A DNA stretch of 64,000 nucleotides, taken from positions 22,725,875-22,789,874 of the forward strand of contig OY720350.1 in NCBI GenBank assembly GCA_963082975.1, written 5' to 3'. This document shows positions 1 through 64,000 of the stretch, piece by piece. Below the pieces are notes generated by a model. That model did not search any database. It had not been told where the DNA came from and saw nothing but the letters and a program-made list of their open reading frames with translations. The translations under genes were made by a program, and so were the position numbers. The DNA comes from Labia minor. Taxonomy: Eukaryota; Arthropoda; Insecta; Dermaptera; Spongiphoridae. How positions within the stretch are numbered: the first letter of the stretch is position 1; each line of letters opens with the position of its first letter.

Positions 1-1596
1 AACGTCAAAATTGGCATCCATTTTTATTTTTTTACTGAAATTGTATTAATATTTTTTTTTATTTAAAATATTTTAAAATTTATTATTTAATTTCGAAATA
101 AAATTGAAAATATTTATTTTTAATAAAATATATATAGATATTTATTAATCTCTCTCAAAAAAAAAACAAAAACAAAAACAAAAAAACATACGTCTTGCTA
201 AGAGAGTAAAAAATGTCGCTTTCATCATCTAAGTATTATTAGTCTATTGGGTAGAGCGACTGCCTGACAATTCAACTTCGCAGGATCGAAACCGGCGGAA
301 AATAATTTTTTTTTTTTTAATCTATTATTTTTTAATACATTACTATTTTATATTTATTTATTCATTGTTCTTTTATTTTATTTTATTAATTAAGTTTTAG
401 ATAGTTTTATAATTTTTAATATTTCTTCACTAAAATATCATTTAATATTTATTAATATTATTTATTTATTATTATTGAGTACCCGAAGTTCCATTCATTT
501 TAATCAGATTGATGCAATGATGCAACATTTAATAATAGTAATATTGTAATAAATTTCTATCTTGAAAATTGTTACATATTATTTAGGATATTTTAAAAAC
601 AATTTCTTTCTTTAATATATATATATATTCTTAAAATTGAATTTGTTTAAATTTTAACACATATATTCAATAATATAAATATATATAAAATAATATTAAA
701 TTGTATATAATATGTGTGTGTAACGGGCGGACCATTTATTTTATTTGTAATTATATTTAAACCTGGTGAACTCATCCACTGGAATTGGCTCCCAGGAGGT
801 GCTGCTCAGATGGAGCCCGCCCAAACTAAAAGGGATTCCCCTAAAGATCTTAGCAGCCCTTGGCTCGCTATGATAGACAGTCGTTGGAGTCGTTGTGAAA
901 CCATTGAGCTGATGAGATAGGGCATGGTACTCAATCCTTAAATTTATGTTTATATGTTCCATGTTCTGAAATATTTGGTAAATTTATCTTTATTTTTGTT
1001 TTCTTTCTTTCTATTAAACCCGTTAACAATATACAAATATTTTGTGAAAGTTTATTTTTATCAACCCTTATTATCTTGGCGCCCAAATTAAAGTTATATC
1101 CTTTATCAAATCATTATTATTTATTATTACAATTGTATATAAAAGAATATTTGAATTTGTTTAAATTTTAACACATTTATTCAATCAAGCCACCGCTTCT
1201 TATATCTTATTATTTATATTATAATTATTAAATAAAATTAAAAATATTTGTTATACCGATATCTGTTTTCATTGCATGAACACATATATCCATACATTAA
1301 ACTTTTTGTTTATATTTTTTTATTTTTAATTTTTAATAAATTTTCTTTTTTGATATGAGATTTTATTAAAAAATTGTATATCAATATTTTTTAAAGGGTC
1401 GAGCAATAGCTCGGTGTCTCAGGTATTAATATTACCAGCCAAATGCAATAATAATGAATCATTTTTTTTAACTTAAGTACCGAGCCGAGGCTCGGGGTCC
1501 CGGTACTATTATCTTATATTCTTATAAATTTTTTTAAAAATATTAGAATAGATTTATTTAATATAATCAAAAGCACCACATACAATGGATTATTAC
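1..1596. other. AT-rich region with old repeat debris, no gene
   Basis: No exon of the P450 family is visible. Positions 1-130 resemble 47860-47960 (a diverged repeat). A tRNA-like segment is at about 233-298. A GC-richer segment of unknown origin is at 712-950. A stretch at 1190-1270 resembles part of family X. Two diverged copies of a 26-28 bp GC-rich motif (1398-1425 and 1478-1507) sit just before the point where homology to P450-B intron 8 begins. Confidence 0.5.
233..298 (+). repeat. tRNA-like segment (degenerate tRNA or SINE head)
   Basis: Contains an A-box-like GGGTAGAGCG and a B-box-like GGATCGAAACC at roughly tRNA spacing, followed by an A/T-rich tail. The T-arm stem pairs partly, but I could not fold a convincing anticodon arm, so a functional tRNA is unlikely. 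Confidence 0.3.
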
Positions 1597-4500
1597 CTCA
1601 AACATGAAAGTATCCACTTCCTCTCGGATTTCTTTATCTCCTATCCTAGAATCAATTTCAGAAACTTCCAATAACAAATCTAAGAAAGATAATTTCTCTT
1701 TTTCATCTTCATCACCATTAGTTGCTTTGAAATATACAATTAAAAAAAAAATATTAGATTAACATATTTTAATTCAAATTTATAAACTTTTATATACTAC
1801 ATTGACTTACTAATAATTTTTTTCTCTTTACGTGATCTCATCATTTTTCGTTTCTGAATCACCTGGAAATAAGATATTTTTATTTAAATATTTTTTTTGA
1901 TTTATATAGAAATATAAATCAAACGTCACCTCATTAGCAAAGCCATGAATTATTTTTAATAATCGGAAATATTCCCTTCCTTGGGGTGAGAACATGAATG
2001 TAAATGGGTTACGAAGCCAAAATTTGCCAATTCTTTCAGTTGTCAATGCACTTATCCTGGAATTTATTTATTGAAATAATAAAATTAGTAATATACGCAA
2101 ATATAAACTTTATTATATGTAAATATAATTGTACCTTGAAATGGATTCTGCATATTCACTGCCTTGAAGTTGAGCGTTGACTGGAACCCCCATCGCTGAT
2201 TCTGAAATATAATAAAAACATTTTAATTAAAACATTATACCTGATGATCTCCATCATCTTTATATTATGACAAATCATGATTGAAGTTTAATAAACTTGG
2301 ACACATGCCGTTGCTAATGTCTAAATATTTATTAATATAAATTAATTAATTAATTCTCATTTAATTATTATCATCACATCGTATTTATATCATCGCCTTG
2401 TTTAGTATTAAACATGAATTTTTACATAATAAAATATTTTAAATTACCACAAATGATATCCAGAGAACAGTTGGTAATATATGGATAAATGTTGAATGGA
2501 TTGCCACTTTTTGCATGGGGCTTTAAAAGATCTAAAAGTATTTGACTATATTTATAAGTAATCTTTTTATGATGGTTCAAAATTTGAAAATGAAATGCAT
2601 TGTTTAGCAATTTTCTATGAAGAAACCATTTTTCGCCTGAAAATAAAAACGATAAACCCAATTAATTTTAAACTAGCGAGTCTTTAGAGTACAAGCATAC
2701 ATTTATTGGTGCACATCTTTTAATTTTCTCACGTCTTTCTTTATATTCTATCCTATTTACTTCCTTGTTATTTCGATCAGTCATTTCTCAAGGCCCTCAA
2801 AATAGAACTCCTATGTCTCTGCTGACTTCTTTATTTGACGGAAATCTCTTACCTCCTACCTTCCTCTTCAGGTTTGGAAACAGGAAATATTTGAGGGAGC
2901 TAAATCTGTTGAATATGCTGCACGGGGTAGCAGTTCAAAGCTCAAGAAATGGATTTTTACCGACCGACGATAGTAAGGGAGGTATTGTTTTCACACCAAA
3001 TTTCACATGTGGAGATTTTTACATATCTCCACGAATCATGCATTTTCTAAACAGAAAAAAGTATTTTTAGCATGATGTCTGTCCGTCCGACTGTCCGTCC
3101 GTCTGTCCGTCTGTCCGTCCGTATAGATGTGTACAGCCTGAACGGCTCAACCGATTTTGATGAAATTTGGTATATTTACTTAATGCATCAGTGGGATGAA
3201 TTGATCAACTTTTGGTGCAATTCCGGAAACCGGAAGTGGTAGTATTAGCGATCGACGATAGGAAGGAAAGGGTTATTTTCACACCAAAGGAGATTTTTTT
3301 ATATATCACCACGAATCATGCACTTTGTATTGGTTTTATCCTCGAGAAAAATCATATTTATTAGTTTTTTCTTGATTTAAAATTATATGACATCATCCAG
3401 TCATTCATGACGTCACAGCCTGGTCTTGCATATATATTATAAATAAAATAAAATTAAAAATGTTTATATTTATTATTTATGTATCCATATCTGTTTTTTA
3501 TTACATTAATAGATATATGAAAATTATTTGAAATTGTTTCTGTAGCTGGAAATTAATTTATTTCAAACCGTCGGTCGGTTCGGACCTGGCCACAGGTCAA
3601 CTTATTTCTAAAGTGACTACAAACATGTGCACCCCTGCATTGTCTTAGCCAAATACAATCGTTTCAGCTTCTACTCAATATCGTATCTGTTCAAAGATGT
3701 GATAAATACGTTAATGATCCTTTTAATCTTTTCAAAGATTTTATAAGATATGAATGAAAACCCCATGCATAATGACTGACCCACCTCCACTGGTACACAT
3801 ATTCATTCAAAAAGTAACATTGCCTTGATTTTATTATGGTCTCTGAAGTGGTGTGATGGATTTATGTTTCGTTTGTGATTACTACAAATAAACTCTTTGG
3901 ATTTCAGCTGAACATTGGTAAACACTCTTTTCAAATAATACCTGTTGCGCTTATGATTTTGAATGTCTAAATATTCATGTAAAAAATGGAGATGCCTACA
4001 GCCTTAGTAATTTCACGCCCTTTCATTTTCCGATGGATTTTATCGGCGATTTTGAGTATAGCTTATAGACGACCTGAACTTTGTTGTGCCGGAAAAACCA
4101 CAATGAAACTCAGTATACCACTTCTTCATTGTGAAATGTCCCCATAGTATTTAACAACCTTTGCCTTGGAATTGGTGATTAATTAATCAGCACATTAAAT
4201 TAACTTTTAAATTTTTTTTACAATTAACGAGGTATTTTAAATTCAATGACTGTCAAACGCAAACTAAATGGTATAGCTTTTACCGTAAACTATTAATAAA
4301 TTGCAATTAAAAAGAGCCTTACTGCATTTAAAGTTACTACACGAGAAATTCAAACAGCCAATGACTTCATATGATTATTAAGTTATTTTTCTGTGATTCC
4401 GACTCATGTAAGTAATTTATTAAAATTCAATTTAATCAATTTTTAATAATTATAATAGGCATATATCAAATAAAAATAAATCATATAAAATATCTGAAAA

Positions 4501-6041
4501 TAATTAATAAAGCTTATTAAAAAACTAAAATTTCAATTTTAATTAGGAACATTACCTGAACTGGTAAGAAGTCCTTCACCAAGCCAAGGTTTTACTAAAT
4601 TATAAAATTTACTTTTATTTATATTTTGATTGCTATTTAAAAGAGCCTAAAAATCATATATTTTAAAATAATTTTGATTTGGAGGTCATTAAAAAGAATC
4701 AAGTTATCAATTCAATATGATAAAGTGTTTACCTGTACATCTTTGGATTTAAACAATAATATAACAGGAATACCAAAGTTCCATAATCGTACTCGATCAC
4801 CATATGTATCGAACAATCTTTTTAAACCATTGAAATAATCTAAAATAAATTTGTTTTTTTTTCCTTATTATATTTTTATAGTTATATAGTTATATAGAAG
4901 ATTGGGATGTTGAGTTTCTAACGTGGGGCGTCGGGGGACAATATGACTGTTCAAGGGGACAATAGAAAAAATTGATGAACCCTCAGAAATCCATGATTTA
5001 GGCTACTTAATGAACAATTAAAAATAGTTAATATTAAAAATTATGCGACATAAAGGCACATTTTAAGTTGTTAGATGGGAATCACTGTTCTATCTATCTA
5101 TCTCTGTGGCTCTACGGAATTCGAATGTTCTTGCCACAGCAACCACAGACTCATCCAACTCCTACTTTCTCCTAACTCTCTCACGACCCTTCCTACACTG
5201 TCCACTTGCCGCGTCCTTAGTCTTCCAAGCGGTATTTCTCAATCAGTCTTTCCACAAATACCCTACTCCTATTCTATCCACGAGTCCTGTCCATCGCAGT
5301 CTTCTCGATTTTATAACCCTAACTTTGTCTGCAGATGCATAGAGATCATTCAATTCCTCATTATGCAGACTCCGCCATTCCCCGGTGACCTCATCTTTCT
5401 TTTGCCCGTAAATGCTGCGAAGAATCCTATTCTCAAATAATCTAAATCTCCTCTCGTCTCCTAAGATCATGGACCATGCCTCACACCCATATAATAAAAC
5501 CGGCAAAATAATTGTTTCAATCGATTTAAATTTCGATTTATAACAAATATAAAAAAATATAAAAAAAATCAAAAATATATATGTATAGGTGTTTATTATG
5601 TCCTGAGATGTTTTATAAGATAAGAATAGTAGAAAGGAGAGGATATCTATTATTAAGGCCTTAGCGAATTTATTAATATTCTCAGACAAACCCGTAATAA
5701 TCCTAAAACAATATTCACAGATTATAAAGAATAATTATTTTTTTAATGTACCAAGAATTAGCTGAGTAACCGGGCACTATATAATTATTTTATTTGAAAA
5801 ATTAGATTTTACGAATGTAAAAAATAATTAGAGATAAAGTTTAAAATATTTAAAATTGAGACAAATAATTACCCTCAATGGATTCATCAATAATTTTTAT
5901 ATTGCCCACAAATGGCAATGGATCCGGGCCTGGAATTTTATTGATAGCATCTTGAAGCTCTTTACTTGGAAATTTGCAAGGCACAAGTAAATAAAGAATT
6001 CCTAAAAGAATAACTAAAGTTACTAAAACCCAAATAATCAT
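1597..6041 (-). CDS. P450-A: CYP4-type cytochrome P450, exons 1-8 only (3' half not in window)
   Basis: Predicted membrane-bound CYP4-family monooxygenase, ER-anchored. Exons on the minus strand: 5873-6041, 4733-4839, 4556-4646, 2448-2636, 2135-2201, 1930-2056, 1811-1862, 1597-1724. These give 310 codons without a stop. Visible parts are a hydrophobic N-terminal anchor, the hinge [12 protein letters not shown], the C-helix GEKWFLHR (W and R that contact heme propionates in P450s) and the start of the I-helix signature EVDTFMFE at the end of exon 8. Exons 9-12 (oxygen-activation Thr, ExxR, heme Cys) are absent from 1-1596. Intron 8 resembles that of P450-B only down to about position 1505, then becomes unrelated. 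Either a large insertion lies in intron 8 with the last exons beyond the window edge, or the gene is truncated. Start chosen because the ATG at 6041 aligns with all paralogs. Intron 3 holds a mariner relic plus a family X copy; intron 1 holds a LINE fragment. Closest paralog is B. Confidence 0.8.
2760..4170 (-). mobile_element. Decayed mariner transposon, split by a family X copy
   Basis: Minus-strand translation in broken frames shows mariner landmarks: a KKWYTEF helix-turn-helix segment and [11 protein letters not shown] near 4010-4110, ETWIHHTT around 3840, DNAGVHM near 3625, and YSTDLAP near 2915. Stops and frame changes occur throughout. A family X element (2954-3606) interrupts it between the DNAGVHM and YSTDLAP segments. 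It lies in intron 3 of P450-A. Confidence 0.6.
2954..3606 (-). mobile_element. Family X element, copy 1 (Helentron/HINE-like)
   Basis: Starts TTTTTACCGACCGACG and ends with CACAGGTCAACTT. Contains the CCGT/CTGT microsatellite and two diverged copies of an internal block of about 90 bp. Inserted in the mariner relic. Confidence 0.75.
5090..5530 (-). mobile_element. 5'-truncated non-LTR retrotransposon tail
   Basis: Minus-strand coding matches the C-terminal tail of an insect LINE reverse transcriptase: [19 protein letters not shown], then [19 protein letters not shown] and [11 protein letters not shown]. It ends in a GATA-type repeat at 5090-5105. It lies in intron 1 of P450-A. Only the 3' end is present. 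Confidence 0.65.
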
Positions 6042-6507
6042 TTTTAAACTCGATCACCAATTAACGCCCCAACAAAATGACTTGTTATGATATATTCAAT
6101 TTACACAAATATTTATCCCTACCACTGGACATATATTTTAACAAGTTTGATAAATATTTTAATTATGATAAATTTTTTTATTTTGTTATTTTGTTTTTTT
6201 TTTTTTTTTTATTATAGTAGTTTAATTTATTATTAAAAATAATAATAAATTTTAAACTTTTTAAATAAATAAATTTTATTAATCTCCATAAATAAAATAT
6301 ATTTATCTATTGTATTATTAGTAAGTAAAGAAAATAATATGGAAAATGTAGACACATTTCCTTAAAACACAAGAAGAAACATTTAAAAGAAAGGTAGAGA
6401 GTTGGAAAGTTCAGTCGGAGAGAGAAGTTTCAAAAAGACCTGAAAGGAAAAATGTTCATGGAAAAAAGATGAGAGCAATCTAACAAAAGAAGAAATTCAG
6501 TAAAAAT

Positions 6508-7604
6508 AAGTTGACCTGTGGCCAGTTCCGAACCGACCGACGGTTTGAAGTAAATTAATTTCCAGCTACAGAAACAATTTCAAATAATTTTAATATATCT
6601 ATTAATGTAATAAAAAACAGATAGGCATACATAAATAATAAATTTAAACATTTTTAATTTTATTTTATTTATAATATATATGTAAGACCGGGCTGTGACG
6701 TCATGAATGGCTGGATGACGTCATATAATTTTAAATCAAGAAAAAACTAATAAATATGATTTTCCCGAGGATAAAACCAATACAAAGTGTATGATTCGTG
6801 GTGATATATAAAAAAATCTCCTCATGTGAAATTTCGAGTGAAAATAACCCTTCCCTTCCTATCGTCGATCGCTAATACTACCACTTCCGGTTTCCGGATA
6901 TACACCAAAAGTTGATCAATTCATCCCACTGATGCATTAAGTAAATATACCAAATCTCATCAAAATCGGTTGTGCCGTTCAGGCTGTACACATCTATACG
7001 GACGGACACACGTACAGACGGACGGACAGACATCATGCTAAAAATACTTTTTTCTGTTTAGAAAATGCATGATTCGTGGAGATATGTAAAAATCTCCACA
7101 TGTGAAATTTGGTGTGAAAACAATACCTCCCTTACTATCGGTAATTAAAGGTAAACTAGGCTGTGACGTCATGAATGGCTGGATTTCGTCATATAATTTT
7201 AAATCAAGAAAAAACTAATAAATATGATTTTCCTGAGGATAAAACCAATACAAAGTGTATGATTCGTGGTGATATATAAAAAAATCTCCTCATGTGAAAT
7301 TTGGTGCGAAAATAACCCTTTCCTTCCTATCGTCGATCGCTAATATCACCACTTCCGGTTTCCGGAATTGCACCAAAAGTTGATCAATTCATCCCACTGA
7401 TGCATTAATTAAATATACCAAATTTCATCAAAATTCGTTGACCCGTTCAGGCTGTACACATCTATACGGACGGACAGACATCATGCTAAAAATACATTTT
7501 TCTGTTTAGAAAATGCATGATTCGTGGAGATATGTAAAAATCTCCACATGTGAAATTTGGTGTGAAAACAATACCTCCTTTACTATCGTCGGTCGGTAAA
7601 AAAA
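6508..7604 (+). mobile_element. Family X element, copy 2: complete unit plus a second partial unit
   Basis: A full unit (6508-7140) is followed directly by a second unit lacking its first part (from about 7151) that ends in GTCGGTCGGTAAAA at 7604. Tandem or rolling-circle-type concatemers are typical of Helitron-class elements. Confidence 0.7.
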
Positions 7605-9342
7605 GAGTAATAGAATAGATTCGTGATCCCAAATACTCAATAAATAATAAATATTATTAGTTAAATTTATTACTAAAAACAATAACAACTCTCTCTCTCT
7701 TTCTATTTACTTAAAGTTTTATTATTAAAAAATTATTTTATTTATGAAAATAAATCTTTTTATAATAATTTTATTTTGTGGTATCTATGTGGTATTTTCA
7801 TTATTTTGAAAATTGAAATATGTACCAAAATGCTGTAATTAAAAATGCATCAAGTAGTACTCAAATGAGATAAGAGATGGCAGAGAGATTTCTTTTAAGG
7901 TTACACGATTTTAAAATACAACATAATCATTTTTCTCTGATTTTATTCAAAATATTCCTGAAATTTATATTTAAATTTATATTTAATTTAATTCTCGGAG
8001 GAAGTGAAAATCATCTTCCAGTGTTTTAACTAATGTTAAGTCAGTGTTTGCGTATTCAGTTGAAAAATTGGATAATATTTTTAAAATAAAGTTTAATTAT
8101 GAATTGAATATTAATTATTTTTATTTAAAAAAATGTTATAGAAATGTTGTTTAATAAATTATTAATAACGATAATTTGAAGACTAGTTTTGAAGAAACTC
8201 TTAAATTCTTAAAATTCAAACGATCAAATTAAATATTAAATATATATAATATTATATAATGATTTCAGTGTCATTTCAGATTTGGGTCTCGACGTTTCAT
8301 CGCCCACACACACTGACACTGTTTTCAGGAAAATTTATTTAGGAGGGAATTTTTTATCGGAATTTTAGATCTTATAGACTGTGTGACTAAGACTAGATGT
8401 AGGATTGAATGGGTGTTTGATTTTGGACTTCTTGGCACTAACACTATCACTGAGACACGAATGCTCTTGACGATGGCTCGAGGCCGACTTCACAGAAATT
8501 TAAATGAACAAGATATATAGTATATACTTGCTGGCCAATGCGAAGATTTCGCACAGAAATGAAAAAACGCATATTAAAACAGTCAAATCATTTCAAATCC
8601 TTTTTAATTAAAAATATCAAGTAAAGATACAAGAAAAGATAAGTGAGGCAAGTTTAAATTATTATTGAAAATCATCAGTAATTAGTGGTACAAATAAGTT
8701 TGGTTTTGATGTGGTTGGGATTAGAGCTTTGAAATGATTCATCCTGAAAAAAATAAAATATGGATTGAATGAGGCATGTTGATCGAAATCATTTGTAGGT
8801 GGATATATCACAAATCCATGCAGCTGGTTGTAAGAAAACCTGACGTGATAGAAAAAAACGGATTGAATTTTTGAAATCAGCACTGAAAAGTACATAAAAG
8901 TCAGTTATCAAATTTCAAACAATATTTTTGAACTTAGTTTTTGCAGGCCAGTGCAATTAACGAAAATAAATTTCTAAAAATTAAAATAAAAGATATAATT
9001 TTAGATAATATTAATGATTCAACAAAACATAAATCAGAGTCAAGTGTATTTGGTTGTTAATAAATGATGATTAACTCAAAATATATTAATAATATGTAAA
9101 TGAAAAACATACGGACTGATTAACCTAAGCTAGTATTTCTCTCTCTCTCTCACACTCTCTTTATATAATTTAAGGTGAGTCACATATTCGACGTACCAAT
9201 TAGAGAACTATGTATATGTTATGAGACTAAAACTTTTAAAATTTTTTTCTTAAATTTTATATATTACTGCTAGATTATAATTTTAATTAAAATATTTTAT
9301 AAATAAATAATTTAATATAATAAATATATATATATATATATA
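7605..9342. other. Intergenic region between P450-A and P450-B, nothing identified
   Basis: AT-rich, with a CT-rich run near 7690 and 9140. A GC-richer patch at 8270-8500 resembles no family I know. A 77-codon open frame on the minus strand (8662-8895) is not recognisable and not supported. Confidence 0.4.
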
Positions 9343-9522
9343 CAGTGGCGTGGGGCAGGGGGTAACGAAGTGGCACGTGCCCCCCCCCAACATTGTACAA
9401 AAAATAAATTTAAAAGTCGTATAAGTATAGTCTAAATAAATAATTTATTTGGTCAAAATTTTTTCCGGGAGGGACCTCCTGACCCCCCTGCCCCCACCCA
9501 TCAAATAGAACACGCTACACCA

Positions 9523-9525
<3 letters not shown>
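9343..9525. mobile_element. hAT-like MITE between TA repeats
   Basis: Begins CAGTGGCGTGG and ends CTACACCACTG, giving imperfect terminal inverted repeats of the CAGTGGCGTAG type common in hAT elements. Flanked on both sides by TATATATA, compatible with an 8 bp target duplication but ambiguous in the TA repeat. Confidence 0.6.
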
Positions 9526-9563
<38 letters not shown>

Positions 9564-9669
9564 CTCTAATTATTGAATAAAGGATTAGAATTAAATTATA
9601 GAATTTTCCAAGTAGGAAAATAGGTATATTAAAAATATTATAAAATTAGATATAATTATATTTATATTT

Positions 9670-12600
9670 TTAATTTTGTCTTTTAATGATGATTGTTTTG
9701 AGTGGTCTGTCAGGTTTAAGAATAAGTTCCGGCAAAACTCCAATTTCTTCAGGTTTATCAAGAGATTTTATTTTGAATTGAGATAAGATCATACAAAGGA
9801 CAAGTTTTGCTTCAATCATTGCAAATTTTTGACCTAAAAATATTAATCAAAATTAATAATATATAAATAAATAGTTCTTCACTTCTATTTACCTATACAG
9901 TTCCTTGGTCCAGCACTGAATGGAAAATATGCATAGGGATTACGGCCCTCATTTCGATCAGGCAAGAATCTATCGGGATCAAATTTTTCTGGTTCTGGGA
10001 AAACTTCAGGGTCTCGATGCATCAAAAAAACTGGTAGAGTTACATTACTTCCTGGAGGAATGGTTAATCCATCTGAAAAATGGTAATTTTTTAAGAACTA
10101 TGAGATTTATTTAATTTTTTTTAATAAGAATAGATTAAAATAATTTTAATAAATTGTTTACCTAATTTTAATGGAGTTGTAAGTGTTCGTGAAAAAGTCG
10201 GTACACTTGGGTAAAGACGAAGCGTTTCTTTAATACAACGCTCTAAAAGATTAAGTTCCTTCAATCTTTTTGAAGTATCAGTGAATTGCATTACATAATC
10301 GACCTCCTCTAAAAGTTTATCCTTTATCGAATAAAAATCAAAGTAAAAGCAATAATAAATTACTTATGGATTTATAAATTTATTTATTTTTTTTACAAAT
10401 TTAAAAATAGAAATTATACCTGTATTTCAAGATTATTTCCTAAAAGGAAAAGACACCAGTTAATAGCAGCAGCCGTAGTATCGTGGCCCTGTAAAATGTT
10501 AATACAATTGTATCAATCGTTAATATAATTATATTATTAGTTATCAAGAATTCTTTGGAATATTTTATTTTATCAATTTCAATTTCATTGGATATGGAAT
10601 GATTTCCATAAAAATATTTTTATAATATTATCTTATATTCTTATAAATTTTTTTAAAAATATTAGAATAGATTTATTTAATATGATCAAAAGCACCACAT
10701 ACAATGGATTATTACCTCAAACATGAATGTATCGACTTCCTCTCGGATTTCTTTATCTCCTATCCTAGGATCATTTTCAGAAACTTCCAATAACAAATCT
10801 AAGAAAGATAATTTCTCTTTTTCATCTTCATCATTATTATTTGCTTTAAAATATACAATTAAAAAAAAAATATTAAATTACCATATTTTAATTCAATTTT
10901 ATAATCATTTATATACTACATTGACTTACTAATAATTGTTTTCTCTTTACGTGATCTCATCATTTTTCGTTTCTGAATCACCTGGAAAAAAGATATTTTT
11001 ATTTAAATATTTTTTTTTGATTTATATAGAAATATAAATCAAACGTCACCTCATTAGCAAAGCCATGAATTATTTTTAATAATCGGAAATATTCCCTTCC
11101 TTGGGGTGAGAGCATGAATGTAAATGGGTTACGAAGCCAAAATTTTACAATTCGATCACGTGTCAATGCACTTATCCTGGTATTTATTTATTGAAATAAT
11201 AATAAAATTAGTAATATACGCATATATAAACTTTATTATATTTAAATATAATTGTACCTTGTAATGGATTCTGCATATTCACTGCCTTGAAGTTGAGCGT
11301 TGACTGGAACCCCCATCGCTGATTCTAAAATATAATAAAAATATTTTATATGAATTTCGTAATGAACCTTTTTTACTCTTAACTTTTCTCAATTTTTATT
11401 ATATTCATTAATCTCTTTTTCATTATCATGAATTTATTATTATTTCATATTTAAAAAATCATGATTTTGTTATTATTTGTGTAATTGATTTATTTATTTA
11501 GTTAAATAAATGTAATAAATGTTTTATATACAAATTTTCAATTAATTCTTGTCACCACATCGTATTTCTATCATAGCCGTGTTTAATCTTTATTATTATT
11601 ATTATTATTATTATTATTTAGTATGTAATGATTGTATCTAGCAAAATAAATTCTCTATATTCAACTTAAACCCCATCGTTGATTCTACAATAAAAATATC
11701 TTCATAAGAATAACGTACTAAACCTTCACTTCGTTTTATTTATAACCTATCCGGATTTTTATTATTATCCCCTCATCTTTTTTCATTATTATTCATTTTT
11801 ACTATTCGTCCCCATTAAAATTTTCGATGTCGAGCTTTTGATGTTTTTATATGTTTTGAAGGCCCCGGAGTCATTTTTAATAGACTTTATTTAACTCACC
11901 CTGTCCGTTTGTCCGCGGGTTGTCCGTTTGTTTGTTCGCGGCATTTTATAATCGATATTTCAACAACTTCCCGTCATTCAATTAACTTGAAATTTTGCAT
12001 ACGCGCTTGCTCCTGCTAATAATACACGAATCAATTGAAAAATTCACTGAATTATTTATCTATTAGTGGTAATTAATTAACTAAACTTTCATATGCGGAA
12101 TATGAAATAGTTCACTATTTCAATCATAGATGGCAATAGCAGTTCTAGAGAAGCTGAATACGACTAAAAAGTATAAAATAAATTTAAGTAAAAAGAAATC
12201 TTTTTAAAAAATACACTTTACTTAAAATTGCACTAAAAAGTAAAAAATAAAATCACTTTAAAGTGTGTGCGCTAAAACATTTAACACCGTAAAACATTTG
12301 CTTCCATTTGGTGTTATTATAATTTGAGCGCACACACTTTAAAGTGATTTTATTTTTTACTTTTTAAAGCAATTTTAAGTAAAGTGTATTTTTTAAAAAG
12401 ATTTCTTTTTACTTAATTACTAAGTAAGGTTGAGAAAAATATCTGTCTGTGTATGTAAGCAAAAACGGTTTAAGCTAAAATAATGAAATTTGGTATACGG
12501 GCATTTTTCGAAATTCGTAGTTTTCTATAAACTATTGAGAAATGTAGCTCATTCATTTTCATTTTTTTTCCTCTAAACTGACAGTAAAAATAAAGATATA

Positions 12601-15600
12601 TGTTTGATAGTTTTTCACATGATTACAAATTGTATTAAACTAAATTATATATAGAATTTCAGCTTGATTAAATCGCTGAAACTACTAATATTAATTTTTT
12701 AAATTTTGACTTAAAAATGAAGGTTTTAAATTTAAATTTAATATATGTTAATTAATTCATTTAATTTAATAAAAATATTATACAGTAAATTTAAATTTTT
12801 TAATTAATTAATTTTATAATTAATTAAATTCAATTTAAATATAATATATGTTTAATTAATCCAATTCAAATTTGCGACATAGCCGAGTGGAGACACTCCA
12901 GATTTTTTACTATTTAAATATGAACACTTGCTGTTATTTATATTTTAATATTGTTCAAGATAAAGTAATTGATTAATTCCCATTTAATTATTCACACCAC
13001 ATTATATAATATTTATATCATAAACTTCTTTAGTTTACATTTTGATTCCACCTGAAGTCACATAAAATATCATATTAATTATTATTAAAATATGATAAAT
13101 TACCACAAATGATATCCATCGCGCAATTAGTGATGTATGGATATATGTTGAATGGTTGGCCATCTCTTGAATGCGGATCCAATTTATTCAAAAGTACCTT
13201 TCCATAATGGTAGGTAAGGGCTTCATGATGACTTAAAATCCGAAAATGGAAGGCATTGGTCAGCAGTTTCCGATGAAGAAACCATTTCTCTCCTGAAAAT
13301 AACAACGATCAAATAACAATAAACAATTTGAACTTTAATTTAAGGAAAAATTACCTGAACTGATAAGAAGTCCTTCACCAAGCCAAGGTTTGACAAGATT
13401 ATAAATTTCACTTTTTTTTATATTTTGATTGCTACTCAATAGGACCTACAAAATCAACATCATATAATTTTTCGTTTATTTTTCAAAATCTTTTACTTAA
13501 ATATTTTTTTGTTTTTAAAAATCATAAAATAATTTAAATAGTTTCATATTAACAATAAAACACACATTAGATATTAATTATATTAAATAAATCTGATTAC
13601 GTGTTTACCTGCACATCTTTTGCTTTATACAATAATACAATAGGAATTCCAAGGGCCCAGAAACGTATTCTATTACCATATGTATCTACCATTTTTTTAA
13701 GTACTTTAAAAGTATCTAAACAAAAAAAATAAAGATTCTCTTTTTAATTGTTTTTTAAAATAATTTTATTAAATTTAATTTAATAACCGAAATATGAGTG
13801 TGTGTGCAGTGGATGAACTGTTGCAAGCCTTTAAATTTTTAACTTGCTAATCAGAGCGCCTTGGGCGCTCTTCTCACCTAGACGGGGGCTCCGCCCCCTG
13901 TACCCCCGAAGTAATACATAGTATTTCGTTGAAAGTAAAAGGTAAAAGGTATGTAAAAGGTTTTCATCCATTTTGTTTCAATCAGTATATTACATTATAT
14001 TATCATTACCGTTTGTGTTCTTATTTAAAAGATATTTTAATTTAATCAATAAATTAATTATATATTACTATGAAATAATAAATTTAAAATAATGAATTTT
14101 AATTGTCTGAAAAAAAACTATAGATCTTTTTAGCGAAAAACAAAAATAAAAAAAGAAAACATTAATTGAATTAATAAAAAAGAAAAAAAAAGTAAATAAA
14201 ATTCAAAAAGAAATTAATAATTGTTTCTCTGGAGGGACAAAAATATAAATATATATATAATATATTTTTGCAACATTTCTGGAAAATGGAACACCCGCAG
14301 CTCAGCTCAGGAGTTACCTAAGATTCTAATTTCTTTTTTATTTTTCATCATTTGAGGTACCCTTCACCTCTGAAAAATTTGGTTACCTTACTCCTTGTAT
14401 TTTAGGCTCTGGAGTTTTTTGCGTACGGACGGACAGACTGGCGTATTAAATATATAGATTAGTATTTTATACCATTTTTTTTTTAATTTATTTATCTATT
14501 TATTTAATTTAAGAGATTATATTTACAAAATCAGGTATATCTCTATCCTCCCCCTATTTGGGGTATAGAAAAAGAAAACAACAGAAAAAAAAAATTCAAT
14601 GTAACAGAAATAACATAATGATACAAATACCAATATCTATAATAATATAAGCAAGTGTAATGTGTGTGTCTGTTTGTCTGTCTGACCGAGCTCTCCAGGC
14701 AAATCTATCGCACGCAGGGACATGGAATTTTTTACACGGAAGCACAAAGGGGCTGGCCACCAGACCTCGAAGCCCGATTTTCGATTTTTTAATTAGAAAA
14801 ATTTTTAAAAAATTATAAAGAATAATTAATGAAAAATAGTTTAGTTACCATACTAGATCATAGAGGCGCTGGTGGCGATAATTTGGCGGTAATTTAAATT
14901 CTGAGCAATGTGCAGATAAAAATCTTTTTATATATCTATTGATATTTACAATATCTCAATTGATCTTATTGGCCTTTTAAACTTTGAAAACATTCACATT
15001 ACGGCTATAATTTAATACTATTAATTTTTAAGATTATGTGAGTAAATTATTTTAGTTAAGAAAATTTGATCTCATAATTGGATTTTCACGTAAGATTTTA
15101 ATATATAATATATTTTTTAATATTATTTTTATAGTAGTTTAGTGTTATGCTAATTTTATATTTTATTTTTATTTTCTTTACTCTGATTTTTTTTTAAATA
15201 AATTAATAACATTTAAAGTAGCATAAAAAAATTAATCGAGGCAGAAAAATTGATGGGGTTTGAAATTAATAGTGATAAGACAAAATAATTAGTATCAGAG
15301 AGAATAATATTTGCAAAGAATTTCAATCGAGGTTGCAATCTGGAAATTATTATCAAAGGGGATCAAAATTATTAAATTATTAATTGTATTATATGGGTGG
15401 GAGGCATGGTCTATAACCCTGGGAAATGAGAGTAGATTCAGAGTATTTGAGAATAGGATTCTTCCCAGCTTTTATGGGCCAAAGAAAGATGAGGACACCG
15501 GGGAATGGCGGAGACTGCATAACAAGGAATTGCATGACCTCTATGCATCTCTAGATATAGTTAGGGTTATAAAAGCGAGAAGGCTGGGATCGGCAGGGCA

Positions 15601-15884
15601 CATGGCTAGTATGGGAGAGGAAAAATATATTGGTGGGGAGTTCGATTGGAAAACGTCCGTTTGGAAGACCAATTGTGAACAGGGCGGACAAAGTAGGAAG
15701 GAACGTGAGAGAGATGGGACAGGGTAGGAGTTAGATGGTTATAGCTCAGAATAGGGACACTCGGGGGGGTACAGGGGGCGGAGCCCCCGTCTAGGTGTGG
15801 AGATCGCCGAAGGCGCTCGAAGCAACTAGTATACAAATAAAAAGAAATATATTTATACAGATATAAAAAACAAATTGATGATTA

Positions 15885-15929
<45 letters not shown>

Positions 15930-18523
15930 AAGTTATTCTATTTTGTTGATATGAATTAATATAGATTTGGCGCTGACATGAATAGATTCGTCTCTATTTA
16001 TGGAAATTTGGAAGAGAGGGGAAAATCCATTTCCGAGAGAACCAATCAAGCAACCAATTTGCCTTCGACGATTATATACCTAAGAGCATCATGATTCGTT
16101 TACGATTTATATTATTAGGTTGTCAAGGATGAAATTTGTAGCTAGTAATATGGCCAACCTTAATAGCTTATAACTTGACATTGGCTGAATATTTTACAGT
16201 TATTTTTTTTTTTTCTGTCAATTTACACAGCTTGCTTGTTTGAAAGAATTATTATAATCCCTAAAAAGTGTAAAACGGTTTTTTTTAAATCAATTTTGTT
16301 TAAAATGGAAAGGTCCGAAATTCGAACAATTATGAAGTATGAGTTCCTACGTGGAAATACCTGGTCGTAGGCCACGCGAAACATTAATACTGTATTTGGC
16401 TCTAGTGTTACTACGCAACAGACAGTATCTAATTGGTTCGCTAAACTTTGACCTCGCAAATGAGCCTCGCGGTCGCCCGAAATCAAAGGTGAATAATGAC
16501 GATCTAAAGGTCACCGTTGAGTCTGACCCATCCCAAAGTGCATATGAATTATCACTAAAGTTTGGTGTTACCAAACAAACAATATTGACTCATTTAGCGC
16601 AAATCGGGAAGGTGAAAAAGGAACTTCTCCATCATCCACCATACTCACCAGACCAAGCCCCCACTGACTACCACTTCTTCCGAAATTTGGACAACTTCTT
16701 GATAGGAAAAAAGTTTAATTCCGATAATGCAGTTAAACTGGCCTTCCAGGAATTCATTGACTCCCGTTCACCAGGGTTTTATACTAACGGCCTGAATAAC
16801 CTCCGACTTAAATGGCAAAAGTGTGTAGACAATATGGGTGCATACTTCGATGATTAGAATAACTCCTTATGTTTGTAAGTCATCAATAAACTTTGTGTTT
16901 TTTTCTACAAATTTCATACTTGACGACCTGATACATTAAACAAAAACAGATATTTTTGCACTCTCTATATATAAATGGAGTTATTTATAACATAAGAAAA
17001 TAAACTTAAAAAACAGCGACTATCAAGTCAGTGGGGTAAAGGTATCGTATGATCAGTAGAACGGATCCTCTCAACCTTTTCTTGATCAGAAGCGGTAATT
17101 TTTATCAAATAGAATACCGGATGTGCCCCGGAAAAGGAGACGAAATTCTTCCTGTAGGGGTTGCTTGGTGAGGAATGAGATTAATCATATATCATGGATG
17201 ATTTCTTCAAGACAGAAATGGCCTTCGTTACTGAGGTGCCTCGGGCTTCAAATAATAATAATAATAATAATAAGATACTTTTATCATATATTCTAATAAA
17301 GGGACTGAATATACGAGGAACATTCAATAAATAAAGAGACAAATGACTATAGCTCAAAAACGGTTTATTTGATTCTTCCAAATTCAGGCTATTTTTCAAC
17401 CCCCCACAGTTATGCACTTGCCCCATCTTTCTTGCAATTTCCTAATTCGCGTGGCGAAGAATTCTTTCGATTTACCCCGAAGCGACTTTTGCACTGTTTT
17501 TCTTTAACATCCGCATAGTTAACAAAACTTAGGACGTTTATGAGTGCTGATAATAGATAAAAATCAGCTGGGGCGAGGTCAGGAGTGTAGGCAGGATGAG
17601 GTAAGACCTCTCCACCCGATTTTTGAAGCTTATCACGGGTCAGCTTAGGAATGTATTTGATTTTCTTATAAAACCTATTGAATATAATTATTGTTATTAT
17701 CAATATTAATGTTAATGTTAATTTAAGTGGACAATCCGCTTGAATCGGAGCAAGCGTACTGTACTTGATAACGACTGCAGAATAAGCAGTCGAAACGATG
17801 TTCAGTTATTTTAATTTAATACATAATTTATATAAACAATGTGGTCTTTAAATAAAAATACCCTTAATAATTAAGGAAAATGATCTTAAGCTCTCAAGAC
17901 TGAATTAAGTCTTTGATTGATTTGATTGATTGATTGATTGATTGATTTCATTGATTTCAAAACTAGTTGATCTAATTAGAAAATAATAATTTGAAAATAT
18001 CTGTGAATTAATTATAAAAAATAATGACAAAACATATTTTATTCTAATATTATTTCTAATTATTCATATTTAATATGCAACTGAATTAAGTAATACATTA
18101 GAGTTAAGTAAATTAAGTAATATATTATAATCTACAGATTAATTAATATATATATACGATAATTGTCAATGTACTTTGACATCTAATAAAACCACTTACA
18201 TAAATAAAGAAATTCAGATTTTAATATGTTAATACTATATTTGTGAAAGTGATTATACGAATATAAAAAAATGTTGAGAGGAAAATTAAATATAATTAAT
18301 AATAATTCTATCATAAACAAAAAAAATAATTTATGATTGAGTATAAAAAATTACCTTGACTAGGTACATTAAATATATTCATATTGCCAACAAATGGCAT
18401 TGGATCCGGGCCTGGAATTTTATTGATAGCATCTTGAAGTTCTTTACTTGGAAATTTGTATGGCACAAGTAAATAAAAAATTCCTAAAAGTATAACTAAA
18501 CAAACCAAAACCCAAAATATCAT
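9670..18523 (-). CDS. P450-B: complete CYP4-type cytochrome P450 (500 aa, 12 exons)
   Basis: Predicted heme-thiolate monooxygenase of the CYP4 family, ER membrane; substrate unknown. Exons: 18355-18523, 13609-13715, 13355-13445, 13104-13292, 11258-11324, 11050-11176, 10930-10981, 10716-10843, 10420-10488, 10162-10321, 9893-10072, 9670-9833. Total 1503 nt, no stops, all GT-AG. Residues: N-terminal anchor about 3-20; hinge [10 protein letters not shown] 37-46; C-helix W126-R130; I-helix EVDTFMFE ending at E310, then GHDTT 311-315; ETLR 365-368; FDPDRF before the heme loop; [10 protein letters not shown] with axial Cys445. All catalytic motifs are canonical. Length is normal for CYP4. Exon 7 is 3 nt shorter than in C, D and F, as in A. 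Intron 1 (4.6 kb) is filled with Helitron, LINE and mariner debris; intron 4 holds a family Y copy and a near-perfect foldback. Subfamily cannot be named without a search. Confidence 0.93.
11816..12905 (+). mobile_element. Family Y element in P450-B intron 4, interrupted by a foldback
   Basis: Diverged family Y copy: ATTTTCGATGTCGAGC near the start, AAGGTTGAGAAAAAT, then the AAAACGGTTTAAGC region, a TTCAGCTTGATT segment, and the terminal GAGTGGAGACACTCC. The block with CACGTG seen in other copies is missing. Confidence 0.5.
12184..12416. mobile_element. Near-perfect foldback (palindromic MITE)
   Basis: Two arms of about 90 bp (12184-12273 and 12327-12416) are almost exact inverted copies around a 53 bp loop. 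Arm ends include TTAAGTAAAAAGAAATC and AGTGTGTGCGCT. Transcribed within P450-B intron 4, it could form a long hairpin. Confidence 0.8.
13840..14095 (-). mobile_element. Helitron 3'-end fragment
   Basis: Minus strand reads into a GC-rich hairpin (GAGCGCCCAAGGCGCTC) followed by TGATTAGCAAGT, a mutated form of the CTAG|T Helitron terminus. The GGGGGCGGAGCCCCC palindrome and adjoining sequence recur at 15757-15830 and, without the hairpin, at 40303-40450 and 52830-52990. Confidence 0.5.
14230..14770. repeat. Unclassified repeat debris in P450-B intron 1
   Basis: Contains GTACGGACGGACAGACTGG and a GTCTGTTTGTCTGTCTGACC stretch similar in style to the microsatellite cores of families X and Y, with unrelated flanks. 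No termini could be defined. Confidence 0.35.
15230..15755 (+). mobile_element. Truncated non-LTR retrotransposon RT tail
   Basis: Plus strand encodes, with one stop and a frame change near 15290-15310, [12 protein letters not shown] and then [39 protein letters not shown] and [16 protein letters not shown]. It ends against the Helitron terminus at 15757. Confidence 0.65.
15757..15828 (+). mobile_element. Helitron-like 3' terminus
   Basis: GGGGCGGAGCCCCCG palindrome, then a subterminal stem (GATCGCCGAAGGCGCTC), then GAAGCAACTAG followed by T. Stem-loop about 10 bp before CTAG|T is the classic Helitron 3' end. Confidence 0.55.
16115..16931 (+). mobile_element. mariner element, internally deleted
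   Basis: Terminal inverted repeats TTAGGTTGTCAAGGATGAAA and its diverged right copy (TCAGGTCGTCAAGTATGAAA read inward) are flanked by TA on both sides. At 817 bp it is shorter than full mariners (about 1.3 kb). Confidence 0.75.
16339..16857 (+). pseudogene. Deleted mariner transposase
   Basis: A 172-codon frame runs from helix-turn-helix-like sequence ([18 protein letters not shown]) straight into the C-terminal catalytic block [17 protein letters not shown] and the typical end NMGAYFDD. The middle of the catalytic domain, with the first two Asp residues, is missing, so the protein cannot be active. Confidence 0.75.
17030..17180 (-). repeat. Fragment of the SINE family seen at 28330-28600
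   Basis: Contains GATCAGTAGAACG and CTTGATCAGAAGCGG followed by a TTTTTATCAA segment, matching the non-tRNA part of the 28.4 kb copy. Confidence 0.35.
17312..17700 (-). mobile_element. mariner 3' fragment
   Basis: Minus-strand frame has [19 protein letters not shown], the block around the third catalytic Asp of mariner, then runs to a TIR-like ATACGAGGAACATTCAATAA end near 17311-17330. The 5' half is absent. It lies in P450-B intron 1. Confidence 0.6.
17912..17960. repeat. TGAT microsatellite
   Basis: Short run of TTGATTGATTGATTGATTG type repeats in P450-B intron 1. Confidence 0.8.
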
Positions 18524-18655
18524 TTTAAAACTCGACCACCTCTCTCACTCTCGTTCTAATCTCGAAAATTTATATCAGAACAAAATGACTTGACACTTAC
18601 AGGATAGTCAGTTATCTTATAAACTACTCCCCACTACTTTTCCCCACCAAGAGAG
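18524..18655 (-). promoter_or_regulatory. Conserved promoter/5' leader block of P450-B
   Basis: Carries the same ordered blocks as D and F. It has a better TATA box, GATATAAATTTTCGAG, near 18562-18577, followed by a GA-rich leader up to the ATG. Confidence 0.55.
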
Positions 18656-19099
18656 ATTAAATCTTTAAATACTTTATTAAAAATAAATATATTTATTTAT
18701 TTAAAATTTTTTTTTAAATTGGTAGATTAAAATTGATTGTAAAGAATTATAATATAAAAATATTAAGATACATATTCATTATATATATATATATATATAT
18801 ATAAATCATATTGGCCACTAATGAAGAATATGAAAGAATATAATAAGCTTTTAGATTAATGAATTCACTAAATATATGAAGGTATTTATTTTCAACTCTG
18901 AATTTAATTGATTAGTAAACCTATATTTTTTTATTCTGTCAAATACAGAATTTTACAGATTTTTTTTTTTTGTTTTTTATTTCAATAGTCAAACAAAATA
19001 TATTTTTTATTTAATATAATAAAATATATATTTTCATATAAAAAATAAAGTATATATTTTATAATATATTATTTAATAACTTTTACATATTCTTTCATG

Positions 19100-19765
19100 G
19101 GGTAAGTGCCCTGTAGTTTGCTTATGTGGCGGCCGTAACTCGCTGACATCGCCGCCGCGACCTGCATTGTTATTATTCACGCGAGATGGCGCTACGCCAA
19201 CCCGCAGCGTTATGGTGATGTAAATAAAAACTTGTATATAGTATTTCGATTTCAAAAAGGATCATAGTTATATATTAAGTCGATATAATAAACCCATTCT
19301 ACATATCACGTCTCGATATATCATTTTTTGCTGTTTTATAACCACCTTTTCTATCCTAAACAAATAATATTCTTAACATTTTTACACCATTTTATTTAAT
19401 TTCAGATCGTGTCCTATCGTCGAATATTGCAAGGTGAATTTAACTTATTTCCCAATATTCAAATATGTCGAAAAATATGCAAAAATACAAAAAATGATAA
19501 ATCGAAACGTGATATATATATATAATGTGTTTATTATATCGTCTTAATATAACTATGATCTCTGTTAAGATCTAACTGCAATTTACAAGGTTTTATTTAT
19601 ATTTGTACAATTGCCTGAACCTGAAATTGATATTATTCACCCTAATGCTGAGGGTTGGTATAGCGCCATCTCGCGTGAATAATAACAATGGAGGTCGCGG
19701 CGGCGATGTCGGCGAGTTACGGCCGTCACACTTATATCCCACACATGTCGCGTTGCATCACTCAA
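19100..19765. mobile_element. Long-inverted-repeat element between P450-B and P450-C
   Basis: Arms at about 19100-19330 and 19500-19765 are inverted copies with GC-rich ends, for example CGCGAGATGGCGCTA in one arm and TAGCGCCATCTCGCG in the other. Outer parts also match. The centre is AT-rich. The two short open frames in the arms are antisense mirror images of each other and not genes. Confidence 0.7.
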
Positions 19766-20075
19766 TAAAGACTAGGTATTTACTATTTTAATTAAGATGA
19801 TTAATATAAGTTTTAAAATATAAATGTTTATTATGATTTATGTTTTATATTAAAACTCTGATTTGTAAAAGGTTCTCTTAATTAATAAATTAATGACTTT
19901 AAAACTAAATAACTTATTTTAATTCTGTAAAAAGAAGTATATAGGAAAAATGTGTAAAATTCTGCTCTTGACCGTAATTCATCATATAAAGATTCATTTC
20001 GTTTCTAATAAACTTGTACGCTCTTGGCCTGTTTTCAGAGAAAGTGCGGAGTACTTGCCTTTGGTTACAATTTTT

Positions 20076-20660
20076 ACTATCTCGTAAGAGATAGTATTGC
20101 GATCACGAAAATTTTCGATGTTGAGATTTTGATGTTTTTATACGTTTTGAAGGTTCCTGAATCATTTTCACTAAGGTTGAGAAAAATGTCTGTGTGTGTG
20201 TATGTATGTAGACAAGATTACGCAAAAACGGTTTGAGCTAGAATGATGAAATTTGGTACATAGGCATTATTCAAAATTCATAGTTTTCTATCAACTTTTG
20301 AGAAATGTAGCTCAACCGGAAGAGGGTCATTACCTACAACGTTTTGATTTTTTTTCCTCTAAAGTGACCGTAAAAATAAAAATATATGTTTGATAATTTT
20401 TCACATGATTAATAATTGTATAAAACTTCTATATATAGAATTTCAGCTTGATTGAATTGCTGAAAGTACGAGAATTAATTTCTTAACACTGCAAATCTCA
20501 CGCGCCAACACGTGCCATGGTACCATCAATAAAAAGCCAAACATGCGCTGGTTTAATAAATATTATTTATAATTTATAATTAATTAAATTTAATTTAAAT
20601 ATAATATATTATGTTATTTAATTCAATTCAAATTGCGAGATAGTCGAGTGGAGACACTCC
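20076..20660 (+). mobile_element. Family Y element, reference copy
   Basis: Starts with the palindrome ACTATCTCGTAAGAGATAGT, then TTTTCGATGTTGAGATTTTG, a GTGTGTATG microsatellite, CAAAAACGGTTTGAGCTAGA, AACCGGAAGAGGGTCATTAC, a block with CGCGCCAACACGTG, an AT-rich stretch, and the end GAGATAGTCGAGTGGAGACA. Non-coding. It lies downstream of P450-C. Confidence 0.65.
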
Positions 20661-20928
20661 AGCTTATTTATATTAAATGTATTTTTGAAAAAAATGTTCT
20701 TTCAATTCAATAAAACTGAAACAAGTTTATTATTTATAAAATAAAGAAACATTTTATTAGTTTAAAGTCAAATTTTGTGAAAACTGGTCTGCACTTACTC
20801 AACTTCACCTTTTAATTTAACGAAATAAATTTCTATAAAATATGAGTGTGTGTATGTATTTAATAAACTTAACATTTATTATTATTTTTAAGTTTAAAAT
20901 AAATTATTCCCAAAAAAATTAATATCTA

Positions 20929-23900
20929 TTATTTATGTCTTATAGTTATGATTATATTAAGTGGTATATGAGGCTTTAGAATTATTTCAGGTGAAACTTC
21001 AATCTCTTCAGATTTTTCAAGAGATTTTACTTTAAATTGAGATAAGATCATACAAAGGATAAGTTTGACTTCTTTCATTGCAAATTTTTGCCCTAAAAAA
21101 TATTAAACCAAATTAAATTATGAATTATTTAGAGATATATAATAATAATGTTGAAAACAAAAAATATCTTCACTTCTATTTACCTATACAGTTCCTTGGT
21201 CCAGCACTGAAAGGAAAATATGCATAGGGATTACGGCCTTCATTCCGATCAGGCAAGAATCTATCGGGATCAAATTTCTCAGGTTCTGGGAAAACTTCAG
21301 GGTCTCGATGCATTAAAAAAACTGGTATACTTACATCACTTCCTGAAGGTATAGTTAATCCATCTAAATTGTTTAAGTATAATAACATTTATTTTAAGAA
21401 TAATAATTTAAAATAAGTTTAAAAATATAATTTACCTAATTTTAATGGACTTGTAAGTGTTCGTGAAAAGATCGGTACACTCGGGTAAAGACGAAGCGTT
21501 TCTTTGATACAACGCTCTAAAAGATTAAGTTCCTTCAATCTTTTTGAAGTGTCCGTGAATTGCATTGCATAATCGACTTCCTCTAAAAGTTTCTCCTGTT
21601 TTAATTTAATAGTCGTTAGTACTAATTATAAAATTATTTCTTTGGCACAAATTTCAAAATATGAATAATTGAAATTTAACTGAAATACCTGTATTTCAGG
21701 ATTATTTCCTAAAAGGAAAAGACACCAGTTAATAGCACCAGCCGTAGTATCGTAGCCCTGTAAAATGTTAATATAATATTATATCAGCAATCAATTAATT
21801 TTATTAATATCAATCAAATTGGATATGAAATAATGATTTTTATGATATTATCTTATATTCTAATAAATTTCTTTAAAAATGTTAGAATAGATTATTTTTA
21901 ATTCGGCCATAAGAACAATCGGTTTTTACCCCAAACATGAATGTATCCACTTCCTCTCGAATTTCTTTATCTCCTATTCTTGAGTCATTATCTGAAACTT
22001 CTAATAACAGATCTAAGAAAGATAATTTCTCTTTTTTAACATCATCAGTATCATTTGCTAAAAAATCATAGTAAAATATTGAATTAAAAAAATTAAAAAT
22101 TCATATATAAAATAATTTTTTTTTAAACTTTCATATAATTCATCCACTTACTCTTATTTTTATTCAATTTATTTTGTTTAAATGTAACTTTTCTTTTTTG
22201 AATCACCTGGAAAAACGATATTTATATATAAATATTTTATTGATCTATATATATAAATAGATAGATATATAGTAAAATTCACCTCATTAGCAAAGCCATG
22301 AATTATTTTTAATAATCGGTTGTATTCCCTTCCTTGAGGTGAAAGCATAAATGTAATTGGGTTACGAAGCCAAAATTTTACCGTTCGTTCTCGAGTCAAT
22401 GAAGTTATCCTGATATTATTATTTTTTATTATATATACATATATATAATTAGTCTAATGATTAAAATACTTATATATCAATCTTTTTAAGTATATTTGTA
22501 CCTAGTAATGGATTCTGCATATGCACTGCCTTGAAGTTGAGCGTTGATTGTAACCCCCATCGCTGATTCTAAAATATAATAAAAAAATTGGCAGTCGTGG
22601 GACTGGCCGACAGAAGTGAAAACTTGTGCGTAAGAAATTTGAAAGCAGACGGAATGCGCACCAGCTTCACGAGAAAAATGAAATTTATATACGTATATAT
22701 ATATATATAAAATTCATAATTATTTTTTTCAGCAAACTGATTATTATTACAAAAATATTAAAAATACGATGTGTATGAATATACACTGCTCACAATTTGA
22801 AGTGGACCACTCGCAAAAATTCGAATATTTTAATTTTAATTAATAGTTCGACCTTAAAACCTTATTTATTCAATAGTAATAGGTTTTGTACATGAACGAA
22901 TATTAAATGCAACAATTTATTATTTAATATTAAAGAAAAAATAAATTAAATTAATTAAATAAATTTAAATTTAAAGACAATGTTTTTCTTTTTTGACTCC
23001 AATTTCATTTTATTGATATTGGAAACCATTAGCATTAGTTTTTATTTAACCAAAGTACTAGACAGCTTGTTAAAATGCCTTTAAGAAGACTTACTGCTGA
23101 AGAATTAGGTAGGGCTTTGGCTCTTTTAGAGTTAGGTCATTCTCAACGTGAAGTTGGCCATAGGCTTGGTTGCTCTCACACAGTAATCGGCAGAGCATGG
23201 ACACGATACCAGAAAACCGGTACAGCTCAATACACCCATGGAGGAGGCCGAGTTCGGAAAACTACCCTTCAACAAGACCGATATTTAAAAATTCAGATCA
23301 CTAGACAACCAGGTTCAAAAGCTCGACAACTGCAAAGTTCTTTACAGCACGCAACAGGGGTTCGTATTTCAACTCAAACAGTTAGAAACCGTCTCCACGA
23401 AATCGGCTTGAGGGCAAGAAGGCCAGCGCCAAAGGTTGTTTTAACGAGGAAAAATAAAGCTGCGCGTCTCCAATGGGCTTGTGAACATGTTAGTTGGACT
23501 GATGAAGATTGGGACCGCTGTTTATTTACTGATGAATCGAAATTTGTTCTCCAACATCATGATCGTCGTTCAAGAGTGTGGAGAGAGAAAAACCAGCGAT
23601 TTAACGATGGTATGACTGCGCCAGTACGAGCTTTTGGAGGAGGTTCAATAATGGTCTGGAAAACCCAGCTGATATTGTTCCGGAATGAACATGTGAACGC
23701 ACAAACGTGCCTGGACAAAATCCTCAGGCCTGTTATTGTTCCTTTGGCTCAAGAAATTGGGGAAAACTTCATTCTTGTTGATGATAATGCTGGTCCTCAT
23801 AGAGCCAAGGTGGTTAATCTTTATTTACAGGAGCCAGGAATCACTTGCCCGCTTGTTTACCCGATATGAATCCTATCGAGCATGTTTGGGATAAACTCCA

Positions 23901-26900
23901 ACGTCAGTTACACATGCGTTTATCTTGTCCAGATAACTTGGAGCAACTTGCAGAGGCATTAACTGAGGAATGGGCTTCCCTGCCTCAACATTTCATATTG
24001 AGCCTTATAAGGAGTATGAAACGTCGGTGTGAATCTTTAATTCGGAGCAGCGGAGGCCCAACATCCTATTAAGTGGTCAAATTTCATTTAATTGACTTCC
24101 AATTTCATTAAAATGATTTTCTAGACAAAAAAGAAAAACATTCTCTTTAACGTTAAATGTAATTTATTTTTTCTTTAATATTAAATAAGTTGACCTGTGG
24201 CTAGGTCCGAACCGACCGACGGTTTGAAATAAATTAATTTCCAGCTACAGAAACAATTTCAAATAATTTTAATATATCTATTAATGTAATAAAAAACAGA
24301 TAGGCATATAACATAAATATTTTTAATTTTATTTTATTTATAATATATATGTAAGACCAGGCTGTGACGTCATGAATGGCTGGATGACGTCATATAATTT
24401 TAAATTAAGAAAAACCAATAAAGATGATTTTTCTCGACAATAAAACCAATACAAAGTGAATGATTCGTGATGATATGTAAAAAATCTCCTCATGTGAAAT
24501 TTGGTGTGAAAATAACCCTTTCCTTCCTATCGTCGATCGCTAATACTACCACTTCCGGTTTCCGGAATTGCACCAAAAGTTGATCAATTCATCCCACTGA
24601 TGCATTAAGTAAATATACCAAATTTCATCAAAATCGGTTGAGCCGTTCAGGCTGTACACATCTATACGGACGGACAGACGGACAGACGGACGGACAGACG
24701 GACGGACGGACGGACGGACAGACATCATGCTAAAAATACTTTTTTCTGTTTAGAAAATGCATGATTCGTGGAGATATGTAAAAATCTCCACATGTGAAAT
24801 TTGGTGTGAAAACAATACCTCCCTTACTATCGTCGGTCGGTAAAAATAAATTGTTGTATTTAATATACATTCATGTGTCTTTATTTTTAAGCACAAAACC
24901 TATTACTATTGAATAAATAAGGTTTTAAGGTCGAACTATTAATTAAAATTAAAATATTCGAATTTTTGCGAGTGGTCCACTTCAAATTGTGAGCAGTGTA
25001 TATATATGTCTGTCTGTCTGTGTGTGTGTGTGTGTCTGTCAAATACTCAAAAACTACCCGTCCGATTGCGATGAAACTTTCAGGGATTGTTGTGGGCGTC
25101 CCAGGGAAGGTTTTAGTGTAGTTAAATCCAAAATTAATTTATCCAAAATTAATTTAAATAGTAATATTTTGGTAAAAGTCTATTTATGGTTACCATGGTT
25201 ACATTGAAAAATTTACAATAAATAAATAAAAATAATTGGAAATCTTTTCAACTTATTATTTTGATAAATTTTATTAATATTTTTAATTTTTTTTAAACTG
25301 CCAAAAATAACATACCCATAATAATAGTTGTAATAAAAATAAAAATATAAATCACAATGTAAGTAAAATATTGAATCGTTTTATTTATATTGTTTCAATT
25401 ATTGTTTGAATATTTATTAAATTTATATATAGATTAATTTACATGTTTAAATGTATATTTAATAAATTTATTTATTGATTCTTAATATTAATAATTCCAA
25501 TTACTTTCTTGAAATTTTTTTTTATTTAAAAGCATATTCACCATATTTCGCAAATTTGAATTGGATTAAATAACATATATTAATTTAAATTAAATTAAAT
25601 TAATTCAATTATAAATTAAAATTAATAAATAATATTTATTAAACCAGCGAAAGTTTGGCTCTTTTTTGATGGCACCACGTCACGTGTTGGCGCGTGAGAT
25701 TTCCAGTGTTAAAAAATTAATTCTGGTACTTTCAGCAATTCAATTTTCGATGTTGAGATTTTGATGTTTTTGATGTTATAAATAATATTTATTAAATTAT
25801 AATTTAATTAATTTAATTTAATTTAAATTAATAAATATTATTTAATCAAATTCAAATTTGCGAGATAGTCGAGTGGATAGTGGAGTGTTTGGCTCTTTGT
25901 TGATGGCACCAGGTCACGTGTTGGCGCGTGAGATTTCCAGTGTTAAAAAATCAATTCTGGTACTTTCAGCGATTCTATCAAGCTGAAATTCTATATATAA
26001 CAGTTTTATACAATTATTAATCCTGTGAAAAATTATCAAACATATATCTTTATTTTTACGGTCACACACACACACACATATTTAAAAATTAATTTATTAA
26101 AATATATATTATATAATATATTATATATAGTATATAATTTAATATATATATATATATATATATTCTGAAATTAATTTTAAATTATATAAATATATTAGAA
26201 ATTAATTTAATATAATTTAACACATAATAATATATTAAAATATTTTATTTTATATATACATAATTTAGTAATACTGATTATTAATGTAAATATAAATAAT
26301 AATATTTAATATGGCAAATATGTAAAATTTTGTAAAGAATGTATCAGAAGTTTAGTGTCTAACATTCTGGCGTATTGCGCATGCGTATATCGGTCGGGTC
26401 GGTCGGTCGGTCGGTCGGTCGGGTCGATCTCACCGGTCGGGTCGTTTTGGAATCTCACGCGAGTTCTATACTTTTTCCCCATCCCGCAAAAGTGCTCAAC
26501 GCCGCTAAAGAAGTTTTCACTTCAAAAAATATGTTATAAGAATTTCGTAATGAACCTTTTTTACTCTTAACTTTTCTCAATTTTTATTATATTCATTAAT
26601 CTCTTTTTTATTATCATGAATTTATTATTATTTAATATTTAAAATATCACGATTTGATTATTTGACTATTATCTTTGAAAGGAATCACAAAAGTAAGGGA
26701 AATTGACCTGCGGTAGGAAAAGAAAACGGTGAAATGAAACGGTGTTATGGGCCAAATCCCTAAGTTAGGTTGGGGAGTGTCGTTATGAATACATCGGTTT
26801 GCCCGTTAGAATTTTTTTTACTGTGAATCTCGATTTTCTATTTCGCTGAACACGTAATAGCTGATATTTTTGAGCAACGCATGACTGTGAATTTTGTTTC

Positions 26901-29082
26901 GTGTTTGGGAAATCAGCCGCGGATACTATTGTGATTTCAAAAAATACTTATGTGGATGCTGCTCTAATTAAAACCAAAAGTTATAAATAGTTTTCACGTT
27001 TCCAAAATTGAGAAATATCAATTGTAAATCAACCGGATTAAAGACGCCCCTCAACATCAAGAAATAACGACAATGTCGACAAAATCAATGTTCTTTTTTG
27101 TGAAAACCGTCGTCAAATCATAGATCATCTTTGTGAAATGTCTATAGAAAAGGCAAATAATTCTATTCTGACAACATCCTGACAACACCGGGCTAACTGA
27201 TTTTGACCAGAAACGGCTGATCTTCCACGTACCACATACTCAACAGATATAACCGTTTCAATCCAAAAGGGAAAAAAGAAAAGCGTGAAGGATGTAAACC
27301 AAAAATCACTGAAAGGTGAAAAGAACATCTCGTTAAGTAAATTTAAAAAATGTTTTAAATAATGAAAGGATCGTTTGGAGGGATGTGTTTTAGTCAATGG
27401 AGAATATTTAGAAGACGATCAAAATTTAGTCTAAATATTATGAGAAATAAAGAAGTTATTACGAAATTTGTGTTGTTTTTGAGTCCACCTCTCGTATATA
27501 AATATAAATTACAATGTTAATAAGAAAAATTTTAAATATCAATTATAGTATTTATATAAACATTTAAATAATTAACTATGCTGATTACCACAAATGATAT
27601 CCATGGTACAGTTACTAATGTATGGATAAATTTTGAAAGGTTTGCCACTTTTTGCATAGGGCTCTAAAAGTTCCAACAGAATCTGGCTATAATGATGGGT
27701 ATTGGTTTCATAATGATTCAAAATTTGAAAATGAAATGCATTGGTTAGCAGTTTCCGATGAAGAAACCATTTTTCACCTGGAACGATAAAATTTAAATTT
27801 ATCAATATTTACATAATTTTTATTAAAAATTTAAAATTTTATAATAATTTTAAATAGGAACATTACCTGAACTGATAAGAAGTCCTTCACCAAGCCAAGG
27901 TTTGAGAAAATCATAAAATATACTTTTTTTTATATTTTCATTACTACTTAAAAGGACCTAAAAAATAATTAAAACATCATAGAAAGTTATTATTATTATT
28001 TATTTATAGAATATTTTTCAAAACATTTTAATTTAAAATTATCTTATTTTGAAGTTAACTAAAAATATTAAAATTATTAATTAAACATTAGTAATAAAAA
28101 TTAATTTTGTTAAATTGTTTACCTGTACATCTTTTGCTTTAAATAATAAGACAATAGGAGTTCCAAGAGCCCAGATACGTACTCGATCACCGTAATTTTC
28201 GGACAATTTTTTTAAACCTTTAAAAAAATCTAAAAAAAAGATTTTTTTTCTATTTGTCATTTTAAAACTTATATTTTATATATTGTAAATAATCTTAATT
28301 TTTTATTTAATCAATCATATAAAAAAACCTCTGACTTTTATACGTCCTACGCAAGGCCAACGCTTATCATGTCACTTATGTTTCCTATGATCAGTAGAAC
28401 GAGTCCTATCAACCGTTACCTTGATTTTCTTGATCAGAGGCGCTACTTTTTATCAAGTAGCTTCACATTGTTGATCCCAGAGGCTGAGTTCACTCCATCC
28501 CACCCCAGCTAATGAAATTCCCTCGCCAGGTCAGGGATTATAACCCGGGACTCCGAGAACTTGAGCCAGCTACGCTAGCTCCCACCCTGTGGCGCCTTCT
28601 AATCTATTTTATGGCCATTTTAAAATAACAGAGTCCGAAAACATCACTTCTTACTATAAAAATAATAATATAAACGTTTTTGGTTTGAATCTCCTCACCA
28701 ATACCCCCATTTCTTATTGTGTTAATTAAATAAATATGAATTCAGAATAAATAAAAAGATAAAGAATATTAGAAAATACACGTTTTAGGGAATATAATAA
28801 CTGAAAAATCAATCTGCCCAATTTTGTTTGTAAAAGTAGTTTATACGAATATAATAAATCTTTATATAAATGTTTAAAGAATTCATAAATTCGTAATTGA
28901 GTAAAAATAATACCTTTATTGGGTACCTTGAATACATCTATATTGCCGACGAATGACTTTGGATCCGGGCCTGGAATTTTATTGATAGCATCTTGAAGCT
29001 CTTTACTTGGAAATTTGTATGGCACAAATAAATAGAGAATTCCAAAAACTATAACTAAACCCACCAAAACCCAAAAAAACAT
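20929..29082 (-). CDS. P450-C: complete CYP4-type cytochrome P450 with altered I-helix (501 aa)
   Basis: Exons: 28914-29082, 28123-28229, 27867-27957, 27589-27777, 22502-22568, 22283-22409, 22152-22206, 21930-22057, 21689-21757, 21436-21595, 21184-21363, 20929-21092. Total 1506 nt, open throughout, same phases as B, D and F. The anchor, hinge ([10 protein letters not shown]), C-helix WFLHR, ETLR, FDPDRF and heme loop [10 protein letters not shown] with Cys446 are intact. The I-helix differs: the CYP4 signature reads EVDTFMFG then GYDTTAG, so E311 is Gly and H313 is Tyr, while D314, T315 and T316 remain. In CYP4 enzymes that Glu forms an ester bond to the heme, so this protein should hold its heme non-covalently. 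Intron 4 is about 5 kb and contains a Tc1 element, a family X copy inside it, and a long repeat found inverted at the right window end. Exons 6-8 with introns 6-7 match P450-F almost exactly (conversion tract). Likely an active but modified enzyme. Confidence 0.92.
23075..24072 (+). pseudogene. Tc1-type transposase, frameshifted
   Basis: The N-terminus has a paired-like helix-turn-helix ([20 protein letters not shown]) and a second DNA-binding segment. The catalytic core shows FTDESKF and LVDDNAGPH in one frame, and [16 protein letters not shown] (the Glu) in another; the frame change falls near 23830-23850. About a dozen residues also seem missing after GGGSIMVW. Recent but non-functional. 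Confidence 0.8.
24187..24846 (+). mobile_element. Family X element, copy 3 (insertion site can be reconstructed)
   Basis: Complete copy inserted in the right TIR of the Tc1 element. The undisturbed left TIR (around 22915-22935) supplies the empty site and shows no target duplication beyond an ambiguous TT. Confidence 0.8.
25152..26528 (+). repeat. Long repeat R, left copy (inverted partner at 62670-64000)
   Basis: About 1.35 kb matching the right end of the window in inverted orientation, including TGCGCATGCGTATATCGGTC, a GGTC-repeat tract, and an end with TAAAGAAGTTTTCACTTC. It contains two rearranged family Y pieces (25548-26070). Homology to P450-B intron 4 resumes immediately after it at about 26535, so it marks the edge of an insertion into P450-C intron 4. 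Confidence 0.7.
26880..27490 (+). mobile_element. Degenerate mariner 3' part
   Basis: Ends with a mariner-like terminus: on the minus strand it reads ATACGAGAGGTGGACTCAAA. Preceded by a plus-strand remnant [16 protein letters not shown], typical of mariner transposase C-termini. Many stops. It lies in P450-C intron 4. Confidence 0.5.
28330..28600 (-). mobile_element. tRNA-derived SINE in P450-C intron 1
   Basis: On the minus strand, TAGCGTAGCTGGCTCAAG resembles a pol III A box and GGGTTATAATCCC a B box, at tRNA-like spacing. A unique body with CTTGATAAAAAGTAGCGCC follows. A fragment of the body recurs at 17030-17180. Confidence 0.45.
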
Positions 29083-29195
29083 TTTAATACTCGTTGAGGA
29101 CTTTCGAAAATTGAATCCACAACAAAATGCCTTAACATGAGTCTCATTAATTTTATAATCAACTCCCCACTATTTTCCAATAACAAGACGTAAGT
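29083..29195 (-). promoter_or_regulatory. Diverged promoter block of P450-C
   Basis: A weaker version of the shared upstream block: AGTGGGGAGT, then a region resembling AAGGCATTTTG, then TTTTCGAA before the leader. P450-E has a similar degenerate block at about 49293-49435. Confidence 0.35.
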
Positions 29196-29489
29196 CCAAC
29201 TATTTTATAATATATTTGATAAATACCTTAATTCTGATATATTTGTTATTATAATGATTAGTTTAATTTATTACAAAAAATAATTAATAAACATTAAACT
29301 ATTTAGATAAGTTTTATTATTTCAATAAATAAAAAAGATATCTTTCATTAGACGTAGTTAAAAAATGAAAACTAATATTTTTATTTTAAAAAATTACCTT
29401 ATATTTTTTCTTTCACTTTTTTATTATTTGAAGCTGGAGGCACCTTAATAACAAAAGCCAAGCAAAGTGTAGAATGTTATGAGCTGCTA

Positions 29490-29771
29490 AAACCTAATGT
29501 AATCTATAACTGCAGATGTCTACTGATGTAAAAGACGCAAAGTTATCCTCTTGAATGACAACGCTGGGCCACACGTTGCAGGAATTATGAAGGACACACT
29601 GTTGCAGCTCGAATTGGAAGTTTGCCGCACCCACTGTACTCTCCAGACATAGCGCCTTCTGAATACCACTTGTTCAGATCGATGCAACATGGATTGGCTT
29701 GCACATGGTTTCGAAATGCTGAAGAAGTGCGAAAGTTGATCAATAATTGGATCGTTGCCAAAGCAACATTG
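29490..29771 (+). mobile_element. mariner fragment
   Basis: Broken plus-strand frames show VILLNDNAGPHVAGIMKDTL and then HPLYSPDIAPSEYHLFRSMQ, the second and third catalytic blocks of an irritans-like mariner. A family X copy is joined to its 3' side. Confidence 0.65.
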
Positions 29772-30448
29772 TTTTTACCGACCGACGATAGTAAGGGAGG
29801 TATTGTTTTCACACCAAATTTCACATGTGGAGATTTTTACATATCTCCACGAATCATGCATTTTCTAATCAGAAAAAGGTATTTTTAGCATGATGTCTGT
29901 CCGTCCGTCTGTCCGTCCGTCTGTCCGTCCGTCTGTCCGTCCGTCTGTCCGTCCGTATAGATGTGTACAGCCTGAACGGCTCAACCGATTTGGATGAAAT
30001 TTGGTATATTTACTTAATGCATCAGTGGGATGAATTGATCAACTTTTGGTGCAAATCCGGAAACCGGAAGTGGTAGTATTAGCGATCGACGATAAGAAGG
30101 GAAGGGTTATTTTCGTACCAAATTTCACATAAGGAGATTTTTTTACATATCACCACGAATCATGCACTCTGCATTGGTTTTATCCTCGAGAAAAATCATA
30201 TTTATTAGTTTTTTATTGATTTAAAATTATATGACGTCATCCAGCCATTCATGACGTCACAGCCTGGTCTTGCATATATATTATAAATAAAATAAAATTA
30301 AAAATGTTTATATTTATTATTTATGTATCCATATCTGTTTTTTATTACATTAATAGATATATGAAAATTATTTGAAATTGTTTCTGTAGCTGGAAATTAA
30401 TTTATTTCAAACCGTCGGTCGGTTCGGACCTGGCCACAGGTCAACTTA
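29772..30448 (-). mobile_element. Family X element, copy 4
   Basis: Complete copy with an expanded CCGT/CTGT tract near 29897-29958. It interrupts the mariner fragment. Confidence 0.8.
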
Positions 30449-30599
30449 TTTCCACACGATATCGTCTTGTTGAAAGAAAGATGGGTAAAAGTAGATAATG
30501 TTGAAAAATATTTTGATTAATAAGTAAAAAAAAATGATCTGAATATGTGGATATATTTGAATCTGCCATACTCTCTTCGGGTTTCGGGGCTACATCCTT

Positions 30600-30957
30600 A
30601 ATTAAATTATAAATTAAAATTAATAAATAATATTTATTAAACCAGAGCATGTTTGGCTCTTTGTTGATGGCACCACGTCACGTGTTGGCGCGTGAGATTT
30701 GCAGTGTTAAAAAATTAATTCTGGTACTTTCAGCGATTCAATCAAGCTGAAATTCTATATATAGCAGTTTTATACAATTGTTAATCATGTGAAAAATTAT
30801 CAAACATATATCTTTATTTTTACGATCACTTTAGAAGAAAAAAATCAAAACGTTGTAGGTAATGACCCTCTTCCGGTTGAGCTACATTTCTCAAAAGTTG
30901 TTAGAAAACTATGAATTTTGAATAATGCTATCTCTGGCGAGTTAGTAAAAATTAATA
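30600..30957 (-). mobile_element. Family Y element, partial
   Basis: Inverted relative to the 20 kb copy: ATTAATAAATAATATTT, CACGTGTTGGCGCG, TTCAGCGATTCAATCAAG, AATGACCCTCTTCCGGTT, ending at CTATCTCTGGCGAGTTAG. It lacks the microsatellite part. Confidence 0.55.
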
Positions 30958-31060
30958 GACACTCCAACCTAATATAAATATATAAAATTGTAATAAAAGA
31001 AGATTACATATTCAACTTCAAAATATATTCACATTCATTTTAAATCAAAAAATTAAATTG

Positions 31061-31302
31061 ACTTAATGATGATTTAAAATTTGATAAATGCATTGGTTAG
31101 CTGTTTTCGTTGAGCACTTTACGTCTGAAAATAACAACCATAAAATTTATCAGTATTAACCTATATTTATTATAAAATTGTAAATTATTAATATAATTTA
31201 ATTAAATTTGTTTACCTGAATTGACAAAACCTGCGTCACTAAACCATAGTTTAAGTAAATTATAAAAATTACTTTTATTTATATTTTGCTATATAAAATG
31301 AC
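31061..31302 (-). pseudogene. Relic of P450 exons 3 and 4
   Basis: The minus strand at 31216-31302 matches exon 3 of the neighbouring P450s, including the acceptor and donor contexts, but is 4 bp shorter (87 versus 91 nt) and has an in-frame stop. At 31061-31124 it matches the first part of exon 4 (the [17 protein letters not shown] region) with frame-breaking changes. The rest of exon 4 and the other exons are not recognisable here. It keeps the same order and strand as genes A-C, so it is best read as a decayed extra cluster member between C and D. Confidence 0.7.
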
Positions 31303-31452
31303 CTAAATAGAAATTAAGTAAACTAGCAATTTTTTTAATTTTAATATTTTAAACTCTGTATTTAGGGTTTCTTCTTTCTTCAAATAATTATGTTATGTTC
31401 AATTATAATGAATACAAAAATCCAAGATAGTATTCATCCAAATATTATAGAC

Positions 31453-31626
31453 CAGGGATGCTCACACCTGGGCCACACTTGGTGATACTTAGAGCCATAT
31501 TAAAAAATCGAAAATGTTTAAGAGCCAAATCGAAAAAAATTTTACCTTTTTTTTTTGTGTCATGACTTTAAATTTTTTAATTGAGCCACAATAAACTCGA
31601 AAAGATTCACCGTTTGGCCACCGTGG
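31453..31626. mobile_element. Small hAT-like MITE
   Basis: Starts CAGGGATGCTCACACCTGGG and ends GGCCACCGTGG. Flanked by TTATAGAC and CTATAGAC, a 7-of-8 match that fits an 8 bp target duplication. Confidence 0.5.
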
Positions 31627-31917
31627 CTATAGACAATTCATTTAAAAATTTCATTTAAAAACTTTCTGAAATTATAAAAAGAGCATTTATTTAATTATTC
31701 AAAAAGTTAATTCAATTTATTGAGATATTTAATATTTTTTCAAAATATCTAGCTTATTATATGTAATTGAAATCATCTTATACAATTACTAACAAAAATT
31801 GCAAATTTATAACTATATAGGTATATCCTTGTATTTCTGAACTTTTGTGAAAATTTGTGCACATGATTTTTACAAAATTACATATTGTCGATGAATATTA
31901 TCCCGTGTAATTAAAAT

Positions 31918-32553
31918 AAGTTGACCTGTGGCCAGGTCCGAACCGACCGACGGTTTGAAATAAATTAATTTCCAGCTACAGAAACAATTTCAAATAATTT
32001 TAATATATCTATTAATGTAATAAAAAACAGATATGGATACATAAATAATGAATATAAACATTTTTAATTTTATTTTATTTATAATATATATGCAAGACCA
32101 GGCTGTGACGTCATGAATGGCTGGATGACGTCATATAATTTTAAATCAAGAAAAAACTAATAAATATGATTTTTCTCGAGGATAAAACCAATACAAAGTG
32201 CATGATTCGTGGTGATATATAAAAAAATCTCCTTTGGTGTGAAAATAACCCTTTCCTTCCTATCGTCGATCGCTGATACCACCACTTCCGGTTTCCCGAA
32301 TTGCACCAAAAGTTGATCAATTCATCCCACTGATGCATTAAGTAAATATACCAAATTTCATCAAAATCGGTTGAGCCGTTCAGGCTGTACACATCTATAC
32401 GGACGGACGGACAGACGGACGGACAGACATCATGCTAAAAATACTTTTTTCTGTTTAGAAAATGCATGATTCGTGGAGATATGTAAAAATCTCCACATGT
32501 GAAATTTGGTGTGAAAACAATACCTCCCTTACTATCGTCGGTCGGTAAAAAAA
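31918..32553 (+). mobile_element. Family X element, copy 5
   Basis: Complete copy, short microsatellite. Lies immediately outside the left arm of the inverted duplication. Confidence 0.8.
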
Positions 32554-32785
32554 TAAATGAAATTTATAGGTAGGAGAAAAAAACAAAATCTAATTGATAT
32601 AGGTATAATCACAAATGTAAAGGGATAAAATTATTCAGCTCCAGTCAGTTTGAAATGCATTGAGATAAATGATTCAATATAAGTATAAGTATATTTAAGA
32701 TCATAAAAAAATAAGGGATCCTTCCTTAGTATTATTTTAATTCTAAAAATTATAGGAACACTTTAAAAAATCTAAAAATTTTATT

Positions 32786-32830
32786 TACTTTTTAATCCTC
32801 CTAAATGTTTTCCGTTTTTGAATTACTACA
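32786..32830 (-). pseudogene. Possible relic of P450 exon 7 (left arm)
   Basis: Read on the minus strand, this AT-rich stretch begins with a codon run for VIQKRKTFRRIKK followed by GTAAA. That resembles exon 7 of the cluster ([13 protein letters not shown], then GT). A diverged inverted counterpart lies at about 59555-59597 in the right arm. It is not collinear with the exon 3-4 relic at 31.1-31.3 kb. The match is short and in a low-complexity context, so it may be chance. Confidence 0.3.
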
Positions 32831-32953
32831 CGTTTTTGTTAAGAGATCGATTCTTTAGAATTATTTTTGTTTAAAAGATATTTTCACCCATAATGTGGTC
32901 ATTACTATTATATTACTAACTTACTCTATAAAAGTTTTACTCTACTATTACTA

Positions 32954-33341
32954 CAGTGAACGCTCTATGTAAGCAACTCATTTGAACCAATTTCAATAAA
33001 AAAGTTTATATTGGGAAAAGTTGATTATAGGGAAAATTGTTTTTAAACTACAAAAAGATTAATTAATTAAAAGAAACTAAGATAAATTTTAGTAACTATT
33101 ATAATTATAAGAAATTAACATCAATACTGACAGCACAAAACACAAACATATTCCAATATAACAAAAATTTTTACAATTTGAGGTTATGTTGTAGTGAACA
33201 GCTGTTAAATCAAATAATTAGCTATAAAAAAATACATAAGTTGCTTATACAGAAAAGTTGAACTAAAAAAAGTTGCTTGTATATAAGTTGTTTATAAAGA
33301 ATGTTTATTATGGGGATGTTGCTTATATAGAGCGTTCACTA
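32954..33341. mobile_element. pogo/Tigger-like non-autonomous element, left arm
   Basis: Terminal inverted repeats CAGTGAACGCTCTATGTAAG and, inverted at the right, GTTGCTTATATAGAGCGTTC. The sequence style matches pogo-type TIRs. No transposase. Confidence 0.6.
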
Positions 33342-33765
33342 AATTTAATTTTTAATTTTTAAACTCAGTGAAGTTAAAACTTTTGTCTCTTAATTTTGTA
33401 TCTCGTTAACTTATTAGATGAGCTTCGATTTAATTTTATAAAATTATAATTTTTGTAAGAAATGATAAAATAAAATTAATAATTCAAGTATATAGAATAT
33501 CTATATACTAGAGCAGCGGTCGGGGAACTTTTTTAATCATTACCCCAAAATATTCTTGTCTACGTTGATATTAACCCCATGGCGAAAAGCAAAAAAAAAA
33601 AAACGGAATAGCCTCTTTTTAGCATCTTATTATAGCCTTCCATGATAATTTTGAAAAGTGAACAATAATTAATAATTTAATTTAAACATCATTTATTCAA
33701 TTGGTAAGTATATAATAGCAATACACAATAGTAATAATAGTAATATAAGTAATATATATAAGATA

Positions 33766-34654
33766 TAATAGGTTGTCAAATATCTCCCTTCCGCCTTTTT
33801 CGCGGCTATGTACAAAGCGCTACAGAGCTCGCATCTGGCAATACTATACATCATTTGAAATGCCTTGACATAATCTACAAAATGACGCTATGCATGATTA
33901 GTTTAGATATTGCGTTCGACAGTTATAGACGTGTAAACATGGAGTTCACTAACGCCGAAATTCGCGTTATTTTAGTTTTCCTTCGTTAAAGGCAAATCCG
34001 CTAGAGAAACATTCCGTGAGATTAATGGTGTTTTGGGGGATGGCAATCTATCACTTCGAACCACGAAAGAATGGTTTTGACGATTCAGAGCCGGTGAAAA
34101 CGACACCATGGTTTTGCTGTGTGTTTGGTGGGATTGGAAGGGAATCATCCACTATGAGCTGCTCCCATATGGCCAGTCGCTTAATTCTACCATCTACTGC
34201 GAATGACTGGAACGCTTGAAGCAGGCGATCGACTAGAAGCGTCCAGAATTGGCCAACAGGAAGGGTGTAGTGTTCCACCAGGACAACGCCAGACCACACA
34301 CTTCGTTGATGACTCGTCAGAAGCTACGGGAGCTCGGGTGGGAGATTTTATCGCATCTACCATATAGCCCGGACGCAGCGCCAAGTGATTACCACCTGTT
34401 CCTGTCCTTGGCAAACGCTCTTGGTGGTGTAAAGTTGGACTCAAAAGAGGCTTGTGAAAAGTGGCAGTCCGAGTTCTTCGCAAATAAGAAGGGGGGTTTC
34501 TACGAGGGGGTTATTATGAAGTTGCTGTCTAGATGGAAACAGATTATCGAACAAAACGGTGCATATTTGAACTAAATCCGATCACTGTAACACTTTTTAT
34601 AAAGCATTGAATAAAGAGCAAAAAAGCGGAAGGGAGATATTTGACAACCTATTA
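33766..34654 (+). mobile_element. mariner element nested in the hAT element
   Basis: Perfect TIRs beginning ATAGGTTGTCAAATATCTCC, flanked by TA on both sides, 889 bp. The near-identical TIRs mark it as recent. Confidence 0.85.
34249..34575 (+). pseudogene. mariner transposase C-terminal frame
   Basis: The open frame has VVFHQDNARPHTSLMTRQKL (second Asp) and LPYSPDAAPSDYHLFLSL (third Asp), ending IIEQNGAYLN. The upstream half is frameshifted and deleted between 33940 and 34249. Confidence 0.8.
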
Positions 34655-35309
34655 TAACCAATTGAAACCCATTGGGGTACAACTGTAACAAAGTATAATA
34701 ATAATACTATAACAAACAAAATAACATTCTCATAGTGGTACAAACAAAAATTAGAATTGAAAAAATTAGTCTTGATTAGTCTTAACTCGAGAACACTAGT
34801 GGTGGGGAGTGAGATGGCATGGATAAGTCACTAAACTTGTTTAAGTTGAAAAAAATAATTTGCAAAAATACTAACAGGTTTATAAAATAGAAAATTAAAA
34901 ATATATACTTTTTACTCATAAATGTTTCATTTTTACTCCCAAAAATTTAATTTTTACCCCATTTGGGATAATTTACCCCGGTTCACCGACCGCTGTACTA
35001 GAGTATAGTGTTTTTCGAATTTAAATTTTTCAAGGGTATTAAATCAAGTATTAATATTACTTGTTCTTGATTCCTTTCTAGTCATTTCATCCACTGAATC
35101 AAGAGTTCCGTATGCAAGGTTAAATAGTTTTTATTCTTTATACAAAAGTTTTAGCAATGGATGACAATTCAAATTTCAATTATTATTAATTATTAACATA
35201 AGACGAATATTAATAACAGTTAATATTCCTAAATTACAATGAAAGAACATATATATATTTTATTATTATAATTATATAATAATTGGAATGAGAAAAACAT
35301 CTCTCGCTC

Positions 35310-35422
35310 ATTGGAGAAAAGTAGTGGGGATAAGTTTACAAGATAACTGAATATTCTGTCAAGTCATCTTGTAGTGGCATAAATTTTCGAGCATAGAACG
35401 AGAGAGGTATTCGAGTTTCAAA
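35310..35422 (+). promoter_or_regulatory. Conserved promoter/5' leader block of P450-D
   Basis: The 110 bp before the ATG are conserved with genes F and B and more weakly with C and E. Shared blocks on the coding strand are GTAGTGGGGA, a run around AAGATAACTGA, GTCAAGTCAT, and a TATA-like CATAAATTTTCGAG near 35378-35391. Conservation that reaches upstream of the coding start suggests a common core promoter and probably shared control elements. Confidence 0.55.
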
Positions 35423-38400
35423 ATGTTTTTTTGGGTTTTGGTGGGTTTAGTTGTACTTTTAGGAATTCTTTATTCGCTTGTGCCATACAAATTTCCAAGT
35501 AAAGAGCTTAAAGATGCTATCAATAAAATTCCAGGCCCGGATCCATTGCCATTTGTCGGCACTATGAATATTTTTAATGTACCTAGTCAAGGTAATTATT
35601 TTTACTCAAATTTATATATCAAATTTGTAATTCTTTAGTTATTTTTTGAATTTTCTCCTGGTCATTTTTGGTATTCGTTTAATTTAAAATCATTACAAAA
35701 AATAAAGTATTAATTAATATATTAAATTGAAGAAAATTAAAATTTTCAAAGTACTCTGACAATAATATATATATATATATATATATCATTTGTAGAGTGT
35801 AATATAATATTTAATTTAATTTTAGTTGAATATTAAATATGCAATATTAGAAAATTAGATTTTAGTTTAAAAATTATTTATACCAAATTTTTTTCAAAGA
35901 TTCATAGATAAATTAAAATAATATATTTTCAAATTTCATTATTAATTTAATTATTAGTTATAATATTGGAATAATATTTATTATTATGAAAGTTAATTTA
36001 AAATGTCACTTGAATCATTACACTGGTAGATTTTTTATTGTTTATTTATTACCGCGCGCGCGCCGCGCGACCGACGATACTAAGGGAGGTATTGTTTTCA
36101 CACCAAATTTCACATGTGGAGATTTTTACATATCTCCACCAATCATGCATTTTCTTAACAGAAAAAAGTATTTTTAGCATGATGTCTGTACGCCCGTCCG
36201 TCCGTCCGTCCGTCTGTCCGTCCGTCCGTATAGATGTGTACAGCCTGAACGGCTCAACGGATTTTGATGAAATTTGATATATTTACTTAATGCATCAGTA
36301 GGATGAATTGATCAACTTTTGGTGCAAATCCGGGAACCGGAAGTGGTAGTATTAGCGATCGACGATAGTAAGGGAAGGGTTATTTTCACACCAAATTTCA
36401 CATGAGGAGATTTTTTTATATATCACAACGAATCATGCACTTTGTATTGGTTTGATCTTCGGGAAAATCATATTTATTAGTTTTTTCTTGATTTAAAATT
36501 ATATGACGTCATCCAGCCATTCATGACGTCACATCCTGGTCTTGCATATATATTATAAATAAAATAAAATTAAAAATGTTTAAATTTATTATTTATGTAT
36601 GCCTATCTGTTTTTTATTACATTAATAGATATATTAAAATTATTTGAAATTGTTTCTGTAGCTGGAAATTAATTTACTTCAAACCGTCGGTAGGTTAGGA
36701 CCTGGCCACAGGTCAACTTATTTTTATATTTATTGCCAATATGTTGATTATTTAATTAGTATTTATGTAAGAGTTGCAACAAAAAAAGAATTATTCACCT
36801 GAAAAATGGAACTAAATAAAAATACAAGAAATTTAATCCAATTAATTATTAGAGACTTTAATTATTATTGGACTAACACACAAAACTTATAAATTTTCTT
36901 AAAAATGTATTTTTTTCATAATAATACCGCATATTTAATGTTAATAAATACTTTTTATTGATTTATTGTATTATTTACTTTCAATCATTTATATTGTGAA
37001 AAATTATTAATATAAATGACATCAAATTTGATAAATTAATTTAAAAGAATATTTTTTTGTTTCATTTTTATATAGATAACATTAAAGTTCTTAAAAAAAT
37101 GATCGATACATATGGTGATCGAGTACGTTTCTGGGCCCTTGGAATTCCTATTGTATTATTGTATAAAGCCAAAGATGTACAGGTAAATAATTTTAATCAG
37201 TTTTATTTAATAAGTATTAATTTCTAAGGTTTTATTGATAATTCGAAACTAATTAGATTATTTTAATGATTTAAAAAAAAATAATTTTAGGTCCTTTTAA
37301 GTACCAATCAAAATATAAAAAAAAGTATATTTTATGAATTTCTCAAACCTTGGCTTGGTGAAGGACTTCTTATCAGTTCAGGTAATGTTCCTATTTAAAA
37401 TTATTATAAAATCCTAAATTTTTAATAAAAATTATGTAAATATTGATAAATTTTATCGTTGTTGTTTTCAGGCGAAAAATGGTTTCTTCATAGAAAACTG
37501 CTAACCAATGCGTTTCATTTTCAAATTTTGAATCATCATGAAACCATTACCTACCATTATAGTCAAATTCTATTGGATCTTTTAGAGCCCTATGCAAAGA
37601 GTGGCAAACCATTCAACATTTATACATACATTACGAACTGTGCTATGGATATCATTTGTGGTAATTTTTAATATTTAAGGTAAAACCGAGGAATATGACA
37701 CACAATTCGAGTTTTTGTCAAATTACAAATGCTAATACCTATATAACCTGATTATTGCTTATCATCCTCAATCTCTGTCACACACCAAAAGGGTTAGTTT
37801 TCAAAATATCGAAAACACACCATATCCCTAACTTCATCATATTCCTCGGAATTTTCTTGCACTAATTAAGGTTATGATATAAATACGATAACCGAGAGAA
37901 AGTAAATAAGAATTTATCAATTACTTTAGTATGAAGGATGTAGGCAGGATTCGGTACAATGTTTTAAAAAATCTATTTTTATTATATATTAGAATCCGCG
38001 ATGGGGGTTCCAATCAACGCTCAACTACAAGGTAGTGAATATGCAGTCTCCATTACTAGGTACAATTATACATAAATTAATGCATATATATATATTACCA
38101 ATTATTAACTAAATAAATCAATATCAGGATAAGCGCATTGACTCGAGAACGAACGGTAAAATTTTGGCTTCGTAACCCAATTACATTTATGATTTCTCCT
38201 CAAGGAAGGGAATACAACCGATTATTAAAAATAATTCATGGCTTTGCTAATGAGGTGAATTTTACTATATCTATCTATTTATATATATAGATCAATAAAA
38301 TATTTATATTATATATAAATATCGTTTTTCCAGGTGATTCAAAAAAGAAAAGTTACATTTAAACAAAATAAATTGAATAAAAATAAGAGTAAGTATATTA

Positions 38401-39981
38401 ATTATATGGAAATTTAAAAAAAAATTATTTTATATATGAATTTTTAATTTTTTTAATTCAATATTTTACTATGATTTTTTAGCAAATGATACTGATGATG
38501 TTAAAAAAGAGAAATTATCTTTCTTAGATCTGTTATTAGAAGTTTCAGATAATGACTCGCGAATAGGAGATAAAGAAATCCGAGAGGAAGTGGATACATT
38601 CATGTTTGAGGTAAAAACCGATTGATCTTTTGGCTTTATTAAAAATAATCTATTCTAATATTTTAAAGTAGAAATGAATAATAATATCATAAAAATCGTT
38701 ATTTTATATTCAATTTAATTGATATTAATAAAATTAAATTATATATCTATCTATTGATGTCTGTGTGGCTCTACAGAACTCGAAAGTTTTTGGCCGCAGC
38801 AACCACATTACTACAAATGTCCCTATCCTGAGCAATAACCATCCAAATCGTATTTTCATCTCTCTCATATGCCTTCATTGTCCACCCACCGCGTCCTTGG
38901 TCTTCCAAGCGGACGTTTCCCTATTGGTTTCTCAACAAATTTAGCCCATTCACCATTCTTACATCTTCCAATCTAGCCACGTGTCCTGCCTATCGCAACC
39001 TTCTCGATTTTTTTAACCCTAATATCCCTGTAGATGTCTAGAAGTCATACAATTTCTCGTTATGCAGTCTCCTCCATTCCCCGATAACATCATCTTTCTT
39101 TGGTATATAAAAATTAACTGATATTAAATTAACATTTTATAGGGCCACGATACTACGGCTGCTGCTATTAACTGGTGTCTTTTCCTTTTAGGAAATAATC
39201 TTGAAATTCAGGTAATATTTTAAAATTTGTGTTAAAGAATTTATAAATTTATTAATAATTTTTATTTTGTTATTAATCTTTGGTATTAATTCAATTTTTA
39301 ATCGATACAGGAGAAAGTTTTAGAGGAGGTCGATTATGCAATGCAATTCACGGACACTTCAAAAAGATTGAAGGAACTTAATCTTTTAGAGCGTTGTATC
39401 AAAGAAACGCTTCGTCTTTACCCGAGTGTACCGGGATTTTCACGAGCTATTACAAGTCCATTAAAATTAGGTAAACTATTTTGTTAAACTTATTTTAAAT
39501 TATTATTCTTAAATAAATGTAACAACTCTTAAACAATTTAGATGGATTAACCATACCTCCTGGAAGTAATGTAACTCTATCAGTATATTTAATGCATCGA
39601 GACCCTGAAGTTTTCCCAGAACCTGAGAAATTTGATCCCGATAGATTCTTGCCTGATCGGAATGAAGGCCGTAATCCCTATGCATATTTTCCTTTCAGTG
39701 CTGGACCAAGGAACTGTATAGGTAAATACAAGTGAAGATATTATTTTCTTTCAACAAATTTATTATTTATCTCTAAATAATACTTAATTTAATTTAATTT
39801 GGCTTAATATTTTTTAGGGCAAAAATTTGCAATGATTGAAGCAAAACTAGTCCTTTGTATGATCTTATCTCAATTCAAAATAAAATCTCTTGAAAAACCC
39901 GAAGAGATTGGAGTTTTGCCGGAACTTATTCTTAAACCTGATAGACCACTCAATACAATCGTCACTAAAAGACAAAAATAA
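35423..39981 (+). CDS. P450-D: complete CYP4-type cytochrome P450 (501 aa), left arm of inverted duplication
   Basis: Exons: 35423-35591, 37076-37182, 37291-37381, 37472-37660, 37993-38059, 38128-38254, 38334-38388, 38483-38610, 39143-39211, 39311-39470, 39542-39721, 39818-39981. Total 1506 nt without stops. Protein: membrane anchor 3-20, hinge [10 protein letters not shown] 37-46, C-helix W126-R130, CYP4 signature EVDTFMFE 304-311 followed by GHDTT 312-316, ETLR 366-369, FDPDRF 418-423, heme loop F439 to G448 with axial Cys446. All key residues are canonical, so an active microsomal monooxygenase is expected; CYP4 enzymes often hydroxylate fatty acids, hormones or xenobiotics, and the substrate here is unknown. 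It is the only plus-strand P450 in the window and the inverted counterpart of P450-F. Intron 1 holds a family X copy and intron 8 a LINE fragment, both shared with F. Intron 4 carries an internally deleted form of a TIR element that is longer in F. Confidence 0.95.
36066..36724 (-). mobile_element. Family X element, copy 6 (P450-D intron 1)
   Basis: Orthologous to copy 10 in P450-F intron 1. Its left end carries a CG-dinucleotide run (CCGCGCGCGCGCCGCGCG) not seen in other copies. Confidence 0.8.
37685..37850. mobile_element. TIR element in P450-D intron 4, internally deleted
   Basis: ACCGAGGAATATGACACACA at one end and CATATTCCTCGG at the other. About 166 bp, versus about 724 bp at the same place in P450-F. 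Confidence 0.6.
38750..39108 (-). mobile_element. LINE 3' fragment in P450-D intron 8
   Basis: Antisense LINE tail with the TATCTATCTATTGATG terminus and the same RT C-terminal region as the 5.1-5.5 kb copy. Shared with P450-F intron 8. Confidence 0.65.
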
Positions 39982-40054
39982 TAAATTTAAATATATTTTG
40001 AATTCATCTTTTTTAGAATGAGAAATAATATTTTTTTTTGTCTAGGGATTCAAA

Positions 40055-40310
40055 AATGTGAACCCCAGTCTCAGTTAGACATCGATCGTAGCGCCTTTCT
40101 CATACTGAATTCATAGATATGAATAAAAATGAATGAAATTACTTTTTAAAGCAAATTTAATTCTAAATGATTGACAGTTTTTTATTTTTATTGTATTAAA
40201 AATTATTTTCTTTCATTTTGATTCGCATACTATTGAGGTTGATAAAGGACCTACCTCAATTGGCTAACTGAGACTGGCGTTCTCTTTTTTCCGTCACTAT
40301 GCCCCCTGTA
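40055..40310. mobile_element. MITE with CCAGTCTCAGTTAG ends (left arm)
   Basis: Inverted ends ACCCCAGTCTCAGTTAGACA and CTAACTGAGACTGGCGTTCT just downstream of P450-D. The inverted counterpart is at 52985-53240. Confidence 0.6.
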
Positions 40311-40690
40311 CCCCCGAAGTAATACATAACAGTATTTGATTGTAAGTCTGTATGTCAAAAGTTTTCATCTATTTTGTTTCAATCATTATATTAAAACATT
40401 CATTTCTTTTTGTGTTCTTTTTAATTTAATCAGTAAATTAATTATATATTATTATTGTATTTGTTATACCTATCTATCTCTGTGGCTCAACCGTACTCGA
40501 AAGTTCTTGGCCGCAACAACCAGATTTCTCCAAGTGTCCCTATCCTAAGCCACATCCATCCAACTCCTACCCTCTCCCATCTCTTTACCTCCCTTACTAC
40601 ATTGTCTACCCACCGTGTCCTTCGTCATCCAACGTTTCCCACAGGGCCGTATCATATCATATCATTCCTTTTGTTTCATATGTATTAATG
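40303..40690 (-). mobile_element. Helitron fragment joined to LINE tail (left arm)
   Basis: CCCCCTGTACCCCCGAAGTA and following sequence match the 13.84 kb Helitron fragment. From about 40470 the antisense LINE tail follows, with a TATCTATCTCTGTGGCTC terminus. Confidence 0.55.
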
Positions 40691-41074
40691 CTAAGACCAT
40701 CTTCTGCATATTATTAATATTAATATTAACATATATATTCTAAATTTCTATACTTATAATAATAATATAAATAAATATTTCTTTAATTGTGTGTGTGATT
40801 TTCAATTTCAAATGATAATTAAAGGAAATATTATTTCAACAAAAATATTAAATATAAATTGGAAATGATAATAATAAAGTTAACTAAACAGAAATTTTGT
40901 TAAAAATTATATAATTTAAATATTTAACGAAACCGGGCTTTTTTAATTTCTCAGATGTAGACATTAGTCGTATTCAATAAGTAATTCTCGCATTGCCAAA
41001 GAAGAGACATTTAAGTTTTGAGTTATTTCAAGTAGGTTCTTTAAGGAAAGTAGTAATTTGCAAATATTAATATA

Positions 41075-41586
41075 TTAGTTTGTTCAATAAGTTCGCGGAG
41101 CGATAGGATATGGTATTGGAAGACCATCGATTGAGTGAAAGAGATTTAACAGATTTAGGCATTTCATTGAGCACAGTGAGCAATATTTTGAGTGTTAATT
41201 TGAGTTTCAAAAAATTATATGCAATATATGTGCCGCATTCTCTAACGATGGAGCAAAAACACATTCGGATGCGACTATTCCAGTAACATTTGGAGCGTTT
41301 TAAGAAGAATAAAAGCGTTTTTATCCGTCGATTTATCACAATGGATGAGACTTGGGTCTACCATCATGATCCTGAATCAAAATAGGAGCGAGTTCCAAGT
41401 TCTACCAAGAAGGTGTTTGCATCAATTTTTTGGGATGCAAAAGGAATTTTGTTTATAGATTATTTCCAAAATGACAAAACAATCAATTCGGATTATTATT
41501 GTAATCTTTTGAATCAATTTTACAAATTTTTACAAATAAAAATTGGTTTCTTCATTTCCCTTCCGCGAACTTATTGAACAACCTAG
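41075..41586 (+). mobile_element. Deleted mariner with intact TIRs
   Basis: TIRs TTAGTTTGTTCAATAAGTTC and, inverted, GAACTTATTGAACAACCTAG, flanked by TA. Broken plus-strand frames include ITMDETWVYHHDPESK. The last catalytic block is missing. Confidence 0.75.
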
Positions 41587-41624
41587 TACATATTCATTTT
41601 CTTATATATATATATATATATATA

Positions 41625-41830
41625 CGAGGTCAGAACAATAAGTTCGTGACTTTTTGTATTTTTCGTCTCTTAAATGAAATGTCAACTCTTCTCCTGTCAA
41701 CAGACATCTATAAGCTGTCTCCTGTCGAAATTTGAACTAGCTGGGTCTTTTAATTTTTGTTTGACATTAATAGCAGACTACCTTGAGAAGAAAACCGAAT
41801 TACCACGTGATGTCATCAAGAAAGTTTAAG
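41625..41830 (+). mobile_element. mariner 5' fragment
   Basis: Begins TACGAGGTCAGAACAATAAG, a TIR of a second mariner lineage, followed by the 5' region up to about LPRDVIKKV; then lost. Confidence 0.5.
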
Positions 41831-41950
41831 AAATATTATTTATTAATTTTAATTTATAATTTAATTAATTAAATTTAATTTAAATATAATATATGTTAAT
41901 TAATCCATTTCAAATTTCTGAGATTGTCGAGTGGAGACATTGGAGATTTT
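41831..41950 (+). mobile_element. Family Y 3'-end fragment
   Basis: AT-rich terminal region ending GAGATTGTCGAGTGGAGACA, directly abutting the mariner fragment. Confidence 0.45.
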
Positions 41951-42472
41951 TTTATTTGAAAAATGAGTCTATTATATTTGTGAATATTTTATTGCCAGGT
42001 AAACTGTATAACTACCTAAAATAATATAGTTATTAATTACTCACATAGCATAAGATTGGAGTGATGTCTTATTCACATATTTATATCAATATTTTCTTAT
42101 ATTTTTATTTTTCTAGTTTTTCCAAGAAATGGACTTATCGCTTGTCGAAAGATAAATATTTTATCTCCTCACACAAACTATTTTGGAATTTTTTTTTTTC
42201 AGAATAGAAATTTTGCTGGGGAATTAGCAATTTATTTCTTAAGAGATGTCAACTCTGATATTGTAGTCCACCTATGTACTTACTAATTAATATATTCATA
42301 TCTATATATATCATAGACGCCAAGAGATTAATAATTACTTTTTCATGTATATCTTATTATTACTTAATTAATAAATGTCCATTATTGTTTTTTAAACTAT
42401 GCTTATTTTTAATCGTATGACCCAGCTTCCTTTTAAAAATTTATCATAGTATCCTTTTTATAGTAGCAAAAT

Positions 42473-42790
42473 TATTTGAATACTAGCTGCTCAGAGAGCC
42501 TTCGGCGCTCTCCACACCTTTGCCCCCTGTACCTCTGAAGTTATCTTTTTTTTAACCTTTCTTCTTTTTCTTCTTCGGTCTCAGTAGAGCGACCTGCTGC
42601 ATGTAAGACCCTATCTTTAAAAAGCATATTTTCTCTCTCAAAAAGAGACTCAATTAATCATTTTTTAATTTTAGGTTCTCTATCTTTGTTTTGTAATTCT
42701 AACAAAACAGATGACCCTACCTGACTTAATTTTAAACGTTCTTTTCTTTGCCTACTATTTTTTAAATACCTACTTAAATTTGATTTCTTT
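42473..42790 (-). mobile_element. Helitron 3' end with coding remnant
   Basis: On the minus strand a broken frame reads HIKKSNLSRYLKNSRQRKER and then AAGRSTETEEEKEERLKK, resembling the charged AAETEEER-type repeats of Helitron proteins. It leads to the stem-loop GAGAGCGCCGAAGGCTCTC and AGCAGCTAG|T. Confidence 0.55.
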
Positions 42791-43042
42791 ATGTGACATT
42801 CTGGAAAAAAAATTTCTAACTAAAATGTAGAGTCAAATTTGAAATCGGTTATCGGTTGCCACACATGGTAACCTATGGGAAAAAGAAAAGGGCTGTCTTT
42901 AGGGTTTTCCCGGCAATTATTTGATTTTTTTCTCGCCGTAAAAAATATCTTTGGACTTCAACGAACATTTAAAAAAGAAGAATTAGCAAAATTGGCCCAG
43001 ACGTTATTGAGTTATGGGCTTACAAACACATTTTGCGATTCA

Positions 43043-43708
43043 TTTTTACCGACCGGCGATAGTAAGGGAGGTATTGTTTTCATGCCAAATTTCACATGTG
43101 GAGATTTTTACATATCTCCACGAATCATGCATTTTCTTAACAGAAAAAAGTATTTTTAGCATGATGGCTGTCCGTCCGTCCGTCCGTCCGCTGAGTGTCC
43201 GTATAGATGTGTACAGCTTGAACAGCTCAACGGATTTTGATGAAATTTGGTATATTTACTTAATGCATCAATATGATCAATTGACCAACTTTTTGTGTAT
43301 ATCCGAAAACTGGAAGTGGTAGCATTAGCGATCGACGATAGGAAGGGAAGGGTTATTTTCACACCAAATTTCACATGAGGAGATTTTTTACATATCTCCA
43401 CGAATCATGCACTATGTATTGGTTTTATCCTCGGGAAAAATCATCTTCATTAGGTTTTTCTTAATTTACAATTATATGACGTCACCCAGCCTCCTTATTA
43501 TGATCCCGGGAAAGATCACGGGCAACGACGAGTACTCCAGCTATATATTATAAATAAAATAAAATTAAAAATATTTATGTTATATCCATATCTGTTTTTA
43601 ATGCATTAATTGATACATTTAAATTATTTGAAATTGTTTCTGTAGCTGGAAATTTCTTTATTTCAAACCGCCGGTCGGTTCTGTGCCTGGCCACAGATCA
43701 ACTTATTA
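43043..43708 (-). mobile_element. Family X element, copy 7
   Basis: Diverged copy with a variant segment (GATCCCGGGAAAGATCACGG) near 43501 replacing the usual AGCCTGGTCTTGCATA part. Confidence 0.75.
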
Positions 43709-43966
43709 TATTATAGATTATCAAAAAAAAACAACAAATATTTTAATATTATATGTAATTTATTTTTAACGATTTCAATTAATATTGTTGATATAAATCA
43801 ATATAAATATATTATATTCCTTAATCTACCTAGAATTAAATAATTAATCAATTAGTGATAGCATGTTTAATTTAATTTTAATAGTAAATTATTATCAAAT
43901 AAAAAGAAACAAAAGATTATTGTAAAGATTTAATTAGTTTTTTATATACCAAAATATTTATATTTA

Positions 43967-46900
43967 TTATCTATGTCTTAAAGTGATGATTGTTTTGATT
44001 GGTCTGTCAGGCTTTAGAGTTAATGCACATAAACCTTGAATTTCTTCAGGATGTCCAAAAGATTGTATTTTGAATTTAGACAAAATCTTACAAAGAACAA
44101 GTTTGGTTTGAAACATTAAAATATAATCGTCTAAAAATATTAATTCAATTTAAATAAAATCCAGAAATAAATATAAATATTTAAATTTAAATTTCTTCAA
44201 TCCAACTCACTTATCATACTTCTTGGTCCAAAACCGAATGGGAAATATCCATTCGGGCGATGATTTGTCAAACAAAAATGCTTTCTTGCGAGTTTAAACA
44301 TTTCTGGATCTGAGAAAACTTCAGGGTCTCGTTGAGTTAAAAAGATTGGTATAGTTACATCACATCCTGGAGGTATGGTTAATCCTTCTAAATTAATTAA
44401 GAATTATAACATTTATTTTAATTTTTAATAAGACCATTCTGATTTAAGTAAAATAATTTAAGGTAGTTTAGTAACCAAATGACTTAAGCTTGACCATATA
44501 TTTTTTTATATTTATTCGAAAGATTATAATTAAATACATTAAATTGAATCGAATAATTATTTCATTATTTGTAAAAAAAAAATAAAGTTATTTTTTTGAC
44601 TTCGGATTGCGGCTCCCAAACTACCTTAAATAAATGATTTACCTAATTCTACTGGACTAGTAACAGCAGTTCTATAGATCGGTACACTCGGGTAAAGGCG
44701 AAGCGTTTCATTGATACAACGGTCTAAAAGATTAAGTTCCTTTAATCTTTCTGAAGTGTCAGTAAAGTGCATTGTAGAATTGACCTCCTCACAAATTTTC
44801 TCCTGTTTTAATTTAATAATCGTTAGTACTAATGATAATAATTGTAAAATAAAAATTATTAATGAATTAAGAAAAATTATTTCTTTGGGACAAATTTCAA
44901 AATATGAATAATTGTAAGTTTACTGAAATACCTGTAACTCAGGTTTTTTTCCTAGAAGGAAAAGACACCAATAAATAGCATTAGCCGTAGAATGGTAGCC
45001 CTGCAAAATGTTAATTGATATCATTTATTAGAAATTCTTTAAAATTATTAATTTTATAAATTTCTTTTTAGATAAAAATGAAATTTCCATATAAATTATT
45101 TTTATAATATTAACATATTTTTCTATTAATTTCTAAATAAATATTTTAAAATATTCTAATAGAATAGATTATTTTTATGGCCAAAAGATCAATCAGTTTA
45201 ACCTCAAATATGAATGTATCCATTTCCTCTCGGATATCTTGATCACTTATTCTAAGATCTCTTTGCCCAACTTCTAATAATAAATCTAAGTAAGATAATT
45301 TCTCTTTTTTTAAATTCTTAAAATCTTTGACTATAAAATAAACAAATAACAACATTAAAAAACATATTTAAATTTAATTGTATAATATTTTATATAAATA
45401 TGTCACTTACCCTTCTTTAAAATTTGTTTAAATGTTTTTTTTCGTTTTTCAATCACCTTGAATAAAATATATTTTTATATAAAGTATACATATCTAATCT
45501 AATTAAATATATTTTGATTGAAATATTAATAAGTTAAATTCACCTTGTTTCCAAAGCAATTAATTACTTTCAGTAATCGGTTGTACTCTCTGCTTTGATA
45601 TGCAATTTTAAATAGATTACCAAGCGAACATTTCTCACATGTTTCAGATGCCAATTCACTTATCCTGATATTTATTTATTTAATTAATATAATAAGTATA
45701 TAAGCATAAATATATCATTATATGTATGATAGTACCTAAAAATTGCTTTTCCATAGTCTTTGCCATATTCTTGAAGGTATTGTTGATCTCCCGTCACTAT
45801 TTCTATCATAAAAAAATATACATATTTATAAGAATATTGTACCGGATCCTACATTCTTGTTTATTTTGGTAAGTTAAAGTTATGTTTTATATATCACCAA
45901 TGTCCTATCTTGATTAAGTATAGTGACGGCGAAAAGTCAACGCCAGGGTGGCGCTGTTATCGGGCAATCAACTAACTGAAAAGATGTATTGTTATGACCC
46001 GATAACATCGCCACCCTGGTGTTGATTTTTTTCGACAATATACATCACTTGTGAAGTCATAAATAATAAAATATTATATAATAAAAATAAATTACCACAA
46101 ACGATATTCATAACACAACTGGTGATGTATGGATAAATGTTGAATGATTGGCCTTTTCTTGAAAGGAGCTCTAAAACTTGCGTAAGAATATCGCTATAAC
46201 GGTAGGTAATTTCGTTATAATTATTTAGCATTTGAAATCTGAATGCACTGGTTAACTGTGTCCGGTAAAGATTCCATTTTTTGACTGAAAATAACAACAA
46301 TACAATTTCTCAGTCTTAACCTAGCTTTTATTAACAATTTAAAATTTAAAAATATTTTTAAATTACGTGAACCGATGGGAAATCCTCCATGAAGCGAAGG
46401 TTTGATATATTCATAAATTGTACTTTGTCTTCTATCAGGATTTTTACTTAAAAAAGCCTAAAAATCAATCAACATTCAAAATGTATGCATTATTTTTTTA
46501 AAACATTTTATTTTGTGTTCTTTTGTTTTTTAATTGACAAAAATTGAGGTTACCGAGGAATGGCGGAGACTGCATAACGAGGAATTGCATGACCTCTATG
46601 CATCTCCAGATATGGTTAGAATTATAAAATCGAGAAGGCTGTGATGGGCAGGCCACGTGGCTAGAATGGGAGAGGAAAGAATGGCGAAAAAGATATTCGT
46701 GAGGTGTCTGAGTGGGAAAAGTCCACTTGGAATGCCAAGGACGCGGTGGGTGGGGTAGGAAGGGGTAGGAAGGGACGTGAGAGAGATGGGAGAGGGTAGG
46801 GATTGAAGGGTTGTGACTCAGGATAGGGATACATGGAGAAGTATGGTTACTGTGGCCAAAAACATTCGAGTTCCATAGAGCCACCATGATAAATAGATAG

Positions 46901-49292
46901 AATTGACAAAAATAATCTATTAATAAAATATTAGTTATTATATTACTTAACACATTAATTAAAAGTGAATATTTCTATACCTCTACATCTACTCCTTTAT
47001 ACAATACTACAGTAGGCGTTCCATATTGCCAGAAACGTACTCGGTCACCATATGTATCTTGCAGTTTTTTAAGAAGTTTAATTTTATCTATATAAAAAAA
47101 AAACGAAAACACTTTTAAATTAATTTTTCAAAATATTTTTTTTTAAATTTGATGTAATTTATATATTAAATTAATTTTCTCAAAAAAATAATTATAATAT
47201 ATAATAAATTTATAGAAGTCATTGAAACATTTCATTGAATATGTATAAAAAAAACGTTTATTTATTTTTAAAATTAATATCCCATAATCTATGTTCTAAT
47301 TTCTAAAAATAATAATTAATAAAATTTAATCTTTAGCATCCTTAAGGTATTTATTTGGAAGAATTTGTGTGAATTTAATTATATTGTGTATTGAAAATAG
47401 AAAAAAATTGTAAATATAAATATAAATATAACATGTGGTAGTTTCCAAAGTATTAATTTTATATTCATTGTCGGAAAATATTTCACTTAAAATATAGTTG
47501 AATAATTAAACTAAAAATAAAAACCAAGATAATTTAATTTTTAATTTACTCATTTTAATTCAAGTTTTAAAAATGTTTTTTATTATACTTTTTATATATC
47601 TTATCTTATTATACTAGTAAAAATATACAAGCAAATATTGCATATATATATATATATAAATATATATTTGTATATTTTTAAGATATTAAACCGCTCGAAG
47701 GATTTTTTTGAAAATATACCATAGATAAAATTTATAAAGATTGGTATGTAAAGTATTGGTTTCAGCCTCGAGAAAAATCAACTTTATTAATATTTTCTTA
47801 TTTTAAAATAGTAGATTTAAATGACGTCATCCATATTGAAATTTGCCCCTTGCCATTTTTTTTAATTGATATTGTATTAATATTTTTTTATATTTAAAAT
47901 ATTTTAAATTTTTTTTACTTCATTTCGAAATAAAATTAAAAATATTTATTTTAATAATATTTTAGAAATTAAAGATATATTTAACACAGATTTGATCTCA
48001 TTATAAGAAAATGAATTAAAATGAGAAATTTTGAAGAATTTGGAATTAGAATGATAATTGTCATCAATACTCAGAACTTAATTCCATCATCTGTAAACTA
48101 TTAATTTATTTTAAAATCATTAAAATTTGTAAATAAATTTCTTGGAAAATATCTATAAACCTATAAAAATGGACAATATTTATTTTAAAATATTATCATT
48201 TCCAAAATTTCATCTGGTAAATTAGATACATATTATATTATACTCAACAAATAACAATTAAAAAGGTATATATTTGTCAGCTTATTAAAAATTTTTAAAC
48301 AAAACCCTTAGAGATAAAAATAAACATTCAGATTAAATAAAGAATTTTATTTTCTTAATTTTAATATTTTAATATTTTATTTGTAAAAATAGACTATACG
48401 AATATAAAATAAGTTGACCTGTGGCCAGGTCCGAACCGACCGACGGTTTGAAATAAATTAATTTGCAGCTACAGAAACAATTTCAAATAATTTTAATATA
48501 TCTATTAATGTAATAAAAAACAGATATGGATATAACATAAATATTTTTAATTTTATTTTATTTATAATATATAGCTGAAGTAGCCGGCGTTACCCGAGGC
48601 TGTGAAGTCATGAAGGGCTGGGTGACGTCATATAATTTTAAATTAAGAAAAACATAATGAAGATGATTTTTCCCGAGGATAAAACCAATACATTCGTGGT
48701 GATATGTAAAAAAATCTCCTTATGTGAAATTTGGTGCGAAAATAACCCTTCCCTTCTTATCGTCGATCGCTAATACTACCACTTCCGGTTTCCGGATTTG
48801 CACCAAAAGTTGATCAATTCATCCCACTGATGCATTAAGTAAATATACCAAATTTCATCAAAATCCGTTAAGCCGTTCAGGCTGTACACATCTATACGGA
48901 CGGACAGACGGACGGACAGACGGACAGACATCATGCTAAAAATACTTTTTTCTGTTAAGAAAATGCATGATTCGTGGAGATATGTAAAAATCTCCACATG
49001 TGAAATTTGGTGTGAAAACAATACCTCCCTTACTATCGTCGGTCGGTAAAAAAATGTCCAGAGAAAAAGTTAAAAATATTTTTTGAATTATAAGAGAATT
49101 TTTGAATAAATTTATGATAAAGTAAAAATAATTACCTTTACTGGATGCATTAAATATATTACTATTACCGATAAATGGTATTGGATTTGGGCCTGGAATT
49201 TTACTAATAGCTTCGCTTATTTCGTTTGGCAGACAATAGGATAGAAATAATACTGAAAGCACAAATAAACCCACCAAAACCCAATAAAACAT
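43967..49292 (-). CDS. P450-E: diverged P450-like protein lacking the heme-ligand cysteine (491 aa)
   Basis: Exons: 49136-49292, 46981-47087, 46367-46457, 46096-46284, 45736-45802, 45544-45664, 45411-45456, 45203-45330, 44932-45000, 44643-44802, 44211-44387, 43967-44130. Total 1476 nt, no stop or frameshift, with the same 12-exon layout and intron phases as its neighbours. Kept: N-terminal anchor, hinge KIPGPNPIPFIG, C-helix W122-R126, I-helix E302, ETLR 357-360. Lost: the I-helix reads GYHSTA instead of GHDTTA, so the acid is His; exon 3 PWLGEG is PSLHGG; the FDPDRF region is scrambled; the heme loop reads FGFGPRSMI with Met436 where the axial Cys belongs. Length changes in exons 1, 6, 7 and 11 are all multiples of three. 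A normal P450 cannot work without the thiolate ligand, so this is either a pseudoenzyme under constraint or a recently silenced gene. It lies in the spacer between D and F. Confidence 0.85.
45923..46037. mobile_element. Palindromic MITE in P450-E intron 4
   Basis: Inverted arms of about 40 bp, for example CCAGGGTGGCGCTGTTATCG and CGATAACATCGCCACCCTGG, around a short centre. Confidence 0.65.
46545..46905 (+). mobile_element. LINE 3' fragment in P450-E intron 2
   Basis: Sense-strand RT tail ([20 protein letters not shown] region, one stop) with GRGRWGRP-type terminus, ending in AAATAGATAGA. Confidence 0.65.
47690..47960 (-). repeat. Diverged relative of family X in P450-E intron 1
   Basis: TATTGGTTTCAGCCTCGAGA and AAATGACGTCATCC match the family X interior; the rest is eroded. 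The adjacent stretch resembles positions 1-130 of the window. 47100-47690 holds only AT-rich sequence. Confidence 0.45.
48411..49054 (+). mobile_element. Family X element, copy 8 (P450-E intron 1)
   Basis: Complete copy with the variant GCTGAAGTAGCCGGCGTTAC segment shared with copy 10. It ends only about 80 bp from exon 1. Confidence 0.8.
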
Positions 49293-49440
49293 TTTAAAAC
49301 TCCGTCAACACTCTGTAATCAATCCTGAATATATATATATACGGATGGTCTCTGGTTTATGGCATAAGAAAATGACTTCATAACATATTCGGTTATCTGA
49401 GAAATAACTCCCCTCTACTTCCCCTCCCCCCCCCCGAATA

Positions 49441-49482
<42 letters not shown>

Positions 49483-49860
49483 AAATTTTGAATATAAAAA
49501 TATTAATATACATATTTACTATATATATAATAAATATAATATGTAAAAATTAGACAATATATATTACTAATTTAATTATTAATATTACTTTTGATTTTTA
49601 TTATTTTTATTGCATAGAGAGTTGTTATTTATATTTAATTTAAATTGGTAATCATATTAAGATTAAAATAATTTGTTAAAGTATAAAATATTACTATTAA
49701 TAAAAAATTTCAATATTAATGAAATATAAATTAATAATTTGTAAATCTATAAATATGAAATAAAAGATCTTATATATAATATTTCCATTTAAAGGTAAGA
49801 TTATTATTATTATCGTTGTATATATTATAAATTTTTATTAATAAAAATCATTTAAAGTTT
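49293..49860. other. P450-E upstream region, AT-rich
   Basis: Degenerate promoter block up to about 49435, a C-rich run, a TA microsatellite at 49441-49480, then featureless AT-rich sequence. Confidence 0.5.
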
Positions 49861-49864
49861 TAGA

Positions 49865-50452
49865 CCCGCTCTAGAAGGCGGCAATCCGGGCATTTGTCCG
49901 GGTGGAAATTCTGAAGGGCGGCATTATGTTTATGAATGTAATAAATTTTACGAATTTAGGGGCGCCAATTTATTCATTTATGATTATTATAAGTTTACTA
50001 TTTGATTTATATAAATTATGATCAACTATATGATTTCGAATATTATTTCTCGGTGTATATAAATGCATTTTAGTGTAAATTTGGAATTCTAATTCCAAGA
50101 ACAGGATAATAATTTTATTTTATTGTATTCATTAAAATTCGTTGAATTAGTAATCGCAAAATCTTGCAATATTGTCAATAGAACAAGAAATTACAAATAA
50201 TATAAATTTTGAGAGCATTATACACGATTTTTCTAGTATGAAAGCTAGAGAGTAAATATTATATAAATATGTTTACGAGTGCATACAAATATGTGTAAAA
50301 AACTTTACTCTGTGTATTAATTAATATTGATTAAATAATTTAATAATTTATTTATGTGTATTAATTTATAAAAACAACTATTTGATTGACTTATAATAGA
50401 AAGGGCGGCAATCTGGAGATCGCCCCGGGCGGCAAAAGTTCTAGGTACGCCA
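49865..50452. mobile_element. Degenerate hAT-like element
   Basis: The right end reads, on the minus strand, CAGTGGCGTACCTAGAAC followed by GCCGCCCGGGGCGAT. The left end has a related GGCGGCAATCCGGGC segment. The interior is AT-rich without a reading frame. Confidence 0.45.
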
Positions 50453-50499
50453 CTGGTTTGAGCTAATTGAATGAATTATAACCTATCTAGTTAAAGATT

Positions 50500-51240
50500 A
50501 CCAAAAGATTATATAAATAGATTTAATAATGAGTCAACCAAAACTGCATCTATCGTACATCTGATGAAGATAATGAAAAGGAGTATGGATTAATTGGAAA
50601 AACTTTGGACAAAGTAATATAGTAGCAAATCCCAGATATGAATTTAAAAGATTGAAAATTTATTGAGCTATTAACTTTAAAAACGGTTAAAAATATTTTA
50701 AAATCTATTACAAAAAATGGAGAATATGAGAAAATAGAAGTAACATTCAAACCCGAATTAAAATAATTTTATTTAGATAAAGAAGAAAATTTTTGTGTAA
50801 AGGATTTTATTTTATAGAAGTACACAAAGAATCTGATTGTGTAATAGAACAAAAGGGTGACTTATAACATTAAATGAAAAATGTGTATTACAGCAAATCA
50901 AAGATTTAAATACTCAATTAAAATCTCATTATCAAATAAATTTACATGAAAATGAAAAAAAAATGTAATTTTAAAATTTAATGAAAAACAAGAGGCAGCA
51001 GTTTGAATGGAATCATTTGAAGGGGAGTGTCTTAGATGTGAAATTATTGATAACAATAGAAAAATAGAAATATTAAAACACTTTGTTGAAGGAAATGTAA
51101 AAGAATGGAATAGTTCAAATTTAATGGAGTTATCTGCTTATATGATTGGAATGATTGGAAATTTTTTTTTACTGTCTTATGAAAAACGATTGGATTTAAA
51201 TATTAATTTTTTATTTATTTATTTATTTTAAATATTAATG
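50500..51240 (+). pseudogene. Decayed coding sequence, possibly retroelement gag-like
   Basis: Several plus-strand frames with protein-like composition run across this stretch with stops between them, for example NEKEYGLIGKTLDKVI, EKIEVTFKPELK and, from about 51007, ECLRCEIIDNN then LKHFVEGNVKEWNSSNL. The last piece recalls gag-like helical proteins, but the match is weak. No terminal repeats found. Confidence 0.25.
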
Positions 51241-51273
51241 AATAATATTAATTAATTGAATATGTAATTAAAT

Positions 51274-52030
51274 AAGTTGACCTGTGGCCAGGTCTGAACC
51301 GACCGACGGTTTGAAATAAATTAATTTCCAGCTACAGAAACAATTTCAAATAATTTTAATGTATCTATTAATGTATTAAAAAACAGATGCAAGGCCAGGC
51401 TGTGACGTCATGAATGGCTGGATGACGCCATATAATTTTAAATGAGGAAAAAACTAATAAAGATGATTTTTCTCGAGGATAAAACCAATACAAAGTGCAT
51501 GATTCGTGGTGATATATAAAAAAATCTCCTCGTGAGAAATTTGGTGTGAAAATAACCCTTCCCTTCCTATCATCGATCGCTAATACTTCCACTTCCGGTT
51601 TCCGGATTTGCACCAAGTTGATCAATTCATCCCACTGATGCATTAAGTAAATATACCAAATTTCATCAAAATCCGTTGAGCCGATCCTACCAACCCCCTT
51701 GGGAGTAACTCTTCCTTCTTCTTTGAAAAGACTAACGATATTGATCATTGGGTTCGGCTTCGGCTTAGGAGGGTGAGGGTTTAAGGTGGGGAACACCAGA
51801 GGTCTCCGCAAGGAGTCCTCGTTGAATTTCTATAAGTCCAACCTTACGTGGTTTGGCGGGGGGATGTGGTTCCTCCCCTCAATTTCTACAAAGGGTGTGA
51901 TGAAGCTTACGTTAAATAAAGGAGGTTTGTACTTTAAGGTCTTGTATCGAGGGTGGTTCATCTATATGGACGGACGGACGGACAGACATCATGCTAAAAA
52001 TACTTTTTTCTGTTAAGAAAATGCATGATT
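51274..52030 (+). mobile_element. Family X element, copy 9, with an embedded foreign segment
   Basis: A normal copy up to AATCCGTTGAGCC at about 51683. Then about 275 bp of GC-richer unrelated sequence replaces a short internal piece before the element resumes at ATATGGACGGACGG near 51965. Its 3' end is truncated around 52027. Confidence 0.7.
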
Positions 52031-52334
52031 TTTTTTATTAGTGAATTTAAAAAAAATTTTCAATCAAAATTAAATTTTATAAAATGCATTTGTATAACTC
52101 TTTACTGATATATTTAAAAATTTTATTAATTTTTCATTAAGAATTTTGGAATACAATTAAGCTTAAATATTCTATATATTCGAATTAAAATCTCATAAAT
52201 TCAATTTTATTAAAAAATTTAATTGAAAATTATTTAAACATTAAAAAAAAACATATGGATATAAGATATAACATAAATATTTTTAATTTGATTTAAATTT
52301 TTATGAAATATATGTGTGTGTATTTATATACAGT

Positions 52335-52530
52335 ATATGTAGAGTGACGAAAAAATGAGAACGCGAATCTCAGTCATCTGGCGTAGGTCCTTTCTCAACA
52401 GCAATTTTGTAAATCAAAATGTAAAAAGATAATTTTTAATACAATAAAAATAAAAAAACTGTCAATCATTTAGAATTAAATTTGTATTAAAAAGTAATTT
52501 CATTCATTTTTATTCATATCTATGAAATAT
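52335..52530. mobile_element. Partial MITE of the CAGTCTCAGTTAG type
   Basis: Diverged copy of the element at 52985-53240, same orientation, missing its second end; lies just outside the right-arm breakpoint. Confidence 0.5.
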
Positions 52531-52589
52531 ACCAAACAATACTACAACACATGTTGGATAGAGTAGTCGAAGAGTAGTGAGGAGTATGG

Positions 52590-52990
52590 TCTTAGCATTA
52601 ATACATATGAAACAAAAGGAATGATATGATATGATACGGCCCTGTGGGAAACGTTGGATGACGAAGGACACGGTGGGTAGACAATGTAGTAAGGGAGGTA
52701 AAGAGATGGGAGAGGGTAGGAGTTGGATGGATGTGGCTTAGGATAGGGACACTTGGAGAAATCTGGTTGTTGCGGCCAAGAACTTTCGAGTACCGTTGAG
52801 CCACAGAGATAGATAGATATAACAAATACAATAATAATATATAATTAATTTACTGATTAAATTAAAAATAACACAAAAAGAAATGAATGTTTTAATATAA
52901 TGATTGAAACAAAATAGATAAAAACTTTTGACATACAGACTTACAATCAAATACTGTTATGTATTGCTTCGGGGGTACAGGGGGCATAGT
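52590..52990 (+). mobile_element. LINE tail joined to Helitron fragment (right arm)
   Basis: Inverted copy of 40303-40690. The LINE tail ends at GAGATAGATAGATATAAC near 52807-52822, then the Helitron piece runs to GGGGGTACAGGGGGCATAG. Confidence 0.6.
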
Positions 52991-53240
52991 GACGGAAAAA
53001 AGAGAACGCCAGTCTCAGTTAGCCAACTGAGGTAAGTCCTTTATCAACTTCAATAGTTTGCGAATCAAAATGAAAGAAAATAATTTTTAATACAATAAAA
53101 ATAAAAAACTGTCATTCATTTAGAATTAAATTTGCATTAAAAAGTAATTTCATTCATTTTTATTCATATCTATGAACTCGGTATGAGAAAGGCGCTACGG
53201 TAGATGTCTAACTGAGACTGGGTTTCACATTTTTGCATTC
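52985..53240. mobile_element. MITE with CCAGTCTCAGTTAG ends (right arm)
   Basis: Inverted counterpart of 40055-40310, just downstream of P450-F. Confidence 0.6.
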
Positions 53241-53303
53241 CTAGGCAAAAAAATTATTATTTCTCATTCTAAAAAAGATGAATTCAAAATATATTTAAAT
53301 TTA

Positions 53304-56300
53304 TTATTTTTGTCTTTTAGTGATGATTGTATTGAGTGGTCTATCAGGTTTAAGAATAAGTTCCGGCAAAACTCCAATCTCTTCGGGTTTTTCAAGAGAT
53401 TTTATTTTGAATTGAGATAAGATCATACAAAGGACTAGTTTTGCTTCAATCATTGCAAATTTTTGCCCTAAAAAATATTAAGCCAAATTAAATTAAATTA
53501 GGTATTATTTAGAGATATATAATAAATTTGTTGAAAGAAAATAATATCTTCACTTGTATTTACCTATACAATTTCTTGGTCCAGCACTGAAAGGAAAATA
53601 TGCATAGGGATTACGGCCTTCATTCCGATCAGGCAAGAATCTATCGGGATCAAATTTCTCAGGTTCTGGGAAAACTTCAGGGTCTCGATGCATTAAATAT
53701 ACTGATAGAGTTACATTACTTCCAGGAGGTATGGTTAATCCATCTAAATTGTTTAAGAATTGTTACATTTATTTTAAGAATAATAATTTAAAATAAGTTT
53801 AACAAAATAGTTTACCTAATTTTAATGGACTTGTAATAGCTCGTGAAAATCCCGGTACACTCGGGTAAAGACGAAGCGTTTCTTTGATACAACGCTCTAA
53901 AAGATTAAGTTCCTTCAATCTTTTTGAAGTGTCCGTGAATTGCATTGCATAATCGACCTCCTCTAAAACTTTCTCCTGTATCGATTAAAAATTGAATTAA
54001 TACCAAAGATTAATAACAAAATAAAAATTATTAATAAATTTATAAATTCTTTATCAAAAATTTTAAAATATTACCTGAATTTCAAGATTATTTCCTAAAA
54101 GGAAAAGACACCAGTTAATAGCAGCAGCCGTAGTATCGTGGCCCTTTAAAATGTTAATATAATATCAGTTAATTTTTATGTACCAAAGAAACGAGAAAAT
54201 GCATTATTTCTATGCATCTCAAGACATAGATAGGATTAAAATATCGAGAAGTTTGCGATAGGCAAGAAAAGTGGCTACTTTTTATATAGCAAAGAAAGAT
54301 GATGTGATCGGGGAATGGTGGAAACTACATAACGAGAAATTGTACGACTTCTCTGCATCTCCAGGGATATTAGGGTTAAAAAATCGAGAAGGTTGCGATA
54401 GGCAGGACACGTGGCTAGATTGGAAGATGTAAGAATGGTGAATGGGCTAAATTTGTTGAGAAACCAATAGGGAAACGTCCGCTTGGAAGACCAAGGACGC
54501 GGTGGGTGGACAATGAAGGCATATGAGAGAGATGAAAATACGATTTGGATGGTTATTGCACAGGATAGGGACATTTGTAGTAATGTGGTTGCTGCGGCCA
54601 AAAACTTTCGAGTTCTGTAGAGCCACACAGACATCAATAGATAGATATATAATTTAATTTTATTAATATCAATTAAATTGAATATAAAATAACGATTTTT
54701 ATGATATTATTATTCATTTCTACTTTAAAATATTAGAATAGATTATTTTTAATAAAGCCAAAAGATCAATCGGTTTTTACCTCAAACATGAATGTATCCA
54801 CTTCCTCTCGGATTTCTTTATCTCCTATTCGCGAGTCATTATCTGAAACTTCTAATAACAGATCTAAGAAAGATAATTTCTCTTTTTTAACATCATCAGT
54901 ATCATTTGCTAAAAAATCATAGTAAAATATTGAATTAAAAAAATTAAAAATTCATATATAAAATAATTTTTTTTTAAACTTTCATATAATTCATCCACTT
55001 ACTCTTATTTTTATTCAATTTATTTTGTTTAAATGTAACTTTTCTTTTTTGAATCACCTGGAAAAACGATATTTATATATAAATATTTTATTGATCTATA
55101 TATATAAATAGATAGATATATAGTAAAATTCACCTCATTAGCAAAGCCATGAATTATTTTTAATAATCGGTTGTATTCTCTTCCTTGAGGTGAAAGCATA
55201 AATGTAATTGGGTTACGAAGCCAAAATTTTACCATTCGATCACGTGTCAATGCGCTTATCCTGATATTTATTTATTTAGTTAATAATTGGTAATATATAT
55301 ATATATATATATATATGCATTAATTTATGTATATTTGTACCTAGTAATGGAGACTGCATATTCACTACCTTGTAGTTGAGCGTTGACTGGAACACCCATC
55401 GCTGATTCTAATTTATAATAAATTTAATTTTTTTAAGATTGTACTGAATTCTATCTATTTGTTTATATTTCAAGATTTATTATAGTAAAGTGATTGATAA
55501 ATTGTTAATTAATTTCCTTCAGTTATCGTATTTATATCATAACATTATTTAGTGTTACCGAGAAATATGGCGCAGTTAGGGATATGGCGTGTTATCGATA
55601 TTATGAAAACTAACCTTTTTGATGTGTCAAAGAGATTGAGGTTGATAATAACTACTTATTTAACTAGATGAAGCATTTCTTTCTTATTGTTAGTTATAAG
55701 CGAATCGTCGTGAAAGGTCGATTTGATTTGTCCCCCATCTTGATGTACAACACATGAGAATTTTAATCATATTTATTTCTAAGACCCATGATTTGTTTTC
55801 TTTTGCAATTTTCGTAAATAAAGTTTATTCTACGTTTTTCTACATTCTTTAAAATTAATATTAAGACTTATTTATTCACATATCCCTTATTGTTTACTAT
55901 TTGCAAGTCTTTATCTAAAATTTTATCGAAGAAGAAATATGGCTCATTCTGTGTGCGAGGGATATGGCGTGAGTTTAAACCTCTACTTAAGAGTGAAAAA
56001 TTTATCCCCAAAACAATTTAATAAGAAGAGGACACTCATTTTTTTTTATTTTAATATAATTCCCCATAAGCCATATACTCCACAGTAACAATCACCAGTC
56101 CTGTTAGGGATACTGCCGAAATGTTAACTTTTTTATTTTTGTAAATTTTAGTAGTTCTTATTTTGAGATTAAAGTTTTGTTTAGTTAATCCTAGGTGCCA
56201 TTAACACCAATAATCATGTCATATAGTTATTAGCATTTTAGATTTGACAAAAACCAGAATTGTGTGTCATATTCCTCGGTTTTACCTTAAATATTATAAA

Positions 56301-58481
56301 TTACCACAAATGATATCCATTGCACAGTTAGTAATGTATGTATAAATGTTGAATGGTTTGCCACTTTTTGCATGGGGCTCTAAAAGATCCAAAAGAATCT
56401 GGCTATAATGGTAGGTAATGGTTTCATGATGATTCAAAATTTGAAAATGAAATGCATTGGTTAGCAGTTTCCGATGAAGAAACCATTTTTCGCCTGAAAA
56501 TAACGAAAAAACATAGCTTTTATTAACAATTTAAAATTTTATAATAATTTTAAATAGGAACATTACCTGAACTGATAAGAAGTCCTTCACCAAGCCAAGG
56601 TTTGATATAATCATAAATTGAACTTTTTTTTATATTTTGATTACTACTTAAAAGGACCTAAAAAAAATTTTTTTTAAGCCACTAAAATAATCTAAATAGT
56701 TTCGAATTATCAATAAAACCTTAGAAATTAATACTTATTAAATAAAACTGATTAAAATTATTTACCTGTACATCTTTGGCTTTATATAATAATACAACAG
56801 GAATGCCAAGGGCCCAGAAACGTACTCGATCACCATATGTATCGATCATGTTTTTAAGAACTTTAATGTTTTCTATATAAAAATGAAACAAAAAAAAAAC
56901 GTTTAAAATAATTTAACAAAAAATTTTATTAAATTTGATGTAATTTATATTAATGATTTTTCACAATATAAATTATTGAAAGTAAATAATAGAATAAATC
57001 AATAAAAAGTATTTATTTACATTTTAATACTCAATTTTTTTATTTATAGTATTTTTATATATCTTTCTGTTTATAATTATTATAAATAATAATATTTAAA
57101 ATTCCTAACTTTCCTTTATGTTTATGACCTATTCGGCAACCCTATTTTGCCTTCTAAATGAAATATTAATTTATGCAAATTTGAATATTTTAAATTGTAT
57201 TTATGATTTGATATTTCTTCATATAATTATTTACCGATTCAATTACAATCGTTATAAAATCATAACCAATTAAAATATATTTCATTCAAATATTTTGGAT
57301 ACTACATTTAGATATATTCTACTCTGAACTTTAAAAAAAAAAAATAAAAGGAAATTTTATTTTTCTAAAAACTAAATTGGATATTTTCTTAATATTTTTT
57401 TAATAATTATATATTAAAAAAATACATTTTTGAGAAAATATATTTAGTTTTATGAATTTTTAGTTTTTATTTCCAATGTTGAGGTGAATAAAATTTATTA
57501 ATTTTTTTTTTAACAATTTAATTAATTAAATAAATATAATAAGTTGACCTGTGGCCAGGTCCGAACCGACCGACAGTTTGAAATAAATTAATTTCCAGCT
57601 ACAGAAACAATTTCAAATAATTTTAATATATCTATTAATGTAATAAAAAACAGATATGGATAGAACATAAATATTTGTAATTTTATTTTATTTTTAATAT
57701 ATAGCTGAAGTAGCCGGCGTTGCCTGTGATCATAATAAGGAGGCTGTGACGTCATGAAGGGCTGGGTGACGTCATATAATTTTAAATTAAGAAAAACATA
57801 ATGAAGATGATTTTTCCCGAGGATAATACCAATACATTCGTGGTGATATGTAAAAAAATCTCCTTATGTGAAATTTGGTGCGAAAATAACCCTTCCCTTC
57901 CTATCGTCGATCGCTAATACTACCACTTCCGGTTTCCGGATTTGCACCAAAAGTTGATCAATTCATCCCACTGATGCATTAAGTAAATATATCAAATTTC
58001 ATCAAAATCGGTTGAGCCGTTCAGGCTGTACACATCTATACGGACGGACAGACATCATGCTAAAAATACTTTTTTCTGTTTAGAAAATGCATGATTCGTG
58101 GAGATATGTAAAAATCTCCACATGTGAAATTTGGTGTGAAAACAATACCTCCCTTACTATCGTGGGTCGGTAAAAATAAATACATAATATAATATCTACC
58201 AGTGCAATGATTCAAGTGACTTTTGAAATTAGCTTTTAAAATAATAAATAATATTTCATTCAATATGATAACTAATAATTAAATTAATAATGAGTTGAGT
58301 AAAAATAATTACCTTGACTGGGTACATTAAATTCATACATATTGCCGATAAATGGCAATGGATGCGGGCCTGGGATTTTATTGATAGCATCTTTAAGCTG
58401 TTTACTTGGAAATTTGTATGGCACAAGCGAATAAAGAATTCCTAAAAGTACAACTAAACCCACCAAAACCCAAAAAAACAT
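53304..58481 (-). CDS. P450-F: complete CYP4-type cytochrome P450 (501 aa), right arm of inverted duplication
   Basis: Exons: 58313-58481, 56766-56872, 56567-56657, 56305-56493, 55341-55407, 55134-55260, 55003-55057, 54781-54908, 54075-54143, 53816-53975, 53564-53743, 53304-53467. Total 1506 nt, open. Exon lengths are identical to P450-D, and coding, intron and flanking sequence align in inverted orientation. Motifs are canonical: hinge [11 protein letters not shown]-helix W126-R130, EVDTFMFE then GHDTT, ETLR, FDPDRF and heme Cys446. It differs from D mainly in exon 1 (for example KQL for KEL, PHP for PDP, MYEF for MNIF). The ATG at 58481 aligns with all paralogs; an in-frame upstream ATG lies in the conserved 5' leader and is not preferred. 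The acceptor of exon 9 is AAAG rather than the usual TATAG. Intron 1 holds a family X copy, intron 4 a 0.7 kb TIR element, intron 8 a LINE fragment. Confidence 0.94.
54170..54648 (+). mobile_element. LINE 3' fragment in P450-F intron 8
   Basis: Sense-strand LINE tail equivalent to that in P450-D intron 8. The first about 130 bp repeat the start of the fragment, so this copy has a partial internal duplication. It ends AATAGATAGATATA. Confidence 0.65.
55557..56280. mobile_element. TIR element in P450-F intron 4, longer form
   Basis: Ends ACCGAGAAATATGGCGCAGT and CATATTCCTCGGT. The interior holds repeats of a GGGATATGGCGTG motif. Same insertion as in P450-D intron 4. Confidence 0.6.
57541..58176 (+). 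mobile_element. Family X element, copy 10 (P450-F intron 1)
   Basis: Orthologous to copy 6. Contains GCTGAAGTAGCCGGCGTTGC and a minimal CGGACGGACAG microsatellite. Confidence 0.8.
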
Positions 58482-58610
58482 TTTGAAACTATAATACCTC
58501 TCTCGTTCTATGCTCGAAAATTTATGCCACTTCAAGATGACTTGACAGGATAGTCATTTATCTTGCAAACTTATCCCCACTACTTTTCTCCACTGTGCGA
58601 GAGATGTTTT
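58482..58610 (-). promoter_or_regulatory. Conserved promoter/5' leader block of P450-F
   Basis: Inverted counterpart of the P450-D upstream block, with the same GTGGGGATAAGTTT, GTCAAGTCAT and CATAAATTTTCGAG segments, the last near 58510-58523. Confidence 0.55.
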
Positions 58611-59042
58611 TCTCATTCCAATTATTATATAATTATAATAATATATATATATATATATATATGTTCTTTCATTGTAATTTCGGAATAATAACTGTTTTTA
58701 ATATTCGTTTTATGTTAATAATTAATAATTATTATAATTAGAATTGTCTTCCATTTTTAAAATTTTTGTATATAGAATAAAAAATTATTTAACCTTGAAT
58801 AAGGAACTCTTGATTCAGTGGATGAAATGACTAGAAAGGAATCAAGAACAAGTAATATTAATACTTGATTTATTATCCTTGAAAAATTTAAATTCGAAAA
58901 ACACTATACTCTAGTATATAGATATTCTATATACTTGAATTATTAATTTTATTTTATTATTTCTTACAGAAATTATAATTTTATAAATTTGGGGACAAGA
59001 GTTTTAACTTCACTGAGTTTAAAAATTTAAAATATTAAATTT

Positions 59043-59429
59043 ACTGAACGCTCTATATAAGCAACCTCCCCATAATAAACATTCTTTATAAACAACTTAT
59101 ATACAAGCAACTTTTTTTAATTCAACTTTTCTGTATAAGCAACTTATGTATTTTTTTAAAGCTAAATATTTGAGTTGACAACTGTTCACTACAACATATC
59201 CTCAAATTGTAAAAAAAATTGTTATATTCGAATATGTTTGTGTTTTGTGCTGTCAGTATTGATGTTAATTTCTTATAATTATAATAGTTACTAAAATTTA
59301 TCTTAGTTTCTTTTAATTAATTAATATTTTTGTATTTTAAAAACAATTTTCCCTATAATCAACTTTTCCCAATATAAACTTTTTTATTGAAATTGGTTCA
59401 AATGAGTTGCTTATATAGAGCGTTCACTG
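59043..59429. mobile_element. pogo/Tigger-like non-autonomous element, right arm
   Basis: Inverted counterpart of 32954-33341, with the same CTGAACGCTCTATATAAG and ATATAGAGCGTTCACTG ends. Inserted before the duplication. Confidence 0.6.
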
Positions 59430-59820
59430 AAGTAATAGTAGAGTAAAACTCTTATAATAAGTTAGTAATATAATAGTAATGACCATTATGGGTGAAAATA
59501 TCTATTAAACGAAAATAATTCTAAAGAAATAATTCTCTTAACAAAAACGTGTAGTAATTCAAAAATAGAAAACAAATTTTGGAGGATTAAAAAGTAAATT
59601 AATTTTTAGATTTTATGAAGTGTTCCTATAATTTTTAGAATTAAAATAATACATGTATTCTAGGAATATTTCTTTAACAAAAATCCAACATCCTCCCTTA
59701 CTCCTTTATGATCTTAAATATAATTATACTTGTAGTGAGTCATTTAAAAATGACTTGCGCTAAATAATTTAATTCCGTTACATTGTGATTATATAACAAT
59801 CTGATTTTGTTTTTTGTCCT

Positions 59821-60225
59821 TTTTATATATATATATATATATATATATTGTTTCTAATTTAAATACTGAAGAAGGAGATTTAAAACAAATTAACCTTCCT
59901 CATAAGTAAATTAATAAAGTTTATCAGATAGAAATTATTTTCAAATTTATTTCAATTTTTTTTTTTTAGTTTATTTATAAAATAATATAGAACTTTTCCA
60001 ATTCCACAAAAGCAGTTTTAAAATTAATAAATATCAAACACACATTATTTGAATTTACTATTAATAATTAATAAGGATTATCTATTTTTTATTTCTCATA
60101 TATTTTAATCAATGGAAGGTTATTTCCACACAAATAGATAAACTATATTAAAATTTCTTTTTTTATATATAATTCAATTAATTATATGTATATAATTAAA
60201 TTCGTATGATACGTGGGTTTTGGGT
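59821..60225. other. AT-rich intergenic DNA
   Basis: TA repeat at about 59826-59848, poly-T near 59960. No gene or repeat recognised. Confidence 0.5.
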
Positions 60226-60500
60226 ATATAGAGAATGTATAATGAGAAATTACAAGGCATATACGCATCAATCCTTCAAGTTAAAATTATAAATTATCGG
60301 AGTTTGTGAAGGACAGGACAGATGGTTGAATTGAAAAGAAAAGAAATTTCTTTATAGAACATCCAAGTGAGAGTCCAAGGCATAGGTTCCCAAACTTTTT
60401 TGTGTCGTAGACCCCTTGCCATGTTTTTCGGTTTTGGGTTGACCCCTTACTTATCCTGAAATTGATTTTTTGTAAAAAATTTTAACCACTTTTTTTTGGA
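60225..60500 (+). mobile_element. Degenerate LINE tail followed by hAT-like end
   Basis: 60235-60360 resembles the [11 protein letters not shown] region of the LINE tail at DNA level. From about 60386, GGTTCCCAAACTTTTTTGTG resembles the subterminal sequence of hAT elements; the other end is not found. Confidence 0.35.
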
Positions 60501-60530
60501 GCCCTATTGAATTTAACATTTACTTTTTTA

Positions 60531-61385
60531 CTATCTCGCCAGAGTGAGTGTATGTGTGTGTGTGTATGTATGTAACCAAGATTACGCAAAAACGGTTTGA
60601 GCTAGAATGATGAAATTTGGTACATTGGCATTATTCAAAATTCATAGTTTTCTATCAACTTTTGAGAAATGAAGCTCAACCGGAAGAGGGTCATTACCTA
60701 CAACGTTTTGATTTTTTTTCTTCTAAAGTGATTCATCATTCTAGCTCAAATCGTTTTTGCGTAATCTTGGTTACATGCATACACACATACACACACACAC
60801 ACAGACATTTTTCTCAACCTTAGTGAAAATGATTCAGGAACCTTCAAAACGTATAAAAACATCAAAATCTCAACATCGAAAATTTTCATGATTACTATTA
60901 CTATTACTTATTACTATTCAAATTTATATTACTCAAAAAGGGTTTGAGCTAGAATCATGAAATTTGGTACATGAGCATTATTCAAAATTCGTAGTTTTCT
61001 ATCAACTTTTGTGAAATGTAGCTCAACCGGAAGAGGGTCATTACCTAAAACGTTTTCATTTTTTTTCCTCTAAAGTGACCGTAAAAATAAAGATATATGT
61101 TTGATAATTTTTCACATGATTAAAAATTGTATAAAAGTACTTTAAATATAATTTCAGCTTGATTGAATCGATGAAAGTTTCAGAATTAATTTTTTAACAC
61201 TGCAAATCACGCGCCAACACGTGAAGTGATGCCATCAACAAAGAGCCAAACATGCGCTGGTTCAATCAATATTATTTATTAATTTTAATTTATAATTTAT
61301 AATTAATTAAATTTAATTTAAATATAATATATGTGTTAATTAATCCAATTCAAATTGCGAGATAGTCGAGTGGAGATACTTCTGT
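60531..61385 (+). mobile_element. Rearranged family Y cluster
   Basis: Three pieces: forward 60531-60726, inverted about 60727-60890, forward about 60935-61385. The last piece reaches the usual GAGATAGTCGAGTGGAGA end. Confidence 0.55.
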
Positions 61386-61534
61386 GGCTCTGTCGAACTA
61401 AGTTTATTTATAAAATAATATTCTACCTTTTTACTTACAAAGGTAATTTTAAAATTAGTTTATCATAGTTTATAATTAAAAAAAAAAAAATAAATAATTT
61501 TGTCTTCTTTAAATGATTTTTACTAATCAAAATT

Positions 61535-62203
61535 CGACTCCACTCGACTATCTAGCAATTTGAATTGGATTAAATAACATAATATATTATATTTAAATTA
61601 AATTTAATTAATTATAAATTATAAATTATAAATATTAAACCAGCGCATGTTTGCCTTTTTGATGATATCACCACGTCACGTGTTGGCGCGTGAGATTTGC
61701 AGTGTTAAAAAATTAATTCTGGTAATTTCAGCCTATCAATCAAGCTGAAATTATATATATAGCAGTTTTATACAATCATTAATCATGTGAAAAATTATCA
61801 AACATATATCTTTATTTTTACGGTCACTTTAGAGGAAAAAAAATCAAAACGTAAGTAATGACCCTCTTCCGGTTGAGCTACATTTCTCAAAAGTTGATAG
61901 AAAACTATGAATTTTGAATAATGTCCATGTACCAAATTTCATCATTCTAGCTCAAACCGTTTTTGCGTAATCTTGGTTACATACATACACACACACACAC
62001 ACATACATACATACACACACATATATATACACACACACACATACATACATACACACACATATATATACACACACACACATACACACAGACATTTTTCTCA
62101 ACCTTAGTGAAAATGATTCAGGAACCTTCAAAATGTATAAAAACATCAAAATCTCAACATCGAAAATATTCGTGATCGCAATACTATCTCTTACGAGATA
62201 GTA
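61535..62203 (-). mobile_element. Family Y element, complete inverted copy
   Basis: From TCCACTCGACTATCTAGC to the terminal palindrome ACTATCTCTTACGAGATAGT at 62182-62201, with an expanded CA/TA microsatellite at about 61985-62090. Confidence 0.65.
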
Positions 62204-62669
62204 AAAAGAAAAATTTATAACTTTATAAAATCTTGTTTAAGCGTACTTCTTATCAGATAAGCTGATTATTATTTATATTTAATCTGACAATTATATATTT
62301 ATTTACCGAAATGGACTTTGAATGACTGAACAAGTCTTTGCAATAGAAACAGACTACGTTCTTATTATCGGCTTCAGGATCTAAATCCATCGCAAATGTT
62401 TTTGGTAGTTGTGTTACTACTCTTGCGATACTCAAAAAGCATACAATGCCGAATATGTACTTCTGATATTTCACATAAAATCACATATTGAATTTTTTTT
62501 TTTTTTCAATTTAAATAATTATGAATATGTCCCCCACCACTATTCCACTCCACACTTGAAGAATAATTATAAATAAAGAAAATTTTCTTTTGAAATTATT
62601 GAAATGTCCTTTTCATGGATTCCTGTTCAAAGGATCTTTTTTTTCTAAATTTATTGTATATAATTTTCT

Positions 62670-64000
62670 TTTTGAAGTGAAAACTTCTTTAGCGGCGTTG
62701 AGCACTTTTGCGGGATGGGGAAAAAGTATAGAACTCGCGTGAGATTCCAAAACGACCCGACCGACCGACCCGACCGATATACGCATGCGCAATACGGCAG
62801 AATGTTAGACACTAAACTTCTGATGCATTCTTTACAAAATTTTACATATTTGCCATATTAAATATTATTATTTATATTTACATTAATAATCAGTATTACT
62901 AAATTATGTATATATAAAATAAAATATTTTAATATATTATTATGTGTTAAATTATATTAAATTAATTTCTAATATATTTATATAATTTAAAATTAATTTC
63001 AGAATATATATATATATATATATTAAATTATATACTATATATAATATATTATATAATATATATTTTAATAAATTAATTTTTAAATATGTGTGTGTGTGAC
63101 CGTAAAGATAAAGATATATGTTTGATAATTTTTCACAGGATTAATAATTGTATAAAACTGCTATATATAGAATTTCAGCTTGATAGAATCGCTGAAAGTA
63201 CCAGAATTAATTTTTTAACACTGGAAATCTCACGCGCCAACACGTGACCTGGTGCCATCAACAAAGAGCCAAACACTCCACTATCCACTCGACTATCTCG
63301 CAAATTTGAATTTGATTAAATAATATTTATTAATTTAAATTAAATTAAATTAATTAAATTATAATTTAATAAATATTATTTATAACATCAAAATCATCAA
63401 AATCTCAACATCGAAAATTGAATTGCTGAAAGTACCAGAATTAATTTTTTAACACTGGAAATCTCACGCGCCAACACGTGACGTGGTGCCATCAAAAAAG
63501 AGCCAAACTTTCGCTGGTTTAATAAATATTATTTATTAATTTTAATTTATAATTGAATTAATTTAATTTAATTTAAATTAATATATGTTATTTAATCCAA
63601 TTCAAATTTGCGAGATATGCTGAATATGCTTTTAAATAAAAAAAAATTTCAAGAAAGTAATTGGAATTATTAATATTAAGAATCAATAAATAAATTTATT
63701 AAACATTTAAACATGTAAATTAATCTATATATAAATTTAATAAATATTCAAACAATTGAAACAATATAAATAAAACGATTCAATATTTTACTTACATTGT
63801 GAATTATATTTTTATTTTTATTACAACTATTATTATGGGTATGTTATTTTTGGCAGTTTAAAAAAAATTAAAAATATTAATAAAATTTATCAAAATAATA
63901 AGTTGAAAAGATTTCCAATTATTTTTATTTATTTATTGTAAATTTTTCAATGTAACCATGGTAACCATAAATAGACTTTTACCAAAATATTACTAATTAA
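62670..64000 (-). repeat. Long repeat R, right copy (runs off the window)
   Basis: Inverted match to 25152-26528. Begins TTTGAAGTGAAAACTTCTTT and continues to the window edge; the last bases match 25152. Contains the same rearranged family Y pieces (63095-63620), so these were already in R when it was copied. Confidence 0.7.

Follow-up and report, generated by a model that had tools for sequence, protein, structure and literature searches.

The 64,000-nucleotide stretch of the Labia minor genome analyzed here (the window) contains a cluster of P450 genes in which P450-E, a 12-exon CYP4-like gene, branches inside the copies A to F (Table 1). The spliced gene comprises 1476 nt (491 aa) without internal stops, 11 of its 11 introns are of the GT-AG type, and the intron phases are identical to those of the 10 other spliced cluster genes. 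Relative to C, D and F, exon 1 is shorter by 12 nt, exon 6 by 6, exon 7 by 9 and exon 11 by 3, all of them multiples of three. Splicing thus bears out the first-pass annotation, which described 12 exons with all phases in place and only in-frame length changes. The best 19-aa hydropathy value in exon 1 is 2.22, compared with 2.64-2.81 in C, D and F, and GC3 is 0.250 (0.185-0.267 in the other genes). An alternative exon 11 donor (AGAA/GTATGA), recognized by eye only, was rejected: it would remove SMI and yields no Cys.

Table 1. Positions of P450-E, its exons and the neighboring features in the window
Feature	Positions	Strand	Characteristics
P450-E	43967..49292	-	12-exon CYP4-like gene
E exon 1	49136..49292	-	start codon, membrane-anchor helix, PGP hinge (KIPGPNPIP)
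E exon 2	46981..47087	-	
E exon 3	46367..46457	-	W109 to S, G111 to H (both invariant in the other ten genes)
E exon 4	46096..46284	-	C-helix WxxxR retained: W122 46276-46274, R126 46264-46262
E exon 5	45736..45802	-	least conserved exon, 27% identity to C, D, B
E exon 6	45544..45664	-	2 codons short compared with neighbors
E exon 7	45411..45456	-	3 codons short compared with C/D/F
E exon 8	45203..45330	-	3' end is Glu302 (45205-45203), aligned with the CYP4 covalent-heme Glu
E exon 9	44932..45000	-	I-helix core GYHSTA; His305 (44994-44992) replaces Asp
E exon 10	44643..44802	-	ExxR retained (ETLR, 44709-44698)
E exon 11	44211..44387	-	meander KLARKHF replaces DPDRFLP; heme loop FGFGPRSMI; Met replaces Cys, 44217-44215
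E exon 12	43967..44130	-	L-helix start NDYILM replaces GQKFAM (first base of Asn codon on exon 11); stop codon
Gene A	1597..6041	-	exons 1-8 in window; exons 9-12 before window start
Gene B	9670..18523	-	canonical copy
Gene C	20929..29082	-	Cys retained, covalent Glu lost (FMFGGYDTT)
Relic	31288-31216		exon-3-like fragment
Gene D	35423..39981	+	canonical copy, inverted duplicate of F
Gene F	53304..58481	-	canonical copy, 96% identity to D

P450-E resembles its siblings C, D and F in exon number, intron phases, sequence (53-55% identity) and locus, and promoter homology is discernible by eye. With A, B, C, D, F, G1 and G2 it shares 46-55% identity, and with H, I and J 36-38%, none of these being a named gene; the nomenclature rule places in CYP4 those sequences that share about 40% identity or more with its named members. 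Gene C is a possible sister copy (UFBoot 66 and 87); gene conversion between C and F disturbs both dS and topology. A recent gene-conversion origin of P450-E as a mosaic was considered and rejected: exons 8-10 are nearer to the siblings (66%), yet their dS of 0.28-0.30 is not close to zero.

Catalytic residues lost and retained

The heme loop of P450-E reads FPFGFGPRSMINDYILM, at a position where B, C, D and F carry the Cys form. The axial Cys of the FxxGxRxCxG motif is absent (FGFGPRSMIN), with the following Gly replaced by Asn, and the Met codon, ATG, differs from Cys at all three bases. The replacement of the heme-ligand Cys by Met, proposed in the first-pass annotation, was confirmed, Cys being present in 10 of the 10 other cluster genes; the interval 44214-44222 given there for the codon was only a rough bracket around the true 44215-44217. 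Outside the cluster, Cys is found in 62 of 62 sampled P450 loops (60 within one exon and two on the following exon), a sample drawn from Pfam-profile matches and accordingly biased to canonical loops. The acid-alcohol pair of the I helix ([AG]GxDT) is lost as well, with Asp305 changed to His and Thr306 to Ser. The earlier description of GYHSTA in place of GHDTTA holds for the His of P450-E, but GHDTTA itself is found in only six of the other ten genes, the remainder having GHDTTS (one), GYDTTA (one, gene C) and GFDTTA (two).

The alteration extends beyond the Cys, which had been missed previously: Gly438 is changed to Asn, Gln439 to Asp, Lys440 to Tyr, Phe441 to Ile and Ala442 to Leu, the DPDRF meander has become KLARK, and Phe416 occupies a meander position where nine of the 10 other cluster genes have Pro. 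Over the whole protein, P450-E departs from the other ten genes at 65 of the 173 columns invariant among them (2 of these 65 are gaps), compared with 0-11 of 173-184 columns for each of the other ten against the remaining nine. There is no support for excess damage limited to the heme pocket: of the 16 invariant columns at 427-447, 9 differ in P450-E, and of the 157 others, 56 (Fisher p=0.11).

The ExxR motif of helix K (ETLR, 357-360), the Trp and Arg of helix C and the Glu at the covalent-heme position of the CYP4 I helix, which sibling C lacks, are all present, as had been noted earlier. W122, R126, E357, R360, R413 (at the position of the DPDRF Arg) and R434 are retained along with Glu302; the first six correspond to the heme-propionate contacts or the ERR triad of P450s. 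The spliced protein matches Pfam PF00067 with 244.4 bits over residues 33-478 (cut-off 22.8; siblings A, C and D score 361-375 bits), and its best sequence match in PDB is rabbit CYP4B1 (5T6Q, E-value 3.9e-39, residues 25-459). With CYP4 P450s such as CYP4B1 it shares the membrane anchor, WxxxR, ExxR, the covalent-heme-position Glu and the Arg two residues before the Cys position; it differs from them in the absence of the Cys ligand and the I-helix Asp-Thr, the replaced heme face of the L helix and the changed meander.

Evolution of the reading frame

Neutral simulation of P450-E at d=0.3 substitutions per site yields about 20 expected stops, whereas none is observed; 0 of 1000 neutral runs, started from the sequence of C or D, remained stop-free, and under this simple model the Poisson odds of a stop-free frame at that d are about 1e-9. 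In the alignable introns of D and F, 34 indels of lengths other than multiples of three accompany every 125 mismatches; the P450-E branch has accumulated approximately 473-485 inferred substitutions (four topologies) with no stops and no frameshifts. The expectation of the first-pass annotation that a dead gene diverged to this extent should contain such lesions is therefore upheld, and an old pseudogene is ruled out by their absence. The introns of P450-E itself were discarded as a neutral clock, their alignment mismatch of 0.18-0.21 being barely better than that of shuffled sequences (0.23-0.32).

P450-E has evolved very rapidly. Depending on the topology (four were used), dN on the P450-E branch is 0.31-0.32 and dS is 0.35-0.39, and dN/dS is 0.81-0.92, compared with 0.15 on the background. 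The mean is not separable from 1 (2dlnL 0.2-1.5). A value near 1 had been named beforehand as an argument against function, and the mean indeed lies there, but a model in which all sites are neutral fits worse (2dlnL 26-33): compared with the branch-site null, which has one more parameter, the deficit is 33.0, 27.9 and 26.2 in three topologies, and 27.7 when gene C is omitted. The branch-site alternative assigns omega2 of 2.2-2.4 to 49-52% of sites and leaves about 40% constrained. Because this site-heterogeneous model favors a class with omega above 1 and whole-gene neutrality is worse, a mean near 1 need not signify neutrality. The likelihood ratio statistics are 10.97, 12.57, 12.84 and 11.94 (8.94 with strict columns), and none of 31 null simulations reached 10.97 (maximum 5.93). 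Given that the control branch G1 yields 9.24 and that 2.71 is exceeded in 3 of the 31 null simulations, against an expectation of about one or two, we place moderate confidence in the class with omega above 1. High-posterior sites are scattered over the protein, with regional means of 0.38-0.65, the meander (0.65) being the highest and the F-G region at 0.61.

The substitutions in P450-E are conservative. In polar columns, 78-79% of changed residues remain polar versus 60% under neutral simulation, and the mean BLOSUM62 score of the changes is -0.24 to -0.31 versus -0.74 to -0.75; in both cases, 0 of 300 simulations were as high. For hydrophobic columns the corresponding test is weak: with C, D and F as proxies, 18, 25 and 48 of the 300 simulations scored as high. 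The changes fall at 63 of 171 columns invariant in all ten other genes and at 60 of 152 columns at which A, B, C, D and F agree but the genes outside this set vary (Fisher p=0.65). Since conserved and variable columns changed alike, P450-specific constraint looks absent, which speaks against retained P450 function.

Possible roles of the P450-E protein

Selection appears to have kept the reading frame of P450-E, and its product therefore probably has a different, non-P450 job. On the basis of the sequence, we consider it fairly probable that P450-E is a protein-coding, membrane-anchored pseudoenzyme of the P450 fold with a new role. Under this scenario, P450-E would be a young tandem duplicate of a CYP4-type gene and would have lost its Cys thiolate, the Asp-Thr pair of the I helix and the heme face of the L helix, so that it should not perform P450 monooxygenation; subsequent selection would have preserved the open frame, splicing, the polarity pattern and the heme-propionate residues while much else changed. 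We infer that the protein is expressed and folds. It might bind or sequester ligands, or modulate the sibling P450s or the reductase at the ER membrane, and given the retained heme-propionate residues, heme binding without Cys is possible. P450-E has neither the disrupted frame or splice sites nor the neutrality at all sites by which pseudogenes are recognized; it combines the catalytic loss and the frame under selection that mark a pseudoenzyme with a fold predicted from its sequence. The pseudoenzyme suggested in the first-pass annotation is consistent with the lost catalytic residues, the intact frame, the poor fit of whole-gene neutrality and the conservative substitutions, while its binding or regulatory role stays putative.

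Very recent death of a fast-evolving P450, leaving no present function and a frame intact only for lack of time, would also account for the mean omega near 1, the 65 changed columns and the indifference of the changes to conservation, and relics such as the exon-3-like fragment are present in the cluster. This is nevertheless an unlikely explanation: with neither stops nor frameshifts, the gene can have been free of constraint for a d of at most about 0.006-0.033, less than one-tenth of the P450-E branch (by dS), and the substitutions are conservative. Moreover, 14 of 21 nt are changed in the heme-loop codons (the gene mean is 0.208 per nt), too many for such a span (P 8.5e-12 for their origin within d 0.05, in a region picked after inspection). 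An assembly or gene-model artefact, in which a real Cys copy was misread, is scarcely credible. Changes occur throughout the gene, which rules out a sequencing error at the single Met codon, and that codon differs from Cys at all three bases. The whole-genome search (96 matches listed, counts being lower bounds) contains no second copy of the P450-E exons, identity outside their own span reaching at most 57% off C9 and at most 65% elsewhere in the C9 cluster, and a scan of 184 kb for exons revealed in the P450-E span one exon-11-like and one exon-12-like sequence, both continuing the gene, and no Cys form.

That P450-E is still a heme protein, with Met436 (a thioether) or another residue as the ligand and the pocket reused for electron transfer or gas or peroxide chemistry, appears improbable. 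Met does align with the ligand position, and the six residues listed above and Glu302 persist despite the many altered invariant columns; the chance of retaining these six is, however, 0.06 (overall retention 108 of 173, the six having been chosen by the analyst). Changes in the L-helix face, at Gly438 and in the Ser-Ala preceding Gly432 make it unlikely that the geometry of the heme loop is preserved. PMC9916508 describes the CYP4 Glu ester as arising autocatalytically; this presumably requires an active heme. Still more doubtful is a natural thioether-ligated cytochrome of the P450 fold, produced in one tandem-duplication burst and having a new function under positive selection, with Met436 as the proximal ligand, the propionate residues and the Glu kept and a His on the I helix. 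A working enzyme other than a thiolate monooxygenase, for example one that uses the P450 pocket for isomerase or hydrolase activity independent of heme, would be expected to show reshaping of the pocket, and an omega near 2.2 does fit roughly half of the sites; the scatter of high-posterior sites over the protein, the P450 domain as the only Pfam hit and the lack of another catalytic motif by eye make it very improbable.

The engineered axial-ligand mutants C357M of P450cam and 'P411', the Cys-to-Ser form of P450-BM3, reportedly carry a residue other than Cys at the axial position of a P450 fold (a literature search for C357M with P450cam found no match); these are laboratory single mutants, whereas P450-E is natural and altered throughout. 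The P450-like domain of PpoC from Aspergillus nidulans also reportedly lacks the Cys. PpoC, described in the title of a report as a fusion with only one active heme, is a fungal dioxygenase fusion of unrelated origin, in contrast to the stand-alone CYP4-type P450-E. Among the papers listed in the literature searches, no title or abstract opening describes a Cys-less arthropod P450, which does not imply absence from print.

Cys-thiolate heme chemistry is the defining property of P450s, and copies that lack the Cys are usually classed as dead. P450-E is absent among the 107 matches listed in a whole-genome Pfam P450 search (92 of 311 candidates scored), and searches with profiles weighted toward the heme loop can thus miss such genes, although Pfam recognizes the spliced protein. 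Being a young Cys-less copy with an intact frame, adjacent to closely related Cys-bearing siblings that serve as controls, P450-E would offer a testable natural case of the P450 fold recruited for a non-oxidation job.

Gene E within the P450 cluster

The CYP4-type gene cluster extends around the window at OY720350.1:22725875-22789874, and the scan covered 184 kb (the window, the preceding 50 kb and the following 70 kb) of the 604 Mb genome (71 contigs). Eleven complete 12-exon genes were spliced from the cluster (G1, G2, A, B, C, D, E, F, H, I and J), all with the same intron phases, GT-AG introns and no internal stops. The Pfam P450 profile covers the length of E at 244 bits, compared with 361-375 bits for its siblings A, C and D; by sequence, the best relative of E with a solved structure is CYP4B1.

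From the heme loop to the start of the L helix, E has the sequence FGFGPRSMINDYILM and all ten siblings have FSAG[PR]RNCIG[QK]KFAM, confirming the first-pass annotation, which had described an intact 12-exon P450 frame with Met in place of the heme-ligand Cys that every neighbor carries. Its further claims, that the I-helix acid is replaced by His (the motif reads GYHSTA) and that the C-helix W122 and R126, the ExxR residues E357 and R360, and the covalent Glu302 are kept, also hold; R413, R434, the hydrophobic N terminus and the hinge are likewise retained. E is altered at 65 of the 173 columns that are invariant in the other ten genes (2 of the 65 being gaps), compared with departures at 0-11 of 173-184 columns for any other cluster gene against the remaining nine. 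Alteration of invariant columns in the heme pocket (9/16) does not differ significantly from that in the rest of E (56/157, p=0.11). In our alignment, the meander Pro is also gone from E (Phe416); this Pro is common to nine of the ten siblings, with Ser in A. The position seems to match the Pro that is replaced by Ser in human CYP4B1, a change to which the near-absent activity of the human enzyme is at least partly ascribed, restoration of the Pro having given back activity only partly (PMC9916508).

Features of the cluster (positions count from the window start; L013 and L016 are DNA pieces outside the window)
Feature	Position	Strand	Description
Gene E	49292-43967	-	1476 nt, 491 aa
E, Cys position	44217-44215	-	ATG (Met)
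Gene D	35423-39981	+	inverted copy of F, on the other side of E; protein identity 96%
Gene F	53304-58481	-	inverted copy of D
C/F tract	22327-21982 (C), 55178-54833 (F)		346 identical bases, introns 6 and 7 included
Gene C, exon 8 end	21930-21932		Gly at the CYP4 covalent-heme Glu position (FMFGGYDTT), Cys retained; Glu present in the other ten cluster genes
Gene A, exon 11	L013:9041-9220		before window start; GRRNCIG instead of GPRNCIG
Exon-3-like P450 stretch	31216-31288	-	between C and D, no partner exons in the scan; probable dead-copy relic
H-like P450, exons 1 and 2	L016:3985-4153, L016:8455-8561		outside the window, on the other strand; no further exons found by exon scan
264-aa ORF	23075-23869	+	Tc3-type transposase helix-turn-helix (PF01498, 1.9e-21)
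ORF	34249-34575	+	one part resembles the catalytic end of a mariner transposase; no Pfam match at E 0.001

Decay or constraint

Neutral simulation from C or D yielded about 20 stops when d (substitutions per site) was 0.3 and 8.5-8.7 stops when it was 0.1; none of 1000 runs from either gene was stop-free at either distance, against 8-14 per 1000 at d=0.05. The introns of D and F that passed a simple alignability filter carry 34 non-3n indels per 125 mismatches, a rate so high that many frameshifts would be expected in a neutral E. None was found in E and, as the first-pass annotation had argued, a dead gene this diverged should show such lesions; decay was accordingly rejected as an explanation. 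The main rival is a very recent death of the gene, which we consider unlikely. If all constraint on E had ended, stops alone would place its end within the last d 0.033, and stops together with frameshifts within the last d 0.006-0.016, the frameshift rate being taken as equal to that of introns, half of it or a quarter of it. The heme-loop changes far exceed what such an unconstrained span permits: in codons 435, 436 and 438-442, which were picked after inspection so that a P value is a guide only, 14 of 21 nt differ from whichever of A, B, C, D and F is closest to E, against a gene mean of 0.208 differences per nt. The Cys to Met change itself could reflect three substitutions or a 3-nt loss and a 3-nt gain.

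Selection on gene E

Codon and protein trees place E within the A-F group, adjoining C (UFBoot 66 and 87). The C/F tract is likely the product of recent gene conversion, most other C-F matches being only 83-91% identical, and both dS and topology are blurred by this conversion; the introns of E proved unusable for dating by divergence. Under branch models (eight genes, 489 codons, four topologies; these and the branch-site models below are a custom implementation, not codeml), the E branch carries 364-377 nonsynonymous and 101-112 synonymous changes, with omega (dN/dS) of 0.81-0.92 against a background of 0.15. The dN/dS check proposed in the first-pass annotation thus gave a divided answer: the branch average is not separable from 1 (2dlnL 0.2-1.5), but relative to the branch-site null, a model that makes all sites of E neutral loses 2dlnL of 33.0, 27.9 and 26.2 (three topologies), or 27.7 when gene C is omitted.

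The branch-site alternative assigns omega2 of 2.2-2.4 to about half of the sites (LRT, 2dlnL of the test, 10.97, 12.57, 12.84 and 11.94; 8.94 with omega2 2.1 in the 435 gap-distant columns). None of the 31 simulated null data sets completed, out of 200 queued, reached 10.97 (maximum 5.93; 3 exceeded 2.71), and control branches gave 0.0 (C), 2.2 (A), 2.3 (B) and 0.0 (G2). G1, which lies outside, before the window, gave an LRT of 9.24 with high omega on 2% of sites; because this control also signals, the evidence that part of the sites of E have omega>1 is moderate.

Altered residues of E at polar columns stay polar in 78-79% of cases versus 60% in neutral simulations conditioned on an open frame (0/300 as high), and the mean BLOSUM62 of its changes lies above all 300 simulations for each proxy (C, D and F); at hydrophobic columns, the effect is weak (18, 25 and 48 of 300 as high). 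E is altered at 63 of 171 columns invariant in all ten siblings versus 60 of 152 that are constant across A, B, C, D and F yet vary beyond this set (p=0.65), and given this equal change, P450-specific constraint on E looks gone. What E retains is consistent with a fold and a frame rather than with a P450 catalyst.

Loss of the cysteine and possible role of E

The heme-ligand Cys is present in all 62 P450 loops sampled elsewhere in the genome, a sample drawn from profile matches beyond this cluster that extend as far as the loop, and therefore biased towards intact loops; 56 match F..[GSA].R.C, 4 have His for Arg with the Cys kept, and in 2 the Cys is encoded by the following exon. E is absent from the 107 P450 profile matches listed genome-wide (92 of 311 candidates scored), and no second copy was found among the 96 matches listed with E as query. 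Pseudoenzymes are a known kind of protein; PpoC is a fungal fusion in which a single heme is active, according to a title in the reference lists of PMC13049297 and PMC4727417. No description of a Cys-less arthropod P450 was found in the titles and abstract openings listed from the open-licence literature, mostly without subscription papers.

That E is a heme protein with other ligation has a low probability, although the propionate residues and Glu302 are retained. The best reading of E, and on its sequence a reasonably probable one, is a functional P450-fold pseudoenzyme, and the interpretation in the first-pass annotation is partly supported. A spare CYP4-type copy would have arisen through tandem duplication. 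Loss of its thiolate and of the I-helix pair that activates oxygen would have left both the pocket and the proximal face free, after which selection may have kept E as a membrane-anchored P450-fold protein. In its likeliest roles, E would bind or sequester hydrophobic ligands that belong to its siblings, or would modulate the siblings or the reductase.
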